Below are positions 1 to 64,000 of a stretch of DNA of 64,000 bases, piece by piece. Position 1 is the first letter of the stretch. Every line of letters starts with the position of its first letter. A program made the translations under genes and the position numbers. The notes below the pieces were generated by a model that was not told the origin of the DNA, did not search any database, and worked only from the letters and a program-made list of their open reading frames with translations. This DNA comes from Sphingobium wenxiniae (GTDB taxonomy: Bacteria; Pseudomonadota; Alphaproteobacteria; Sphingomonadales; Sphingomonadaceae): positions 248,001 through 312,000 of the forward strand of contig NZ_VLKK01000004.1 in the NCBI RefSeq assembly GCF_007830065.1. The letters run 5' to 3'.

Positions 1-14
1 ATGGACCCAATTAC

Positions 15-347
15 ATGACCGACGCCGTGCAGCAGCGGATCGCGCAGATCGTCAACGGCAATGACGTGGTGCTCTTCATGAAGGGCACGCCGCTCTTTCC
101 GCAATGCGGTTTTTCCAGCCGCGCCATCGCCATATTGGAGCATCTGGGCGTCGCCTATGAAAGCGTCGACGTGTTGCAGGACCAGGCGATCCGTCAGGGC
201 ATCAAGGCCTTCTCCGACTGGCCGACCATCCCCCAGCTTTATGTGAAGGGCGAATTCGTCGGCGGCAGCGACATCATGATGGAAATGTATGAAGCGGGCG
301 AATTGCACCAATTGATGACCGATCAAGGCGTCGCTTCGGCCAACTGA
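15..347 (+). CDS. grxD: monothiol glutaredoxin Grx4 family
   Basis: This is a 110-residue monothiol glutaredoxin, the usual family length. The active site CGFS is at residues 31-34, preceded by the typical FMKGTP segment, with WPTIPQLY and GGSDI glutathione-binding motifs downstream. The family binds a glutathione-coordinated [2Fe-2S] cluster and delivers it to target proteins, usually together with BolA. The start ATG overlaps a TGA at 16-18, so an upstream gene off the window probably ends here in ATGA overlap. In relatives that gene is often bolA, but too little is visible to name it. Confidence 0.96.
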   Translation: MTDAVQQRIAQIVNGNDVVLFMKGTPLFPQCGFSSRAIAILEHLGVAYESVDVLQDQAIRQGIKAFSDWPTIPQLYVKGEFVGGSDIMMEMYEAGELHQLMTDQGVASAN

Positions 348-371
348 CCTGTTTGCGAGAGTTTCGGGAAG

Positions 372-399
372 GCGGTCCGATGATTCGGGCCGCTTTTTT
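372..399 (+). terminator. rho-independent terminator after grxD
   Basis: A 7-bp stem (GCGGTCC with GGGCCGC, one G-T pair) around an 8-base loop is followed by six T residues, 24 bases after the grxD stop codon. Confidence 0.8.
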
Positions 400-477
400 C
401 GTGGGTCGCGCGGTTTGCAAGCAAGCGTCGATGACGGTTAAGGACGGTTCGCGGACGCTGTAGAATCCCTCTTTCTT

Positions 478-583
478 CCGTCATGCCAGCGGAAGCCGGC
501 ATCTCTCTTTCTTAGGACGCAACCAAGTTTAAGTGAGATCCCAGTGTCGGCGTATGCCGCCCTTCGGCTCGCTGGGATGACGG
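478..583 (-). repeat. dispersed intergenic palindrome-ended repeat, copy 1
   Basis: This element of about 106 bp begins CCGTCATGCCAGC and ends GCTGGGATGACGG, so its termini are inverted repeats. Its reverse complement closely matches 4125-4228, including the central CCGAAGGGCGGC and AAGAGAGATGCC blocks. It resembles a REP/MITE-type intergenic element without coding capacity. It occupies most of the long grxD-blaI spacer. Confidence 0.75.
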
Positions 584-840
584 ACACTGAACCTCCGCTT
601 CTGGCTGAAAACCGCCATCGCAAGATCCTGGATTTGCAATTCGGACAGGACCGGGTGGGGGATGCGGCGGAGATCGGCCTGCATCCCCCAGTAGTTGAAC
701 GGTCGGGGACGTCCTGCATGACGCAAACCCCGTGCCAGAGCCGTCAAGCGATGGAAAAGCGCTCCTCCAAAGGTTAACGCGCTTCCCCGGCAGCTACGAA
801 ATGTAAAATATCCCGACATTTCCGCGCTTTCGAAACCTAT

Positions 841-879
841 TGACTACATCTGTAATCAATGCGACTACATGTGTAGTTG
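841..879 (+). promoter_or_regulatory. tandem BlaI/MecI-type operators
   Basis: Two adjacent TACA/TGTA dyads are seen: GACTACATCTGTAATC at 842-857 and a perfect palindrome ACTACATGTGTAGT at 864-877. They match the operator type of BlaI/MecI repressors and lie directly before the blaI-like gene, so autoregulation is likely. The second dyad covers a possible TTG start at 877, which argues for the later ATG start of the gene. Confidence 0.75.
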
Positions 880-900
880 AAGACTCGCAAGCGAAAGCGC

Positions 901-1278
901 ATGATGGCCGTCAGTGAAAAGATCAGCGAAGCCGAACTGGTCGTGATGGAGGCGCTGTGGCAGCGCGCGCCGCTCACCGCCGCGGATGTTGCGGATCAGG
1001 TGGCGGCGGATCGCGGCTGGAGCGTCCAGACGGTCAAGACCCTGCTTTCCCGTCTGATGGCGAAGGACATCATCGCCGCCGACCAGGACGGCCGCCGTTT
1101 CCTCTACCGCCCGATGGTCGTGCGGGAGGAATATGTCGCGAGCGAATCGGGACGGCTGGTCAATCGCCTGTTCGGCGGGCGCATATCCCCGCTCGTGGCC
1201 CAACTCGCCGAGCAGGACCAGCTGACGGCCGACGACATAGCGGAACTGGAAGGGATATTGAAAGGGCTGAGATCATGA
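901..1278 (+). CDS. BlaI/MecI/CopY-family transcriptional repressor
   Basis: About 125 residues, the usual family size. The N-terminal winged helix includes SEAELVVMEALW and the recognition-helix region WSVQTVKTLLSRLMAKDII, followed by a helical dimerisation tail. Members repress their own operon and a target gene until cleaved by a partner M56 peptidase. I start at ATG 901 (ATG 904 is equally possible); an upstream TTG at 877 would overlap the operator. The stop codon overlaps the start of the M56 gene in ATGA, so the two are co-transcribed. No beta-lactamase gene is adjacent, so the inducer and target are unknown. Confidence 0.88.
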   Translation: MMAVSEKISEAELVVMEALWQRAPLTAADVADQVAADRGWSVQTVKTLLSRLMAKDIIAADQDGRRFLYRPMVVREEYVASESGRLVNRLFGGRISPLVAQLAEQDQLTADDIAELEGILKGLRS

Positions 1279-2789
1279 GCGTCTGGCTGGCCGAAACCCT
1301 GATCGCCACGACCCTGCTGATGGCGCTGGTCATGATGGTGCGCCGTCCCGCCGCCCGCTGGCTGGGGGCTGGGGTCGCCTATTGGCTCTGGGCGCTGCCC
1401 CTCGCGCGGATGCTGCTGCCCGCCTTGCCGCAGCAGGTCGTGGCGCCATCCCCGCTTCAGGCCGCCGTCAACCGATCCGGCATTCCCGATTTCATCACCG
1501 TTGCATCCGTCGCATCGCCTGCCGATGCCGTTTCCAGTCCGCCATGGCTGGAGATCGCAATAGCGGTCTGGCTGCTGGGCGTGGCCGCCTTCCTGACGGT
1601 GCAACTGGTCGGCTATATCCGTTTCCGCCAGCATATGTTGAAGGGCGCGACCCCGATCGGGCAGGAAGGGCGCATCCGCATCGTCACCAGCCCGCAGGCC
1701 GGTGGCCCGCTCGCCTTTGGAGTGCTGCGTCCCTATATCGTGCTGCCGGTCGATTTCGCGTTTCGCTTCGAGGTGGAGGAGCAGGCGATGGCCATCGCCC
1801 ATGAACGCGCGCATCACGATCATGGCGACCTTGCCGCCAACATGGCCGCGCTGCTGTTGCTGGCGCTCCATTGGTGCAATCCCGTCGCCTGGATCGCCTA
1901 TCGCGCCTATCGCGCCGATCAGGAGCAAGCCTGCGACGCGCGTGTGCTGGCGCTTTACGGGCAGGATCAGGCCCATGCCTATGGCCGCGCCATATTGAAG
2001 GCGGCGGGCGGACGGCAGTTCGCCGGAGCCTGCCATCTCACTCATATCGCTGCCTTGAAGGGGAGGCTGATAATGCTTTCGAACCATGAAATGTCGCTCC
2101 GGCGGATAAGCTGGGGCATGGCCTTTGTGGGGCTGGTGACGGTCACTGGCCTTGCGCTGACCGCGTCGGGCGGACGCGCCGCGCAGCAGGTCGCCGCGAT
2201 CACGGAGCAGGTAGATGCCGTCAATCTGGGCCGGCTCGCCACCCTGGTGGCGCAGCCGGCCAACGCAGACGAGCCAGTCGCCGCCGTCGCTTGGCAGGAG
2301 TCTGCCGCGCCGCGCGAACCGGTTGCCCCGGTTTCCCTCACGCAGGCGGACGGGATTATTCCGCCCGCGCCGCCAGTTCCCTTGGTTCCCCCGGCGCCCG
2401 TCGCCGACATGGTGCCGCCGGTTCCGCCAGTGCCGCCGGTTCCGCCTGTCGCCCTGCACGGGTCCAGTGCCCGGATGGAAGACCATGCCATCTCCAGCGA
2501 AGCCGATATCCGCCGCCGGGTGCCCGATGTGGACGTCCGCAACGGCTGCGAAGGCGACCGGACCGTCAGCCATCGCGACACCGTCGACGCCGACGGCCGC
2601 CGCCACATCCGTGTCCGCATCTGCGAACCGGCGATAAGGGCGCAGGCCAACACCGCCGTGCGCGCGGGCCTCGTCAAGGCGCGGGCGCAGGTCTCGCGCG
2701 CGGCCCGCATGGGCGATGCGATCAAGGCCGAAGTGCTGCGCGATCTGGATGAGGAGATCGCCCGGATCGACACCGGCGCGCCCGACTGA
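1275..2789 (+). CDS. BlaR1-type M56 membrane metallopeptidase
   Basis: 504 residues. The N-terminal part has several hydrophobic segments, and the zinc motif HERAH (H176, E177, H180) is followed by DHGDLAANM. Then comes a short hydrophobic segment near residue 280, a long Pro/Val/Ala-rich linker with PPVPPVPPV repeats at about residues 355-395, and a charged C-terminal region. Family members cleave the partner BlaI repressor on signal. The penicillin-binding sensor domain of true BlaR1 is absent, so the signal is probably something other than a beta-lactam sensed by that domain. Translationally coupled to the blaI-like gene. Confidence 0.85.
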   Translation: MSVWLAETLIATTLLMALVMMVRRPAARWLGAGVAYWLWALPLARMLLPALPQQVVAPSPLQAAVNRSGIPDFITVASVASPADAVSSPPWLEIAIAVWLLGVAAFLTVQLVGYIRFRQHMLKGATPIGQEGRIRIVTSPQAGGPLAFGVLRPYIVLPVDFAFRFEVEEQAMAIAHERAHHDHGDLAANMAALLLLALHWCNPVAWIAYRAYRADQEQACDARVLALYGQDQAHAYGRAILKAAGGRQFAGACHLTHIAALKGRLIMLSNHEMSLRRISWGMAFVGLVTVTGLALTASGGRAAQQVAAITEQVDAVNLGRLATLVAQPANADEPVAAVAWQESAAPREPVAPVSLTQADGIIPPAPPVPLVPPAPVADMVPPVPPVPPVPPVALHGSSARMEDHAISSEADIRRRVPDVDVRNGCEGDRTVSHRDTVDADGRRHIRVRICEPAIRAQANTAVRAGLVKARAQVSRAARMGDAIKAEVLRDLDEEIARIDTGAPD

Positions 2790-2794
2790 CCTCC

Positions 2795-3970
2795 TTAAAC
2801 GGCGACGATTTCCGGCAGGATCGCGTCCAGCAGCAGCATCCCCGCCGCCTCGATGCGCAGGTTTTGCCCCGATTGCGCGACAAGGCCATGGGCGGAAAGC
2901 CGCGCGACCGCATTCCCGTCGACCAGATCGGCCACCGCCAGCCCGGAAAGCGCCGCGATCCGCTCCAGATCCACGCCTTCCGCCAGACGCAGCCCCATCA
3001 GCAACGCCTCGCGCGCACGATCCTGACCACCAAGCGCCTCTTCGCCGTGCAATCCGTGCCCATTGCGCTGGACCGCGCTCATCCAGTTTTCCGGCTTCTT
3101 GTGGCGCAGCGTCGCCATGCCCAGCCGCCGCCCATGCGCGCCGGGTCCGATCCCGGCATAGTCGCCATAGCGCCAGTAGATGAGGTTATGGCGGCTTGCC
3201 TGCCCCGGCCGGGCGTGATTGCTGATCTCATAGGCAGGAATGCCCGCTGCCGCCGTCATCGCCTGCGTCTGTTCATAGAGCGTCGCGGCATGGTCGCTGT
3301 CCGCCGGCGTCAGCTTTCCCTGCGCCACCAGCGTCGCAAAGCGCGTCCCCGGCTCGATGGTCAGTTGATAGAGCGACAGATGATCCGTGCCGAAGGACAG
3401 GCCGCGCGCCAGTTCCGTTCCCCAGTCGCCTTCGCTCTGTCCCGGCCGCGCATAGATGAGGTCGAAATTCACCCGCCCGAAAACGGACTGCGCGACGTCC
3501 AGCGCCGCAAGCCCCTCGCGCACGTCATGCGCGCGGCCCAGGAAGTGCAGCGCCTCATCCTCCAGCGCCTGTAGCCCCAGCGACACGCGATTGACCCCCG
3601 CGGCCGCCAGATCGGCAAAGCGCGCCGCCTCGACCGAACTGGGATTGGCTTCCAGCGTGATCTCCAGGTCGGGAACGGGCCGCCAATATCCCGCCGCCGC
3701 CTCGATCAGCGCGGCGACGATGGCGGGCGGCATCAGCGAAGGCGTCCCGCCGCCGAAGAAGATGGACGACAGCGGCCGTCCGCCCGTCAGCGCCGCTTCA
3801 TGCCGCAGGTCGGCCAGCAGCGCGTCCCGCCATGCGTCGGCATCCACCTGCTCCCGAACATGGCTGTTGAAGTCGCAATAGGGACATTTGGAAACGCAAA
3901 ATGGCCAGTGCACATATAAGGCAAGCGGGTCGGCCGCAGCCGATGCGGGGATGATGGGGCGGGATGACAT
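2795..3970 (-). CDS. hemW: radical SAM heme chaperone HemW
   Basis: 391 residues. The radical-SAM cluster motif is in FCVSKCPYCDFNSH (CxxxCxxC) near residues 24-31, followed by the SAM-binding GGGTPS motif. The sequence is full length for HemW and begins LALYVHWPFC as is typical. HemW, long annotated as oxygen-independent coproporphyrinogen oxidase-like, binds heme and is thought to insert it into target proteins. It is the last gene of rph-rdgB-hemW on the minus strand, separated from rdgB by a 367-bp spacer that holds a repeat. Confidence 0.93.
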   Translation of the reverse strand: MSSRPIIPASAAADPLALYVHWPFCVSKCPYCDFNSHVREQVDADAWRDALLADLRHEAALTGGRPLSSIFFGGGTPSLMPPAIVAALIEAAAGYWRPVPDLEITLEANPSSVEAARFADLAAAGVNRVSLGLQALEDEALHFLGRAHDVREGLAALDVAQSVFGRVNFDLIYARPGQSEGDWGTELARGLSFGTDHLSLYQLTIEPGTRFATLVAQGKLTPADSDHAATLYEQTQAMTAAAGIPAYEISNHARPGQASRHNLIYWRYGDYAGIGPGAHGRRLGMATLRHKKPENWMSAVQRNGHGLHGEEALGGQDRAREALLMGLRLAEGVDLERIAALSGLAVADLVDGNAVARLSAHGLVAQSGQNLRIEAAGMLLLDAILPEIVAV

Positions 3971-4124
3971 GGGCGTGGCGTTCTTAGACCGCTTTGCCAG
4001 GCGCGGCCAGCGATTGCGGCTGCCGGGCGCGTCCTTGCGGCGTCGGGCTGCTAGGATTTAGGGGATTATGCAGGTGTAAGCACCGATCTTGCGATGGTTT
4101 CGGTCAATTGCGGTCACCCAACCT

Positions 4125-4228
4125 CCGTCATCCCAGCGACCCGAAGGGCGGCGTAAGCCAATGCTGGGATCTCGTTAGGCCTGGCTGTGTCTTAAGAAGA
4201 GAGATGCCCGCTTTTGCTGGCATGACGG
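4125..4228 (+). repeat. dispersed intergenic palindrome-ended repeat, copy 2
   Basis: This 104-bp element lies in the 3971-4337 gene-free stretch between hemW and rdgB and is the inverted partner of 478-583. It starts CCGTCATCCCAGC and ends GCTGGCATGACGG. Nothing else gene-like is visible in that stretch. Confidence 0.75.
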
Positions 4229-4337
4229 AAGAGCGCTTACGCAACGTCCGCTCCCGACCAAACGCGGTCATGCAGCGCGGGTTGGCAAACGGCACCATCC
4301 TGCTCCCGCGACGGCAGGGGCATGAATCACATATCCC

Positions 4338-4967
4338 CTAGAAAACCGCCGCGACCAGCTTCGCGAAGGCGTCCGCCCGGTGGCTCATCGCGTGCTTCTT
4401 TTCCGGCTCCATCTCGCCGAAGCTGATTTCATGGCCCAGCGGCTGGAACATCGGGTCGTAGCCGAAGCCCTTGTCCCCGCGCGGCGGCCAGATCAGCGTG
4501 CCGTCGACACGCCCTTCGAACGCCTCGACATGCCCGTCGGGCCATGCCAGCGCCAGCGCGCAGACGAAATGCGCGTCATGGCCCGCATCCGGTCCCTTGG
4601 CTTCCACCGCGTCCCACACAGTCTGCATGGCCAGCCGGAAATCCTTGTCCAGACCCGCCCAGCGCGCCGAAAAGATGCCCGGATCGCCGTTCAGCGCGTC
4701 CACGCACAGGCCGCTGTCATCGGCCAGCGCGGGCAGGCCCGACAGGTCTGCCGCCTGCAACGCCTTCAATTCGGCATTGGCGATGAAGGTCGTGCCGGTC
4801 TCATCCGGTTCGGGCAGGTCCAGTGCGCCCGCCGACACCGTCTCGATGCCATAGGACATCAGCAGTTCGCCGATTTCCCGCACCTTGCCCGCATTATGGC
4901 TGGCGATCACCAGCTTGCCGGGGCCCAGCTTGCGGATGGCCTGTTCCTGTCCGAAATCGTCGCTCAT
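4338..4967 (-). CDS. rdgB: RdgB/HAM1 inosine/xanthosine triphosphate pyrophosphatase
   Basis: 209 residues from MSDDFGQEQ; an upstream in-frame start would add an Arg/Ser-rich tail unlike the family. The N-terminal [11 protein letters not shown] substrate motif, [16 protein letters not shown] and FGYDPMF are all present. The enzyme hydrolyses dITP, ITP and XTP to monophosphates and keeps deaminated purines out of DNA and RNA. It lies just downstream of rph, the classic alphaproteobacterial pairing. Confidence 0.95.
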
Positions 4968-5007
4968 GCTCGGTCCTAACGATTGGGGGGGAAGGAAGGG
5001 GCGTATT

Positions 5008-5724
5008 TTACCGCCCCGTCGCCTTGTCCTGCGCCGCGAAGATCTTCGCGCAGCCGATCCGCGCCAGGCGCAGCAGCCGCAGCAGTTCTTCCTCGTCATA
5101 GGTCGCGCCTTCGGCCGTGGCCTGCACCTCGGCGAACTTGCCGTCGCCCGTCAGGATCAGGTTGGCGTCCGCTTCCGCATTGCTGTCCTCCGCATAATCG
5201 AGGTCCAGCACCGGCGTCCCCTTGTAGATGCCGCAACTGATCGCCGCGACCTTCTGCACGATGGGGTCTTCCTTCAAGGCGCCCGATGCGATCAGCTTGT
5301 CCACCGCGACCCGCAGCGCCACCCAGCTTCCAGAAATCGCCGCCGTGCGCGTGCCGCCATCGGCCTGGATCACGTCGCAATCGACGACGATCTGCCGCTC
5401 GCCCAGTTTCTGGAGGTCAACCACCGCGCGCAGCGAGCGCCCGATCAGCCGCTGAATCTCCTGCGTCCGGCCCGACTGCTTGCCCTTGGCAGCCTCGCGG
5501 CTGCCGCGCGTGTGAGTGGCGCGGGGCAACATGCCATATTCCGCCGTGACCCAGCCCGACCCCTTGCCGCGCAGGAAAGGCGGCACCTTCTCCTCCACCG
5601 AAGCGGTGCACAGCACGCGCGTATCGCCGAAGCTGATGAGGCAGCTTCCTTCGGCATGGATGGTGAAACCGGGTTCCATGGTGATGTCGCGCATCTGGTC
5701 GGGCGCGCGGCCGGAAGGACGCAT
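5008..5724 (-). CDS. rph: ribonuclease PH
   Basis: 238 residues, normal length. It starts [14 protein letters not shown] and contains the conserved [29 protein letters not shown] and [17 protein letters not shown] blocks and [13 protein letters not shown]. RNase PH is a phosphorolytic 3'-5' exoribonuclease that trims tRNA 3' ends and degrades structured RNA. It is first of the rph-rdgB(-hemW) minus-strand group and faces away from the lipoprotein-hrcA-grpE genes. Confidence 0.96.
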
Positions 5725-5823
5725 ATATTTGTTACTCCGAAGCGTTCAGGGGTGGGGCTTAGCGTCCGTTGCGGCGTCATGCCAGTGCCGATAGAGGATA
5801 AGAGCGGGAAAAGGAGGTTCGCG

Positions 5824-6339
5824 ATGCGGACGATCATGAGTTTGGCGGCGGTCGCGCTGCTTGCGGGCTGCGCCATGGATCGGGCGGAACTGGAAAAGCC
5901 GGTAAGGGCAGGGGACACGATTCGCTTTTCCGCCGGTCCCTGTTTCGGCGCGTGCCCCAGCTATACGCTGCGCGTCACGCCGGACGGATCGGGCCTGATC
6001 GAGCCGGAACGCTTCACCGCCGTCCCCGGGCCGACCCGCTTCACCGTCACTCCGGCGCAATATCGGCGTTTCCACAGCGCCCTTTCCGCCTATCGCCCAG
6101 CGCCAGGCACCACCAGGCGAATCACCCATGGCGAAAATTGCGATCGCTTCGCCACCGACATGCCCGGCTATGTCATCGAATGGACCCATGGGGAGGGTGC
6201 GCCCACGCGGCTGGAATATCAATCCGGCTGCATGGACGCGCGTTATGGCCGCCTGCGCGCCATGATTGCGTCGGTTCCCAGGCTGCTGGGGCTGGAGGCC
6301 ATGCTCAAGCCCACCCTGCCGCGCAAAGCCGGCACTTGA
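5824..6339 (+). CDS. DUF6438-type lipoprotein
   Basis: 171 residues. The N-terminal hydrophobic stretch ends in a lipobox LLAGC, so the protein is probably lipidated at Cys-17 or nearby and held in an envelope membrane. A DUF6438-like core begins FSAGPCFGACPSYTLRVTPDG, and two further cysteines (ENCDRF, SGCMDARYG) may pair. A strong ribosome-binding site AAGGAGG precedes ATG 5824, which decides this start over longer in-frame ones. The function is unknown. Confidence 0.8.
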   Translation: MRTIMSLAAVALLAGCAMDRAELEKPVRAGDTIRFSAGPCFGACPSYTLRVTPDGSGLIEPERFTAVPGPTRFTVTPAQYRRFHSALSAYRPAPGTTRRITHGENCDRFATDMPGYVIEWTHGEGAPTRLEYQSGCMDARYGRLRAMIASVPRLLGLEAMLKPTLPRKAGT

Positions 6340-6364
6340 GCGGCGCGCCCGCCTTGCCTAGATA
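6336..6364 (+). promoter_or_regulatory. candidate hrcA promoter giving a leaderless mRNA
   Basis: TTGAGC at 6336-6341 and TAGATA at 6359-6364 are separated by 17 bp. Transcription would begin at about 6371-6372, on the hrcA ATG. No Shine-Dalgarno sequence precedes that ATG. No CIRCE element (TTAGCACTC-N9-GAGTGCTAA) is present here. Confidence 0.35.
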
Positions 6365-6371
6365 GGTGCCC

Positions 6372-7415
6372 ATGGCGGTTACCCCGATCACGGAACTGAA
6401 TGAACGCGCGCGCGACGTGTTCCGCCTGGTGGTGGAAAGCTATCTGGGCACCGGCCTGCCCGTGGGATCGCGCACGATCAGCCGCATGGCCTCGCTCAGC
6501 CTGTCGCCCGCTTCCATCCGCAATGTGATGCAGGATCTGGAGGAGCTTGGCCTGCTCGCCGCGCCGCATACCTCCGCCGGGCGGATGCCGACCGAAACGG
6601 GCCTGCGCCTGTTCGTGGACGGCATGATGCAGGCGGCCGAGCCTTCGCCGGAGGAACGCCGCGCCATAGAGGCGGGCCTGACCGAAAGCGGCCCGATCGA
6701 GGAAGCCCTGTCCGCCGCGACCGCCGCCCTGTCCGGCCTGTCCGCTTGCGCGGGCGTCGTCATGGTGCCCAAGCGGGAGCCGGTGCTGCGGCAATTCGGA
6801 TTCGTGTCGCTCAATGACCGTCAGGCCCTGGCCGTGCTGGTGGGGCACGACGGATCCGTCGAAAACCGCATCCTCGACCTGCCCGAAGGCGTCACGCCCT
6901 CCCTGCTGGCGGAGGCGGCCAATTTCATGTCCGCCCGTTTTGCCGGGCTGACGCTCAACCAGGCGGGCGAAGCCCTGCGGCAGGAGCTGGAAAACGAGCG
7001 CACCGCGCTTCAGGGGCTTGCGCGCGAACTGGTCGAGCGCGGCGTCGCCATCTGGTCGCAGGACGCTGATGAAAGACCCGTTCTGATCGTGCGCGGCCAA
7101 TCGCATCTGCTGGATGACGGCACCGCTGCCGACCTTGAACGGGTGCGGCAGTTGCTGGAACAGCTTGAAGGCAAGCGGGAGATATTCGGCCTGCTGCAAG
7201 GCGCGCTCGCGGGCAACGCGACCAAAATCTTCATCGGGTCGGAAAACAAGCTCTTTTCCCTGTCCGGTTCTTCGGTCATAGCCGCCCCTTACCGAGGCGG
7301 GGACGGCCGGGTCGTCGGCGTGGTCGGCGTTATCGGTCCAACGCGCTTGAACTATGCGCGGGTGATCCCCATGGTGGACTTCACCGCCCAGACATTGTCG
7401 AGATTGATGAGATGA
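6372..7415 (+). CDS. hrcA: heat-inducible transcription repressor HrcA
   Basis: 347 residues from ATG 6372; a GTG at 6366 would add two residues. The N-terminal winged helix (ELNERARDVFRLVVESYL, GLPVGSRTISR, LSPASIRNVMQDLEELGLL) and the HTSAGRMPTETGLRLFVD block are diagnostic. HrcA represses chaperone operons by binding CIRCE elements and is itself tuned by GroEL. It overlaps grpE by four bases, so the repressor and the DnaK exchange factor are co-expressed. No CIRCE lies upstream, so hrcA itself does not appear to be autorepressed through that site. Confidence 0.95.
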   Translation: MAVTPITELNERARDVFRLVVESYLGTGLPVGSRTISRMASLSLSPASIRNVMQDLEELGLLAAPHTSAGRMPTETGLRLFVDGMMQAAEPSPEERRAIEAGLTESGPIEEALSAATAALSGLSACAGVVMVPKREPVLRQFGFVSLNDRQALAVLVGHDGSVENRILDLPEGVTPSLLAEAANFMSARFAGLTLNQAGEALRQELENERTALQGLARELVERGVAIWSQDADERPVLIVRGQSHLLDDGTAADLERVRQLLEQLEGKREIFGLLQGALAGNATKIFIGSENKLFSLSGSSVIAAPYRGGDGRVVGVVGVIGPTRLNYARVIPMVDFTAQTLSRLMR

Positions 7416-7966
7416 GCGAAGACAAAGAGAATATCGAAAATACCGAGGTTGTGGACCAGCTTCCCGAAGACATGGCGCCTGCCGGCGACACGGCGGAGGA
7501 CCGCCTGACCGCGCTGGAAAACGAACTGGCGGCGGCGAAGCAGGACATCCTCTACGCCCATGCCGAAACCCAGAATGTGCGCCGCCGCCTGGAAAAGGAG
7601 CTGGCCGACGCGCGCGCTTATGCGTCCACCTCCTTTGCCCGCGACATGCTGTCGGTGGCCGACAATCTGACCCGCGCGTTGCAGGCCATCCCCGCCGACC
7701 TGCGCGAGGATGAGAAGTTCAAGGGTCTGGTCGCCGGGCTGGAAGCCACGGCCCGCGAACTGGAAAGCGTTTTCGGCCGCCACGGCATTCAGAAAGTGGA
7801 ATCGATCGGCCAGCCGCTCGATCCCAACAAGCATCAGGCGATGATGGAAATGCCTTCCGCCGATGCGGAACCCGGCACCGTGCTGGTGGAAATGCAGGCA
7901 GGCTATACCATCAAGGACCGCTTGCTGCGTCCCGCGCTGGTCAGCGTGGCGAAGAAGCCGGATTGA
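7412..7966 (+). CDS. grpE: nucleotide exchange factor GrpE
   Basis: 184 residues. An acidic N-terminus is followed by a long coiled coil (about 30-90, including QDILYAHAETQNVRRRLEKE) and the C-terminal beta domain with LDPNKHQAMMEMPS and VLVEMQAGYTIKDRLLRPALV. GrpE speeds ADP release from DnaK. It overlaps hrcA in ATGA and ends the operon before a strong terminator. DnaK and DnaJ are not in the window. Confidence 0.96.
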   Translation: MSEDKENIENTEVVDQLPEDMAPAGDTAEDRLTALENELAAAKQDILYAHAETQNVRRRLEKELADARAYASTSFARDMLSVADNLTRALQAIPADLREDEKFKGLVAGLEATARELESVFGRHGIQKVESIGQPLDPNKHQAMMEMPSADAEPGTVLVEMQAGYTIKDRLLRPALVSVAKKPD

Positions 7967-8003
7967 TTGCACCCGTCACCAGGCGGTATCGGGATTTCAA
8001 GGA

Positions 8004-8036
8004 ACGGCGCGGACATATTGGTTCGCGCCGTTTTTT
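8004..8036 (+). terminator. rho-independent terminator after grpE
   Basis: A perfect 8-bp stem ACGGCGCG/CGCGCCGT with a 12-base loop is followed by six T residues. It lies 38 bases beyond the grpE stop. Confidence 0.88.
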
Positions 8037-8096
8037 GTGGTCGTTGGAACCGAAGGGGTCGGTGCCTGGCTCTTCCGTCCGCATCTTAACCATAAA

Positions 8097-8142
8097 AAGA
8101 TATATCTTAAATCTTGCATGGCGCGATTTTTAAGATATATCT
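8097..8142 (+). promoter_or_regulatory. paired PadR-type operators
   Basis: A perfect palindrome AAGATATATCTT (8097-8108) is followed 23 bp later by a near-identical AAGATATATCT (8132-8142). The two also form the arms of a larger inverted repeat. They lie 30-80 bases before the PadR-family gene and are strikingly AT-rich for this genome, consistent with an autoregulatory operator or promoter. Confidence 0.65.
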
Positions 8143-8173
8143 GGATGCATCACGAAATAGCAAAGAGATTAAG

Positions 8174-8809
8174 ATGCATTTCCATATTTCCCATCGCGGT
8201 CATGGAGGCCGCTCTTCTCACCATGACGGGCGAGACCGGTTTGCCGGTCCCGACGGCTTCGGCCGGGCTTTTGGCGGCGGTGGCCGTTCCCGCTCCTTTG
8301 GTGACGAACCCTTCGGCGGAGACAGCCGAGGCGGGCGTGGCGGCGGGCGGCGGCGGCTTTTCACCAACGACATGCTGCAACTCATCCTGCTGCACCTGAT
8401 CGCCGCCGCTCCGCGTCATGGCTACGACCTGATCCGCGAGATCGAAAGCCTGTCGGGACAGGTCTATGCGCCCAGTCCGGGCGTGGTCTATCCGACGCTC
8501 ACTTTGCTGGCCGATATGGGCCTGATCGCCGAACAGCCCGGCGAAGGCAGCCGCAAGCTGTTCGCCGTCACCGATACCGGAACGGCGCGTCTGGCCGAAA
8601 ATCAGGCTGAGGTGAAAGCCATCCTGGAACGGCTCGCCCATCTGGCGAAGAAGGCCGAGCGCAGCGACGGCGCGCCCGTCCGCCGGGCCATGCACAATCT
8701 GGCCATGGCAGTCCGAGGCCGCCTTGAAAAGGAAGGGGCCGATACCCAGACCATGTTCGACGCGGCGGCCCTGATCGATGAGGCCGCCCACAAGATCGAA
8801 AGGCTCTGA
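8174..8809 (+). CDS. PadR-family regulator with metal-binding-type N-terminus (YqjI-like)
   Basis: 211 residues from ATG 8174, preceded by AAAGAG; an upstream in-frame start would add 20 residues overlapping the operators. Residues 1-60 are rich in His, Gly and Arg. Then comes a PadR winged helix (LQLILLHLIAAAPRHGYDLIREIE, YAPSPGVVYPTLTLLADMGLI) and a helical dimerisation tail. The layout matches E. coli YqjI, which senses nickel/iron through its N-terminal extension and represses the ferric reductase gene yqjH. The next gene, DUF2218, belongs to a family linked with siderophore-interacting reductases. Metal sensing is inferred. Confidence 0.82.
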   Translation: MHFHISHRGHGGRSSHHDGRDRFAGPDGFGRAFGGGGRSRSFGDEPFGGDSRGGRGGGRRRLFTNDMLQLILLHLIAAAPRHGYDLIREIESLSGQVYAPSPGVVYPTLTLLADMGLIAEQPGEGSRKLFAVTDTGTARLAENQAEVKAILERLAHLAKKAERSDGAPVRRAMHNLAMAVRGRLEKEGADTQTMFDAAALIDEAAHKIERL

Positions 8810-8811
8810 GG

Positions 8812-9090
8812 ATGACGCTCACCGCCCATGTGCCGACCGGCCATGCCAGCCGCTATCTGCAACAGCTCTGCAAGCATTGGAGTCACAAGTTCGACACTGA
8901 TTTCGACGCGGAACAGGGCCGGATCGCGTTCCCGATGGGACCGATCCGCATGACCGCTGCCCCCGACACGCTGACGGTCACGATCGAGCCGAACGGGGAT
9001 GCGGATGTCGAACGCTTCAAGCAGGTGGTGGCCGATCATCTCGACCGCTTCGCCTTCCGCGAAGCCCCGCTGACTTTCGACTGGCAATAG
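8812..9090 (+). CDS. DUF2218 domain protein
   Basis: A 92-residue single-domain protein with the DUF2218 pattern: HVPTGHASRYLQQLCKHWSHKF near the start, then GPIRM and VVADHLDRFAFRE near the end. Elsewhere this domain occurs alone or next to siderophore-interacting FAD reductases. It starts two bases after the PadR-like gene and is surely in the same transcript, so metal or iron homeostasis is a reasonable guess. The biochemical role is unknown. Confidence 0.8.
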   Translation: MTLTAHVPTGHASRYLQQLCKHWSHKFDTDFDAEQGRIAFPMGPIRMTAAPDTLTVTIEPNGDADVERFKQVVADHLDRFAFREAPLTFDWQ

Positions 9091-9105
9091 GGGAGGGGCC
9101 TCCCC

Positions 9106-9597
9106 CTAGCGCGTAGGCATCCGCCGCGCGCTCGCCAGATGATGGGCATGTGTGATCGCGACGGCGAGTGCATCGGCGGCGTCGGTCCCCGCGATCTTCG
9201 CGCCGGGCAGCAGCCGCGCAACCATGGCGTGGACCTGATCCTTGGAGGCATTGCCCACGCCCACCACGGACTTCTTCACCAGCCGGGCGGCATATTCGCC
9301 CACCTCCATGCCGGATCGCGCCGCCGCCAGCAGGATGACGCCGCGCGCCTGCCCCAGTTTCAGCGTCGATTGCGGATTGACGTTGACGAACACCTCCTCG
9401 ACCGCCGCGCCATCGGGTCGGTGCTCCAGGATCAGGTCGGTCAGCGCCATGTCCAGAGCCATCAGCCGCGTCGGCAGCGGCAGTTCCGAATCCGTCCTGA
9501 TCTGCCCATTGCCGATATGGCGCAGCCGGTTCCCGTCCGCCGCGATTAGCCCCCAGCCCGTCGTGCCGAGGCCGGGATCAAGGCCGAGCAGGATCAT
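9106..9597 (-). CDS. ruvC: Holliday junction resolvase RuvC
   Basis: 163 residues, normal size. The RNase H-like fold carries D7 ([13 protein letters not shown]), E67 ([13 protein letters not shown]) and D139/D142 ([16 protein letters not shown]), the expected catalytic acids. RuvC cuts Holliday junctions symmetrically with RuvAB. ruvA and ruvB do not follow within the window. It is transcribed after yebC, a common linkage, across a 129-bp spacer with a large inverted repeat. Confidence 0.95.
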
Positions 9598-9607
9598 AAG
9601 ATCGTCA

Positions 9608-9717
9608 CGCGGAGACGCGGAGATCAGAGGCAGGCAAGGCCGTGCCCGCCGCCAGGCCGGGCCATTCAGCGGCCGTGGACCGCTCGGCCGCTCCCTGCGC
9701 GTTTCCGCGTCTCCGCG
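9608..9717. repeat. long-arm inverted repeat between yebC and ruvC
   Basis: The 14-base arm CGCGGAGACGCGGA (9608-9621) has its exact reverse complement at 9704-9717, 82 bases apart. The spacer is itself rich in short GC palindromes. It could be an intergenic repeat element or an RNA hairpin in the yebC-ruvC transcript. I see no coding capacity. Confidence 0.6.
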
Positions 9718-9726
9718 CGCGCTTCA

Positions 9727-10470
9727 CTATCCCAGCTTTTCCATCACCGCGTCGGACACTTCATAATTGCCCCACACGGTCTGGACGTCGTCATCGTCTT
9801 CCAGCGTGTCGACCAGCTTCATCAAGGTCGCGGCGTTGCCTTCGTCGACTTCCACCGTGGTCTGCGGCTTCCAAGCCAGCTTGGCGCTTTCCGCCGGGCC
9901 GAGCGAGGCTTCCAGCGCCTTCGCGACCTCATGCAGCGCGTCCATCGCGGTCCAGACTTCATGCTCGTCCTCGTTGGACGACACGTCCTCCGCGCCTGCT
10001 TCCAGCGCCGCCTCGAAGATCGCGTCGGCATCGCCCGCACCGGCAGGATAGGTGATGAGGCCCATGCGGTCGAAGCCATGGCTCACGGCGCCCGAAGCGC
10101 CCAGATTGCCGCCATTCTTGGAAAAGGCCGTGCGCACATTGGTCGCGGTGCGGTTGCGGTTGTCGGTCAGCGCCTCGACGATGATCGCCACGCCGCCGGG
10201 GCCATAGCCTTCATAGCGGACTTCCTCGTAATTCTCCATGTCGCCGCCCGCCGCCTTGTCGATGGCGCGCTGGATATTGTCCTTGGGCATGGATTGGGCC
10301 TTGGCCGCGTTGACGGCCAGGCGCAGACGGGGATTCATGTCCGGGTCGGGCATCCCCATCTTGGCCGCGACGGTGATTTCGCGGGACAGCTTGGAGAACA
10401 TCGACGAGCGCTTCTTGTCCTGCGCGCCCTTGCGATGCATGATGTTCTTGAATTTGGAATGGCCGGCCAC
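9727..10470 (-). CDS. yebC: YebC/TACO1-family protein
   Basis: 247 residues, starting [18 protein letters not shown], the family signature. Conserved [30 protein letters not shown] and [23 protein letters not shown] blocks and an acidic C-terminal part follow. Historically annotated as a transcription regulator, the family (including mitochondrial TACO1) is now linked to translation of proline-rich stretches on the ribosome. It sits upstream of ruvC on the same strand. Confidence 0.95.
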
Positions 10471-10515
10471 AGCCCGCTCCTGAAACTGTTGGTGCTAAGG
10501 AGCGCGCTCTAGCGT

Positions 10516-10716
10516 TCAGGACGCTTTCGCGCAACTCGGACGAGTATCGCCGTGCCCGAAGCCGCCCGAACGCCCGCCCACGATATTGCGCAGGCTGGCG
10601 AACAGGACGCGGAACAGATTGGCGCCCACCATCACCTCCCCGGTGACGATGCCGAGATACTCCTTCGCCGGCAGCCCTTCCAGACGGCTGGTGGTACTGA
10701 CGATGATCTCGGTCAT
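10516..10716 (-). pseudogene. truncated YbjQ-family (UPF0145) gene
   Basis: From MTEIIVSTTSRLEG the protein follows the YbjQ family (EYLGIVTGEVMVGANLFR, LRNIVGGRSG) for about 52 residues. It then breaks into an unrelated 14-residue tail and stops. Family members are about 105 residues, so the C-terminal half, including the conserved GxDAVVGxxxxY region, is missing. Only 45 bases separate the stop from yebC, so the lost half is not nearby in another frame. Probably a deletion remnant. Confidence 0.7.
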
Positions 10717-10782
10717 GGCTGCTTCTTTCTGGACAAGAATTCGTTCTATTATAATGGCTTGAACAATAGCGGAGGTCATTGC

Positions 10783-11412
10783 ATGGACGAAGAGGAATTC
10801 AGCTTTATTGGCATTCTTTCAAGCGACGTTCGTCAGGCGCTGGCCCGCCTCGATGAATCGAACACGCCTTCCGATCGCAGGAATGCCCTGAGAACTATTA
10901 TTTCCGCTGCAGAAGGGCTTGCGTGGGTTTTCCGCAACCATGTCGTGTCGATTGCCCGGACCGTTGATGATCTTGCACCGCTGGTTGAAATGGCATTTGC
11001 CGAAACGGCGGTTTTCGTAAGTGAGCAAGGTAAGATCGTGCCGCAAGCGCGTCATTTATCGATGACGGCTTTGGTTCGACTGACCATCAACGTGGCACAA
11101 TCGATGGTGCCCGCCATTGGAGTAGACTTCGGTGTGCCTGGATGGAACGATTTGAAATTGTCTATTAAAATTCGCAACAGGGTTACCCATCCGAAGATCG
11201 GAAAGGATCTTCTTGTGTCGGGCCATGACATTGAAATTGCGAAATCAGGCTTCGTTTGGCTTGCCGGCATGGTTGCGGACGTGATGGAGCATACCAACAG
11301 GATATTGTCGGATCATGCCGCCCTTGGCAGAGAACTGATCGAAGAACTCCGCAAGGGCGACCCTGATGCCTTGGCTCTGCTTCAACGCGTTCATGACGAA
11401 CGCGATGATTGA
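10783..11412 (+). CDS. hypothetical protein with HEPN-like RNxxxH motif
   Basis: 209 residues, mostly predicted helical. ATG 10783 is preceded by GGAGG at 10771-10775, which fixes the start. I do not recognise the family. Residues 131-136 read RNRVTH, matching the R-x4-6-H signature of HEPN ribonuclease domains, within a helical context (LSIKIRNRVTHPKIG). Codon use is AT-richer than in neighbouring genes and a TATAAT box lies at 10750-10755. Together with the truncated ybjQ opposite, this suggests acquired DNA. No partner nucleotidyltransferase is adjacent, so a toxin role is only a possibility. Confidence 0.6.
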   Translation: MDEEEFSFIGILSSDVRQALARLDESNTPSDRRNALRTIISAAEGLAWVFRNHVVSIARTVDDLAPLVEMAFAETAVFVSEQGKIVPQARHLSMTALVRLTINVAQSMVPAIGVDFGVPGWNDLKLSIKIRNRVTHPKIGKDLLVSGHDIEIAKSGFVWLAGMVADVMEHTNRILSDHAALGRELIEELRKGDPDALALLQRVHDERDD

Positions 11413-11421
11413 AGATCGAAC

Positions 11422-11664
11422 TTATTCGATGCCCAGAGCCGCCTTGTAGGTTTCCAGAATGGCTTCCATTTCCTGACGGTCGTGTACCGGCATTTTTCGT
11501 ATGCGGACGATCTGACGCATGATTTTCACGTCATAGCCATTGGCCTTGGCTTCCAGATAGACGTCCTTGATGTCGTCTCCGATGCCCTTCTTTTCCTCTT
11601 CCAGGCGTTCGATGCGTTCGATGAAGAGGCGTAGCTGTTCGGCGGCGACATTGCCATCGCTCAT
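11422..11664 (-). CDS. gapR: GapR-family (DUF2312) DNA-binding protein
   Basis: 80 residues from [45 protein letters not shown], followed by [13 protein letters not shown] and [10 protein letters not shown]. This is the DUF2312 family, whose Caulobacter member GapR is a nucleoid-associated protein that clamps overtwisted DNA ahead of polymerases and aids topoisomerases. The protein is coiled-coil and basic as expected. It follows the DUF1244 gene on the same strand, 40 bases downstream. An upstream in-frame start would add an atypical 23-residue extension. Confidence 0.9.
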
Positions 11665-11704
11665 GGGAATCTCCGTGTGAGTGTGAATCGGTTGACGCAC
11701 GCTC

Positions 11705-12004
11705 CTAATGGCTGTCGGCGTTCTTCGCCACACTCTCCTTCATCTTCTCCAACTGCTCGGGCGTCGCTTCCGTCTGATAGCGATCCTTCCATTCGGAAAA
11801 GGGCATTCCGTGAATGAGTTCCCGCGCCTGTTCGCGAGTCAGATTACCGTCCGCCTCGGCGATCCAGTCGGCAAGGCAGTTGCGGCAGAAGCCGGCCATC
11901 CCCATCAGGTCGATATTCTGAACGTCGGTGCGATGTTGCAGATGCGCCACAAGCCGCCGGAAGGCGGTTGCGGCGACCGCGTCGTTGAGTATGGTGTCGT
12001 TCAC
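11705..12004 (-). CDS. DUF1244 domain protein
   Basis: 99 residues from GTG 12004, which has GAAAGG seven bases upstream; a TTG nine codons earlier is less likely. The signature [38 protein letters not shown] is the DUF1244 core, with a CxxC pair in FCRNCL. The function is unknown. It is probably the first gene of a transcript with gapR. Confidence 0.82.
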
Positions 12005-12106
12005 GGCGAAGCCTTTCGCTGGTCTACACAATCCTGTCGTGCAGCACGGATAATCGATAACCGCGTCCTGGCAAGCCAGAGGCGATCATACGATCAGGAG
12101 ACGATA

Positions 12107-13558
12107 ATGATACGATTGCCGCCCCGCTCGCGAAAGGTCCGGATTCTCGCCACCCTCGGCCCGGCGAGCGACACGCCGGAGATGATCCGCGCGCTGTTCG
12201 TCGCCGGGGCCGACGCCTTTCGCATCAATATGAGCCATGGCGGTCATGAGGACCACGCCGCCCGTATCGCCACGATCCGCGCAATGGAAAAGGAATTCGG
12301 ACGGCCGACCACAATCCTGGGCGATCTCCAAGGGCCGAAATTGCGCGTCGGCATCTTCGCGCGGGGCCTTGCCGTCCTGAAAACCGGCGCGCGCTTCATC
12401 CTGGATCGTGATGAAAAGCCCGGCGACGCGAAGCGGGTGAACCTGCCGCACCCCGAAATCTATGCCGCGCTGGTGCCCGAAACGCGCCTGCTGCTGGACG
12501 ACGGCAAGCTGGTGCTGCGCGTCAAGAAAGTGCTGGACGACCGCATCGAAACGGTGGTGGAGGTCGGCGGCGCGCTCTCCAACCGCAAGGGCGTCAATGT
12601 GCCGGACGTGGTCGTCCCCGTGCCCGCGCTCACCGACAAGGACCGCCGCGACCTGGCTTTCGCGATCGAACAGGGGCTGGACTGGATCGCGCTCAGTTTC
12701 GTTCAGCGGCCGGAGGATCTGGCTGAGGCGCGGCGGCTGATGGGCGGTCATGGCGCGCTGATGGCGAAGATCGAAAAGCCCTCCGCCGTGCAGCGGCTGG
12801 AGGAAATCCTGGAGTTGGCCGACGGCGTCATGGTGGCGCGCGGCGACCTGGGCGTCGAACTGCCGCCGCAGGCCGTGCCGCCGCTCCAGAAGCAGATCGT
12901 GGCGACCGCGCGCCGCATGGGCCGCCCGGTCGTGGTCGCGACCCAGATGCTCGAATCGATGATAAAGGCGCCCATGCCCACCCGCGCGGAAGTGTCGGAC
13001 GTCGCCACGGCGGTCTATGACGGGGCGGACGCGATCATGCTGTCGGCGGAAACCGCGGCAGGCGACTGGCCGGTCGAGGCGGTGGCGATGATGGACAGTA
13101 TCGCGCACAGCGTGGAGCGCGACCCCGGCTATTTCGCCCGCCTGCATTTCACCGAGACGCAACCCGACGCCACCACCGCCGATGCGCTGGCGGAAGGCGC
13201 GGGCGGCATCGTTTCCGTTGTCGGGGCGAGCGCGATCACCTGCTACACCACATCGGGCAGCACGGTGCGGCGCGTGGCCCGCGAGCGGCCGCTGGTGTCG
13301 ATATTGGCGCTGACGCCGCGCCTCGACACGGCGCGAAAGCTGGGCCTCACCTGGGGCGTCCATGCCGTGCGGACCAAGGATGTGGCCAATTTCGAGGAGA
13401 TGGTCGGCAAGGCCCGTCGCATGGCGCTGCGTCATGGCATGGTGGACAAGGGCGGGAAGATCGTCGTGCTGGCAGGCGTTCCCTTCGGCACGCCGGGGTC
13501 GACCAATGTGCTGCACGTCGCCGCCATTCGCGGCGATGAGCTTAAGGGGCGGGAATAG
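12107..13558 (+). CDS. pyk: pyruvate kinase
   Basis: 483 residues from ATG 12107, preceded by CAGGAG at 12095-12100. Substrate and metal motifs are clear: RKVRILATLGPAS, FRINMSHG, ILGDLQGPKLRVG, MAKIEKPSAV, MVARGDLGVELP, ATQMLESMI and the MLSAETAAGDWP block. The C-terminal domain begins near residue 350. It converts phosphoenolpyruvate and ADP to pyruvate and ATP in glycolysis. The 3' end overlaps the convergent HAD gene by 17 bases. Confidence 0.96.
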   Translation: MIRLPPRSRKVRILATLGPASDTPEMIRALFVAGADAFRINMSHGGHEDHAARIATIRAMEKEFGRPTTILGDLQGPKLRVGIFARGLAVLKTGARFILDRDEKPGDAKRVNLPHPEIYAALVPETRLLLDDGKLVLRVKKVLDDRIETVVEVGGALSNRKGVNVPDVVVPVPALTDKDRRDLAFAIEQGLDWIALSFVQRPEDLAEARRLMGGHGALMAKIEKPSAVQRLEEILELADGVMVARGDLGVELPPQAVPPLQKQIVATARRMGRPVVVATQMLESMIKAPMPTRAEVSDVATAVYDGADAIMLSAETAAGDWPVEAVAMMDSIAHSVERDPGYFARLHFTETQPDATTADALAEGAGGIVSVVGASAITCYTTSGSTVRRVARERPLVSILALTPRLDTARKLGLTWGVHAVRTKDVANFEEMVGKARRMALRHGMVDKGGKIVVLAGVPFGTPGSTNVLHVAAIRGDELKGRE

Positions 13559-14183
13559 GGGGGAGCAATCCCAGCGTGGTCAGCTCCTTCCGCAGCGTGC
13601 CCGCATCGCGGAAATGATGGCCGCGCATCCCCATGGCCCGTGCGCCCGCCACATTCTCTTCCCGGTCGTCGATGAAGAGGGTGGCCTTTGCCGCCACTTC
13701 GAATCGTTCCAGCGCCAGCCGGTAGATGGCGGCATCCGGCTTCACCAGCCCTTCCGCCCCGGACACGACGATATCGCGGAATGGTGCGAAGAAGGCCGCT
13801 TCCCGCGCATGAAAGGGGACCCAGAACTCCGCGCTGAAATTGGTGAGGGCGAATAGCGGCACGCTCGCCTCATGCAGTTCCGCGACGATCCGGGCCATGC
13901 CGTCCACGGCCGGAGTCACGCTGTCGATGAAGCGTTCGCCCCACAGGCGGATCAGGTCCGCATGGCCGGGATGCCGCGCGATCAGTTCCGCGCTGGTTTG
14001 CGCGAAGGGGCGGCCCGCATCATGCTGGAAATGCCAGTCCGCCGTCACGACATCACGCAGAAACGCATCAAGCGCCTGATCGTCGGGGATCAGGCGCTCA
14101 TAAAGAATCCTGGGATTCCAGTGATAGAGGACATTGCCGACGTCGAAGATGACGGCGGCGACCTCCGCCACGGATTCAGTCAT
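13542..14183 (-). CDS. HAD-superfamily hydrolase (IA subfamily, YihX-like)
   Basis: 213 residues. Motif I is FDVGNVLY with nucleophile D14. The usual second aspartate is replaced by Gly, as in YihX-type glucose-1-phosphatases and haloacid dehalogenase relatives. Motif II is ALTNFS, the motif III lysine is in EGLVKPDAAIY, and motif IV is LFIDDREENVAGA. A helical cap lies at residues 25-95. A small phosphorylated metabolite is the likely substrate, not identifiable from sequence. Confidence 0.85.
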   Translation of the reverse strand: MTESVAEVAAVIFDVGNVLYHWNPRILYERLIPDDQALDAFLRDVVTADWHFQHDAGRPFAQTSAELIARHPGHADLIRLWGERFIDSVTPAVDGMARIVAELHEASVPLFALTNFSAEFWVPFHAREAAFFAPFRDIVVSGAEGLVKPDAAIYRLALERFEVAAKATLFIDDREENVAGARAMGMRGHHFRDAGTLRKELTTLGLLPPIPAP

Positions 14184-14234
14184 CGCATCGCTGAAGCGGA
14201 CAACCGGTGCCCACTTTTCCGCGCGATGCTTTGT

Positions 14235-14360
14235 TTAGCCCTGGCGGGCCTTGAAGCGGCGGTTGGTCTTGTTGATGACATAGGTGCGGCCGCGACGACG
14301 GATCACACGGTTGTCCCGGTGACGGCCCTTGAGCGACTTGAGCGAATTGCGGATCTTCAT
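14235..14360 (-). CDS. rpmJ: 50S ribosomal protein L36
   Basis: 41 residues starting [20 protein letters not shown] and ending [16 protein letters not shown]. This is the 41-residue L36 type without zinc-binding cysteines (C- paralog) common in alphaproteobacteria. It is very basic and stands alone between convergent or divergent neighbours. Confidence 0.95.
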
Positions 14361-14557
14361 GGAAGCCAGCCTCTGATGAATCTTTATGATCGGAAAATCG
14401 AAGCGCAGCCCCTATGGGCGGGGCAGGCGAAAGTCAAGGGCGAGGGCCGCTCTTTTCCCGCCGTTCATCCTATATGCAGCAAAGCCGTGGCTGATGCGTT
14501 AGGAAGGAATTGGCCGCATGGCAACGTGTCAGGGCATATCATCCCGGGAGTGCATCC

Positions 14558-15154
14558 ATGTTGAAGAAGATCGTCCTTCCCTGCTGTCTCGCCCTTTCGC
14601 TCGCCGCTTGCGCGACGGCGGTGCCGCCGGTGGAGGTGACGCGCTTCCATGTCGGCGATCCGGCGCGCAGCGGCACCATCGCGGTGGAGGAGATGCCCGG
14701 CAATCCGGACGTCAGCCTGGAATACCGCACCTACTCCAATGCCGTGCAGCAGGAATTGCAGAAGGTGGGCTTCACCCCCACCGCCGAGGGCGCGAAGAGC
14801 GACTATGTCGCGCTGGTCGCTTTCCGCCGGGGTTTCCGCCCAACCGGCTATGGCCGTGACGGCAATCCCGTCAGCGTGGGCGTAGGCGGCGGCGTGGGCA
14901 GCGGCGGCTATTCGGGCCTTGGCGTGGGCATCGGCATCGATCTGTCGGGCAAGCCCAAGGATATCGTTTCCACCGAACTCCAGGTCCAGATTCGCCGCCG
15001 GTCCGATTCCACGACTGTCTGGGAAGGCCGCGCCATCACGCAGGCGCGCGAAGGATCGCCCGCCGCGCAGCCCGGCCTCGCCGCCGGAAAGCTCGCGACG
15101 GCGCTCATCCAGGGCTATCCGGGCGAGTCGGGGCGCACTATAACCGTCAAATGA
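14558..15154 (+). CDS. DUF4136-like lipoprotein
   Basis: 198 residues. The signal peptide [19 protein letters not shown] ends in a lipobox (LAAC). The mature part resembles DUF4136 proteins, with a [20 protein letters not shown] segment, a glycine-rich stretch ([20 protein letters not shown]) near residues 108-127 and a C-terminal [15 protein letters not shown] strand. Probably outer-membrane or periplasmic; function unknown. It overlaps the M14 peptidase gene by four bases. Confidence 0.8.
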
Positions 15155-16281
15155 CCATCTCGATTTCCAGCGCTTTCGACAGCGGCAACATTCGCGTTCT
15201 TTCCATCGACGACACGCCCGCCGGCGTCCGCGCCGAGCTGGAGATCGTCCGCGATCATCAGAGCGATTTCTACCAATGGTTCCACTTCCGCGTGGCGGGC
15301 GTTGCCGGGCGGGACGTGGAGCTGGCGATCACCAATTGCGCCCATTCGGCCTATCCCGACGGCTGGCCGGGCTATCAGGCGCGCTATAGCGAGGATCGCG
15401 AGAACTGGCTGCTCGCCGACACGGATTATGCGGACGGCACGCTCACCATCCGCCTGTCGCCGGATGTCAACGCGGTCTGGCTCGCCTATTTCGCGCCCTA
15501 TTCGATGGAGCGCCACCATGACCTGATCGCCTGGGCCGCCTGTCAGCCGGGCGTCGTCCACCGCGAACTGGGGCTCACCCTCGACGGCCAGCCGCTCGAT
15601 CTGCTGACGCTGGGGGAGGGGCGCAAACAGGTCTGGCTCTACGCCCGTCAGCATCCGGGCGAGAGCATGGCGGAATGGTGGATGGAAGGCGCGCTGGAAC
15701 GCCTGACCGACGAGGAGGACGCCGTCGCCCGCCTGCTGCGGCAGAAAGCGACCTTCCACATCGTCCCCAACATGAACCCGGACGGCAGCCGCCGGGGGCA
15801 TCTGCGTACCAATGCGGCGGGCGTGAACCTCAACCGCGAATGGCATGAACCCTCCATGGAGCGCGGCCCCGAAGTCTTCCTCGTCCGCGCGGCGATGGAC
15901 GAAACGGGCGTCGACTTCGCGATGGACGTGCATGGCGACGAAGCCATTCCCGCCGTCTTCCTCGCGGGTTTCGAGGGTATTCCGTCGATCACGGACCGGC
16001 AGCTTGAGCTGTTCCACCGCTATCGCGACACGCTCGCCGCGCGCACGCCCGATTTCCAGACGAAGCGCGGCTATCCCGTGGCGGGGGAGGGGAAGGCGAA
16101 TCTGTCCATGTCCACCAACCAGCTTGCCGAGCGTTTCGGCGCGGTGGCGATGACGCTGGAAATGCCGTTCAAGGACAATGAAGACCTGCCCGACTCTGAC
16201 TATGGCTGGTCGCCCGCCCGCTCGATGCAGTTGGGCAAGGACTGCCTCGCCGTGCTGGCCGAGATGATCGACGAGATTTGA
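15151..16281 (+). CDS. M14-family zinc carboxypeptidase (cytosolic carboxypeptidase-like)
   Basis: 376 residues without signal peptide. An N-terminal beta domain of about 130 residues typical of cytosolic carboxypeptidase-like M14 enzymes precedes the catalytic domain. Zinc ligands are H168 and E171 ([13 protein letters not shown]) and H261 (AMDVHGDE), with NLNREW for substrate binding and E337 (MTLEMPF) as the general base. The substrate is unknown. It is translationally coupled to the upstream lipoprotein gene. Confidence 0.9.
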
Positions 16282-16312
16282 GTTTGTCTGGTCTGGGTGG
16301 TTTGCGGACGTT

Positions 16313-17032
16313 TCAGCCGAACAGCTCGTCCAGGAAATCCGTCATCGCCCGGAAGCTCCGCCGGTCCGCGTCGGCACTGTAGAACATCCCCCTGTCGACC
16401 ATGTTCGCCGACTTGTCGGTGAAGGCGTGGCCCGTGCGGCCATAGGCATGGATCTGCCAGTCGCATCCCGCCTCCGTCAGTTCCTCCGCCAGCGCGGCGG
16501 TCGCCTTGGGCGGCGCGATGGGATCGTCCCACCCATGGCAGATCAGAAGCTTCGCGCGGATCGCGGCATTGGCGAAGGGCGGCGCATCATAGACGCCATG
16601 AAAGCTCACCCCGCCCGATATGTCCGCCCCGCTCCGCGCCAGATCGAGCACGCACTTCCCGCCAAAGCAGAAGCCCAGCGCCGCCGTCCGCGCGCCGTCC
16701 GCCTCGTCCATCCCCTTAAGCACGTCATGCGCCGCGTTCACCCGTTCGCGCAGCAAGGCCCGGTCGCCGTTCAGCACATCCATATAGCGCCCGAAATCCG
16801 CATCCGACCGTTTCGCCCGCTTGCCCTGACCGAACACATCGGCGACCAGCACGGCATACCCCAGCGCTGCGACCTGCTCCGCATAGGCGAAGTCCGTTTC
16901 CTTCGTTCCCAGCACATTGGGGAACAGCAGCACGCCCGGCCGCATGCCTGCCGCCGCATCATCCGATACGGCCATGCTTTCGAACAGGCCGCCCGGCCCT
17001 TCATGCACGATGATCCGGCGTTGAATTGTCAT
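16313..17032 (-). CDS. dienelactone hydrolase family protein
   Basis: 239 residues, alpha/beta-hydrolase fold. The nucleophile is C122 in LGFCFGGKC, as in dienelactone hydrolase. The acid is in CHGWDDPIAP and the histidine in YGRTGHAFTD. True dienelactone hydrolase acts on chloroaromatic degradation intermediates, but this gene sits beside prmA with no catabolic neighbours, so its substrate is open. Confidence 0.88.
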   Translation of the reverse strand: MTIQRRIIVHEGPGGLFESMAVSDDAAAGMRPGVLLFPNVLGTKETDFAYAEQVAALGYAVLVADVFGQGKRAKRSDADFGRYMDVLNGDRALLRERVNAAHDVLKGMDEADGARTAALGFCFGGKCVLDLARSGADISGGVSFHGVYDAPPFANAAIRAKLLICHGWDDPIAPPKATAALAEELTEAGCDWQIHAYGRTGHAFTDKSANMVDRGMFYSADADRRSFRAMTDFLDELFG

Positions 17033-17034
17033 GA

Positions 17035-18027
17035 TCAGATACTCCCAAATCCCCAGGCCTCGCCCCGTTCCGCGCTGTTGAACCGGCGCGGGCGTTTCCA
17101 GCCGATCCGCGGCCGCTTGCGGAGGCGCAGCGTCGGCCAGTCGCCCCGGTCGCTCCGTTCGGCGAGCCGCATCCCCTGCACGCGATAGGCCGCCAGCACC
17201 GCGTCCGCCTGTTCCTTAAGCAGCCCCGCCAGCACGATCGTCCCGCCTTCCTCCACCAGCGCGCAAAGCGAAGGCGCCAGCTCAATCAGCGGCCCGGCCA
17301 GGATATTGGCGATCAGCAGGTCATAAGGCGCGCGTCCGACGATCGCGGGATGATCCGCCCCCGCCGCCGTGAACAGCGCCACCTGACCCGCGCCGGCGCC
17401 CAGCCGCACCCCATTGGCGCGCGCGTTGTCCGCGCTGATCTCCACCGCCACCGGATCGATATCCGAAGCGGTCGCCAGCGCCCGCGGCCAGAGGCGGAGC
17501 GCGGCGAAGGCCAGCAGCCCCGTGCCCGTCCCGATATCGGCGACGTTGCGGAACCGCATCCCCACGCGCCGCATCCGGTCCAGCATCATCAGGCAGCCGG
17601 ATGTGGTTTCATGCTGCCCGGTGCCGAAGGCGCGGCTCGCGCAGATCAGGAAATTGACATAATCCGGCTGTTCGGGATCGCCGGGCAAGTTGCGGACATG
17701 GAAACGCCCGGCGGTGACAGGCTCCAGCCCCTGCTGGCTCAGCGTCACCCAGTCCTCATCGGGAAGCTGTTCGACCACCGGCCTGACCGCTCCCGCGCTC
17801 GGCACCAGCGTCCGCAGCAGCTTGACGGCGGCGGGGCCGGGCCTGCCCTCGAAATAGGCTTCCAGCCGCCAGCTATTCTCATTGTCCGGCTCCGCCTCGC
17901 TGGTCATCAGCACGGGCGGCTTGTCCATCATCGCAAAGGCGGCGATGTCGCCCTCCAGCGCTTCGGCTTCGGCGCGGGTGCAGGGCAGGGTAACTTTCCA
18001 GCTTTGGACAGGAACGGCATCGGTCAT
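17035..18027 (-). CDS. prmA: ribosomal protein L11 methyltransferase
   Basis: 330 residues. The substrate-recognition domain comes first, then the SAM site VADIGTGTGLLAFAALRL, SDIDPVAVEISADNARAN and the catalytic-type LLIANILAGPLIELAP motif. FGTGQHETTSGCL is the PrmA signature. It methylates lysines and the N-terminus of L11. About 40 basic C-terminal residues (KRPRIGWKRPRRFNSAERGE) extend past the usual end. Confidence 0.94.
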   Translation of the reverse strand: MTDAVPVQSWKVTLPCTRAEAEALEGDIAAFAMMDKPPVLMTSEAEPDNENSWRLEAYFEGRPGPAAVKLLRTLVPSAGAVRPVVEQLPDEDWVTLSQQGLEPVTAGRFHVRNLPGDPEQPDYVNFLICASRAFGTGQHETTSGCLMMLDRMRRVGMRFRNVADIGTGTGLLAFAALRLWPRALATASDIDPVAVEISADNARANGVRLGAGAGQVALFTAAGADHPAIVGRAPYDLLIANILAGPLIELAPSLCALVEEGGTIVLAGLLKEQADAVLAAYRVQGMRLAERSDRGDWPTLRLRKRPRIGWKRPRRFNSAERGEAWGFGSI

Positions 18028-18182
18028 GCCGCCGCCTTAAATCACCGGACGGGGAAGGGGAAGTATCAGCGCGCGCAGTGCGCCGCCGACGGCCCTGCGA
18101 TGGCTGGTTGCGGCCGAAGGGGGCATTCAACATTGGGATGACGGATGAGTGGCGGGAATCCGCCCGCCACCGCCATCGCCCC

Positions 18183-19511
18183 TTAAGCAACCTGCCGGCT
18201 GAAGTCCGAAGACGCCGCGCGCAGGCTGGACAATTGGCCTTCCACTGTCGTGAAGCCGCGCTCCAACTGATCGATTTCCGACGCCACCACTTCGGTATCC
18301 TGCCGTATGGCCGAGATGGTGGTCGACATCGAGTCGGCGGCCAGCGCCGTTTCGTCCACGGCCGCCGTGATCATCGTCACGGTCTGCGCCTGCTGGTCCA
18401 TCGCGTGGCGGATGCGTTCGGCGCTGGTCTGCACTTCGCCCACCGTGTCGCGGATGCGTTCGTTGGTCTGGACGGACTGGCGGGTCGACGCCTGGATATC
18501 GGCGATCTTGCCCGCGATCTCGTCGGTCGCCCGCGCGGTCTGGTTGGCCAGGCTCTTCACTTCCTGCGCGACCACGGCGAAACCGCGCCCCGCATCACCC
18601 GCGCGCGCCGCTTCGATGGTGGCGTTGAGCGCAAGAAGATTGGTCTGCCCCGCAATGTCGCGGATCAGGCCCAGGATCGATTCGATCGACTTGGCATGTT
18701 CGGACAGGGTGGTGGACATGGCGACGGCGTCGCTCGACTGCTCCGCCGCCCGATGCGCGACATCGGCGGCGCTTTCCACCTCGGCGCGCGCATCCTCGAT
18801 CGCGCGGATCAACCCGGCGGAGGTGCGCGCCGCGTCCCGCATGGCGAGGGCGGACTGCTCGGCGGCGGCGGCGACCTCGGACGCCTTGCCCAGCATCCCG
18901 CGCGTTGCGGCGGACGCATCCTTCGCCTGTTCGCGCAGCGATTCGCCCAGATGCGACGCGCCGTCGATCTCGGCCGCGATACGCTGTTCGAAGAGTGAAC
19001 CGAAGCGCTGCCGTTCAGCGCGCTGGGCGTCGGCTATATCCTGCGCCATGACATTGCTCATTATGCCGATGCTGATCATGGATATGCGGTTGACCGTCCG
19101 CAGCAGCCGCTGGCAGCGCGGCCGGTCGTCCCAGATGCGGTCGCACAGAAGTTCCGCGATCTTCTCGTCGCCGCGCGCGACCGACGCCAGCACCGCCGCG
19201 CCCGACAGGCCGTGCTTGCCCGCGTGGCGGACGCAGGCGGTCGCCATATTGCCCCATTCCCCGGCGTCATAGCGCGACAGCTTTTCCCGCACATATTGAC
19301 GTGCGCCGACTTCGATCTTGCGCAGCGCTTCGGATGACAGATAGCCGGCCAGCTTCGCTTCGGCCACATAGGTGTCGAAGAATGTCTGCCCGACGATATC
19401 GATGGAATCTTCGATCAGCCCAAATATTTCCAGCGCTTCCGGTCCGATCGTCGGATCGAACTCGGCCAGATTGTCGGCCCGGATGATCCAGTTGTTTGAA
19501 GAAGACTGCAT
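18183..19511 (-). CDS. soluble methyl-accepting chemotaxis protein, possible globin-coupled sensor
   Basis: 442 residues with no transmembrane segment, so a cytoplasmic receptor. The C-terminal signalling domain is clear: [54 protein letters not shown] at about 280-335, flanked by coiled coils. Residues 1-180 are helical and resemble protoglobin sensors, with histidines in [13 protein letters not shown] as possible heme ligands, but I cannot confirm heme binding. No CheA/CheW-binding pentapeptide or other chemotaxis genes are nearby. Confidence 0.82.
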
Positions 19512-19685
19512 AGGATAAGGTGTCCCCTGGATGGTGCGCGATCACATCCCGGCTTCAATAGCCTGCTTTGGTTAATCGATTCTTTATCCTGCCGTTCGCG
19601 CGACACTTTCCGCCGTGCCTTGCCCTTCGCCGCGTTCGCTCTTAAGGGGAGCGGAATCAGACAAGCATCAGGGACATGGGTAGAT

Positions 19686-20081
19686 ATGGCGCGATCCACC
19701 AGCCGGCCGCTCTCGCCGCATTTGACGATATGGAAATGGGGGCCTGCAATGGCCATCTCCATCCTGCACCGCATCACCGGCAACGGACTCGCCATCGTCG
19801 GCGCGCTGGGGCTGGTGTGGTGGCTGATGGCCGCCGCGGCCGGACCGGAAGCCTATGCGACCTTCGTGAAGTGCGCGACCTCGCCCATCGGCTATATCGT
19901 CATGATCGGCCTCACCTGGGCTTTCTTCCAGCATCTCTTTTCCGGCCTTCGCCACTTCGTGCTCGACATGGGCGCCGGCTATGAGCTTCGGACCAACAAG
20001 ACCTGGTCGATCGTCGTGATGATCGGGTCCGTGGTCGTCACGGCGCTTGTCTGGGCCATTATCTGCGGGGGTAAGTTCTGA
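19686..20081 (+). CDS. sdhC: succinate dehydrogenase cytochrome b556 subunit
   Basis: 131 residues from ATG 19686. The RPLSPHLTIWKW start and SILHRITG motif (quinone-site Ser and Arg region) are typical, with three hydrophobic segments and the heme-ligand-type histidine region FQHLFSGLRHFVLD. It anchors complex II and takes part in ubiquinone reduction. The last base of its stop overlaps the sdhD ATG. Confidence 0.94.
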   Translation: MARSTSRPLSPHLTIWKWGPAMAISILHRITGNGLAIVGALGLVWWLMAAAAGPEAYATFVKCATSPIGYIVMIGLTWAFFQHLFSGLRHFVLDMGAGYELRTNKTWSIVVMIGSVVVTALVWAIICGGKF

Positions 20082-20470
20082 TGGGAACGGGAACCGGAAT
20101 CGGCCGTGTCCGTGGCCTTGGATCGGCGCATCACGGCGCGCATCACTGGCTGGCGCAGCGCTATACCGCCATCGGCAATCTGCTGCTCGTCCTCTGGCTG
20201 ATCTTCAACCTGCTGACGCTGCCCGGCCTCGATTATGCAAGCGTGGTCGAATGGATCGCCAATCCGCTGGTGGCGGTGCCGATGATGCTGATGATCGTCA
20301 GCGTCTTCTGGCATCTGCGGCTGGGGATGCAGGTGATGCTGGAGGACTATGTCCATGACAAGGGCCTCAGCTTCTTCTCGATCCTTGCCCTGAACTTCTA
20401 CGCCATCGGCGGCGCGGCCGCCGGCATCTTCGCCATCGCGAAGATCGCCTTCACGGGAGCTGCTTCCTGA
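20081..20470 (+). CDS. sdhD: succinate dehydrogenase membrane anchor subunit
   Basis: 129 residues with three membrane segments. The [23 protein letters not shown] start and [17 protein letters not shown] motif (heme-ligand His and conserved Asp-Tyr pair) identify SdhD. It overlaps both neighbours by single bases (TGATG), which gives tight stoichiometric coupling. Confidence 0.93.
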
Positions 20471-22284
20471 TGACCGAAGCCTATAAGATCATCGATCACA
20501 CTTATGATACCGTGGTGGTGGGTGCGGGCGGTTCCGGCCTGCGCGCGACCATGGGCAGCGCCGAAGCGGGCCTCAAGACCGCCTGCATCACGAAGCTCTT
20601 CCCGACCCGCAGCCACACCGTGGCCGCGCAGGGCGGCATTGCGGCCAGCCTTGGCAACAACTCGCCCGATCACTGGACCTGGCACATGTACGACACTGTC
20701 AAGGGGTCGGACTGGCTGGGCGATCAGGACGCGATCGAATATATGGTGCGCGAAGCGCCCGCCGCCGTGATCGAGCTGGAACATGCCGGTGTGCCGTTCA
20801 GCCGCAACGACAACGGCACCATCTATCAGCGGCCCTTCGGCGGCCACATGCAGAATATGGGCGAAGGCCCGCCGGTGCAGCGCACCTGCGCCGCCGCCGA
20901 CCGCACAGGCCACGCCATGCTGCACGCGCTCTATCAGCAGTCGCTGAAATATGACGCGGATTTCTACATCGAATATTTCGCCATCGACCTGATCATGGAA
21001 GATGGTCCGAACGGCAAGGAATGCCGGGGCGTCATCGCCATCTGCATGGAAGACGGCTCCATTCACCGCTTCCGCAGCCATGCTGTCGTGCTGGCGACAG
21101 GCGGCTATGGCCGCGCCTATTTCTCCGCCACTTCGGCGCATAGCTGCACCGGCGACGGCGGCGGCATGGTGCTGCGCGCGGGCCTGCCCTTGCAGGATCT
21201 CGAGTTCGTTCAGTTCCACCCGACCGGCATCTACGGCGCGGGCGTGCTCATCACCGAAGGCGCGCGCGGCGAGGGCGGTTATCTCACCAATTCCGAAGGC
21301 GAGCGTTTCATGGAACGCTATGCCCCTTCGGCCAAGGACCTTGCCTCGCGCGACGTCGTGTCGCGCTCCATGGCGATGGAAATGCGCGAAGGGCGCGGCG
21401 TCGGCCCGAACAAGGACCATATCTTCCTCCACCTCGATCATATCGATCCCAAGGTGCTGGCGGAGCGCCTGCCGGGTATCACCGAAAGCGGCAAGATCTT
21501 CGCGGGCGTCGACCTGACCCGCCAGCCGCTGCCCGTGACCCCGACCGTCCATTATAATATGGGCGGCATTCCCTGCAATTATCATGGCCAGGTGGTGACG
21601 AAGGTCGGCGACGATCCCGAAGTCGTGGTGCCGGGCCTCTATGCTGTCGGCGAAGCGGCCTGCGTGTCGGTCCATGGCGCGAACCGCCTCGGCTCCAACT
21701 CGCTGATCGACCTTGTCGTCTTCGGCCGCGCGACCGGCCTGCACCTCAAGGACACGATCAAGCCCAACGGCGCGCATCGCCCGCTGCCCAAGGATTCGGC
21801 CGATCTGGCGCTGAGCCGCCTCGACCACTACCGCAATGCCAAGGGCGGATCGCCCACGGCGCAAATCCGTCTCGAAATGCAGCACACCATGCAGAAACAT
21901 GCCGCCGTGTTCCGCGACAGCGCGCTTCTGGCCGAAGGCGTCGAGAAGATGGCGCAGGTCAACAAGCGGCTTCAGGACGTATCCATCGCCGACCGCTCGC
22001 TGATCTGGAACACCGACCTGATCGAGACGCTGGAGCTGGACAACCTGATGAGCCAGGCCGTCTGCACCATGGTCGGCGCGGAAAACCGCAAGGAAAGCCG
22101 GGGCGCCCACGCGCATGAGGATTATCCGAACCGCGACGACGAAAACTGGATGAAGCACACGGTCAGCTGGTTCGAAGGCTGGGGCGGCAATGGCGGCAAG
22201 GTCAGCCTCGATTATCGTCCGGTCCACGACTACACGCTCACCGACGAGGCCGAATATATCAAGCCCAAGGCGCGCGTGTACTGA
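20470..22284 (+). CDS. sdhA: succinate dehydrogenase flavoprotein subunit
   Basis: 604 residues, full length. It has FAD Rossmann motif [12 protein letters not shown], the covalent-flavin histidine in [11 protein letters not shown], the catalytic HPTGIYG and [15 protein letters not shown] regions, and [19 protein letters not shown]. It oxidises succinate to fumarate in the TCA cycle and complex II. The expected next gene, sdhB, is absent: a strong terminator follows 32 bases after the stop. Confidence 0.97.
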
Positions 22285-22315
22285 TCCGCCCGCATAGGCT
22301 GAAAAAAGCACAAGG

Positions 22316-22341
22316 GGCGGGCCGGAAGGCTCGCCTTTTTT
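22316..22341 (+). terminator. rho-independent terminator after sdhA
   Basis: An 8-bp stem GGCGGGCC/GGCTCGCC (one G-T pair) with GGAA tetraloop is followed by six T residues. Confidence 0.85.
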
Positions 22342-22645
22342 GTTGATGCGCGGTTTTCAGGCAGGTGCAGCGATGACGGGTTTGGGCGGGGAGCGGCCAT
22401 TCCTCACTCGTCATGCTAAGCGAGTTCAGGGTGGCGGTAGAGTTGAGGGTCGGAAAAATGGCCATTTCTTCCCACCGCACCCAATAACTTGCCCTGCAAC
22501 CCCGTCAGGGTGTATCATACTGCTTGTTGGCCATAAGGCGGTCCTCATGTCGAGACTGCGCTTGCCCGGAGATGGATGGCCCGGCGCGTCCCGACCGAGA
22601 CAGATATATCACGCCTTTCATAGGTCAGCCTTCGGGAGAGCGACC
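22342..22645. other. gene-free spacer between sdhA and the DUF2189 gene
   Basis: No supportable gene is seen in these 304 bases. A near-palindrome GGAAAAATGGCCATTTCTTCC-like sequence spans 22452-22472, with a perfect AATGGCCATT core. It could be an operator or part of the promoter region of the downstream gene. Confidence 0.4.
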
Positions 22646-23446
22646 ATGGCAATAGTGCATCCAACCCCTCTGGCATCCGCCGGCGAAGATTATGAAATCC
22701 GCGCCCTCGACTTCAACGACCTCCGCATCGCGCTGAGGCAGGGCTGGGAGGATTTTCAAGCCAAGCGCGGCGATCTAGTCTTTGTCGGCTTCATCTATCC
22801 CATCGTCGTCCTGCTGGCGATCTTCTCGGTCAGCCGCGTATCGATGTTGCCCTTCATCTTTCCGCTGGTGGCCGGAACGGTCATGCTGGGGCCGCTTTTT
22901 GCCAGCGGCTTCTATGAACTCGCGCGGCGCAGGGAAGCGGGCCCCGATGCGGGCTGGCGGCATTTCCTCGATGTCGTGCGCGGTCCGTCCGCGCCCGCGC
23001 TGCTCGACCTCGCCAGCGTCACCGCCGCATTGTATATGGCGTGGATTGGCGTGGCGTGGTTCATCTATCACGCGACCCTGTCGCGTCTGGGCCCGGAAGC
23101 GGTCGGTTCGGCCGGGGCCTTCCTGCGCTCGATCTTCACGACCCCGGAAGGCTGGAGTATGATCGTCTTCGGCAATCTGGCGGGCCTCTGCTTCGCTATC
23201 GTCACGCTCGCGGTCAGCGCCGTCTCCTTCCCCATGGTGATCGACAAGCCGGTCAGTTGGGGCGTGGCGCTGCGAACCTCCGTCCGCGTCGCTCGGCGCA
23301 ATCCGCTGACGATCACGGTCTGGGGCCTGATCGTCGTCGCCCTGTTGGTGCTGGGGGCGCTCCCGGCGCTGGTCGGTCTTGCGGTGGTCCTGCCGGTGCT
23401 CGGCTATGCAACATGGCATCTCTACACGCGGGCGGTGGTCCGATAG
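22646..23446 (+). CDS. DUF2189 integral membrane protein
   Basis: 266 residues from ATG 22646, preceded by GGGAGAG. A soluble N-terminus of about 45 residues (EIRALDFNDLRIALRQGWEDFQ, the DUF2189 hallmark) is followed by about six hydrophobic segments arranged in pairs. DUF2189 proteins occur near respiratory genes in alphaproteobacteria and are of unknown function. It stands as a separate unit after the sdh terminator. Confidence 0.85.
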   Translation: MAIVHPTPLASAGEDYEIRALDFNDLRIALRQGWEDFQAKRGDLVFVGFIYPIVVLLAIFSVSRVSMLPFIFPLVAGTVMLGPLFASGFYELARRREAGPDAGWRHFLDVVRGPSAPALLDLASVTAALYMAWIGVAWFIYHATLSRLGPEAVGSAGAFLRSIFTTPEGWSMIVFGNLAGLCFAIVTLAVSAVSFPMVIDKPVSWGVALRTSVRVARRNPLTITVWGLIVVALLVLGALPALVGLAVVLPVLGYATWHLYTRAVVR

Positions 23447-23522
23447 GGGGGGAAGGATTTCGGAGCGAGGCCGCGGCAGGGAAAAGCGGATTCCAACCGG
23501 TTCGATGTGAATCGGACGGACT

Positions 23523-24410
23523 CTAGAGCGCCATGAGAATGGGGCGAGCTTCCTCCAGCGCCCTTTGCCCATCGCCCGGATTGCCGTCGAACAGAGCAAC
23601 GACCACATGCTTGCCGCGTTTCAGCACGATGGCGTAGTTGGCTTTGAACAAGCCGAAATGGGACAGGCCGTTGCGCGACACTTTCCATCCCAATCCATAA
23701 TAGGCCGCGCCCGCATAGGGCGGCTTTTCCATGATACGCGGATCTGTCGGGCGGGCGGCGAAGCGCCAGTAGGTCATGGCCGTGCCGGACCAGCCGCCCG
23801 CCGGCCCCAGCCAGTCGTCATAGCGCATGTCGCGGGTCGCCGGGATCAACTTGCGCGCGGCGGCGTCGAAGGACATGCCGGTCCTGCGTTCCACCAGGGC
23901 GCCCAGGATGCAATAGCCGATATTGGAATAGGCCTGCCGCGTGCCCGGCTTGAATTGTTTGGGCGGTGGCGGAATATCGACGCAGCGGTCGTCGGTCTGC
24001 CGCTGGGTCACGGGATCGCCCGTTATGGACCGGTCCCACCCGCCCGCATGGTGCATCAGGTTTCGGGGCGATGTTCCCGCCACGCCCTCATCCAACGACA
24101 GGATGCGCCGATCGGCCAGTTCCATGACCATCGCCGCGGTGATGGGCTTGGACAGGCTGTAATAAGGATAGATTCTGGCCGGATCGGAATCGATGGTCAG
24201 CGTTCGCGGTATTTCATCCCGGTCGCCATAGACGATGCTGACCGATGTAAGCCCATGGCGGGCCATGAAGACCTTCAGCCGTTGCCGGGGATCGAAAGCG
24301 CCGGAAAGCAGAATGGCGGCATAGGCAAACAGAATCAGCAATAGCGACAGGAGGACGGGAAGGAATTTACCGCCCGACTGTCCGCCCCCGCCCATCATGG
24401 TTGCGGACAA
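23523..24410 (-). CDS. beta-lactamase-family serine hydrolase
   Basis: 295 residues with one N-terminal membrane anchor (LLSLLLILFAYAAILL, about 18-36), so the enzyme probably faces the periplasm. The SxxK nucleophile motif is YSLSKPIT near residue 85 and the YxN motif is in AYSNIGYCILGAL. This fits class C/esterase/DD-peptidase-like proteins of the PF00144 type rather than a resistance beta-lactamase. Substrate unknown. It is convergent with the DUF2189 gene. Confidence 0.82.
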   Translation of the reverse strand: MSATMMGGGGQSGGKFLPVLLSLLLILFAYAAILLSGAFDPRQRLKVFMARHGLTSVSIVYGDRDEIPRTLTIDSDPARIYPYYSLSKPITAAMVMELADRRILSLDEGVAGTSPRNLMHHAGGWDRSITGDPVTQRQTDDRCVDIPPPPKQFKPGTRQAYSNIGYCILGALVERRTGMSFDAAARKLIPATRDMRYDDWLGPAGGWSGTAMTYWRFAARPTDPRIMEKPPYAGAAYYGLGWKVSRNGLSHFGLFKANYAIVLKRGKHVVVALFDGNPGDGQRALEEARPILMAL

Positions 24411-24510
24411 TCGAGGTCAGGGGTCGGGAAGTCAAATGGAAAGAGGGAGGGCGCAGCCATCCGGCCACGCCCTCTATTGCCCGACAGCAATATTTGCGAT
24501 CCGCGTCCGG

Positions 24511-26313
24511 TCAGACGGTCAGGAACATCTCCGGGTCCAGCGCCATCAGGCTGTCCGCGCCGCCCTCGATCTTGCGGCGGAGCGCGCCTGCATCCGGCAT
24601 GATCCGCTCAGCGAAGAAGCGCGCCGTCACCAGCTTGGTCTCCAGGAACTTCGCGTCCCCTTCGCCCGCATCCAGCAGAGCCGCCGCCGCCTTGGCCATG
24701 CGCAGCCACATCAGCCCCGTCGCGACGATGCCCATGATGTGCATGTAATGATGCGCTGCCGCCCCGGCATTGTCGGGGTTCTTCATGGCGTTCTGCATCA
24801 ACCACATGGTCGCGGCTTGAAGCTGCTGGGAAGCCTTCTCCAGCGCCTCGGCGAAGCTCGCGAGCTTCTCGATTTCCTTGGCTTCGGCGATTTCGGTGGT
24901 GACGATCTTGAGGAAAGCCTGCATCGCCCGGCCGCCGTTCATCGGCAGCTTGCGGCCCACAAGGTCCATTGCCTGAATGCCGTTGGTGCCTTCGTATATC
25001 TGGGCGATCCTGGCGTCGCGCACATATTGCTCGACCCCGTTTTCCCAGATGTACCCATGGCCGCCGAACACCTGCTGACAGGCGACGGTCACGTCGAAGC
25101 CCTTGTCCGTGCCATAGCCCTTGATGACCGGGGTGAGCAGCCCGATCAGATCGTCGGCCAGTTGGCGTTCCTCTTCACTCGCGGCATTGTGGGCCAGATC
25201 GACCTGCAACGCGCCCCACAGGATCAGCGCCCGCAGCCCTTCGGTCAGCGCCTTCGCCTCCATCAGCATCCGCCGCACATCGGGATGGACGAACAGCGTA
25301 TCGGCCTTCTCATGCAAGTCTTTCGGCCCGGTCAGCGCCCGGCCCTGCCGCCGCTCCCGGGCATAATGCACGGCATTCTGGAAGGCGACCTCGCCTTGGG
25401 CCAGCCCTTGCAGCCCCACGCCCAGCCGCGCGGCGTTCATCATGATGAACATGGCGGCCAGACCCTTGTTCTCCTCGCCCACCAGCCATCCGGTCGCGCC
25501 GTCATAGTTCATGACGCAGGTGGCGTTGCCGTGAATGCCCATCTTGTGCTCGATCGAGCCGCAGGACACCGCATTCCGCTCGCCCAGCGATCCGTCATCC
25601 CGCACCATGAACTTGGGCACCACGAACAGGGAGATGCCCTTGGTCCCTTCCGGCGCATCGGGTGTCTTGGCGAGCACCAGATGGATGATGTTGTCCGACA
25701 GGTCATGCTCGCCCGCCGAAATGAAGATCTTGGTGCCGGTGATCTGATAGCTGCCATCCGCACCCGGAACGGCCTTGGTCTTGATGAGGCCAAGATCGGT
25801 GCCGCATTGCGGTTCCGTCAGGTTCATCGTGCCGGTCCATGTGCCCGCCACCATGTTGGGCACATAGGTCGCCTTCTGCGCGTCGCTGCCCTTGGCCAGC
25901 AGCGCCGCGATCGCGCCCGTCGTCAGGCCATGATACATTTCGAAGGACTGGTTGGCCGACAGCACATATTCGTTGAACGCCGTCGCCAGCACCGTGGGCA
26001 TCCCCTGACCGCCGAACTCGGCGGGCGCGTGCAGCGTCGTCCAGCCGCCCTCGACGAACTTCTCATAGCCTTCCTTGAAGCCGGTGGGCGTCGTCACGCT
26101 GCCGTCCGGATGCCGGGTGCAGCCTTCCTTGTCGCCCACCATGTTCAGGGGGAAAAGCACCTCCGCCGCCATCTTCCCGCCTTCGGTCAGGATCGCCTCG
26201 ACCAGATCGGGCGTCACATTCTCGAAACCGGGCAGGTTGGCATGGCGGTCCAGCCCCACGACATGATCGAGAACGAAACGGGTGTCGCGGACGGGCGCTG
26301 AATAGCTGGGCAT
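24511..26313 (-). CDS. acyl-CoA dehydrogenase, long (C-terminal extension) type
   Basis: 600 residues, longer than ordinary 380-residue enzymes and matching the DmdC/FadE-like subgroup with N-terminal and C-terminal extensions. FAD and substrate motifs are seen: [76 protein letters not shown] with catalytic Glu in YEGTNG. It oxidises a CoA thioester and passes electrons to ETF. The divergent MerR regulator lies just upstream on the same strand. Confidence 0.92.
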
Positions 26314-26358
26314 GATCTTCTCCGAACGGTTCTGTTCTGTTTGGGGGTGGGGTCGGTT

Positions 26359-26763
26359 CTATTGGATGGCGGCGACGAAGTCCGACAGTTCCGCAATCGC
26401 CGCGTCGATATCGTCCTTCTGCCGGGTGAGCAGGTCGATACGCGCCCTGCACTTGGCTATGGTGACGCGCCGCTGCGCCTCATGTTCCTCGTCGGCGTCG
26501 TAAAGGTCGATCATCTCGCGGATGTCCGACAGACTGAAACCCACCCGCTTGCCACGCAATATCCACGCCAGCCGCGCCCGGTCGCGCCGAGAATAGATGC
26601 GGGCCAGCCCCTGCCGCTCCGGCGAGATCAGCCCTTCATCCTCATAGAAGCGCAGGGCGCGCGCGGTGACGCCGAATTCTTCCGACAGATCGGTGATGCT
26701 GTAGGTCTGCCGTTCGCTCTGATCCGGCAGTTCGATGCCGGCAATGCTGGTGCGTTGATCCAT
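26359..26763 (-). CDS. MerR-family regulator (LiuR-like)
   Basis: 134 residues. The N-terminal MerR winged helix reads YSITDLSEEFGVTARALRFYEDEGLISPERQGLARIYSRRDRARL, then a dimerisation coiled coil. No metal-binding cysteines are present, which fits the LiuR/acyl-CoA group and not metal sensors. It lies directly upstream of the acyl-CoA dehydrogenase on the same strand with 45 bases between them, so it probably controls that gene and itself through the site at 26783-26800. Confidence 0.88.
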   Translation of the reverse strand: MDQRTSIAGIELPDQSERQTYSITDLSEEFGVTARALRFYEDEGLISPERQGLARIYSRRDRARLAWILRGKRVGFSLSDIREMIDLYDADEEHEAQRRVTIAKCRARIDLLTRQKDDIDAAIAELSDFVAAIQ

Positions 26764-26782
26764 ATCGGCTATTTAGAACTGC

Positions 26783-26800
26783 CTTACGTTTACGTCAAGG
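26783..26800 (-). promoter_or_regulatory. LiuR-type operator before merR
   Basis: CTTACGTTTACGTCAAGG contains the tandem TTACG/TTACG pattern of known LiuR (MerR-family) sites controlling acyl-CoA dehydrogenase genes. It lies 20 bases before the MerR start codon and 35 bases before the divergent DUF2946 gene. Confidence 0.55.
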
Positions 26801-26834
26801 TCAGTTTGTTGCTCGCCTTGGACGCTTTGTCCTG

Positions 26835-27296
26835 ATGACAGCGCTCCTCGTCTCCGCTAGGGCACTGGCCATGCTGGGGGCAATCAGACAGTCGGATAAT
26901 GCGGGGGGCCTGTTGGCCGCGCTGGCTCTGCTTGTCCTTGCCATTCAGGTGCTGGCGCCTTCGGGCTTCATGCCGGTGCGGACGGAAAAGGGCGTCGTGG
27001 TGACGCTCTGTTCCGGCTCCGGCCCGGTCAAAGTCATGGTGGAGCGCGATTCCGTGGCGCAGGGCCGGATGAAGCAGCAGCATCACCAGCCCGCCGATGA
27101 CGGCATGATGCAGCAGCATTGCGCCTTCGCTGGAGCCAACGCCACGCCTACAGTTCCGCCGCTGCTGTTGGCGGACGTCCCGCTGCCCGCGTGGCAACTG
27201 GCGTTCGGGCCGATCGCCTTCGCGCTCAAAACGGGTTTCATCGCCCGGCTGGCCGCGCCGCCACCGCCTTCTTCAGGACCGCCATCCATCCTCTGA
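26835..27296 (+). CDS. DUF2946-like protein
   Basis: 153 residues with one N-terminal hydrophobic helix (about 28-44), a short CSGSG segment, a His/Gln/Met-rich stretch (MKQQHHQPADDGMMQQHCAFAG, about 79-100) and a second hydrophobic region. This matches DUF2946 proteins, which occur next to copper-related TonB receptors. The Met/His cluster suggests metal binding. A later ATG at 26871 is a possible start. It precedes a TonB receptor on the same strand. Confidence 0.75.
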   Translation: MTALLVSARALAMLGAIRQSDNAGGLLAALALLVLAIQVLAPSGFMPVRTEKGVVVTLCSGSGPVKVMVERDSVAQGRMKQQHHQPADDGMMQQHCAFAGANATPTVPPLLLADVPLPAWQLAFGPIAFALKTGFIARLAAPPPPSSGPPSIL

Positions 27297-27373
27297 AAAT
27301 CCATGCCGTTGCGCGTTGGGCGATGACCTGACGCGCCGCTTTACGCACATGTTTTCAGAAGGTTTCCCTTTCC

Positions 27374-29374
27374 ATGACCCTTTATTTCCGCGCCCGTGGC
27401 GCGTCGCTCTGCGCGATTGCCTGCGCTCTTTCCGCCGTTCCGGCTTTCGCCGATGAAGCTGATCAACGCATCATCGTCACCGCCAGCCCGATCATAGAAG
27501 AAGCCGCGGCCAAGGTTGCCCGCACCCCTGGCGGCGTGGATGTCATCGCGGCCGAAGACTATCAGGACAAGCTCGCCGTTTCCCTGCGCGATGCACTGAG
27601 TTTCTCGCCCGGCGTCTATACCCAGCCGCGCTTCGGGCAGGAGGTCCGCATCTCGATTCGCGGTTCCGGCATTTCGCGCGGCTATCATATGCGCGGCCTG
27701 ACTCTGTTGCAGGACGGCATCCCGATCAACAGCGCCGACGACAATGGCGATTTCCAGGAACTCGACCCGCAGGTCTTCCAGCATATCGAGGTCTATCGCG
27801 GCGCTAACGCCCTGCGGTTTGGCGGATCGACGCTGGGCGGCGCGATCAACGCGGTGACGCCGACGGGGCAAAGCGCGCCCGGCATCGACATGCGGATCGA
27901 CGGCGGATACTTCGATACGGTGCGCGGCAAGCTGGCCTATGGCTATGCCGATGATCGCGCCGATGCATGGGCCGCCATCACCGCCGACCGATCCGATGGC
28001 GACCGCGATCATGGCAGGCGCAAGGCGCTGCGTTTCAACGGCAATGTCGGCTTTCGCCTCAGCGATACGGTGGAAACTCGCTTCTATGCCAGCGTCCAGA
28101 GCATCCGCCAGAAATTGTCCGGCGCATTGACGGAGGCGGATGCGCTCGACCATCCAGCCAAGGGCAATTTCACCGGCGATCAGGCGCGCAATATCGATTC
28201 GATCCGGCTCCAGAACCGCACCACCGTCCAGATCGATGGCGGCCGGATTGCGTTCGGTGCTTTTTACAACGCCAAGGAACTCTATCACCCCATATATCAG
28301 GTGATCGACCAGAACTCCGAAGATCGCGGCGTCTTTGCCAGCCTCGACTGGGCAGGCGACTTCGCTGGAATGCCGGTGGAAATGGCGCTGGGCACTCAGG
28401 CGCGCTTCGGCAGGACCATCGCCAAGCAGTTCGTCAATAACTCCGGCAAGCGCGCCGCGCCGACCGCCTATGCGATCCAGAAGGCGCAGACGATCAACAG
28501 CTATGGCGAGTTGCGCGTCGCGCCTGTCGCGGACCTGTGGCTGATTGCGGGCGGCCTCTACACCCATGGCGCGCGCAAGATCGACAACCGTTTCCTGCCC
28601 GAACGCAGCGGCAAGGCGGATTTCGACACAATCGCCCCGAAATTCGGCCTGCTCTATGCGCCGGCGAGCACGGTGCAGGTCTATGCGAACTACAGCCGCT
28701 CGGTCGAACTGCCCGGCTTTGGCGAACTCAGCCAGACCCCCTTGGGCGGCGCGCCCGGCTTCACGCCGGTGGGCGCGCAAAAGGCATGGACGGCGGAGAT
28801 CGGCACGCGCGGCCGCATCGGCATCGCGGCATGGGACATCAGCCTCTATCGCGCCACGTTGAAGGGCGAGATGCTGCAATTTTTGCTTGATCCGGACTTT
28901 CCTCCTTTCACCTTCAACGCCGACCGCACCCGGCATCAGGGCATCGAGGCGGGCCTGGACCTGACGCTCGCTTCATGGGCGACGCTGCGGCAGATGTATC
29001 AATATAGCGACTTCCGCTTCCGGCGTGACGCGACCTATGGCGACAATCGCCTGCCGGTGGTGCCGCGTCACTTCTACCGCGCCGAACTGCGGCTGGGCAC
29101 GGATCGTGCCAGCATCTCCCCTTCGGTCGAATGGGCGCCGCAGGGCGCATGGGTCGACTATGCCAACACGAAGAAAGTTGACGGCTATGCCATGCTGAAT
29201 CTCAGCGCGCAGGCGCAGGTGAGGGACGGCGTGACCCTTTTCCTCGACGCCCGCAACCTGACGCAGAAGCGCGCCATCGGAGATATCAGCGCCGTGGTCC
29301 AATATATGGGGCAGGCGAGTTTCTATCCGCTGGAACGCCGCGCTTTCTACGGCGGCGTCCGCGCCCGCTTTTGA
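27374..29374 (+). CDS. TonB-dependent receptor (FecA/copper-type)
   Basis: 666 residues. A signal peptide (about 1-26, ending VPAFADEA) is followed by a TonB box-like region QRIIVTAS, the plug domain (DALSFSPGVYTQPRFGQEVRISIRGSG, GGSTLGGAINAVTP) and a beta-barrel ending in RARF. It imports an iron or other metal complex across the outer membrane. The preceding DUF2946 gene points to copper or a similar metal; this is inference. Intact, unlike the receptor at 58151-59249. Confidence 0.9.
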   Translation: MTLYFRARGASLCAIACALSAVPAFADEADQRIIVTASPIIEEAAAKVARTPGGVDVIAAEDYQDKLAVSLRDALSFSPGVYTQPRFGQEVRISIRGSGISRGYHMRGLTLLQDGIPINSADDNGDFQELDPQVFQHIEVYRGANALRFGGSTLGGAINAVTPTGQSAPGIDMRIDGGYFDTVRGKLAYGYADDRADAWAAITADRSDGDRDHGRRKALRFNGNVGFRLSDTVETRFYASVQSIRQKLSGALTEADALDHPAKGNFTGDQARNIDSIRLQNRTTVQIDGGRIAFGAFYNAKELYHPIYQVIDQNSEDRGVFASLDWAGDFAGMPVEMALGTQARFGRTIAKQFVNNSGKRAAPTAYAIQKAQTINSYGELRVAPVADLWLIAGGLYTHGARKIDNRFLPERSGKADFDTIAPKFGLLYAPASTVQVYANYSRSVELPGFGELSQTPLGGAPGFTPVGAQKAWTAEIGTRGRIGIAAWDISLYRATLKGEMLQFLLDPDFPPFTFNADRTRHQGIEAGLDLTLASWATLRQMYQYSDFRFRRDATYGDNRLPVVPRHFYRAELRLGTDRASISPSVEWAPQGAWVDYANTKKVDGYAMLNLSAQAQVRDGVTLFLDARNLTQKRAIGDISAVVQYMGQASFYPLERRAFYGGVRARF

Positions 29375-29429
29375 GGGATAGGGGGCAGCCGGTTCCCTTT
29401 CCCGCGCGCATCCTTTAGGGGGCATCCCC

Positions 29430-31055
29430 ATGTTGCGCCTTTCGGGACTGAAGCTGCCCCTCGACCACCCGGCCGAGGCGATGCCCGCCGCCATTTGCGA
29501 GCGCTTGCGGATTGCGCCCCACGAGTTGCTGAACCACGTCGTCGTCCGCCGCGGCAATGACGCCCGGCGCAAGAATGCGATCCAGCTTGTCTACACCATC
29601 GACGTCGAACTGGCCGACGAAGCGGTGGTGCTGGAGCGCCTTGCTAAGGATCATGATGTCCGTCTGCGCCCCGACACGGACTATAAATTCGTGGCCGAGG
29701 CGCCCGAAGGCTGGTCCGGCAAGCGCCCCGTCGTCATTGGCGCGGGGCCATGCGGGCTGTTCGCGGGCCTGATCCTCGCGCAGATGGGGTTCCGCCCGAT
29801 CATTCTCGACCGGGGCAAGGTGGTGCGCGAACGCACCAGGGACACATGGGGCCTGTGGCGGCGCGGCGAACTCAATCCCGACAGCAACGTCCAGTTCGGC
29901 GAGGGCGGGGCGGGCACCTTCTCCGACGGCAAGCTCTATTGCCGGGTGAAAGACCCTCGCTTCCTTGGTCGCAAGGTGCTGGAGGAATTTGTCGCGGCGG
30001 GCGCTCCGTCAGATATTCTCACCGAAGCGCATCCCCATATCGGCACCTTCCGCCTCGTCACCATGGTGGAAGCGATGCGCCGCCAGATCGAGGCGCTGGG
30101 CGGAGAATATCGCTGGCAGCACCGCGTCGACGAACTCGAACTGGAGCGACAGGGCGACGGCACGCAGCGCCTGCGCGGCCTGCACCTTCACGACGGCGGT
30201 TTCATCGAAGCGGATCATGTCGTCATGGCGGTCGGCCACAGCGCGCGCCCCACTTTCGAGATGCTGCACCGGCGCGGCGTGCATATCGAACCCAAGCCCT
30301 TTTCCATCGGTGTCCGCATCGAACATCCCCAGAGCTGGATCGACCGCGCCCGCTTCGGCCCGTGCGCGGGGCATCCGGTGCTGGGCGCGGCGGCCTACAG
30401 CCTTGCCCATCACTGCGCCAATGACCGCACGGTCTACAGCTTCTGCATGTGTCCGGGCGGCCGCGTGGTCGCCGCCACGTCGGAGGAAGGGCGCGTCGTC
30501 ACCAACGGCATGAGCCAATATTCGCGCGCCGAATTCAACGCCAATTCCGGCCTCGTCGTCGGCATCGACCCGCAGCGAGACTATCCCGAAGGCCCGCTGG
30601 CGGGCATCGACCTGCAACGGCGGCTGGAATCGCTCGCCTATGTCGCGGGCGGTTCCTCCTACCACGCGCCGGGGCAGACGGTCGGCGATTTCCTGGCGGG
30701 ACGTCCCTCGACCCGCCTTGGCGAAGTCATTCCCTCCTACAAGCCGGGCGTCACCCTGACGGACCTGTCGCTCTGCCTGCCCGATTTCGTGTTGGAGGCG
30801 TTTCGCGAGGCGCTTCCCGTCTTCGGTCGCCAGATCGCCCATTACGACCATCCCGATGCCGTCATGACCGGCGTGGAAACCCGCACATCTTCCCCCATCC
30901 GCATTACGCGGGGCGGGGATTTCCAGAGCCTCAACGTCGCGGGCCTCTATCCGGCGGGCGAGGGGGCGGGCTATGCGGGCGGCATCCTCTCCGCCGCCAT
31001 CGACGGCATCAAGGTCGCCGAAGCGGTCGCCCTGCGCATCGCGGCCGGTCAATAG
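29430..31055 (+). CDS. FAD-dependent dehydrogenase (NAD(FAD)-utilizing type)
   Basis: 541 residues. A 95-residue N-terminal domain (HELLNHVVVRRGNDARRKNAIQLVYTIDVEL) precedes the FAD Rossmann motif VVIGAGPCGLFAGLIL. The conserved NVQFGEGGAGTFSDGKL and GEGAGYAGGILSAAIDGIKVAEAVA motifs identify the COG2509-type family. The exact reaction is unknown. It stands alone, and its last bases overlap the DUF2279 remnant on the other strand. Confidence 0.88.
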   Translation: MLRLSGLKLPLDHPAEAMPAAICERLRIAPHELLNHVVVRRGNDARRKNAIQLVYTIDVELADEAVVLERLAKDHDVRLRPDTDYKFVAEAPEGWSGKRPVVIGAGPCGLFAGLILAQMGFRPIILDRGKVVRERTRDTWGLWRRGELNPDSNVQFGEGGAGTFSDGKLYCRVKDPRFLGRKVLEEFVAAGAPSDILTEAHPHIGTFRLVTMVEAMRRQIEALGGEYRWQHRVDELELERQGDGTQRLRGLHLHDGGFIEADHVVMAVGHSARPTFEMLHRRGVHIEPKPFSIGVRIEHPQSWIDRARFGPCAGHPVLGAAAYSLAHHCANDRTVYSFCMCPGGRVVAATSEEGRVVTNGMSQYSRAEFNANSGLVVGIDPQRDYPEGPLAGIDLQRRLESLAYVAGGSSYHAPGQTVGDFLAGRPSTRLGEVIPSYKPGVTLTDLSLCLPDFVLEAFREALPVFGRQIAHYDHPDAVMTGVETRTSSPIRITRGGDFQSLNVAGLYPAGEGAGYAGGILSAAIDGIKVAEAVALRIAAGQ

Positions 31056-31350
31056 TCATAGACGGCGGTGTAGGGCATCTGAAAATAGTTGAGGCCGCTG
31101 CCGACCGCCTGGCTACGCGCGAACGGCTGTTCTTGAAAAACAGGTCCTTGATGTTGAGGCTGACGCCGAAAAATATGTCGCGCTTGGGGATGATCCCGGC
31201 GGCGTGGTCGGCATTGGTGAAATCCTTGCCGCGATAGCCGACCTGTAGCTCGACGAAGCGCAACGGGCTGTCGTGCAGGCCCCTCGATCCGGCCAGTTCC
31301 AGCGCCAGCACGGCCATATTCAAGGTAAGGAGTGGCGTTTGCGCGGCGTT
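31049..31350 (-). pseudogene. DUF2279-type gene remnant, 5'-truncated and frameshifted
   Basis: Reading minus from about 31320, one frame gives LALELAGSRGLHDSPLRFVELQVGYRGKDFTNADHAAGIIPKRDIFFGVSLNIKDLFF. The continuation VGSGLNYFQMPYTAVYDY to the stop at 31049 is in another frame, with the shift near 31130. Together they are the C-terminal end of a DUF2279-type lipoprotein. The N-terminal part and start are missing. Confidence 0.6.
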
Positions 31351-31401
31351 CGACAGAGTGGTGGGATTTTGCTTGCCCGGACTGCGCGATAGAATTGATG
31401 C

Positions 31402-31746
31402 ATGGGTAGCGTGGAATGGTTTCCAATCGAAGATATGCCGGTCGAGTTGAAGGACGGCCGCGATCTTCTGTTCTGGAAGGATGGTCATCCGGCCGTTGCT
31501 TCTTGGGATCGTTTTTTGGCGGATAACGGCAATTGGGAGTATGACTGGGCTACGCTGGAGGGCGATCACTTCGGCGGTGCTACCTATTTCGCTGAGATCA
31601 ACAAACCTCAGCGAATGAAAATATCCCGGCGTTTTCGGGGAAGGCAACCCCGGTCCCGCCGCGAGATTGTAGAAAATGGCAGGAAGCAGCCATTCCGCCA
31701 GCGTCAGGGAAAAGGTCGATACCCCATCCGTTCGCCCCGTCCCTGA
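31402..31746 (+). CDS. small phage/plasmid-type protein (DUF551-like), C-terminus doubtful
   Basis: The first 70 residues (WFPIEDMPVELKDGRDLLFWKDGHPAVASWDRF ... GGATYFAEINKP) resemble short mobile-element proteins of the DUF551 type, which normally end at about that point. The remaining 44 residues are Arg-rich and look like read-through of noncoding sequence. The base composition is AT-richer than the flanking core genes. I regard it as a decayed mobile-DNA gene at the border of the island. Confidence 0.45.
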   Translation: MGSVEWFPIEDMPVELKDGRDLLFWKDGHPAVASWDRFLADNGNWEYDWATLEGDHFGGATYFAEINKPQRMKISRRFRGRQPRSRREIVENGRKQPFRQRQGKGRYPIRSPRP

Positions 31747-32078
31747 ACTCTACGCCTTGCGATCGGTCCAAGCGCCGCGCCCGGAGACAGGGAAGCCCGT
31801 AAGCAGCCTCGCTCGCATGGGCGGAACCCCTGAAACAGCGGTCCAAAGGCCCTTATGTCAAGGGCCAGGCCCGGCGTGAGGGAGAAGCCGAGTGGAAGGC
31901 TTTTCCGTCGCAAGCGGCGTGAAGCTTGGTAATGTCTGCTCCATGTTGCATGGCGCTGCCGGGAATGCGCAGAAATACCTGGACATTGGCGGAAATCCGC
32001 AGAAGCCGCATGTCATGCGAGGATGTAGCAAATCCGGCCTTCGAAATTGCCTAAGATAATATTTTATTGAGGAAGTTT
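31747..32078. other. gene-free stretch before the island
   Basis: No convincing gene, terminator or repeat is seen here. Open frames on either strand lack family-like sequence. It joins the decayed fragments at 31.05-31.75 kb to the tRNA fragment that marks the island end. Confidence 0.4.
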
Positions 32079-32127
32079 TGGATGCCCGACGAGGATTCGA
32101 ACCTCGATTGACGGAGTCAGAGTCCGC
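32079..32127 (-). other. 3' fragment of tRNA-Gln(CTG): probable attachment site
   Basis: On the minus strand, 32127 to 32111 folds as an anticodon arm (GCGGA, loop CTCTGAC, TCCGT) with anticodon CTG. Next come a four-base variable loop, a perfect T arm (CGAGG TTCGAAT CCTCG reading) at 32106-32090, the 3' acceptor strand TCGGGCA at 32089-32083, one base and CCA. The D arm and 5' acceptor strand TGCCCGA are absent. Tyrosine recombinases commonly use tRNA 3' ends, and an integrase gene reads toward this point, so I read it as the left attachment site. Confidence 0.75.
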
Positions 32128-32162
32128 AATAACCCCTAGGTTTTCTGCGGTTTTTGGCTTCC

Positions 32163-32181
32163 ATGTGCCATTCATGTGCCA
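32163..32181. repeat. direct repeat next to the tRNA fragment
   Basis: ATGTGCCA occurs twice (32163-32170 and 32174-32181), starts 11 bases apart, 36 bases inside the tRNA fragment. Spacing of one helical turn and position suit integrase arm-type or excisionase sites. Confidence 0.35.
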
Positions 32182-32231
32182 TCGGCTCAGCCGATCCCCC
32201 GCATATGACGCGCCATTCCGTCAAGCGATGA

Positions 32232-32259
32232 TTGACACTTGGCTGTCAAGTGATACATT
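32232..32259 (+). promoter_or_regulatory. higBA promoter with overlapping operator
   Basis: TTGACA (32232-32237) and TACATT (32254-32259) are 16 bp apart. An inverted repeat CACTTG-N5-CAAGTG (32236-32252) fills the spacer, the expected place for a HigA operator. Predicted initiation falls on or next to the higB ATG at 32266, so the transcript may be leaderless. Confidence 0.55.
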
Positions 32260-32265
32260 ACGTCC

Positions 32266-32553
32266 ATGGAAATCGAGAGTATCAACCACAAGGCGCTGAG
32301 GAGCCTTTACCTTGAGGGTAAGGAGAAAGGCTTGATCGAGCCGCTGCGCCTCAAAAAGATGCTTTCGTTCATTACGCTGGCGGCTTCACTGGACGAATTG
32401 CAAGTCCCGCCGAACTATAAACTGCACCAGCTAACCGGAGATCGTGCTGGCACATGGTCAATGTGGGTCACGCGCAATTGGCGGATGACGTTTCAGATTA
32501 ACGATGATGGCGCGATCATTGAGATGGATTTGGAGGACTATCATGGGTCTTAA
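32266..32553 (+). CDS. higB: HigB/RelE-family toxin
   Basis: 95 residues, the HigB size. The C-terminal GDRAGTWSMWVTRNWRMTFQINDDGAIIEMDLEDYH carries the conserved Arg and NWRMTF core of ribosome-dependent mRNA endonucleases of the HigB type. It lies upstream of its antitoxin gene, the reversed order typical of higBA. It overlaps higA by 11 bases. It sits at the island edge next to the integrase, where such a module would favour retention of the element. Confidence 0.9.
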   Translation: MEIESINHKALRSLYLEGKEKGLIEPLRLKKMLSFITLAASLDELQVPPNYKLHQLTGDRAGTWSMWVTRNWRMTFQINDDGAIIEMDLEDYHGS

Positions 32554-32842
32554 GATGCACCCCTCGCTATACGTTCACCCCGGCGATTGGCTGAAGACTG
32601 AGATCGTTGAGCCTCACGGGGTCACTGTGACGGCTTTGGCCGAGCATTTCGGTGTATCGCGTCAGGCGCTCAGCGCGTTGCTGAACGGCCATGCGGCACT
32701 ATCCGCCGATATGGCTATCCGCTTTGAAAATGCGTTCGGCGTTAAGGCTGATACGATGTTGCGGATGCAGACCGCCTATGATTTGGCCCGCGCTCGCGAG
32801 CATGAGGCTGATCTGGCGGTTTCGAGCCTGATTGCGGCCTAG
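32543..32842 (+). CDS. higA: HigA-family antitoxin
   Basis: 99 residues from ATG 32543. The helix-turn-helix VTALAEHFGVSRQALSALLNGHAALSADMAIRFENAFG is the VapI/HigA signature, after the typical MHPSLYVHPGDWLK start. It neutralises HigB and represses the operon. Its stop overlaps the convergent integrase stop by four bases. Confidence 0.92.
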   Translation: MGLKMHPSLYVHPGDWLKTEIVEPHGVTVTALAEHFGVSRQALSALLNGHAALSADMAIRFENAFGVKADTMLRMQTAYDLARAREHEADLAVSSLIAA

Positions 32843-34014
32843 CCGATTAACTCGCGTTCGATGGCTGCGGCAACGGCGCTGTCTTGGTCGGCCTGATCGA
32901 AAAGATGGCCGTATGTGTCGAACGTGACCTGTATCGATCCGTGCCCCATCCACTTCTGGACGCGCTTGGGATTCACCCGCTGTTCGATCCAGAGTGAGGC
33001 GGCGGCGTGGCGGAAGTCGTGCAGGGTATAGCGGGGCACCATCACCGGCTGTTCGTGCTTGTCGAGCATTGGCTTGCCGTCGTCGCGTGTCACCATATGG
33101 TGACAGTTGGCGGCGATCTGGACGGCGGCCATGACTTTGCCGTTCATGTATTGATGGCTCATGACCTTGTGGGCGATGGAAGGGAACACAAGCCCGTCAT
33201 CGCTGGCAGGGCAGGCGAGCTTCCACGCCTTTAGCGCGGTGATCGCGGAGTCGGGCAGGGGGATGGTCCTATACCCGGCTTCGGACTTGGGCGGGCCGAT
33301 GATGTTCTTTAGGTCGGCGCGCTGCTCCACCGTGACCGTTCCCGCTTTGAGATCGATGCACCGCCACGGCAAGCCGCGAAGCTCTGAGGCGCGCAATCCG
33401 GCGAAGATGGCGATCAGGGCCAGCGGATGAGCCATCGGCTCTGTGGATGCCTTCGCGGCCTCCAGAATGGCCTTCAATTCGGCTTTGGTCGGAATGATGA
33501 CCTTGGGCTTCTCGCGCTTCGCACGGCGCACCTTTACCCCGGCGACGACATTCTGTGCGACATAGCCCCGGCCCATCGCTTCATTCACGATGGCGGCGAG
33601 GGACCGCAGGACGCGCATGGCCATAGGGCGGGATAGCTTGTCCATAAGCTGATCGCGCCAGCCTTCTGCCATCGGGCGCGTGATCTGCGATAGCTTCCTG
33701 TCGCCACACATGGGCACGATATGCAGGCGCACATGCTGGTCATAGGCTGCGAGGGTGGATGCCTCCAGCTTCTCGCGCTGGCCCCGCTTGATCCAGAGAT
33801 CGGCGGCTTTGGCGATGGTTATTGTCTGCGAATCGGGCGTGTGTGTGCCCTGCGTCACCTGATAGGCCGCTGTCGTTAGCCAGGCATCGGCCTCCTTTTT
33901 GCGCGTGAACTGCTTGCGGCGGCGGTTCCCGGCTTGATCCACATAATCGACCTGCCAGCCCGTCTTTTCGCTGCCGTCCGGGGCGACCCAGCTACGTTTG
34001 CGGATGCTGGTCAT
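32839..34014 (-). CDS. tyrosine-type integrase 1
   Basis: 391 residues from ATG 34014. It has an N-terminal arm-binding region, a SAM-like core-binding domain (ADLWIKRGQREKLEASTLAAYDQHVRLHI) and the catalytic domain with Arg in FAGLRASELRGL, HxxR in LHDFRHAAAS, His in MGHGS and nucleophile Tyr in FDTYGHLF. It reads toward the tRNA-Gln fragment 700 bases away, so it probably catalysed insertion there. It overlaps the regulator gene upstream by 23 bases. Confidence 0.93.
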   Translation of the reverse strand: MTSIRKRSWVAPDGSEKTGWQVDYVDQAGNRRRKQFTRKKEADAWLTTAAYQVTQGTHTPDSQTITIAKAADLWIKRGQREKLEASTLAAYDQHVRLHIVPMCGDRKLSQITRPMAEGWRDQLMDKLSRPMAMRVLRSLAAIVNEAMGRGYVAQNVVAGVKVRRAKREKPKVIIPTKAELKAILEAAKASTEPMAHPLALIAIFAGLRASELRGLPWRCIDLKAGTVTVEQRADLKNIIGPPKSEAGYRTIPLPDSAITALKAWKLACPASDDGLVFPSIAHKVMSHQYMNGKVMAAVQIAANCHHMVTRDDGKPMLDKHEQPVMVPRYTLHDFRHAAASLWIEQRVNPKRVQKWMGHGSIQVTFDTYGHLFDQADQDSAVAAAIERELIG

Positions 34015-34678
34015 TACGCTTCGCCAGAGTTTCGTTAATTGCTCGTGCCCCTTCCTCAATCAACTTGGCTTGCTTTTCGACATTGCTCTGCAATTCCGAG
34101 AATGCTTTTTCTGCATCAATGTTCAAATGTTCCTCCATTCTAAGAAACAGAATGGCGACGAGCGGCCTAAGAAGAATAACAATCCAGCGGTAAAAAACCC
34201 CAATAGTAGGATTGATTGCATCTTGCCCGAAAAATGCTGGCAATTTGCTTACCTCTACAAATTCGAATGCCTCGTAATAATCAATTTCACTTTCTCCATC
34301 CGTCGAGAGGTCGCGCAGAGATTCCGGGGACACGCAGAGCGCAAGCTCATTGGATAAGACTCTGCCGTCGTCAGACTTAAGCTCCCCCGGAGCCGCCGCA
34401 AACAGCATATAAATTCGCGTCTCCAACCAATTTTTTGAAATGAGATCGACTGTCCGCTGAGGCGACACGCCAGCTTGCATGAACTCGATAGCAAGGGCGA
34501 GCTGCATAACCATGTCGAGGTCATACTCTGCGCGTCGGCCCTTCCCGGTATTGCTCCCCCGGGGAAAACCGAGACGCTGGAAATGTCGAAGCCTCGCTTT
34601 GAACGCGCCCTCCGATTCGTCGGCTATCCCGTTCATCGCTGCCAGCAATTTGATTAATTCGGAATAGGTTAGCGTCAC
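33992..34678 (-). CDS. prophage-type HTH regulator with C-terminal hydrophobic segment
   Basis: 228 residues from GTG 34678 (longer starts run into the divergent promoter region). Residues 1-90 (YSELIKLLAAMNGI, GAFKARLRHFQRLGFPRGSNTGKGRRAEYDLDMVMQLALAIEFMQAGVSP) resemble a MerR-like prophage regulator family. Further on there is a hydrophobic stretch FYRWIVILLRPLVAILFLRM, possibly a membrane helix, and a coiled coil at the end. Codons are much AT-richer than in the core genome. It probably controls the divergent AlpA-like operon and is co-transcribed with integrase 1. Confidence 0.6.
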   Translation of the reverse strand: MTLTYSELIKLLAAMNGIADESEGAFKARLRHFQRLGFPRGSNTGKGRRAEYDLDMVMQLALAIEFMQAGVSPQRTVDLISKNWLETRIYMLFAAAPGELKSDDGRVLSNELALCVSPESLRDLSTDGESEIDYYEAFEFVEVSKLPAFFGQDAINPTIGVFYRWIVILLRPLVAILFLRMEEHLNIDAEKAFSELQSNVEKQAKLIEEGARAINETLAKRNDQHPQT

Positions 34679-34779
34679 AGCGGCCTCAAAAACAAAATGT
34701 GGTTTTTTGGTATTGCACGGAATTCGCGGAAAGCCTAATAACACTAACACTAGTTTTTGTGTAGAACGGAGATTGTGCA
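34679..34779. promoter_or_regulatory. divergent control region of the island
   Basis: This 101-bp spacer separates the regulator from the AlpA-like gene. On the minus strand it carries TTCCGTGCAATAC (34722-34710), identical to 13 bases of the palindrome at 39797-39815. It also has tandem ACACTA repeats (around 34741-34751), runs of T and A, and an ACGGAG ribosome-binding site for the gene at 34780. Confidence 0.5.
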
Positions 34780-34962
34780 ATGTTGAGCCAAGACCTCATT
34801 GCGGGGGCCACTGCCGCCGCCACCTATGCGGGCCTCACGCCGCGAGCGATTTACCACCTTGTCGAACAGGGCCACCTCCCTGTGATCCGCAAGGGCAAGC
34901 GCCTGTATTTCCGTAAGTCGGAACTGGAAGCGGCGTTCCGTTCGGAGGCGGTCAATGGCTGA
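34780..34962 (+). CDS. AlpA/excisionase-like helix-turn-helix protein
   Basis: 60 residues. TAAATYAGLTPRAIYHLVEQGHLPVIRKGKRLYFRKSELEAAF is a MerR/AlpA-type winged helix found in excisionases and satellite activators. It is the first rightward gene of the island, preceded by ACGGAG, and is expected to drive excision or the rightward operon. It overlaps the next gene by eight bases. Confidence 0.85.
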   Translation: MLSQDLIAGATAAATYAGLTPRAIYHLVEQGHLPVIRKGKRLYFRKSELEAAFRSEAVNG

Positions 34963-35182
34963 GCGGCCTAAGCTGTCGCTGCTGCGGACTGATCGCCGCA
35001 TCCTCATCACGCAGGAGGGCGGGCAATTTCGCGTCTGCGTCGATCCCGCACCCGATGGCCCGGACCTGACGGCCATCTTCCCGACCTATCGCGCGGCGCG
35101 TGGCAATGCTGGTGGCCTGCGTCTCGTGCATCGCTGGTCGATCATCGACCAGACATGTCCCGGCGAGGGAATGAGCAAGTGA
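34955..35182 (+). CDS. small island protein, unknown
   Basis: 75 residues: RRILITQEGGQFRVCVDPAPDGPDLTAIFPTYRAARGNAGGLRLVHRW. No family is recognised. The overlap with the AlpA-like gene and reading direction support it as real. It could be a small beta-rich regulator. Confidence 0.6.
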   Translation: MAERPKLSLLRTDRRILITQEGGQFRVCVDPAPDGPDLTAIFPTYRAARGNAGGLRLVHRWSIIDQTCPGEGMSK

Positions 35183-35247
35183 AGCAAGCGGTCGAGGGAA
35201 CGGCTGGAACCCGTTCACCCCGACCTGTTCAACTCGGAGCATACCAA

Positions 35248-35496
35248 ATGAACGGAACTGATATAGCAACTAAGGAGGGCGCTGTCGCCCCGACATTCAT
35301 CCGTCCCGACACAATCGACGCTACGGCGCTGCTTGCGTGCATCGAAAGGCACCTTCATCATACTGGCACCTATGCCACCGTTTTCGGGCAGCGTGCCGTC
35401 AATGATCCCAGATTTGTGCATGATCTTCGCAAGGGTCGCCGCGTCACCCGCCGCACCGCTTCGCGTGTCGAATCCTATCTGGCGAAGGGGGCGTGA
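35248..35496 (+). CDS. small HTH-like island protein, copy A
   Basis: 82 residues from ATG 35248, which has CGGAG eight bases before it. The C-terminal part TVFGQRAVNDPRFVHDLRKGRRVTRRTASRVESYL has the pattern of short lambda-repressor-like helix-turn-helix proteins of alphaproteobacterial prophages. It has a clear paralog at 39162-39410 (same RPDTID start, FGxRAVNDP and RTASRxESYLAKGA). It ends next to the following gene, which is also duplicated. Confidence 0.72.
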   Translation: MNGTDIATKEGAVAPTFIRPDTIDATALLACIERHLHHTGTYATVFGQRAVNDPRFVHDLRKGRRVTRRTASRVESYLAKGA

Positions 35497-35498
35497 CC

Positions 35499-35708
35499 AT
35501 GGAGGCGATAGACCACCCCAGCGCGCAGCCCGTGCCCCCTGCTGCTGTCTCCCGCATCCTGTCGCGCTTTTCGCGGACGGAGCTAGAGGGCTTTGTCGCG
35601 GTAGCCATCGATCTGATGGACGTGGCAGACGACGACCCCGATCTTGAGGACGACGACCCCGCTGGCGGCAATGTCGAGGACGAGGGCGAGCGGGAGGAAG
35701 GCGACTGA
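35499..35708 (+). CDS. small acidic island protein, copy A
   Basis: 69 residues from ATG 35499 (a GTG at 35493 overlaps the previous stop). The N-terminal half HPSAQPVPPAAVSRILSRFSRTELEGFVAVAIDLMD is shared with the gene at 39407-39727. The C-terminal half is very acidic (DDDPDLEDDDPAGG). The function is unknown. The last base overlaps the replication gene. Confidence 0.65.
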   Translation: MEAIDHPSAQPVPPAAVSRILSRFSRTELEGFVAVAIDLMDVADDDPDLEDDDPAGGNVEDEGEREEGD

Positions 35709-36601
35709 TGGCGAAGCGGAAAGCACGCGCTGACTGTCGGGCCGACACGCGGGGAGGGGCATGGGCGGGCATCCCCGTCTGTGTCGTCAACAGCCCTGCC
35801 TATCGTGACCTGAGCCTGTGGGCGCGTGCGATCCTTGTCGAGCTGGTCGCGCGCATGAACGGCTATAACAACGGGCACATTGCCCTGAGCGTGGCGGAAA
35901 TCTGCACGGCGCTGAGCAATAGCAGCCGGAGCCGTGCGGCCAAGGCGATTGCCGAGCTTATGGAGCATGGCTTCATTGACGTGACGCACGAGGCGATGTG
36001 GAAGGAGCGGAAGGCGCGTGAGTATCGCCTGACGTTCGTGACGACCGCTTACCCGCCCTTCGGCGCGACCAATGATTATCGGAACTGGGAACCCCGGAAA
36101 CAAAACAGCGGTAACGGTGTGTTACCAGAAACACCCTCTACTGGTAACGGTGTGTTACCAGACGCCGTTTCCACTGGTAACGGTGCGTTACCAAGGCTTT
36201 TGGCGCATCAACGGAAATCCGCCAAAAATGGGAAATCGCCCAATCCTGTTTCTGGTAACACACCGTTCCCCCTTATATATAACCATACCCCTCCCCGAAA
36301 AACGGGGGATGGAAACAAGTCTGACAGCACTGGAAACATGGATGGGCCATCGCAGGCCGTGCCCCCCTCAAAAGGGGGCGACGGGCAGAGCGCGGCGGTC
36401 ATTAGGGAAAAGCTGAAAAGCCTGCTGCGGTCCAGCCCTACGGGAACGCAGACACGGCTTGCCGAGGCTGCACGGATACCGGGCGGCACCCTCTCCAAAT
36501 TCATCAACGAGGGCAAGGCGCTGTCGGCGGCCCATAGTGTGCGGCTGCAACTCACAATGGCGGAACTGGAAAAATCGGCGGGCGCATCGCGTGCCGCGTG
36601 A
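35708..36601 (+). CDS. probable replication initiator with internal origin
   Basis: 297 residues. Residues 20-115 form a winged-helix region (VNSPAYRDLSLWARAILVELVARMNGYNNGHIALSVAEICTALSNSSRSRAAKAIAELMEHGFI), as in phage and plasmid replication proteins. Residues 135-167 are three 11-residue repeats (GNGVLPETPST type) that simply reflect the DNA iterons at 36110-36192. The C-terminus has a second helix-turn-helix (TRLAEAARIPGGTLSKFINEGKALS). The layout, an initiator with iterons inside its gene, recalls lambda O. Origin function is inferred. Confidence 0.7.
   Translation: MAKRKARADCRADTRGGAWAGIPVCVVNSPAYRDLSLWARAILVELVARMNGYNNGHIALSVAEICTALSNSSRSRAAKAIAELMEHGFIDVTHEAMWKERKAREYRLTFVTTAYPPFGATNDYRNWEPRKQNSGNGVLPETPSTGNGVLPDAVSTGNGALPRLLAHQRKSAKNGKSPNPVSGNTPFPLIYNHTPPRKTGDGNKSDSTGNMDGPSQAVPPSKGGDGQSAAVIREKLKSLLRSSPTGTQTRLAEAARIPGGTLSKFINEGKALSAAHSVRLQLTMAELEKSAGASRAA
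36110..36282 (+). repeat. iteron array and AT-rich tract: candidate replication origin
   Basis: The 17-bp palindrome GGTAACGGTGTGTTACC starts at 36110, 36143 and (one base changed) 36176, exactly 33 bp apart. A fourth, inverted partial copy GGTAACACACCG is at 36254-36265. A TATATATA tract lies at 36273-36282. The arrangement matches an iteron origin followed by an unwinding element, placed inside the presumed initiator gene. The 33-bp period keeps repeats on one DNA face (three turns) and in frame. Confidence 0.7.
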
Positions 36602-36613
36602 AGGGAGCGAACA

Positions 36614-36856
36614 ATGAGCATTTCGGATAAACTGATGGGCGCGTCCTATCCTGCTGTGACGATAGAGAAATGGACGGGGCTTGATGGCTGGCCCTACCTG
36701 CGCGTGTTCCTCATGACTGGCCCACATGATGAGCCGGTGCCAGAGGGCCGAGAATATCAGACTAGAGCGGAGGCGGTGGCCGCAGCTGAGACATTCGGCG
36801 CGGCGCTGCTGCCTGCTGGCTTCCAGATTGTTCATATGACCGATGGCCGTGGCTGA
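36614..36856 (+). CDS. small island protein, unknown
   Basis: 80 residues, MSISDKLMGASYPAVTIEKWTGLDGWPYLRVFLMTGPHDEPVPEGREYQTRAEAVAAAETFG. GGGAGC lies 10 bases upstream. No family recognised. It overlaps the HNH gene by 14 bases. Its place before HNH and terminase is where a small terminase often lies, but nothing in the sequence supports that. Confidence 0.55.
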   Translation: MSISDKLMGASYPAVTIEKWTGLDGWPYLRVFLMTGPHDEPVPEGREYQTRAEAVAAAETFGAALLPAGFQIVHMTDGRG

Positions 36857-37238
36857 CTGGCCCTACAACACCGTGCAGTGGCAGCGCCTGCGTCTGGCTC
36901 ACCTTGCTATCGAACCGATGTGCAGGGGGTGCAGGGAGCGCGGGCAACTCGCCCCCGCCAACACGGTGGATCATGTCCATCCTATCAGCGAGGGCGGGCC
37001 TGCTTTTCCCGGCCATGACGGTCTAGCATCCTACTGCGCCGGTTGCCACAGCGCCAAAACAGCGAGGGGTGCAGAGGCAGGCGCGATCAGGAGCGCGAAG
37101 CCGCGACGGGGCTGCGATGTGAACGGCACACCGCTCGACCCGGCGCATCCGTGGAACAGCGAAAAATCGCTCAGGGCTGACGGATCAGGACCGACGCCTG
37201 ACCTTCACAATCAGTTAGTTTCAAAAGGAAACCTATAA
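36843..37238 (+). CDS. phage HNH endonuclease
   Basis: 131 residues. CRGCRERGQLAPANTVDHVHPISEGG and LASYCAGCHSAKTA give the CxxC, DHxxP and CxxCHxxK pattern of HNH nucleases that act with HK97-type terminases. It ends one base into the terminase gene. Such HNH proteins are needed for terminase cleavage in HK97-like phages and cf-PICIs. Confidence 0.9.
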   Translation: MAVADWPYNTVQWQRLRLAHLAIEPMCRGCRERGQLAPANTVDHVHPISEGGPAFPGHDGLASYCAGCHSAKTARGAEAGAIRSAKPRRGCDVNGTPLDPAHPWNSEKSLRADGSGPTPDLHNQLVSKGNL

Positions 37239-38824
37239 TGGGTGCAAGGGGTCCGGGCGCTGGTCGCCTGAAAGCCGTTGCTGCGAGGGCTGTGTCGGCT
37301 GCGCTTCCGTGGGAGCAGGAGAACATGCCGCCTGCCGAGAAGGTGTTGGCCTTCCTGCGAACCCTGCCCATCGTGTCGGGCCTCAAGGCTGGCGAGAAGA
37401 TGGAATTGCTGGCGTTTCAGGAGCAATTCGTGCGCGGGATATATGAACCCTGCGACGATCAGGGCAAGCGTCTGGTGCGTCTTGCTGCGCTGTCTGTGGC
37501 GCGTGGCAACGGCAAATCTGGTCTGCTGGCCGGTCTGTCGCTGGCTCACCTCATGGGGCCGATGCTGGAACCCTATGGCGAGTGCTATGCCGCCGCACTC
37601 GACCGCGAACAGGCTGCGGTCCTGTATCGCATGGTCTGCGCCTATATTTACGAAACCCCATGGATGGCTGCGCGTGTGAATATCCGCGACCAGTTCAAGG
37701 AAATCACCGACCACGAAAGCGGCTCGATCTGGCGGGCGCTGACTTCGGACGCGCGCAAGGCCCACGGCTTGGCCCCGTCCTTCTGGGTGGCGGACGAGGT
37801 GGCGCAATGGCGATCCCGTGAACTATGGGATAATCTGCGGACGGGCATGGCGAAGCGCAAACATGCCCTGGGCGTCACGATCAGCACGCAGGCGGCGGAC
37901 GATCTGCATTTCTGGTCTGAGATGCTGGACGCGGAGCCAGCACCATCGGTCTATGTCCAGCTTCACGCCGCACCTGATGATTGCGCGCTGGATGACCGGG
38001 AGGCATGGGCGGCGGCTAATCCTGCGCTGGGCGCGTTCCTCAATGAGGATGAGTTTGCGGACGCTGCGGCTATGGCCATGCGCTCGCCATCCTTTGCACC
38101 TGCCTTCCGCCTGCTGAACCTCAACCAGCGGATTGCAGCCGAGGGCCGGTTCATCGAACAGGCGGATTGGGACGCGAACGGCGATCCCTTCGACCTGGCC
38201 GAGATGGAGGGCAAGCGATGCTATGGGGGCCTCGACCTGTCCAGCACGCGCGACCTGACCGCGCTGGCACTGTGGTTCCCTGATGAGGGCAAGCTGCTGG
38301 TCTGGCATTGGGTGCCTGCCGACACGATAGGCGAGCGCGTCGAGCGCGACCGCGTGCCCTATGATCGCTGGGCGGAGGATGGCTGGATCGAAAAGACCGT
38401 GGGCCGCGCAACGGATCGTGTCGCCATTGCGCGCCAGCTTGCCGATATTCGCGGACGCTATGACGTGCAGGGCATCGCCTTCGACCGCTGGCGCTTTGAG
38501 GATTTGGGCAAACTGCTGTCGGATGAAGGGATTGACCTGCCCATGATGGAGTTCGTGCCGGGGTTCAAAAGCTATGCCCCTGCTGTGGATGCGTTCGAAC
38601 GCGCGGTGCTCGACCGCAAGATGCAGCACAACGGCAATCCCCTGCTGCGCTGGCAGGCGGGCAACGTCATGGTCGAGACGGACCCGACCGGCAACCGCAA
38701 GCCGACAAAGGCAAAGAGCCTGGACCGCATCGACGGCATCGTGTCAGCCATCATGGCCTGCGGACTCGCGGCCACCGATGAGGGGCCGCAAGTCTACAAG
38801 GGCGATGGGCTGATGTGGGTTTAG
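37238..38824 (+). CDS. phage terminase large subunit
   Basis: 528 residues. Walker A-type ARGNGKSG with K93, Walker B in FWVADEVA (D187, E188), and the RNase H-like nuclease beginning CYGGLDLSSTRDLTALALW near residue 330. It packages DNA into procapsids. The small subunit is not recognisable in the usual position upstream. The gene overlaps HNH by one base and is followed by a minus-strand gene. Confidence 0.93.
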   Translation: MGARGPGAGRLKAVAARAVSAALPWEQENMPPAEKVLAFLRTLPIVSGLKAGEKMELLAFQEQFVRGIYEPCDDQGKRLVRLAALSVARGNGKSGLLAGLSLAHLMGPMLEPYGECYAAALDREQAAVLYRMVCAYIYETPWMAARVNIRDQFKEITDHESGSIWRALTSDARKAHGLAPSFWVADEVAQWRSRELWDNLRTGMAKRKHALGVTISTQAADDLHFWSEMLDAEPAPSVYVQLHAAPDDCALDDREAWAAANPALGAFLNEDEFADAAAMAMRSPSFAPAFRLLNLNQRIAAEGRFIEQADWDANGDPFDLAEMEGKRCYGGLDLSSTRDLTALALWFPDEGKLLVWHWVPADTIGERVERDRVPYDRWAEDGWIEKTVGRATDRVAIARQLADIRGRYDVQGIAFDRWRFEDLGKLLSDEGIDLPMMEFVPGFKSYAPAVDAFERAVLDRKMQHNGNPLLRWQAGNVMVETDPTGNRKPTKAKSLDRIDGIVSAIMACGLAATDEGPQVYKGDGLMWV

Positions 38825-39063
38825 ATGCCGCCCAGCTTTACCATACCGGCGCGCGGGCTGGCGGGGCTTTTCAACCAGACCGATGCAATGAATGCTTCAC
38901 GATCTTGGATGAAGCCGATTTTATCAATGGGATAATCGCCGGGATTTTCGTCATCGGTGAGCCGCAGGAATTGCCCCGCCTGCGGCATCGTCTCGAAATC
39001 GAAGTCATAGCCGAGATAATCACCCCGCGTCGCGGGATCGGGTATGAATACACGAACCTTCAT
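38821..39063 (-). CDS. minus-strand small gene inside the packaging region
   Basis: 80 residues from ATG 39063, preceded by GGGGGA. MKVRVFIPDPATRGDYLGYDFDFETMPQAGQFLRLTDDENPGDYPIDKIGFIQDREAFIASVWLK is acidic and compact; no family recognised. It is the only minus-strand gene within the rightward block and is AT-richer, the pattern of an independently expressed moron. A defence, anti-defence or regulatory role is possible but unproven. Confidence 0.6.
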   Translation of the reverse strand: MKVRVFIPDPATRGDYLGYDFDFETMPQAGQFLRLTDDENPGDYPIDKIGFIQDREAFIASVWLKSPASPRAGMVKLGGI

Positions 39064-39161
39064 TGACGGATTCCCCCTTTTATGTCCTATTGAGAGCGGA
39101 CCGAGCCGCTGCGTCAACAGCGGCCCGGCCCTAACCACAGCAACCTGATTACGAGGTTATC

Positions 39162-39410
39162 ATGGCTAAGCACTCCTTACGGGCGGATTCCGTCTCCGTC
39201 ACTATTGCGAATCGCCGTCCTGACACGATCGACGGCACCCCTCTCCTGAAAAAGATCGAAGCGCACATCGTCGCGTGCGGGACATCGCCAACTGTGTTTG
39301 GACGGCGCGCTGTCAATGATCCCTGTCTTGTGTTCGATATGCGGCGCGGGAGGTGGCTGACCCGCCGCACAGCCTCACGCATCGAATCCTATCTGGCGAA
39401 GGGGGCATGA
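39162..39410 (+). CDS. small HTH-like island protein, copy B
   Basis: 82 residues, paralog of 35248-35496. The two are the same length and share RPDTIDxTxLLxxIExH, TVFGxRAVNDP and LTRRTASRIESYLAKGA. Near the 3' end the DNA is identical over about 25 bases. It overlaps the next gene in ATGA, as its counterpart does in GTGA. Confidence 0.72.
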   Translation: MAKHSLRADSVSVTIANRRPDTIDGTPLLKKIEAHIVACGTSPTVFGRRAVNDPCLVFDMRRGRWLTRRTASRIESYLAKGA

Positions 39411-39727
39411 TGATGGGCGCGATCAATCATCCCTCACGCCAGCCTGTCCCTCCTGCGGCAATCTCCCGCGTCCTGTCGCGCTTTTCCCGTTCCGAGCTGG
39501 AGGGCTTTGTCGCGGTCGCCATCGACTTGCTGGACCTGATGGACGGCGATCCCGACCTGGAGGACAATCATGACGGCGACGACCAAGGTGATCAGTCATG
39601 GATCGAATGGCACATGGCGCGCGGAAGCCAGAATATCCTTCCCGGTCATGAGGATGACGAGGACGCCGATCCGGCCGAGGACGGCGATAGCGATTGCTGC
39701 GCGGCTGGTGATGATCGGTTGCATTGA
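39407..39727 (+). CDS. small acidic island protein, copy B
   Basis: About 104-106 residues; ATGs at 39407, 39410 and 39413 are all possible, with GGGGG upstream. NHPSRQPVPPAAISRVLSRFSRSELEGFVAVAIDLLDLMDGDPDLED matches copy A at 35499-35708. It then has a longer acidic tail (GHEDDEDADPAEDGDSDCC). Unknown function. Confidence 0.65.
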   Translation: MMMGAINHPSRQPVPPAAISRVLSRFSRSELEGFVAVAIDLLDLMDGDPDLEDNHDGDDQGDQSWIEWHMARGSQNILPGHEDDEDADPAEDGDSDCCAAGDDRLH

Positions 39728-39796
39728 TCCCGGCTCCCGCTTGCGCGGGCGGGGGCTTATTCCGTGCTTTGCACATAATTCTTGCACCACGTTCCG

Positions 39797-39815
39797 TTCC
39801 GTGCAATACACGGAA
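39797..39815. promoter_or_regulatory. palindromic operator shared with the island control region
   Basis: TTCCGTGCAATACACGGAA is a 7-bp inverted repeat around CAATA. Thirteen of its bases (TTCCGTGCAATAC) recur at 34722-34710 before the regulator gene. It lies 20 bases before the gene at 39836, so an island regulator probably controls both. Confidence 0.55.
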
Positions 39816-39835
39816 TGAGATTGAAAGGTGCGTAT

Positions 39836-40507
39836 ATGGCTACCATGCCGGAATTGATTGGAGTACTGGAACAGCATCGTGTCGATAGTGGCGCGACGTT
39901 GGAACTGTTCGGCCGTCGCCTCCGGGAAGCGAACCGGATCACGAAAGGAAAACGCGGGCGCGGCGCTGCCCACATGACCTATTTGGACGCCGCCCGCATG
40001 TTGATCGCTTGCGCGGCGACCGACCACCCGGAGCGCGCCGTTGATGCTGAATATGTATTCAGCAACCTTGTTCGACACTCCGACATGGGCACCGACGCCG
40101 ATTTCCCTATGACTGTGCCCGACGCCCAGACGCTCGACCATGTGCTGGCGATGGCATTGCAGGCCATTGGCGAGGGTAAGGTTGAAGAGGTTGCCACGGC
40201 CCGCTGGCGGACGAAGTTCCCCCAGCCCGAGATTCCCGTGTCCATCAACATGTGGCTGATGGTTCATCGCAGCCACGTCAGCGCTGATCTGCGATTGCTA
40301 GATGGTCGCTATATCTACCACCATCCCGCGCTCAAAGCCCTCACCGACAGCACGGCCAATGGTACATTATCAGAGGTTTACAAGGTTGCTACCGATGCCT
40401 TGAGCCGCGAGACGCATCGCTTCCGCACCGGCAAGAACCTCAGGGCTGAATTCGACGCGCCCCTGTTGCGAACTGTCGCCAACCTAATTGCGGGGGGGCG
40501 GCAATGA
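39836..40507 (+). CDS. island protein of unknown function
   Basis: 223 residues from ATG 39836 with GAAAGGTG upstream. The N-terminal half (ELIGVLEQHRVDSGATLELFGRRLREANRITKGKRGRGAAHMTYLDAARMLIACAATDHPERAVDAEYVFSNL) looks like the alphaproteobacterial phage proteins that precede capsid genes. Later parts (WLMVHRSHVSADLRLL) have no recognised motif. It has its own palindromic operator, so it may be regulatory. Confidence 0.6.
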   Translation: MATMPELIGVLEQHRVDSGATLELFGRRLREANRITKGKRGRGAAHMTYLDAARMLIACAATDHPERAVDAEYVFSNLVRHSDMGTDADFPMTVPDAQTLDHVLAMALQAIGEGKVEEVATARWRTKFPQPEIPVSINMWLMVHRSHVSADLRLLDGRYIYHHPALKALTDSTANGTLSEVYKVATDALSRETHRFRTGKNLRAEFDAPLLRTVANLIAGGRQ

Positions 40508-40510
40508 ATA

Positions 40511-40738
40511 ATGCCGTCATCCTACATCAAAGCGATTTGGCTATTTGTTCCCGAATCGTCCCCCATTTCAGATTGGGCCTGTGCTGGCCCAATACCCGCC
40601 TCCCGGCCGGGCGCCCCCGCGTCAGGGCACGAAGCATGGGCACACATGCAGGCCGGACCTTTAGCCATCGTCGCGAGACAGACGGCAATCACCGCGCCGG
40701 GGGCTTCGGTCCCCGGCCAGATTGAGGAAGTGACATGA
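40511..40738 (+). CDS. possible small protein before capsid
   Basis: 75 residues ending in ATGA overlap with the capsid gene, with EAWAHMQAGPLAIVARQTAITAPGASVPGQIEEVT at the C-terminus. An overlapping alternative frame starts at 40504. The overlap with capsid favours 40511. I do not recognise it and the call is tentative. Confidence 0.35.
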   Translation: MPSSYIKAIWLFVPESSPISDWACAGPIPASRPGAPASGHEAWAHMQAGPLAIVARQTAITAPGASVPGQIEEVT

Positions 40739-41976
40739 AAACGAGTGACTTGATTGAACAGAGCGCGGCGATCGAGTCGCGCATGAAGGCGGCTCACGAA
40801 GCCGATGACCAGCCCGCGTTCGAGGCCGCTGAGGCCGAATTCAACGCCATCAAGCCCAAGCTGGAGCGCCAGCGCAAGATTGACGCCATGGAGCGCCGCG
40901 AGGCTGGCACACCACTCAATGGCGACAACAAGCTGACCAGCGAAATCCGTTCCCGCTTCAACATCGGGCGCGCCATCGCGGGCGCTGCGGGGCTGGCGGT
41001 CGATTGGGGCTTCGAGAGCGAGATGCAAGGCGAACTGGCGAAGCGCGCAGGTCGCAATGCCGAGGGTGTATTCATCCCGACCGAGTGCTTCGAAACCCGC
41101 GTTCTGACCACCACGACCGGTGCCGAACTGGTGCCGACCGATCACCGCCCCGACCAGTATGTCAATGCGCTGGTAGCATCGGCCAAGGTGCGCGCGCTGG
41201 GTTCAACCATCCTTTCCGGCCTCACCGGCAATCTTTCGATCCCACGCGAAACCGCAAGCCCCGCAATCGGCTGGGTCGCGGAGAACACCGCCTTGACCGC
41301 TGGCGATGCCGATTTTGACAGCATCACCCTGTCGCCCAAACATGCGGGCGCGCTGTCGGAATGGTCCCGCAACATGCTCATGCAGGCCAGCCCGGACGTG
41401 GAAGCCCTGCTGCGCCAAATGCTGGCCCGCAATCTCGCGCTGGCGATCGACAAGGCGGCTATCCTTGGCGGCGGCGCCAATGAACCCAAGGGCGTTTTGG
41501 CCACGACCGGCATTCAGAAGCTCACGGCCCCGGCTTCGCTGTTCGACGCGGTGGCCGATGCCGTGGCGCTGGCCGATGTGGAGAATGTGGGCGCATCGCG
41601 CGGCCTGCTGACCACCCCGGAAATCCGCAAGATCGCCGCCAAGGCATTGGACGCCAACGGCCTGCCTATCGGGCTGGACAAGGTTTTCGGCGGCGTTTCC
41701 TCCACCTTCTCCAATCAGGTGCCCAAGACGCTGGGCGGAAGCCCCGGAACCGAGCATGGCATGATCTACGGCGACTGGTCGGAACTGCTGATCGGCATCT
41801 GGTCGGAAATCGACATTCTCGTAAACCCGTTTGAATCGACGGCCTACAGCAAGGGCAATGTCATGATCCGCGCCATGGCGACGGTCGATTGCGCGGTGCG
41901 CCACCCCAAGGCGTTCGTGTCGATCGAGGACGTGACCACGGCGACCCCGGCCATGCCGGAAGTGGTGACGCCCTGA
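40735..41976 (+). CDS. HK97-family major capsid protein
   Basis: 413 residues. A helical N-terminal delta domain (about 1-60, IEQSAAIESRMKAAHEADDQ...) likely acts as scaffold and is removed by the protease. It is followed by the HK97 fold: ELVPTDHRPDQYVNALVASAKVRALGSTIL, SIPRETASPAIGWVAENTALTAGDADFDSITLSPKHAGALSEWSRNMLMQAS, AILGGGANEPKGVLAT. Its last base overlaps the protease start. That the island encodes its own capsid is the main mark of a cf-PICI-like satellite or a defective prophage. Confidence 0.93.
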   Translation: MKTSDLIEQSAAIESRMKAAHEADDQPAFEAAEAEFNAIKPKLERQRKIDAMERREAGTPLNGDNKLTSEIRSRFNIGRAIAGAAGLAVDWGFESEMQGELAKRAGRNAEGVFIPTECFETRVLTTTTGAELVPTDHRPDQYVNALVASAKVRALGSTILSGLTGNLSIPRETASPAIGWVAENTALTAGDADFDSITLSPKHAGALSEWSRNMLMQASPDVEALLRQMLARNLALAIDKAAILGGGANEPKGVLATTGIQKLTAPASLFDAVADAVALADVENVGASRGLLTTPEIRKIAAKALDANGLPIGLDKVFGGVSSTFSNQVPKTLGGSPGTEHGMIYGDWSELLIGIWSEIDILVNPFESTAYSKGNVMIRAMATVDCAVRHPKAFVSIEDVTTATPAMPEVVTP

Positions 41977-42521
41977 TGAGCGCGGCGGCATCCATCGAGC
42001 GGCGGGCCTTCACGGAGGTCCGCACCGCTGGGCGGCGTATCGAGGGGTATGCCGCCACGTTCAACGCCGAGGCGAACCTTGGCGCGTTCCGGGAGCGCAT
42101 TGCCCCCGGCGCGTTCCGTTCGGCACTGTCGGGCGATATCCTGGCACTGCTGGATCATGACCCCGGCAACGTGCTGGGCCGCACCCGTTCGGGCACGCTG
42201 CGGCTGTCCGAGGACAGCCGGGGCCTCGCCTTCTCGCTCGACCTTCCCGAGACGCAGGCCGGGCGCGACGTGCTGGCGCTGGCCAAGCGCGGCGACCTGG
42301 GCGGCATGTCCTTCGGCTTCACGGTCCCCAAGGGCGGCGAAAGCTGGAGCGGCGAAACCCGGACCTTGCGGACGGTCGATCTGAAAGAGATCAGCATCGT
42401 TCAGGCATGGCCCGCCTATCCCGATACCGAGATCGCGTTGCGGAGTCGTTGCCATGATGGCCATGCCCTGCGCCGTCGCCGGTCCCTCATTCTCGCGGAG
42501 GTGGCCCGTGCGATTGGCTGA
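41976..42521 (+). CDS. HK97-family prohead protease
   Basis: 181 residues from ATG 41976. RRIEGYAATFN and FRERIAPGAFRSAL open the family fold. The catalytic His is H61 (LLDHDPGNVLGRT) and Ser S112 (LGGMSFGF). It cleaves the capsid delta domain during maturation. Gene order capsid-protease-portal is the reverse of HK97. It overlaps the portal gene by 14 bases. Confidence 0.92.
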   Translation: MSAAASIERRAFTEVRTAGRRIEGYAATFNAEANLGAFRERIAPGAFRSALSGDILALLDHDPGNVLGRTRSGTLRLSEDSRGLAFSLDLPETQAGRDVLALAKRGDLGGMSFGFTVPKGGESWSGETRTLRTVDLKEISIVQAWPAYPDTEIALRSRCHDGHALRRRRSLILAEVARAIG

Positions 42522-43695
42522 TCGTCTCCTTTCCCGGCTGGGCTATGAGCGCCGCGACGCCAGCGATCCGTCATGGGCGGCGCTGGCCCCCGGCATCGGT
42601 TACACCGCCAGCCTGTCGGCCCGCGCGGCGGAGAACCTCGCCACGGTGCTGGCCTGCACCAACGCTATCGCCAGTGCGATCGGCAGCATCCCCGCGCTGG
42701 TCTACCGGAGAGACGCCGAGGGCAACCGCACGGAGGTTGCATCGCATCCCGTGGCGCGACTGTGCCGGGTCGGCGCGAACCCCGGCATGTCATGGCCCGA
42801 CACGATCGAACATTGGATCGCATCGGCCCTGCTGACGGGCAACGGCCTGCTGGCGATCGAGCGTTCCGGCAATGGGCAGCTATCGGGCCTGCGCTGGCTC
42901 CCGTGGGGCATGGTGACGGTCGCGGAACTGTCGAGCGGACGCCTCGCCTATGACTATGCGGACGGGCGCGGCAATGTGCGTCGCTATCTTGAAAGCGAGG
43001 TGCTGCACCTGCGCGACCGGACGGACGATGGCAAGATAGGGCGCAGCAGGCTCTCACGGGCTGCCGAGACGGTGCAGGCCGCCCATGCGGCCAACACGGC
43101 GGCGTCGTCCTTCCTGGCCAACGGCGCGCGCCCCAGCGGCCTGATCGAAGTTCCCGGCACCATGAAGCCGGAACAGCGCCAGAGTCTCCGGGAGCAAATC
43201 CAGGGCACCCATGAGGGCGCGGCCAATGCCGGGCGGACGATGGTGCTGGACGGCGGCATGACGTGGAAGGCGAACCAGATAAGCCCGGAGGATGCCGAGC
43301 TTCTGGAAACGCGGCAATTTGCTGTCGTGGAGTTGTGCCGGCTGTTCCAGGTGCCCCCGCCAATCATTCAGGACTATTCGCACAACACGTTCACCAACAG
43401 CGCCCAGGCGGGCTTGTGGTTCGCGACGTTCTGCCTTGCGCCCTGGGCGCGCAAGATCGAGGCGGAGTTTGCGCGGAGCGTCCTGCCGACCGGGTACGAA
43501 CTGGAGCTGGACCTGTCGGGCTTCCTGCGCGGCGACCCTGAAACCCGGTGGAACGCGCACAAGATCGCGATTGAAACGGGCGTGCTGGACGCGGATGAAG
43601 TGCGCCAGATTGAAGGCTGGAATCCCCGCAAGGAGGAACCTGCGGGCGTCCGTAGTCCTGCCCCTGCGAACCAGGGAGAACAGTCCCATGTCTGA
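42508..43695 (+). CDS. HK97-type phage portal protein
   Basis: 395 residues from GTG 42508, preceded by GGAGG at 42497-42501; an ATG at 42454 would overlap the protease further. ACTNAIASAIGSIPALVYRR, LLTGNGLLAIER, the stem region AHAANTAASSFLANGARPSGLIEVPG and FAVVELCRLFQVPPPIIQDYSHNTFTNSAQA are portal signatures. It forms the DNA entry vertex and docks terminase and connector. Confidence 0.93.
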   Translation: MRLADRLLSRLGYERRDASDPSWAALAPGIGYTASLSARAAENLATVLACTNAIASAIGSIPALVYRRDAEGNRTEVASHPVARLCRVGANPGMSWPDTIEHWIASALLTGNGLLAIERSGNGQLSGLRWLPWGMVTVAELSSGRLAYDYADGRGNVRRYLESEVLHLRDRTDDGKIGRSRLSRAAETVQAAHAANTAASSFLANGARPSGLIEVPGTMKPEQRQSLREQIQGTHEGAANAGRTMVLDGGMTWKANQISPEDAELLETRQFAVVELCRLFQVPPPIIQDYSHNTFTNSAQAGLWFATFCLAPWARKIEAEFARSVLPTGYELELDLSGFLRGDPETRWNAHKIAIETGVLDADEVRQIEGWNPRKEEPAGVRSPAPANQGEQSHV

Positions 43696-43954
43696 TCTTG
43701 TCACCCTTGCAGAAGCCAAGCTGCATCTTCGCGTCACCCATGACGATGAGGATACGGCCATCGCCATGATGATCGCGGCGGCATCGGAAGCCGTGGCGGA
43801 TATAGTTGGGGAGATCGACCCCGACGACATTCCAGTGCGCGTCAAGCTGGCCGTCCTGACCCGCGTGGCGGTCATGTTCGACACCCGTGACAGTATCGAG
43901 GCGGGCAAGGGCGAACTGCCCATGCTGACGCCGCTGCGGAAGCTGGAGGTGTAG
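43688..43954 (+). CDS. gp6-like head-tail connector
   Basis: 88 residues. MSDLVTLAEAKLHLRVTHDDEDTAIAMMIAAASEAVADIVG is the gp6/DNA-packaging connector pattern. It overlaps the portal gene by eight bases. It would close the filled head and present a tail-docking surface, important if tails come from a helper phage. No stopper or tail genes follow. Confidence 0.85.
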   Translation: MSDLVTLAEAKLHLRVTHDDEDTAIAMMIAAASEAVADIVGEIDPDDIPVRVKLAVLTRVAVMFDTRDSIEAGKGELPMLTPLRKLEV

Positions 43955-43957
43955 TTC

Positions 43958-44203
43958 GTGGCGGCACGCGCTCAACCCCGATGGCAGCGAGTTCAACGTG
44001 CTCAGGGCGCGGCGGATTATGCTGGCTATCGGAGTGAGCGCGACTTCCTCGCAGCGGTGCAACGGGGGGAAATGCCCCCGCCTTTCGAGCATGTCGGTGC
44101 ACCCGCTTGGGATATAGTCGATCTGGATGCCTACATAGAGGCGATCAAGGCGGGCGCTCAAAGTAAGCGCAAATGGCAGGAAAGGGCACCGGCTCGTGTC
44201 TAA
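43958..44203 (+). CDS. excisionase-like helix-turn-helix protein beside integrase 2
   Basis: 81 residues from GTG 43958. AADYAGYRSERDFLAAVQRGEMPPPFEHVGAPAWDIVDLDAYIEAIKAG matches the small AlpA-like proteins that precede integrases in alphaproteobacterial islands. It overlaps integrase 2 by eight bases, so the two form a second excision/integration module. Confidence 0.7.
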   Translation: MAARAQPRWQRVQRAQGAADYAGYRSERDFLAAVQRGEMPPPFEHVGAPAWDIVDLDAYIEAIKAGAQSKRKWQERAPARV

Positions 44204-45257
44204 GTCGCTCTGGCCCGGCGTGCGCGTTAAAACCGCCAAAGGGAAAAAATATTGGTATTGGACCCGCGTTGAACCGGGAGCGCCATGGGTTCGCCTCCCC
44301 TCCCCCTATGATGATGCGGACGGCTTCATGCGAAAGCTGGCTCACTACCAGCGTGTCACAGCCCGCATAGCCGAACACAAGCGCGAGGGGACGTTCGGCG
44401 CATTGGTAACGACCTATCGCGGCTCGCGCGATTATGAACGCCTGTCGGCCAATACCCGCATTTCCTATGATCGCTATCTCGACCGCTTGGTAGTCGCCTA
44501 TGCTGATGCGCCGCTGGTCGAAATGACGCCAGAGGACATTCAGGTTCGTGTCATGGACGCTAACAGCGACACGCCAGCGGCGGCGGACATGATGCTGACC
44601 ATCCTGCGCGTGCTCTACAAGTTCGCCCTGAAGCGACGGCGCGGGCTGGAGGACTGGACGGCAGGCATTGAGCCATACGGGAACAAGACGGAGCGGGAGC
44701 CATGGCCGCTGCATATGCTCGACGCGGCTAAGGCGAGCGATGATCCGCTATTCCGCCTTGCGGTAAAGCTGGCACTCTACACTGGGCAACGCCCTGGCGA
44801 CGTTTGCAACATGACCTGGAACGCCGTTCAGGGCGGCTATATCCGCGTTCGGCAGCAAAAGACCGGCACGCCTGTCGAGATCGCCATGCACACCGAATTG
44901 GCGGCTGAACTGGCGACGGCCAAGCGATCGGATCGGCACCTGTTTATCCTGTCGAATCGGCAGGGCGGGCCGCTCACGTCCAAGGTATTACTGAAATGGT
45001 GCCAAGCCTTCACGCGCAAGCTCGGCCGCAACTACTCGCCCCATGGCCTACGCAAAAACGCCACTAATGAATTGTTCGAGGCGGGATGCACTGCGGCGGA
45101 AGTCGCGGCCATCACCGGACACAAATCCCTGTCGATGCTGGAGCATTACGGCAAGGCGCGGAGCCAGCCGAAACTAGCGGCTCGCGCCATCGGCAAGTGG
45201 ACAGAAACAGAACAAGAACGGGAAAACCACAAGGCAAATGGAAAACCACGTCAATAA
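44196..45257 (+). CDS. tyrosine-type integrase 2
   Basis: 353 residues from GTG 44196. The core-binding domain includes LSANTRISYDRYLDRLVVAYADAPL. The catalytic domain has Arg in YTGQRPGDVCNM, HxxR in SPHGLRKNA, His in ITGHKS and nucleophile Tyr in LEHYGKA. It is unrelated in detail to integrase 1. It reads outward and ends about 30 bases before the point where the NfrB-like reading frame resumes, so its attachment site is probably there. Confidence 0.93.
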   Translation: MSKSLWPGVRVKTAKGKKYWYWTRVEPGAPWVRLPSPYDDADGFMRKLAHYQRVTARIAEHKREGTFGALVTTYRGSRDYERLSANTRISYDRYLDRLVVAYADAPLVEMTPEDIQVRVMDANSDTPAAADMMLTILRVLYKFALKRRRGLEDWTAGIEPYGNKTEREPWPLHMLDAAKASDDPLFRLAVKLALYTGQRPGDVCNMTWNAVQGGYIRVRQQKTGTPVEIAMHTELAAELATAKRSDRHLFILSNRQGGPLTSKVLLKWCQAFTRKLGRNYSPHGLRKNATNELFEAGCTAAEVAAITGHKSLSMLEHYGKARSQPKLAARAIGKWTETEQERENHKANGKPRQ

Positions 45258-45288
45258 GGGTCGGAAAACAAAGGCGAAATTCGGATGA

Positions 45289-46065
45289 GCAATAACCAAT
45301 CATTATTGCGACGAATTTGCCGAAAGCCACGCCAAATTCCTGACCATGCGGGAAGCCCTGGGCGCATCCATTCCTTCCGCAGGCGTCGCCTGCGCCTTCG
45401 AAAGGCAGATGCTGGGTCGCCTGACCGAGGACAGGGCGGAAGGCCCGTTCGATCCCGACTCCCTGACCGAAGATTATGAAGCCGGCCTCCGCGTCGGCGA
45501 AATGGGCGGCCGGGGCATATTCGTTCGGATGCGCGACGAAAAAGGCGCGTTGGTCGCGACTCGGGAATATTTCCCGGACACTCTGGACGCGGCCATCAGG
45601 CAGAAGGCCCGCTGGATCATCGGCATATCGCTTGCAGGATGGGACCGGCTGGGGTGGCATGGCGGCGCGTCGGAATGGTGGATGCGCATCCGCGACCGTC
45701 GCGCCGCGCTGGCAGCGCTCGTGCTGTTCGCGGCCTATCTATCCCTCTTGCTGTGGGCCGCGCTGCTGGTCATCGGGTTTTTCTTTGCCTACACGCCGCC
45801 GCCTTATCCCCGAATAATCCACGCATTGTTGCTTCTGAATGGGGGATTGATGATCTGGCGCGCAATCCTGCGCGCGATATTTGCAGCGCATAGCTATGGC
45901 TGGCGTCATGGGATCGCCTCGATCCCGCGGATATGCATCGCCAATCTGATTGCGATCATGGCGGCACGCCGCGCTATCTTCCTCTATGTCCGGTCGCTGC
46001 TGGGCAGGCCGTTGACGTGGGACAAGACTGAACATCGCTTTCCCGAATTGCGGTCGCAGGAATGA
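45289..46065 (+). pseudogene. NfrB-like glycosyltransferase, 3' half only (disrupted by the island)
   Basis: From 45289 the frame reads HYCDEFAESHAKFLTMREALGASIPSAGVACAFER, then FDPDSLTEDYEAGLRVGEMG and ATREYFPDTLDAAIRQKARWIIGISLAGWDRLGW. These are hallmarks of the second half of NfrB (phage N4 adsorption protein B) GT2 domains, followed by membrane segments (LAALVLFAAYLSLLLWAALLVIGFFF). The nucleotide-sugar-binding N-terminal half is missing and a TGA stands at 45286-45288. An ATG at 45346 might give a truncated membrane protein, which could not be an active transferase. Confidence 0.82.
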
Positions 46066-47075
46066 CGCCCACAGCCAGCGGGCGTCCGCTTCGCTTTTTC
46101 GGGTTGCTGATTTTGGGATGGATCGCCTTGCGCATCGTCGCCGTGCAGATGGACGGGCCGATGCATCCGCCGCCGTCGCCGCGCAGTGCGCCGTCGTCCC
46201 CTCCATCCTTCGCGATGCGGCCCAACCCGTCTGCTCGACCGTCGGCGCGGACGCGAGCCAGGGCGAAGACCCATGTCTTTCGCCATCGCCCGCTTCGAGC
46301 CGAAAGCAACATCCCGACCGTTCCTGCTGAATTGACGTCCTTTCCCTATGGCATCGCTCAATCGGAATATCGGCCCGAAGACCACTATGCCTCCGATCCG
46401 ACGTCCCGGGCGGGACTTGTTCCTCTCCATCCGTCGCCAAGCCGCTGGCGCGCAAGCGCCTGGCTGTTCTGGAGAAATGGCAGCGCTGTTCCAAATGCCC
46501 TTTCACCCGGTCGGCTAGGCGCTTCTCAAGCGGGAATGCGGGTCGACTTCCTTCCTGCGCCATCCATTCAACCGCGAGTCACGGCATATGGACGGATAAC
46601 CGGTGCGCTCGATCACCCGATTGCTCCGGAGGCGGCGCTAGGGTTTTCCGCCCAACCCATGCCGCACATTCCCGTGAGCATCGGACTGGAACGCCGCATG
46701 GCGTTGGGCAAAGGAGGAAGGAACGCGAATGCGGTCCTGATCGTGGGAGGATTTGGCCCGACTGCCCTCACCAGCGATATCGAAACGGAAGGCTATACCC
46801 AGATGGGGGTTGTCGGGCTGCATAGCCGCGACATGTTCATCGACGGCAAACTGTCGGTCCTTTCGCCTGTCGGCAAAACCCCAATCCATATCGGAGGCAG
46901 TCTGTCGGGCGGGGCGCAGCCCGATCTGAACCGCCTGGACATCGGCCCCGAATTGCAGTGGCGTTTCCCTCTTCCCAATGCGAATGCCCGCCTTGCGGTG
47001 GAATGGCGTGAACGCATCGCCGGTGGGACGTTCCCTCCCTCCGGGCTGGCGGTGACGCTGGCCGCGGATTTTTAG
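46062..47075 (+). CDS. NfrA C-terminal-like outer-membrane protein
   Basis: 337 residues with an N-terminal hydrophobic segment (FFGLLILGWIALRIVAV), a Pro/Ser/Arg-rich linker (about 35-75) and a beta-rich C-terminal domain (SAWLFWRNGSAVPNALSPGRLGASQAGMRVDF ... RLAVEWRERIAGGTFPPSGLAVTLAADF) ending in Phe as outer-membrane barrels do. It overlaps the NfrB-like gene in ATGA, and the NfrA/NfrB pairing supports the call. NfrA is part of the exopolysaccharide export/phage N4 receptor system. With its partner broken and promoter probably lost, it may be silent. Confidence 0.55.
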   Translation: MTPTASGRPLRFFGLLILGWIALRIVAVQMDGPMHPPPSPRSAPSSPPSFAMRPNPSARPSARTRARAKTHVFRHRPLRAESNIPTVPAELTSFPYGIAQSEYRPEDHYASDPTSRAGLVPLHPSPSRWRASAWLFWRNGSAVPNALSPGRLGASQAGMRVDFLPAPSIQPRVTAYGRITGALDHPIAPEAALGFSAQPMPHIPVSIGLERRMALGKGGRNANAVLIVGGFGPTALTSDIETEGYTQMGVVGLHSRDMFIDGKLSVLSPVGKTPIHIGGSLSGGAQPDLNRLDIGPELQWRFPLPNANARLAVEWRERIAGGTFPPSGLAVTLAADF

Positions 47076-47132
47076 CCGGTTCAGCATCGCGCGCCTTTAT
47101 ATGTGGACGCTTTGGCACTAACCCGTGGAGAC

Positions 47133-48047
47133 ATGGATCTTTACCTGCCCATCGCCAATCTGTCGGTGAACGCCCTCGTCATTATCGGGCTGGGCGGCGT
47201 CGTCGGCCTGTTGTCCGGCATGTTCGGCGTGGGAGGCGGTTTCCTGACGACGCCTCTGCTCATCTTCTACGGCATCCCGCCTACCGTGGCGGCTGCGTCG
47301 GCGGCATCCCAGGTGACGGGCGCCAGCGTTTCGGGCGTTGTCACGCATATGGAGCGCGGCACGGTCGATTTCCGCATGGGCGGCGTCCTGATCGCGGGCG
47401 GCGTACTGGGCGCGGGCATCGGCGTCCTGCTGTTCAGGCTGCTCCAGGCGCTGGGTCAGATCGATACGGTGATCGGCATCCTTTACGTGCTGATGCTGGG
47501 CGGCATCGGAACATTGATGGCCAAGGAATCGATCCAGGCGTTGATCGCTCTGAAGAGCGGCAAACGAATCCAGGCGCGCAAGCGCCGCCACCATCCGCTC
47601 GTCGCGGCATTGCCGATGCGCTGGCGCTTCTACCGCTCGGGACTGTACATTTCCCCGCTCGCGCCTCTGCTTCTGGGCATGGCGACCGGCATCCTCACCA
47701 TGCTGCTTGGCGTGGGGGGCGGCTTCATCCTCGTGCCCGCGATGCTGTACCTGCTGGGCATGACGACTCAATCGGTGGTCGGCACCTCCCTTTTCCAGAT
47801 CCTGTTCGTCACCATGGCGACCACGATGATGCACGCCATGACGACGAAGGCAGTGGATCTGGTCCTTGCCATACTGCTCCTCATCGGCAGCGTGACCGGC
47901 GCGCAGGTCGGGACACGCATATCGATGACGCTCCGCCCCGAATATCTGCGCATCCTGCTGGCCGCGATCGTCCTGCTTGTCGCGGCCCGGATGGCGCTCG
48001 GCCTGGGATGGCGGCCGGACGAAATCTATACGATAGAAGTCCAGTGA
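47133..48047 (+). CDS. TauE/SafE-family sulfite/anion exporter
   Basis: 304 residues from ATG 47133; a GTG at 47103 would add ten residues. Two repeats carry the GGxxGLLSGMFGVGGGFLTTPLLIFYGIPPTVAAASAASQ and MATGILTMLLGVGGGFILVPAMLYLLGM motifs, with about eight membrane segments. The family moves sulfite or sulfonate-related anions across the inner membrane. It overlaps the TIGR02186 gene, its usual partner. Confidence 0.9.
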   Translation: MDLYLPIANLSVNALVIIGLGGVVGLLSGMFGVGGGFLTTPLLIFYGIPPTVAAASAASQVTGASVSGVVTHMERGTVDFRMGGVLIAGGVLGAGIGVLLFRLLQALGQIDTVIGILYVLMLGGIGTLMAKESIQALIALKSGKRIQARKRRHHPLVAALPMRWRFYRSGLYISPLAPLLLGMATGILTMLLGVGGGFILVPAMLYLLGMTTQSVVGTSLFQILFVTMATTMMHAMTTKAVDLVLAILLLIGSVTGAQVGTRISMTLRPEYLRILLAAIVLLVAARMALGLGWRPDEIYTIEVQ

Positions 48048-48811
48048 GGCGCGCCTTCATCCCTTGCCTGTTGGCGCCCGCGCTCATCCTGTTCCTGGGC
48101 GCCGCCGACGAACCCCAACTGGTGCCCGACGTGTCGCAACGCACCGTCGAAATCCAGTACAGCTTCACGGGCGCGGACCTGCTGCTGTTCGGCGCGATCG
48201 TCTATCCCGATGGCCGACGCCCCACGAAACCGGCGGATATCGTCGTGATCCTCAAAGGCCCCGACCAATCCATCCTGATGCGCGAGAAGGAGAAGGTGGC
48301 GGGCATCTGGGTGAATGCCGACCGCGCGCGTTTCCGCTCCGCGCCCAGTTTCTACGCCATGGCGTCGTCCCGGCCGATCGAGAAGATCGTCGATGACAAG
48401 ACTGCCGCCATTTACGAACTGGGCGTGGACAAGCTGCAATTGTCGCCATCCTCGCTCAATGACAGCGCGGAGCTTGAGCGGTTTCAGGCTGGTCTGGTGG
48501 ATTTGCGCAGGCGGGCTGGTCTCTATGTCGAAAAGCCGGGCACGGTGGAGATCACCGACGGCGTGCTGTATCGCGCGCGGTTGCCGCTGTCGGCCCGGGT
48601 CACGATAGGCGACTATACGGCAGAGACTTTCCTGGTTCAGGACGGGCGCGTGGTGGCGGCGGCGATCCGTGACATCACCGTCCGCAAATCGGGCCTTGAG
48701 CAGTTCATGGCCATGGCGGCGGAGCATTGGTCTTTCCCTTACGGCCTGACGGCCATTGTCATTGCCGTCGGCATGGGGTGGGCGGCCGGAGCGATAGCGC
48801 GGCGGATCTGA
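48044..48811 (+). CDS. TIGR02186-family membrane-anchored protein
   Basis: 255 residues from GTG 48044 in GTGA overlap with the TauE gene. A signal peptide (about 1-24) precedes LVPDVSQRTVEIQYSFTGADLLLFGAI, the family start, and a C-terminal hydrophobic helix FPYGLTAIVIAVGMGWAAGAIA anchors it. The bulk should face the periplasm. The family is found with TauE/SafE transporters; its job is unknown. Confidence 0.82.
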   Translation: MRRAFIPCLLAPALILFLGAADEPQLVPDVSQRTVEIQYSFTGADLLLFGAIVYPDGRRPTKPADIVVILKGPDQSILMREKEKVAGIWVNADRARFRSAPSFYAMASSRPIEKIVDDKTAAIYELGVDKLQLSPSSLNDSAELERFQAGLVDLRRRAGLYVEKPGTVEITDGVLYRARLPLSARVTIGDYTAETFLVQDGRVVAAAIRDITVRKSGLEQFMAMAAEHWSFPYGLTAIVIAVGMGWAAGAIARRI

Positions 48812-48839
48812 TCCGCGCCGGCGAAGAAAGGACAGGACG

Positions 48840-49727
48840 CTGCAACCGTCATTCCCCTACAAGCGGCTGGGCATCATCGGCGCGGGCCGGGCCGGCCAGG
48901 CTTTCGCGAAGGCCCTCGCCCCATTTTCGCGGGCCGCTCCGCTGCTTTACAACCGTTCGCCCGCACGGCTCGCCGAAGCGCTGGCCAAATTGCCGAACGT
49001 CCGGCCTGCCGAGCGGGCGGAGGACATATGGCAAGCCTGCGATCTCATCGTCATGGCGGTTTCGGACGACGCCGTGGCGGACATGGCGGAGCGGCTGTCG
49101 CAACAAGCATCAGGCGATCCCCGCCCCTTCCTGTTCCACCTTAGCGGACGATGCGGCGCTACCCTGCTGGAACCGTTGCGGGAGCAAGGGGCTGTGACGG
49201 CGGCTGTCCATCCGGTGATGACCTTTACCGGCGATCCCGAAAGCGAAGTCCGGCGCATGGCGCGCATTCCCTTTGGCGTGACGGGCAGTTCAGCCGAAGC
49301 CATCGTCCGGGCAATGGCGGTCGTGCAGTTGCTGGGCGGCCGGGCGTTCGTCATCGCGGAGGAGAAGCGTTCGCTCTATCACGCCGCGCTCAGCCATGCG
49401 GCGAACCACCTGGTGACGCTGATGGCTGGAGCGGCGCGGACGCTGGAAGCGGCGGATGTGGGCGATCCCGCCGCCGTGCTGGGACCGCTGGTGCGGGCGG
49501 CCATGGAGAACAGCCTGGCGAGCGGGTTCGCAGCCTTGTCCGGCCCCTTGCTGCGGGGAGACCGGGGCACCATCGGGGACCATCTGGACGCTTTTGATCG
49601 ATATTGCCCCGATGTGCTGCCGGATTATCGGGCCATGGCACTGGCGACGCTGCGGGACATGGAGCGGCATGGCATGGGACAGGCCGACGCCATGCCCGAT
49701 CTGCGGCGAATGCTGGAGGATGGCTAG
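48840..49727 (+). CDS. Rossmann-fold/DUF2520 protein with apparent CTG start
   Basis: 295 residues. The N-terminal YKRLGIIGAGRAGQAFAKAL is an NADP Rossmann motif. LIVMAVSDDAVADMAERLS and the helical DUF2520 half (YHAALSHAANHLVTLMAGAARTL) follow. The only start that keeps the Rossmann motif is CTG 48840, which has AAAGGA seven bases upstream. A TTG at 48990 would remove the nucleotide-binding motif. The family resembles short 6-phosphogluconate-dehydrogenase-like reductases of unknown substrate. Confidence 0.82.
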   Translation: MQPSFPYKRLGIIGAGRAGQAFAKALAPFSRAAPLLYNRSPARLAEALAKLPNVRPAERAEDIWQACDLIVMAVSDDAVADMAERLSQQASGDPRPFLFHLSGRCGATLLEPLREQGAVTAAVHPVMTFTGDPESEVRRMARIPFGVTGSSAEAIVRAMAVVQLLGGRAFVIAEEKRSLYHAALSHAANHLVTLMAGAARTLEAADVGDPAAVLGPLVRAAMENSLASGFAALSGPLLRGDRGTIGDHLDAFDRYCPDVLPDYRAMALATLRDMERHGMGQADAMPDLRRMLEDG

Positions 49728-49730
49728 CCC

Positions 49731-50615
49731 CTAACTACCCTCCAGCATCTCGATCATGATGGAGAAGTCGCGGGTCGCCTTCCCCTGATTGGCGAGAAGC
49801 TGGTAGAGCGCTTCGGCGGCGTTGCCCATGGGGACGCTGGCGTTGACGGAGGCGGCGGCTTCCGTCGCGAGCTTCAGGTCCTTGAGCATCAGGCCGACCG
49901 CGAAGCCGCCCTGATAGTCATTGTCCGAAGGGCTTTGCGGGCCGACGCTAGGGACGGGGCAATAGCTGGTCATCGACCAGCTCTGGCCGGACGAGACGCT
50001 GGAGATATCATAGAAGGTCTGCGGGTCCAGGCCCAGCTTTCGCGCCATGGCGAAGCTTTCGCAAGTCGCGATCATCGTTGCGCCCAGCAGCATGTTATTA
50101 CAAATTTTCGCCGCCTGACCATTGCCCGCGCCGCCCGCGTGGATGACGGCCTTGCCCATGGCGGAGAGGATCGGCTTCGCCTTGGCGAAAGCCGCGTCCG
50201 TGCCGCCGACCATAAAGGTGAGCGTGCCGCCATTGGCCGCCGCGATGCCGCCGGAGACGGGCGCGTCGACCATGTCGAAACCCTTCGCCGCCGCGGCTTC
50301 GATGACCCGGCGGGCAGTCGTCACATCGATGGTCGAGCAGTCGAGGAACAGGGCGCCCGCCTTTGCCGCGCCGAAGACTTCGCCGGTATAGACGCCTTCG
50401 ACATGCTTGCCGGTGGGAAGCATGGTGACGACGGCATCCGCGCCGGTGACGGCTTCGGCGGCGCTGGTGGCGCGCACGGCCCCTGCTGTCTCGGCACGGG
50501 CAAGCGCATCTTCGGACAGGTCGAAAGCGCGCACGGCATAGCCGTTCTTCAACAGGTTCGCGGCCATGCCGCCGCCCATATTTCCCAGGCCTATGAAGGC
50601 GATGGTGAGACTCAT
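49731..50615 (-). CDS. mmsB: 3-hydroxyisobutyrate dehydrogenase
   Basis: 294 residues. The FIGLGNMGGGMAANLLKNGY NAD motif, APVSGGIAAANGGTLTFMVGG substrate signature and catalytic Lys in GNGQAAKICNNMLLG identify the family; KDLKLA is conserved near the end. It oxidises 3-hydroxyisobutyrate to methylmalonate semialdehyde in valine breakdown. It is the last gene of the minus-strand mms cluster. Confidence 0.95.
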   Translation of the reverse strand: MSLTIAFIGLGNMGGGMAANLLKNGYAVRAFDLSEDALARAETAGAVRATSAAEAVTGADAVVTMLPTGKHVEGVYTGEVFGAAKAGALFLDCSTIDVTTARRVIEAAAAKGFDMVDAPVSGGIAAANGGTLTFMVGGTDAAFAKAKPILSAMGKAVIHAGGAGNGQAAKICNNMLLGATMIATCESFAMARKLGLDPQTFYDISSVSSGQSWSMTSYCPVPSVGPQSPSDNDYQGGFAVGLMLKDLKLATEAAASVNASVPMGNAAEALYQLLANQGKATRDFSIMIEMLEGS

Positions 50616-50661
50616 GTCAGGCTCCTTTCAACTCTTGACGTCGCATGGGAAAGCCCTTCCT

Positions 50662-51720
50662 TCACCCCTGAAGGTCCGGCAGCGGGGTCCATTGCCTGTC
50701 AGGCTGCAAGGGCGCGAAGATCGCGTCGATCATCGCATCCGTCACGCCTTCGGGCGTCGCCGGGTTCCACTTTGGCGCATTGTCCTTGTCGAAGATTACC
50801 GCGCGCACCCCTTCGACAAGATCGGGGCGGCGGATCACATGACAGGCAAGGCCATATTCCATCCGCATATTGTCGGCGAAGTCGGTCATGGCCGCGCCCT
50901 CGGCAAGCTGGCGGAGAGCGACCTTGATCGTCTGGGGAGATTTGCCGTTCAGCACGGCGCGCTGCTTCGCCGCCCATTCGCCGCCGTCCGCATCGAGCGC
51001 GGCGAGGATATCCTCCAGCCGGCCGGAGGCGAAGAGACGGTCGATATCGGGGCGCATCGCTTCCAGATTCGAGGGCGGCGGCGTTTCGGCATTGTCGTTG
51101 AGGATGGCGAACAGGTTTTGCGGATGGGCGAGGATAGCGTCCTTGACCGCTTCCAGCCTGTCCGAGGACATATAATGCGTGGCAATCCCGATGACGCGGC
51201 AGTCAGCCCCGTCAATCCGCGCACCTGTGGCCGCGAGCCATGCGCCGATCCGTCCCGGCAGGCGCGGCAGGAACCAGCCGCCGCCCACATCGGGGAACAG
51301 ACCGATGCCGGTTTCGGGCATGGCGAAAACGGTGCGCTCCGTCGCGACACGGTAGCGCGCGGGGAGCGAGATGCCGACGCCACCGCCCATGACGATGCCG
51401 TCCATGAAGGCGACGATCGGCTTTTCATAGACGAACAGCAGATGGTTCATCCGATATTCGACGAAGAAGAAGTGCTCCGCCTCGACGCAATCGGCCTTCG
51501 CGCTGTTGGCGATGAGCGCAATGTCGCCGCCCGCGCAGAAGCCGCGTCCTTCGGCATGGTCGATCATGATCGCGGCCACGGCATCATCCTTGCGCCATGC
51601 AAGCAGCGCTTCATTGATCGCCTCGCACATTTCCGGCGTCAGGGCATGAAGCGCCTTGGGCCGGTTGAGGCGGATGCGGCCGATGCCGTTTTCGATGAGG
51701 GTCAGGACTTGGTCGGTCAT
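50662..51720 (-). CDS. 3-hydroxyisobutyryl-CoA hydrolase
   Basis: 352 residues, longer than true enoyl-CoA hydratases (about 260) and matching the hydrolase subgroup. Motifs: LNRPKALHALTPEM, GRGFCAGGDI, DGIVMGGGVGISLPARYRVATERTVFAMPETGIGLFPDVGGGW with the Glu and Asp of the active site. It releases CoA from 3-hydroxyisobutyryl-CoA, one step before MmsB. A separate methacrylyl-CoA hydratase is not in the cluster. Confidence 0.92.
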   Translation of the reverse strand: MTDQVLTLIENGIGRIRLNRPKALHALTPEMCEAINEALLAWRKDDAVAAIMIDHAEGRGFCAGGDIALIANSAKADCVEAEHFFFVEYRMNHLLFVYEKPIVAFMDGIVMGGGVGISLPARYRVATERTVFAMPETGIGLFPDVGGGWFLPRLPGRIGAWLAATGARIDGADCRVIGIATHYMSSDRLEAVKDAILAHPQNLFAILNDNAETPPPSNLEAMRPDIDRLFASGRLEDILAALDADGGEWAAKQRAVLNGKSPQTIKVALRQLAEGAAMTDFADNMRMEYGLACHVIRRPDLVEGVRAVIFDKDNAPKWNPATPEGVTDAMIDAIFAPLQPDRQWTPLPDLQG

Positions 51721-51880
51721 TCATCTCTCCTTCCTCGCCCCTTCGGGGAGAGAATATACAGCTTCGGCGCGGACGTGCCCAAGCGGAGTTGGAGAGGAGG
51801 ATCGCGACGGGATCGCCCCCTCACCCCGCTTCGATCAGGCACCGAGTCTTAAACCCTCCCCCAAAAGGACAAGAGATTAT

Positions 51881-53023
51881 TTACTGCCGCAGCATGTCGC
51901 GGGCGACGATCATCCGCATGACCTGATTGGTGCCTTCCAGAATCGAATGGACGCGCAGGTCGCGCCAGAAGCGTTCGACCGGATAGTCCATCAGATAGCC
52001 ATAACCGCCATGCAATTGCAGCGCCCGGTCGACCACGGAAGAGCCGGTGTCCGTCGCGAAGCGCTTGGCCATGGCGGCGAAGCGGGTCTTGTCGGGCGCG
52101 TTCTCCGTCACCTTGACAGCGGCGGCGTAGAGCAGCGTGCGGGCGGCCTGAAGCTCTGTCTCCATGTCGGCCAGCATGAACTGGGTATTCTGGAAATCGG
52201 CGATGGCCTGACCGAACTGCTTGCGGTCCCTGGTATAGGCGACCGCTTCGTCGATGCAGCGCTGCGCGCCGCCCAGCGAGCAGGCCCCGATATTGAGCCG
52301 TCCCCCGTCCAGCCCCATCATAGCGATGCGGAAGCCTTCCCCTTCCCCGCCGACCAGATTTTCGGCCGGCACGCGCACCCCGTCGAAATTGACCTGCGCA
52401 GTAGGCTGCGAGTGCCAGCCGAGCTTGCGTTCCCGCGCGCCGAAGCTGACGCCCTCCATATCCTTTTCGATGACGAGGCAGCTTATGCCCTTGGGACCAT
52501 CCCCGCCGGTTCGGACCATGGTGACATAAATGTCGTTCTCGCCGCCGCCGGAGATGAACTGCTTGGAGCCGGTGACGACATAATGGTCGCCGTCCCGCAC
52601 GGCACGGGTCTTGAGCGCGGCGGCGTCGGAGCCGGAGCCGGCTTCGGTCAGGCAATAGCTGCCCATGCGCTCCATCGGCACCATGGAGGGCAGATATTTG
52701 TCCCTGAGCGCCTGACTGCCGAAGCGGTCGATCATCCACGACGCCATGTTGTGGATCGACAGGAAGGCGCTGGTGGAAGGACAACCATAGGCCATCGCCT
52801 CCATGATGAGCGCGGCTTCCAGACGGCCAAGCCCGATGCCGCCGGACGCTTCGGACACATAGATGCCGCCGAAGCCCAGCGCCGCCGCCGCGCGGATCGT
52901 GTCGCGGGGGAAGATGTGCTTTTCATCCCACTCCGCCGCGTGAGGCGTGATCGCGTCGGCGGTGAAGCGGCGCGCAAGATCCTGAATCTCGCGCTGCTCA
53001 TCGGTAAGGTCGAACTGGCTCAC
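51881..53023 (-). CDS. isobutyryl-CoA dehydrogenase-type acyl-CoA dehydrogenase
   Basis: 380 residues from GTG 53023; a longer frame starts inside mmsA and is not needed. Signatures CLTEAGSGSDAAALKTRA, FISGGGENDIYVTMVRTGG, RKQFGQAIADFQNTQFMLADM and LHGGYGYLMDYPVERFWRDLRVHSILEGTNQVMRMIVARDML, with catalytic Glu in ILEGTN. The context in an mms cluster points to isobutyryl-CoA oxidation. It begins eight bases after mmsA ends. Confidence 0.92.
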   Translation of the reverse strand: MSQFDLTDEQREIQDLARRFTADAITPHAAEWDEKHIFPRDTIRAAAALGFGGIYVSEASGGIGLGRLEAALIMEAMAYGCPSTSAFLSIHNMASWMIDRFGSQALRDKYLPSMVPMERMGSYCLTEAGSGSDAAALKTRAVRDGDHYVVTGSKQFISGGGENDIYVTMVRTGGDGPKGISCLVIEKDMEGVSFGARERKLGWHSQPTAQVNFDGVRVPAENLVGGEGEGFRIAMMGLDGGRLNIGACSLGGAQRCIDEAVAYTRDRKQFGQAIADFQNTQFMLADMETELQAARTLLYAAAVKVTENAPDKTRFAAMAKRFATDTGSSVVDRALQLHGGYGYLMDYPVERFWRDLRVHSILEGTNQVMRMIVARDMLRQ

Positions 53024-53031
53024 GACATGTC

Positions 53032-54528
53032 TCAGCCCATGGTGGGAATGACGAAGGCGCTGTCGCCGCTCCCCCCGCCATCGGGCCATCGCTGGGTGAC
53101 GGTCTTCACCTTGGTCCAGAATTTGACCCCTTCCATGCCGTGCTGGTTGGTGTCGCCGAAGGCCGAGCGCTTCCAGCCGCCGAAGCTGTGATAGGCGACC
53201 GGCACCGGGATCGGCACGTTGATGCCGACCATGCCGACATCGACCCGCGCGGCGAATTCACGCGCGGCGTGGCCGTTGCGGGTGAAGATGGCGACGCCAT
53301 TGCCATATTGGTGCTTGCTGGGGAGCGCCAGCGCCTCCTCGAAGGTTTCCGCGCGGACCATCTGGAGGACGGGGCCGAAAATCTCCTCCTTGTAGGCGGA
53401 CATATCGGGCGTCACATGGTCGAACAGCGTCGGGCCGACGAAGAAGCCCTCCTCATATCCCTGCAATGTAAAGCCGCGACCGTCCACCACCAGTTCGGCG
53501 CCTTCATCCACTCCGGTCTGAATCCACTGTTCGATCTTCGCCTTGTGCTGGGCGTTGATGACGGGGCCGTAATGCGCCTCCGCATCGGTGGAGATGCCGA
53601 CGCGCAGGGCTTCGATGGCGGGGATCAGCTTCTGGCGGAGGGCAACGGCGGTTTTCTCGCCTACCGGTACGACGACGGGAAGCGCCATGCACCGCTCGCC
53701 CGCCGAACCGAAGGCCGCGCCGGTGAGGTCATTGACCACCTGATCGAGATCGGCATCCGGCATGACGATGCCGTGATTCTTCGCGCCGCCCATGGCCTGC
53801 ACACGCTTGCCCGCCGCGACGCCGCGATTGTAGACATAATGGGCGATGTCCGACGATCCGACGAAGCTGACCGCGCCGATGCCGGGATGGTCGAGGATCG
53901 CGTCCACCATTTCCTTGTCGCCATGGACGACCTGAAAAATGCCCTCGGGCAGACCCGCTTCAAGGAAGAGTTCGCCCAGGCGCACGGGCACGGACGGATC
54001 GCGTTCCGAAGGCTTGAGGATGAAGGCATTGCCGGTCGCGATGGCGACGGCGGACATCCAGAGCGGGATCATCGCCGGGAAGTTGAAGGGGGTGATGCCC
54101 GCGCCGATGCCGACAGGCTGACGCATGGAAAAGACGTCGATCCCCGGCCCCGCGCCCTGCGTGAACTCGCCCTTCAGCACATGGGGGATGCCACAGGCAA
54201 ATTCGACGACTTCAAGCCCGCGCTGGATGTCGCCCTTCGCATCGGCGATCACCTTGCCATGTTCGGAACTGAGCAGATGGGCGAGCTCGTCCATGTTCCG
54301 CTCCACCAGTTCCTTGAAGCGGAACATGATGCGGGCGCGGCGCTGCGGGTTGACGGCGGCCCATGCGGGCTGCGCCTTGCGCGCGGCTTCGACCACGCGG
54401 TCGAGCAAGGCGGCGTCGCCCAGCGCGACACGGGCCTGCACGCCGCCATTATTGGGATCGAAAATTTCGCCATAGCGCGCAGGTGCCGCGTCGTGGGCGA
54501 AGGCGAGTTTGTGGGAAATCTCACGCAT
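53032..54528 (-). CDS. mmsA: methylmalonate-semialdehyde dehydrogenase (CoA-acylating)
   Basis: 498 residues, normal size. GAGITPFNFPAMIPLWM, LKPSERDPSVPVRLGELFLEAGLPEGIFQVVHGDKEMVDAIL and the nucleophile Cys in FGSAGERCMALPV are diagnostic. It converts methylmalonate semialdehyde to propionyl-CoA in valine degradation. First gene of the cluster, divergent from the LysR regulator. Confidence 0.95.
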   Translation of the reverse strand: MREISHKLAFAHDAAPARYGEIFDPNNGGVQARVALGDAALLDRVVEAARKAQPAWAAVNPQRRARIMFRFKELVERNMDELAHLLSSEHGKVIADAKGDIQRGLEVVEFACGIPHVLKGEFTQGAGPGIDVFSMRQPVGIGAGITPFNFPAMIPLWMSAVAIATGNAFILKPSERDPSVPVRLGELFLEAGLPEGIFQVVHGDKEMVDAILDHPGIGAVSFVGSSDIAHYVYNRGVAAGKRVQAMGGAKNHGIVMPDADLDQVVNDLTGAAFGSAGERCMALPVVVPVGEKTAVALRQKLIPAIEALRVGISTDAEAHYGPVINAQHKAKIEQWIQTGVDEGAELVVDGRGFTLQGYEEGFFVGPTLFDHVTPDMSAYKEEIFGPVLQMVRAETFEEALALPSKHQYGNGVAIFTRNGHAAREFAARVDVGMVGINVPIPVPVAYHSFGGWKRSAFGDTNQHGMEGVKFWTKVKTVTQRWPDGGGSGDSAFVIPTMG

Positions 54529-54564
54529 GGCGGCATCCTTTTCCTTCGGGTTGACGCGGCTCTA

Positions 54565-54601
54565 GCAATAGCGTGTAATTGCAAGCAACGACGAAATTTC
54601 G
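54565..54601. promoter_or_regulatory. LysR-type binding region between mmsA and the regulator
   Basis: In the 91-bp divergent spacer, GCAATAGCGTGTAATTGC (54565-54582) is an inverted repeat GCAAT-N8-ATTGC and CGAAATTTCG (54592-54601) is a perfect palindrome. TTGCAAGCAA lies between. These are the likely operator and activation sites of the LysR protein. Confidence 0.5.
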
Positions 54602-54619
54602 CATGTCTATACTGCAAGA

Positions 54620-55570
54620 ATGCAGCCGAGGGAAATGATGTTCGACTGGGACGACCTGCGCGTGTTTCTGGCCGTGGCCCGGGCGCGGAAGGTCGCTCCG
54701 GCGGCGCGGACGCTGGGAATCGACGGGACCACGATCATGCGGCGGCTTACACGTCTGGAAAAGTCGCTGGGCGCGGAACTGTTCGAGATGGCCTCAGGCG
54801 AGCGGGCGCTGACCGTCAGGGGGCAAGCTTTGCTGCGCCATGCCGAAACGGTCGAAAGCGCGGCCATGTCGGCAATCGAGGATGTGGCGGGGCAAGAACA
54901 ACAGCTTGCGGGACAGGTGCGGCTGTCGGTGGCGGAGGGCTTCGGGACATGGGTGCTGGCGCCCGGCCTTGCCGAGTTCAGCCAGCGGCATCCGGGCATC
55001 AGGCTGGACCTCATCACCGCTTCGGGCTTCCTCAATCCTTCGAAACGCGAGGCGGACATGGCGCTGATGCTGGCGCGGCCGCAGCGCGGGCGGCTATCGG
55101 TCAAGCGGCTGGGGGAATATCGGCTGCATCTTTACGCGTCCGCCGATTATCTGAAGCGGGCGGAAAGGCCGGAGCACCCCTCCCGACTGCGCGATCATGT
55201 GCTGGTCGGCTATGTTCCGGAGTTCATCTTTTCCCCGGAGCTCGATTATCTCGACGAGGTGGAGACGGGGCTGGAGGCGCATCTGCGCGCGACCAGCATC
55301 AACATGCAATATCGCATGATCCGCGACGGCAGCGGCATCGGCGTGCTGCCCGATTTCATCGCGCGGAGCGATCCGAATCTGATCGAACTGATGGCGGACA
55401 GGGTGGAGATCGTGCGCCATTTCTGGCTGGTGACGCATGAGGACTTACGCAAGGTCGCCCGCATCGCGGCGGTCGGCGCATGGTTGCAGGAACGCGTCGC
55501 CGCGGCGTCGGCTCGACGGGACAGAGCTGCCCACATCCCGTTGAAGGGCGTTTCCCTTACTCCGTCATGA
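54620..55570 (+). CDS. LysR-family regulator of the mms cluster
   Basis: 316 residues. The winged helix FDWDDLRVFLAVARARKVAPAARTLGIDGTTIMRRLTRLEKSLGAELFE is followed by a substrate-binding domain. It is divergent from mmsA with a short shared control region, the usual arrangement for a pathway activator. Its last 14 bases overlap the convergent cysQ. Confidence 0.9.
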   Translation: MQPREMMFDWDDLRVFLAVARARKVAPAARTLGIDGTTIMRRLTRLEKSLGAELFEMASGERALTVRGQALLRHAETVESAAMSAIEDVAGQEQQLAGQVRLSVAEGFGTWVLAPGLAEFSQRHPGIRLDLITASGFLNPSKREADMALMLARPQRGRLSVKRLGEYRLHLYASADYLKRAERPEHPSRLRDHVLVGYVPEFIFSPELDYLDEVETGLEAHLRATSINMQYRMIRDGSGIGVLPDFIARSDPNLIELMADRVEIVRHFWLVTHEDLRKVARIAAVGAWLQERVAAASARRDRAAHIPLKGVSLTPS

Positions 55571-56390
55571 AAGGCGCGATGGGCGGCGGGTCGATATCTC
55601 CCGCCGCGACGAAACCGGGGTTGAAGAAGCGCGCCTTGCCATAGGCCATGGGCGCGCCATCGGGCGCGAGCAGCTTGCCCCCGGCGGCACGCAGCACGGC
55701 GTCCCCCGCGCCGATGTCCCATTCGCAGGTCGGGGCAAGGCGGGGATAGAGGTCCGCCTCCCCCGCCGCGACCATGCAGATCTTGAGCGAGGAGCCGAAG
55801 GACACCCGTTCCGCCACGTCGAACTGGCCAAGATAGGCATCGGTTTCGGGCGTATTGTGCGATTTCGAGGCGACCACCGACAGGCCCCCGCCGGGTAGGT
55901 CGCGCACATGGATCGGCGCCCGATCACCAATTTCGCCTTCGCGCGATACAGGGGCGCTCCACGCCGCCCCGCTTTGCACGTCGCCCACGAAGAGGCGGCC
56001 CTTGGCCGGCGCGTAGACAATGCCGAAGACGGGCTGGCGCGCTTCGATCAGCGCGATGTTGACGGTGAAGTCACCGCGCCGCTCGATAAACTCCTTGGTC
56101 CCGTCAAGCGGATCGACGAGAAAGAAGGTGCCCTCTGTCCGGGGCACGCGGCCTGCGGCCACCTCCTCTTCCGCGATCACGGGGATATCGCCCGCGACCC
56201 GCGCCAGCGCTTCGAGGATGATCTTCTCCCCGGCGGCGTCCGCCTGCGTCACGGGACTGTTGTCCGACTTGGTTTCCACCGAGAAGCCGGCGTCATAGAT
56301 GGCCATGATCGCCTGTCCCGCATCGATGGCCGCGGCAACGAGGGCATCGGCGATCCGCGTAATGTTCACCGGCTGGTTGGATGGCTGCAT
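55557..56390 (-). CDS. cysQ: 3'(2'),5'-bisphosphate nucleotidase CysQ
   Basis: 277 residues of the inositol-monophosphatase fold. Metal-binding EEEVAAGR and DPLDGTKEFIERRGDFTVNIALIE (the DPLDGT signature) and CEWDIGAGDAVLRAAGG near the end are clear. It removes the 3'-phosphate from PAP or related nucleotides, supporting sulfate assimilation and limiting toxic PAP. It follows the PiuC-tonB genes but its role differs. Confidence 0.93.
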   Translation of the reverse strand: MQPSNQPVNITRIADALVAAAIDAGQAIMAIYDAGFSVETKSDNSPVTQADAAGEKIILEALARVAGDIPVIAEEEVAAGRVPRTEGTFFLVDPLDGTKEFIERRGDFTVNIALIEARQPVFGIVYAPAKGRLFVGDVQSGAAWSAPVSREGEIGDRAPIHVRDLPGGGLSVVASKSHNTPETDAYLGQFDVAERVSFGSSLKICMVAAGEADLYPRLAPTCEWDIGAGDAVLRAAGGKLLAPDGAPMAYGKARFFNPGFVAAGDIDPPPIAPFMTE

Positions 56391-56476
56391 TCTGGATGAC
56401 TCTTTCTTCTGAAAGCGCGATGCGCGCCCAACGCTTATAGCGCTGTCGCCGCCAAGACCAATCAGCGATTGTCTGA

Positions 56477-57160
56477 TTACGCTTCCGACCAGCGCCGGAG
56501 CAGATTGTGATACACGCCGGTCAGACGGATTATCTGGGCATGGCCGTGGCCCAGATCGGCGGCTAGTGCCTGGATGCTGCAGTCTAGATCGAACAGCATC
56601 TGCCGCGCGGCATCGTCGCGGATCATGGATTGCATCCAGAAGAAGCTCGCCACGCGCCGCCCGCGCGTGACCGGCTCTACGCGATGCAGGGAGGATGACG
56701 GATAGAGCACCGCGTCGCCCGCCGCCAACTTGACCTGCTGCACGCCGAAATGGGTTTCGATGGTCAGTTCGCCGCCGTCATAGGCGTCCGGCTCTTCCAG
56801 AAAGATGGTGATGGAAAGGTCCGACCGGACGCGAAACCCCGTGCCTGCCTGAATCCGCACGGCATTGTCGACATGGGTGCCGAACGCCTGCCTGTCCGCA
56901 TAGCTGTTGAACAAAGGCGGAAATATCTTAAGCGGAAGCGCAGCGGCGATGAACAGCGGCGACCGCCCGATCGCGTCCAACACCATCTGCCCGGCCTGCT
57001 TCGCTTCGGGCGCGTCCTCCGGCAATTGCAGATTCCGTTTGGCGAGCGCCGACTGATGACCGGACGTGGCGTTGCCGTCGACCCACTGCGCCCCGTCGAT
57101 CAGGGTGCGGACGGCATGCACGGCCGTCGCATCGAGCAATTGAGGAACGGCGATCAGCAT
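56477..57160 (-). CDS. PiuC/PKHD-type Fe(II)-dependent hydroxylase
   Basis: 227 residues from ATG 57160; the longer frame overlaps tonB and is not family-like. The facial triad is in FGTHVDNAV (HxD) and [23 protein letters not shown] (His plus the 2-oxoglutarate Arg). PiuC proteins accompany TonB-dependent siderophore receptors and are iron-regulated, fitting tonB and a receptor upstream. The substrate is not known. Confidence 0.9.
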
Positions 57161-57189
57161 GGTCTGGAAACTCGAAAATAGCGCGCCCG

Positions 57190-57960
57190 TCAGGCGGCGT
57201 CCACGCGCAGCACGAAGGGGATTTCGACCACGCCCCTGACGCGCACCGGCTCGCCGTCGCGCACGGTGGGCCGCCAGCGCCATCCGCGCACGGCGTCGCG
57301 GGCGGCATCGTCCAGCCGCTTGAAGCCGCTGCTCTGCGCGACGGCGACGCTTTCGACCGCGCCGTCGATGCCCAGCGTCAGCGAAAGGACGACCGTGCCC
57401 TGCTCCCGCTTGCGGCGGCTTTCTATCGGATAGCGGGGCGGCTTGCCGGACACCATCTGGGTCGCGAGATCGCCGCCCTGCACCGTGCTGGGGGGCGCGG
57501 GCGGTGCGGGCGGAGCCGGGGCGGCCTTGACCGGAACGGGTGATGGCACGGGAACAGGGATCGGCGTGGTCGCCACGAGTTGAACCGGCGGCACCGGCAT
57601 CTGCACCAGGGGCGCCGGCGCTACGATTTCAGGCTTGGAAGGCGGAGGCGGAGGCGTTTCTTCCGACGGCGGCGGCGGTGCGGGCGGCGTCAGATTAACG
57701 ACGGTCAGCCTGGCCTCACGCACGGCGATCACATGCTGACGGACCTGCATCATGGCGAAGATCAGCGCTGCATGGACGGCGACGATGAGGAGGATGGCGG
57801 GCAGATTGGGGCCGCGCCGCTGGCCGAAGCGCCCTGCTTCCGCCGCCCGCGAAGGCTGAGGCGCGCGCGTATTCTGGCCCGGCCGGCGGGGATCGGGAAA
57901 CTGCCGAGATGCCGGCAAGTCCAACATATCGTCGATCCTGTCTTCCGCTACCGATAGCAT
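57190..57960 (-). CDS. tonB: energy transducer TonB
   Basis: 256 residues. One membrane anchor ([19 protein letters not shown], about 53-71) is followed by a Pro-rich periplasmic spacer ([20 protein letters not shown] ... [10 protein letters not shown], about 90-155) and a C-terminal domain [56 protein letters not shown]. It couples the proton motive force to outer-membrane receptors. exbB and exbD are not adjacent. It lies between piuC and the broken receptor. Confidence 0.93.
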
Positions 57961-58015
57961 GATCGCCCCCTCCTTCCATCAGCGAGCCAGCAAAGGGCCA
58001 TATCGCGAACCATAA

Positions 58016-58030
58016 TGCGAATCAATTGCA
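58016..58030. promoter_or_regulatory. Fur-box-like palindrome before tonB
   Basis: TGCGAATCAATTGCA is an imperfect 7-1-7 palindrome of the alphaproteobacterial Fur-box type, 56 bases before the tonB start. It fits iron control of tonB-piuC. Confidence 0.45.
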
Positions 58031-58150
58031 TACTCATGCACCAGATTCCTGTGATGGACCAACATGCGGGCGGGCAGCGGCCCGAGGAGAAAGGAGTGCA
58101 CCGCTGCCCGCCCCTTCCCCGGCCGGGACAAGCCGGGGAGATTTTTGGGA

Positions 58151-59249
58151 TCAGAACTTGTAGTTCAGGCTGAACACCGCCGAACGTGTCGGTGCAGGCT
58201 GCGCCCAGCTGCCGCCTGTCTGATTCCTTACGGTGGTCACATATTTCTTGTTGGTGAAGTTCTGGACATTGACCTGCGCCGTCAGATTTTCCGTGATCGG
58301 ATAGTTCACCATGAAACGATGGATCGTGTAGCTCGGCACGCGATAGGGTACATAACTGTCTGTCTGCAACTGCGCGAGCGTCGGATAGTTGAGCAGGAAT
58401 TTGCCCTGATAGGTCAACCCGTAACCCAACTCCAATCCGAAATCGAAGCGATAGGTCGTGAACAGGCTACCCGAATGTTTCGGCGTGTTCTGCAATTGGC
58501 TGCCGGCAGTCGGATCAAGATAGGTCGCGTCATTGCCGCACGGATTGATCGGCGGCCCGCCGGGATTGGCCGGATCGGGACGCGGCCCCGGATTGGCGAG
58601 ACAGTAATCGGACACGCCGCGCCGGATTTTCGACTTCAGATACATGTAGTTGGCTGAAATTGTCCAATTGGGCGTAATGTTGCCCGACGCACCAAGCGAC
58701 AGGCCTTCCCCGCGCTGCTTGCCGTCCATCGTCTGGTCGGGAAGCGTCGGATCATTGGAATTGACCTTGATCGAATTACGATCGTTGCGGAACAACGCAG
58801 CAGTCAGCAATAACTTCGCATCGAACAGGTCAGCCTTCACGCCGATCTCATAATTTTCTGTCGTTTCCGGCTTCAGGCGGCAATTGGCCGCCGAGCAGGC
58901 GCCATCGACCGAAGCCTTGGAGGGCAGTTTGGAGTTGCCATAGGCAACATAGACGCTGATATTGGGCGTCGGTTTCACCACCGCGCCGATACGGTATGAG
59001 AAGAGATTGTCATCCATTTCGAAATAGGTGGGATTGGTTATGGCTGGATCGGTCGGAACAACCAGTTCGCCCAAATCAGGACCGCTGGTCGACCTTCACC
59101 CCGGACTCGTCGAGGGCCGTATCGGTGACGGTGACGCCGCCCAGCTTCGAGGCTTGGGCGTCATCCTGCGCATGGGCGGTGGACGCGAGCGCAAGCGCGC
59201 TGACGCAACTCAGCGCTAGGAAAGATGGAACATTTGCGGATTTGGACAT
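58151..59249 (-). pseudogene. TonB-dependent siderophore receptor with internal deletion
   Basis: From ATG 59249 a 57-codon frame encodes a signal peptide (MSKSANVPSFLALSCVSALA..., cleavage after AHAQ) and the receptor start KLGGVTVTDTALDESGVKVDQ, then a TGA at 59078-59076. In another frame from about 59074 the C-terminal 300 residues of a barrel follow, ending FSLNYKF (ETTENYEIGVKADLF, NVQNFTNKKY are typical). The whole plug and the first barrel half, about 350-400 residues, are missing at the junction. The gene cannot give a working receptor. Confidence 0.82.
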
Positions 59250-59311
59250 GAACAGCCCCCCTTTTTAATCGGGATTCCTGCTATCGCGAGTTGTTCTCAG
59301 AGTCAATGCTA

Positions 59312-59327
59312 TTGCGAATAATTCTTA
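59312..59327. promoter_or_regulatory. Fur-box-like sequence before the receptor pseudogene
   Basis: TTGCGAATAATTCTTA resembles the site at 58016-58030 (shared TGCGAATnA) and lies 63 bases before the receptor start. It suggests the receptor was iron-regulated before decay. Confidence 0.4.
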
Positions 59328-59329
59328 TC

Positions 59330-59602
59330 TTACGAAGACAGCGTCCTTTCGAAAAGCCAGCAGCGGATGGCGCTGGCGAGGTTAGGCGGTTGCGCCGCCG
59401 CCAGACGCTCCACATCGATCCGGGCGATAAGGACATTGACCGGAACCTCCTCCCGCGCGGCTTGCGCGCAAAGGGCGTCCCAGAAGATCGGCTCAAGGCT
59501 GACCGCCGTCTGATGACCGGCGATCGTCACGCTCCGCTTCGCGGGCGGCGCAAAGGGAGAGGCTCCGGCGGACCGGGCCGAAGGAGCCTCATCCCGTTCC
59601 AT
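59330..59602 (-). CDS. ribbon-helix-helix domain protein
   Basis: 90 residues from ATG 59602, in TGATG overlap with phbB. RSVTIAGHQTAVSLEPIFWDALCAQAAREEVPVNVLIARIDVERLAAAQPPNLASAIRCWLFERT matches the RHH_4 (PF13467) DNA-binding family. Coupling to phbB hints at control of polyhydroxybutyrate or redox genes; unproven. Confidence 0.8.
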   Translation of the reverse strand: MERDEAPSARSAGASPFAPPAKRSVTIAGHQTAVSLEPIFWDALCAQAAREEVPVNVLIARIDVERLAAAQPPNLASAIRCWLFERTLSS

Positions 59603-60324
59603 CAATACATGTGCTGCCCGCCGTTGATCGAAAGCGTGCTGCCGGTGATGAAGGCCGCGTCCTCGCTGCACAGGAACGCCACGCCCCGCGCGATTTCATG
59701 GGCATGGCCGAGACGCCCCACTGGAATCTTCGCCACGATCTTTTCCAGCACCGGCGCAGGCACGGCGGCCACCATGTCGGTGTCGATATAGCCGGGCGCG
59801 ATCGCGTTGACGGTGATGCCGTATTTCGCGCCCTCCTGCGCCAGTGCCTTGGTGAAGCCATGGATGCCGGATTTGGCCGCGGCATAGTTCACCTGGCCAT
59901 ATTGGCCCGCCTGCCCGTTGACCGAACCGATATTGACGATGCGGCCCCAGCCGCGTTCGCGCATGCCGCCGAACGTCGCCTTGGCCATGTTGAAACAGCC
60001 GCCCAGATTGATGCGCATCACATCGTTCCAGTCTTCAAAGCTCATCCGCGCGAGCACGCCATCGCGGGTGATACCCGCATTGTTGACTACAATGTCGACA
60101 GGACCGAGCTTTTCAGCCACCTGCGCGCATCCGTCGAGGCAGGCCTGATGATCGCCGACATCCCATTTGAAGGCCGCGATGCCGGTCCTGTCGGTAAAGA
60201 CGCGTGCCTTTTCCTCATTACCGGCATAGTTGGCCGCGATGGTGTAGCCGAGATCCTTGAGGGCCAGGCTGATCGCCTCGCCAATTCCGCGTGTTCCGCC
60301 AGTGACGACAGCAACCTTGCTCAT
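59602..60324 (-). CDS. phbB: acetoacetyl-CoA reductase
   Basis: 240 residues from MSKVAVVTGGTRGIGEAISLAL; a longer frame begins inside hemH's end and is not needed. NADP motif TGGTRGIG, NNAG, catalytic YAAAK within QVNYAAAKSGIHGFTKALAQEGA, and MVAAVP match PhaB/PhbB. It reduces acetoacetyl-CoA to (R)-3-hydroxybutyryl-CoA for polyhydroxybutyrate. phaA and phaC are not in the window, so a related 3-oxoacyl-reductase role is possible. Confidence 0.88.
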   Translation of the reverse strand: MSKVAVVTGGTRGIGEAISLALKDLGYTIAANYAGNEEKARVFTDRTGIAAFKWDVGDHQACLDGCAQVAEKLGPVDIVVNNAGITRDGVLARMSFEDWNDVMRINLGGCFNMAKATFGGMRERGWGRIVNIGSVNGQAGQYGQVNYAAAKSGIHGFTKALAQEGAKYGITVNAIAPGYIDTDMVAAVPAPVLEKIVAKIPVGRLGHAHEIARGVAFLCSEDAAFITGSTLSINGGQHMY

Positions 60325-60365
60325 AAGCCCTCCTATAACTTCCAGTCGAACAACCTCACTTAAAT

Positions 60366-61328
60366 TCACCAGCCGGCCAGTTCCCGACCGATCAGATTCT
60401 CATACAAGTTGATAGCCTCCGCAGAGGCGTTCAAACAAGCCAGATGTGCGAATTTCCGCCCTCCTGAGGCAAGAAAATCCTCCCGCCCTCGCATGCCGAT
60501 CTCTTCAAGGGTTTCGAGGCAGTCAGCGGAAAAGCCGGGGGTAAGAACCGCTACCGTGCGGACGCCGTCCGATGGGAGCGTCTTCAGCGTCTCGTCAGTG
60601 GCCGGTCCGAGCCATTTCGCGGGTCCGAAACGCGACTGGAAAGTGATTCGGACTTCGCGATCCAATGCCTGAGCCAGCAGGCGCGCCGTCTCAAGCGACT
60701 GGGCATGATAGGGATCGCCCAGCGTCCGGGTCCGCTCCGGCATTCCGTGGAAGCTGGCGAGAAGGAGATCGGGCTCGAAATCCAGCGCGGCCAGTTGCCG
60801 CTGCGTCGACGCCCTGAGCGCTTCGATATAAGCACGATCATCGAAATAGGGCGGCAGGGTTCGGATCGCGGGCTGGGCACGGACCTTCGACAGCGCTTCT
60901 GCCGCGCAATCGATGGCGGTAGCGGTCGTGGCTGCGCAATATTGCGGATACAGGGGAGCCAGCAGGATGCGGTCGCACCCCGCTTCCCTCAACGCGTCCA
61001 ACCGCGTGGCAATCGAAGGATTGCCATAACGCATGGCCCAGTCGACCGTGACGCCGGGACCGAAACGTCCGGCCAGGGCAGTCGCCGTGTCGCGCGTATT
61101 CACCGCAAGGGGAGAGCCGTCCTTCGTCCAGATCTGGGCATAGGCATGGGCCGACTTGCGCGGACGGGCGAGAAGGATCGGCCCCCGCAGGATCGGTTGC
61201 CAGAGCCATTGCGGGATTTCCACCACGCGGGGGTCCGACAGAAACTCGGCCAGATAGCGTCGGACGGAGGGCGCATCGGGCGCATCGGGTGTGCCGAGAT
61301 TGATGAGGAGAACGCCGATGCGGGGCAT
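60366..61328 (-). CDS. hemH: ferrochelatase
   Basis: 320 residues from ATG 61328, which has AGGA six bases upstream; a TTG two codons earlier overlaps the previous stop. IGVLLINLGTPDAPD, MRYGNPSI, LLAPLYPQYCAATTATA, the metal-ligand His in ASFHGMPERT and TPGFSADCLETLEEIG are diagnostic. It inserts Fe2+ into protoporphyrin IX, the last step of heme synthesis. Confidence 0.95.
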   Translation of the reverse strand: MPRIGVLLINLGTPDAPDAPSVRRYLAEFLSDPRVVEIPQWLWQPILRGPILLARPRKSAHAYAQIWTKDGSPLAVNTRDTATALAGRFGPGVTVDWAMRYGNPSIATRLDALREAGCDRILLAPLYPQYCAATTATAIDCAAEALSKVRAQPAIRTLPPYFDDRAYIEALRASTQRQLAALDFEPDLLLASFHGMPERTRTLGDPYHAQSLETARLLAQALDREVRITFQSRFGPAKWLGPATDETLKTLPSDGVRTVAVLTPGFSADCLETLEEIGMRGREDFLASGGRKFAHLACLNASAEAINLYENLIGRELAGW

Positions 61329-61330
61329 AT

Positions 61331-63655
61331 TCAATCCTGAGACAAGAGCGGCAGGCTTCGGAACCTCTGGCCGGTAACGGTGAATAAGGCGTTGGCGACG
61401 GCGGGAGCCACCATGGGCGCGGCGATTTCCGTCGCGCCGGCCGGTTTCGCCGTGCTGCGGATCAATTCGACCGTGATCTCCCCTATGTCGCTGAGGCGCG
61501 GAAGGTTCATGCGGCCCAGAATGGCGCGTCCGGGCATGGCCTTGTCATAGGGAACCGAAGCCCCCATCGCACAGGCAAGGCCGTAGATCAGACCGCTTTC
61601 CACCTGTTGCCGGGCGATATCGGGATTGACCTGATCGCCGCAGTCGACCGCCGCGACCATCCGGCCCACCATCAGCTTGCCGCCGGTAATCGCGGCTTCC
61701 ACCAGCACCGCGCCGAATGCGTCGCCGATCCGATGCGCGGCGATCCCCTGTCCGCTGCCCGCAATGCCGCCCTGCCATCCCCCCATGGCGGCGGCGGTCG
61801 AAAGGCAGTGGGCGAGACGCGGATTGCCTCCCAGCATCTGGATGCGGAAAGACATGGCCTCCATCTGCGCCAGATGGGCGAGTTCGTCCATGAAGCTTTC
61901 GGTGAAGAACGTGCTGTGCAGATGAGCGTTGCCGCGCACGAAACCAAGAGGCAGATATACATCTGACGGATAGTGGTCGATGGCCCAGTTGGAGACGGCA
62001 TAGGGTATCTCCATACCCGCGATCGCAAGTCTTGTCGCCTTGTCCGCACTCTGGGCCGCCGCTTCGTGGGGCAAGGCGCCGTTCGCAATACGCGCCCAGG
62101 TCTGGCTCATCGCGCAGGGGGCGGCGACTTTCGCCAGCCAGCCCTCTATCACGCCGCTGCGGCCGAGCTTTGCCGCCATGCGGGCATGGGCGGGCGGGCT
62201 TGGCCGGTCATGAATGACATCTTCCAGCCGCGACCAGAGCAATTGGACGGGACGTCCCATGTCCCGCGCGATCAGCGCCGCCTGCACCGCTGCCTCGAAA
62301 TCCATCTTGCGCCCGAAAGAGCCGCCCGCGTGCACGGGGTAAAGCGTCACGGAAGCCCGGTCGATCCCCAGTGCGTCGGCAATGGCCGTGCGGGCGAGAC
62401 CTGGGGCCTGCGTGGCGGTCCACACCTCAGCCCCGGCGTCGGTGACGCGCGCGGTAGCGCACATCGGTTCCAACGCGAGGTGCAGGCCCGCGTCCACGCG
62501 ATATTCGCTGGCCAGGATCGTCGCGCCCTCAAACACCGGCAACAGGTCGCCCTGCGTATAAAGACGGCGGCCATGGGAACCGGAAAAGGCATCCTCCAGC
62601 GCGGCGTCGATGCGTTCGTCGCTGACGGGCGGCCCATCCAGCATGAATATGGGATCGGCCAGATCGAGCGCCTTGTTCGCCGCCCACCAGTTGGTTCCAA
62701 CCGCGGCGACCCAGCGTTCCGACCGAACCAGCTTCAGGAAGCCAGTGACGCTCCTGGCTGCGCCCTCATTCACGCTTTCCAGCCTGGCTGCGCCCTCATT
62801 CACGCTTTCCAGCCGCGCATCGCCGATCGGCCCTTGGCGGATCGACGCGAAGACCATGTCGGGCAGGCGGATGTCGGCGGCGAAATTATGGCTGCCGTCG
62901 AGCTTGGAAGGCGTGTCGAGCCGGGGCAAATCCTGTCCCGCCAACCGCCCCTCCATCCCCTGCCGCAGGGGCAGGATCTCGGGAAGGTCGAACGCCGCCG
63001 CCTCCTCAACCACATCTCCAAAGCGCAGCGTCCGCTGGCCGCCGTCGGAAATCAGACCTTCCTGAATGTCGCAGCTTTCCCACGGCACATTCCAGCGCTT
63101 CGCCGCCGCCTTGCACAGCAGGATGCGCGCCGCGGCCCCGGCATCGCGATAGGCATCGTGGAACATCGGCACGGAGGTTCCGCCACCCGTCAGCATCAGC
63201 GCCTTGCGCGTCGCATATTGATCGAGCGCCCAGTCGCCCGCCTCCCCGCCGATGCGAGTCCAGTCGCTCGCCAGCCACTCACGCGCCAGAAGGGTGTTCG
63301 CATAAAGGGGGCTTTCCGGCGCGCTTTGCACCGCGATGGTGCGCCAGTCGGCGCCCAGTTCGTCCGCGAGAATCTGGGGCAGCAAGGTCGTTATCCCCTG
63401 CCCCATTTCCAGTTGCGGCACGATGACGATCACCTGTCCCGCCCGATCGATCTTGAGGAAGGCGTTGAAGACGAACTCCCCCGGCGCGGCGTTGAGATTG
63501 GGCTTGTAGCTGCGCGGCCAGACGGCCCATGCGAGCAGCAGCCCCGCGCCGGCGCCTCCCCCGACAAGCAGGGCGCGGCGGTCGATTCCCTGCCTGCCCT
63601 TGCCCTTCTGCCTTAGCGGTGCTCGCCCCATATCCCGACTGATAGAGAGCGGCAA
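61331..63655 (-). CDS. molybdenum hydroxylase large subunit (isoquinoline 1-oxidoreductase beta-like)
   Basis: 774 residues. A twin-arginine-type signal (GIDRRALLVGGGAGAGLLLAWAV, about 23-45) suggests periplasmic location. Molybdopterin-binding motifs PQLEMGQGITTLLPQILADEL, YPVHAGGSFGRKMDFEAAVQAALIA and GATEIAAPMVAPAVANALF match the IorB family. The partner [2Fe-2S] subunit (IorA) is not in the window. Residues near 285-304 carry a perfect 10-residue duplication from the 30-bp repeat at 62753-62812. Substrate unknown. Confidence 0.88.
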   Translation of the reverse strand: MPLSISRDMGRAPLRQKGKGRQGIDRRALLVGGGAGAGLLLAWAVWPRSYKPNLNAAPGEFVFNAFLKIDRAGQVIVIVPQLEMGQGITTLLPQILADELGADWRTIAVQSAPESPLYANTLLAREWLASDWTRIGGEAGDWALDQYATRKALMLTGGGTSVPMFHDAYRDAGAAARILLCKAAAKRWNVPWESCDIQEGLISDGGQRTLRFGDVVEEAAAFDLPEILPLRQGMEGRLAGQDLPRLDTPSKLDGSHNFAADIRLPDMVFASIRQGPIGDARLESVNEGAARLESVNEGAARSVTGFLKLVRSERWVAAVGTNWWAANKALDLADPIFMLDGPPVSDERIDAALEDAFSGSHGRRLYTQGDLLPVFEGATILASEYRVDAGLHLALEPMCATARVTDAGAEVWTATQAPGLARTAIADALGIDRASVTLYPVHAGGSFGRKMDFEAAVQAALIARDMGRPVQLLWSRLEDVIHDRPSPPAHARMAAKLGRSGVIEGWLAKVAAPCAMSQTWARIANGALPHEAAAQSADKATRLAIAGMEIPYAVSNWAIDHYPSDVYLPLGFVRGNAHLHSTFFTESFMDELAHLAQMEAMSFRIQMLGGNPRLAHCLSTAAAMGGWQGGIAGSGQGIAAHRIGDAFGAVLVEAAITGGKLMVGRMVAAVDCGDQVNPDIARQQVESGLIYGLACAMGASVPYDKAMPGRAILGRMNLPRLSDIGEITVELIRSTAKPAGATEIAAPMVAPAVANALFTVTGQRFRSLPLLSQD
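62753..62812 (-). repeat. 30-bp perfect tandem duplication inside the molybdenum hydroxylase gene
   Basis: The same 30 bases occur at 62753-62782 and 62783-62812 without mismatch. They encode RLESVNEGAA twice in frame. Identity at synonymous positions shows the event is recent. Confidence 0.95.
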
Positions 63656-63670
63656 AGGCGCTGCATAGCC

Positions 63671-64000
63671 TTATTCGGCGCGGATGGGCGCAAGGCCGAG
63701 GCGCGGGATTTCGATTGCGGGGCAACGGTCCATCACGACCTTGAGGCCAGCGGCTTCCGCGCGCGTGGCCGCTTCCGGGTTGATGACGCCGAGCTGCATC
63801 CAGACCGCCTTTGCCCCGGCGGCGATGGCGTCGTCCACTGCCTCGCCCGCCGCCTCGCTGCGGCGGAAGATGTCGACCATGTCGATGGGCACGCCAATGT
63901 CGGACAGCCGGTCCCAGACGAACTCGCCATGGACATGCTCTCCCGCGATCTGGGGATTGACCGGCAGGACGCGATAGCCATGGTCCTGAAGCGCCTTCAT
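63671..64000 (-). CDS. CoA-binding domain protein (YccU-like), 5' end beyond the window
   Basis: The visible 109 residues ([95 protein letters not shown]) match the COG1832/YccU CoA-binding family of about 140 residues. The first residues are cut off at 64000. A Rossmann-like fold binding CoA is expected; role unknown. Confidence 0.88.

Follow-up and report, generated by a model that had tools for sequence, protein, structure and literature searches.

The window analysed here, a stretch of 64,000 nucleotides of the Sphingobium wenxiniae genome to which all coordinates refer, contains an open reading frame of 297 codons in which 17-bp palindromes recur at regular intervals. This raises the question of whether an origin of replication is written inside the gene of its own initiator, as the original prediction proposed by analogy with lambda ori inside gene O. 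The reading frame has the position and length first given for it (Table 1), and its product is very probably a lambda-O-like initiator whose own gene would hold the origin, formed by the array and an AT-rich box, within a small integrative element. An iteron origin of this kind is the best-supported reading of the locus, as the array is conserved as DNA and the protein matches replication-initiation profiles.

Table 1. Features of the putative replicon and of the element carrying it, in window coordinates.
Feature	Position	Strand	Basis or remark
Tyrosine integrase	32839-34059	-	Pfam Phage_integrase 2.3e-20
AlpA/HTH_17-type regulator or excisionase	34780-34962	+	Pfam HTH_17 1.7e-9; syntenic in relatives
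Putative replication initiator gene (297 aa)	35708-36601	+	ORF, PHROG matches, AF2 model
Replaced cassette: winged helix, iterons and box	35714-36326	+	DNA comparison with L009/L045
Winged-helix domain (residues ~22-133), putative iteron reader	35771-36105	+	Alignments, covariation
Iteron 1, GGTAACGGTGTGTTACC	36110-36126	+	Repeat search, genome-wide pattern scan
Iteron 2, identical to iteron 1, offset +33 bp	36143-36159	+	Repeat search, genome-wide pattern scan
Iteron 3, GGTAACGGTGCGTTACC, offset +33 bp	36176-36192	+	Repeat search, genome-wide pattern scan
Iteron 4, reversed copy GGGAACGGTGTGTTACC (plus strand GGTAACACACCGTTCCC)	36254-36270	-	Repeat search
Conserved AT-rich box CTTATATATAACCAT	36272-36286	+	De novo motif, regular-expression scan, GC
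TATATATA tract	36274-36281		Inside AT-rich box
C-terminal 91 codons, right shoulder of swapped cassette	36327-36601	+	96% DNA identity to L009, 90% to L045
HNH endonuclease	36843-37238	+	Pfam
Terminase large subunit (TerL)	37238-38824	+	Pfam
Major capsid, head protease, portal, head-tail connector	40735-43954	+	PHROGs, Pfam

Each iteron is built of 6-bp inverted arms around a 5-bp core (GGTAAC-N5-GTTACC, 17 bp in total). The array had been described as three 17-bp palindromes placed 33 bp apart, and the 33/33 spacing and the identity of the first two copies hold; the palindromes are nevertheless imperfect on account of the core, in which the third copy also carries its single mismatch. The inverted partial copy reported behind them was recovered as a fourth iteron on the minus strand, again with one mismatch, its centre lying 78 bp past that of iteron 3 and the TATATATA tract following it. 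The period is not exactly three helical turns, as had been stated, but 3.1 turns of 10.5 bp. Allowing up to three mismatches, the palindrome occurs four times in the 64-kb window against 0.02 expected, with 0/100 shuffles as rich, and the pattern GGTAACN5GTTACC is found in the 4.1-Mb genome only at iterons 1-3 (the reversed-pattern control gave 0). Its confinement to these three copies means that it is not a host regulatory motif, and a reading of the palindrome as a host regulatory site was rejected. The iterons of lambda were recovered by the same repeat tool.

Because its period is 33 bp, the array is also read in frame as an 11-residue peptide repeat (GNGVLPETPST / GNGVLPDAVST / GNGALP...), and the in-frame recurrence of three GNGVLP-type units would suit the reverse explanation, in which the repeat is a feature of the protein and the palindromes a side effect of codon use. 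This explanation has next to no chance of being correct. In 400 recodings of the linker with synonymous codons drawn from the gene itself, the score for DNA repeats never attained the observed 62 (mean 35.6, maximum 59), and the repeat in the DNA is therefore stronger than the peptide repeat requires; most array-bearing homologs likewise beat all or nearly all of their own 400 recodings. In relatives with 22-bp spacing the repeats are read in differing frames, without such a peptide repeat. The whole array lies past the end of the reading frame in nine homologs (L004, L008, L018, L074, L075, L078, L081, L093 and L099), which places DNA rather than peptide under selection, and in others the frame stops within the array. 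Selection on the peptide repeat is thus refuted by the recoding null and by the arrays outside the frame. Since array and box are kept behind the domain with or without a reading frame across them, reading frame and putative origin are independent of each other. The earlier statement that the array forces an 11-residue repeat therefore needs qualifying: the repeat is real, but it is a by-product of one spacing class and is missing from the 22-bp-spaced relatives.

Palindrome conservation in spite of protein drift, proposed earlier as a check, was borne out among the homologs. Over 19 close pairs, the iterons share 79% and the box 87% of their nucleotides, compared with 59% for the remaining linker and 69% for the domain codons, so that among close relatives iterons and box outlast both, and the array sometimes persists with no protein over it. 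Homologs keep the palindromes better than the protein, which is the opposite of the case named in the original prediction as contrary to it, a peptide repeat kept while the DNA palindromes are destroyed.

The family is widespread. Profiles of the winged-helix domain at the N-terminus of the protein matched in 49/299 genomes of the order at E <= 0.001, a count that includes a weak tail, and at E <= 1e-8 in 38/399 genomes of the family and 20/385 of the class. The homolog set comprised 84 distinct domains, dereplicated for identity only, so that some near relatives remain in it. Arrays were sought in the 320 bp after the domain and called significant when at most 1/100 Markov sequences was as good. 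At least 59/83 homologs carry a significant array directly after the domain, and 53/83 reach an array score of at least 20, against 7/168 control windows from elsewhere in the same loci. One small clade among the 24 homologs without a significant array still has the box: in L027, L110 and L122, as well as in L017, a CACATATAATATACCAG-type box follows the domain, and no repeat array could be detected. The binding sites of these homologs may have been lost or be too diverged for the method to recognise.

The palindromes differ by lineage: GGTAAC..GTTACC in the window is replaced by GGTGAC..GTCACC in L030, L031, L032 and L038, by CTGCTGAC..GTCTCAGCAG in L033, L109, L116 and L117, by GGTCGCAAAAATTGAGAC in L002, L009 and L043, by GGTCCGGAAAATCCGG in L007 and L099, and by still others elsewhere. 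The window protein found no match as a whole in phage and plasmid records and no relative in a genome scan, nor did four other queries yield relatives in viral scans; the distant relatives were reached solely by N-terminal profiles. In the deposited phage record PP003913 (L065), the N-terminus of L009 is matched at 33% identity by a gene with the annotation 'replication protein O', and four GGTACAGAAACTGTAC copies (GGTACAGAAACTGTACC x4) lie across the stop codon of this gene at spacings of 22, 54 and 35 bp. Besides the O-like gene, this 16-kb record (1-16187) contains genes for an integrase and a Cox-like regulator as well as Rhs genes, with no annotated structural genes, and is more suggestive of an integrative island or satellite than of a phage.

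Spacing is constrained where sequence is not. Internal centre-to-centre distances fall at 33 (36 cases), 22 (20), 54 (15) and 42 bp (10), with a few neighbouring values, and are in phase at a period of 10.5-10.7 bp (Rayleigh R 0.86, n=117, the relatives not being independent). The equivalent of the last iteron was found in relatives at 57-78 bp, and the last spacings form classes of 35, 43-45, 57, 66-69 and 78 bp, with steps of about 11 bp and a constant offset. Relative to the internal spacings, the distance to the last iteron is out of phase by roughly one third of a turn, as though this site pointed in a different direction. Spacing classes cluster on the tree, with 26 changes against 50 when shuffled, and all 17 members of the clade of the window (support 100/92) are spaced at about 33 bp, yet several different palindromes occur among them.

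A blind search past the last iteron returned the box as a motif of the form C-W-TATA-..TA-.CCAT/G, with an information content of 10.7 bits against 6.1 bits in shuffled sequence. In most members its start lies exactly 10 bp past the last iteron's centre, and its regular expression matches 49/84 homolog regions, 35 of them at exactly 10 bp, against 24/840 control windows. The box sits in coding or non-coding DNA, and its reading frame relative to the domain end varies. In the window it has 20% GC within a gene of 60% GC, the lowest-GC 60-bp stretch of which begins at 36223.

The box also resembles a -10 element, and the fixed 10 bp between it and the centre of the last palindrome would suit a promoter. 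The array could accordingly be an operator, with the protein as a transcription regulator acting at a promoter at the TATATATA box on the late or packaging genes or on itself, all the more as winged-helix domains resemble MarR/HTH_36 regulators and the gene lies just upstream of HNH and TerL here. We regard this as unlikely, because three or four helically phased palindromes in or behind the regulator's own gene would be unusual for an operator, the layout persists in islands where very different genes follow, replication initiators are the best matches among phage families and the box is a poor -10 element in many members (e.g. CAAGTAGTTAGCCATGG).

The protein is predicted to consist of an N-terminal winged helix, a disordered linker over the array and a short helical C-terminus. 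The AF2 model of the domain alone is a winged helix with a pLDDT of 70; the full-length model is poor (pLDDT 44), is of low confidence over residues 111-227 and was used for the linker only. The best PHROG of the window domain is a 'replication initiation protein' (4e-6), with matches to phrog_270 and 186, and 8/9 homologs agree with this assignment. PHROGs 678, 345, 391 and 18020 are matched both by lambda O and by the homologs L002/L065, which provides an indirect N-terminal link, and the direct hhalign comparison of the window domain with lambda O is weak (probability 12%, E 0.0025). Foldseek matches are marginal (E ~1e-2 in PDB and ~1e-3 in the viral set), the viral list including replisome organizers and a lambda-O N-terminal protein. 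The C-terminus matched no PHROG or Pfam family, and that of lambda O matches phrog_391/2514/9773. The initial view that the protein has no obvious relation to O is consequently right for the C-terminus and wrong for the N-terminus, where replication-initiation PHROGs and shared O-like families are found. No adjacent helicase-loader gene of P or DnaC type was recognised by Pfam or PHROG, the next genes being an 80-aa ORF, HNH and TerL, nor were other replication genes within the element. Judged by its sequence, the 297-aa protein is not a member of the lambda O family proper, because its C-terminus and neighbouring loader differ; that it works like lambda O is the best reading by analogy. The initiators of L031 and L038 end in a cysteine-rich stretch (CDDCGQ...RYCDERC) that resembles a treble-clef zinc finger, without the helical C-terminus, and C-termini have evidently been exchanged too.

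The PDB sequence search returned generic winged helices only, among them a weak match to TubR. parS/parC sites typically consist of repeated palindromes to which a small protein binds, and the array might on these grounds be a centromere-like partition site bound by an adaptor from the same gene. Such a role is very unlikely: no ParA/TubZ-type NTPase was recognised beside the gene, the hosts of the family are integrated islands, and an AT-rich box at a fixed distance suits an origin better.

What the winged helix of the putative initiator reads is indicated by covariation. Iteron similarity tracks domain identity across the family (Mantel r 0.67, 0/2000 permutations), but it does not go with the C-terminus: the window protein and L009 share 94% of C-terminal residues, with 32% identity in the domain and unrelated iterons. 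Physical linkage explains the covariation of domain and iterons in part, but not the lack of covariation with the C-terminus. As domain and iterons covary, binding of the iterons by the winged helix is strongly implied from sequence. In both L009 and L045 the C-terminal codons are near identical to those of the window, and winged helix and iterons are unrelated. DNA similarity breaks off upstream at 35648 (L009) and 35713 (L045) and resumes exactly at 36327. Similarity is lost between two homologous shoulders, and the DNA-binding half and the array were therefore replaced together. That dozens of distant relatives preserve the layout although the recognition sequence has changed suggests that protein and site are passed on and exchanged as a unit.

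The element around the gene (32.8-44.0 kb of the window) is best read, from its genes alone, as a capsid-encoding, tail-less satellite of about 10 kb resembling cf-PICIs. Pfam and PHROGs found no tail genes in it, no small terminase was recognised among the scanned ORFs, and no primase of a Pri-Rep type primase-initiator was recognised in the element, an O-like initiator standing in its place. Its gene order is common, whole or partly, to L009, L045, L046, L051, L052, L054 and L062, and intact relatives measure about 10.3 kb, L051 and L062 lying between tRNA-Gln repeats and L045 between tRNA-Arg repeats.

The left end (32083-32130) abuts the 3' half of a tRNA-Gln. Between this half and the integrase (32266-32842) lie two overlapping small ORFs that read as HigBA-type toxin-antitoxin-like. 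A two-gene block apparently occurs twice, as orf113/orf71 (35155-35708) before the initiator and as orf82/orf124 (39162-39727) behind TerL, and an Alph_Pro_TM gene, indicative of an alphaproteobacterial host, was found near the element (Pfam). No right-end att repeat was found in the window, the sole other tRNA-Gln match lying 52 kb away in the opposite direction; where the repeat would be expected (44196-45400) there is a second tyrosine integrase and then an apparently truncated glycosyltransferase. A second, related satellite lies in the opposite orientation by an intact tRNA-Gln at contig C4:332711-338595 (L126, L130), its TerL and capsid being 95% and 86% identical to those of the window element. 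Its HNH gene is cut off by the end of the contig, and the assembly yielded no second initiator. The window element may have been rearranged against this second copy.

Since pac sites within terS are known, HNH and TerL follow the gene and the element contains no recognised TerS, the protein could alternatively be the small terminase and the repeats its pac/cosB site. This is extremely unlikely. Members of the initiator family are also found in further islands that carry an integrase and, in some cases, restriction-modification genes, with no terminase detected nearby, and at least 11 homologs, most of them with an array, have no detected TerL within 240 kb or in the genome at all (G028, G029, G248, G096, G271, G132, G191, G222, G246, G288 and G164). 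The profile matches, moreover, are to replication proteins and not to TerS. The absence of a detected terminase near other family members largely refutes the TerS/pac reading.

For the initiator, the following sequence of events is proposed. The winged-helix N-terminus would bind the four inverted-repeat iterons cooperatively and roughly on one helix face, and the bound assembly would open the adjacent CTTATATATAACCAT box, where the replicative helicase would then be loaded. As the element has no recognisable loader, the host or a helper is assumed to supply one. Melting at the box and helicase loading are inferred from ori-lambda and SPP1 oriL (PMC3349717, PMC7466680, PMC6316719). Keeping domain and cognate site in one cassette would leave them linked on exchange, which may be the reason for the arrangement.

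More broadly, the family probably represents a widespread class of satellite and island replicons that is undescribed as far as the open-access library searched goes. In this class, a winged helix and its own origin would form an exchangeable cassette of about 0.6 kb in which the palindromes turn over with the domain, neither the helical spacing nor the 10-bp position of the common box changes, and the end of the reading frame may fall before, within or after the origin. If so, the 'origin in gene' of lambda and the 'origin 3' of gene' of PICIs would be two states of one unit, and the box would be a new initiation element. The homologs offer dozens of natural versions of a single origin design that differ independently in sequence, spacing, reading frame and protein, so that old questions become testable: why some phages have the origin inside the initiator gene, how initiator and site co-evolve, and which geometry is needed to open DNA. 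They further supply numerous pairs of domain and palindrome from which a recognition code of winged helices could be read, as well as orthogonal origins.

Among known systems, lambda ori consists of four imperfect inverted-repeat iterons inside the O gene, followed by an AT-rich stretch (PMC3349717, PMC7466680). The likeness lies in an origin inside the initiator gene, with several inverted-repeat iterons behind an N-terminal DNA-binding domain and an AT-rich stretch after them. The window differs in its unrelated palindromes, in its spacing of 33/33/78 bp compared with about 20-24 bp in lambda, in its defined CTTATATATAACCAT box, in its unrelated C-terminus and in having no adjacent P-type loader gene. 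In phage SPP1, oriL comprises direct repeats bound by the initiator gp38 within its own gene and an AT-rich unwinding element (PMC6316719). The window is likened by description to this combination of repeats inside the initiator's own gene and an AT-rich element, and the DnaD-like PHROG similarity of its domain holds at domain level only; SPP1, unlike the window element, encodes a loader and a helicase itself and possesses another origin.

In PICIs the origin follows immediately 3' of the initiator gene (PMC6092414), an arrangement resembled by those homologs whose ORF stops early. The element shares with PICIs and cf-PICIs an integrase, an AlpA-type regulator, a rep gene, its own capsid and packaging genes and the lack of tails. 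It differs from PICIs in having a lone O-like winged helix instead of Pri-Rep and, in the window, a reading frame that continues through the putative origin, and from cf-PICIs in size, its intact relatives measuring about 10.3 kb compared with an average of about 14 kb (PMC10803314).

In PLE, a satellite of Vibrio cholerae, the DNA-binding domain of RepA covaries with the iterons while the C-terminus is kept, with repeated domain swaps, and the origin has three semi-palindromic iterons of about 30 bp (PMC8263062). Domain-iteron covariation with a kept C-terminus is common to both systems, and the en-bloc exchange described here parallels the PLE case (PMC8263062). The PLE origin, however, occupies an intergenic region of its own, and the domain there, RepA_N, is of another type, whereas domain and putative origin form one continuous cassette in the window. 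A single cassette would let satellites change their replication specificity in one recombination step; in PLE, the swap of RepA_N and origin has been proposed to provide escape from an origin-directed, origin-cutting phage nuclease (PMC8263062).
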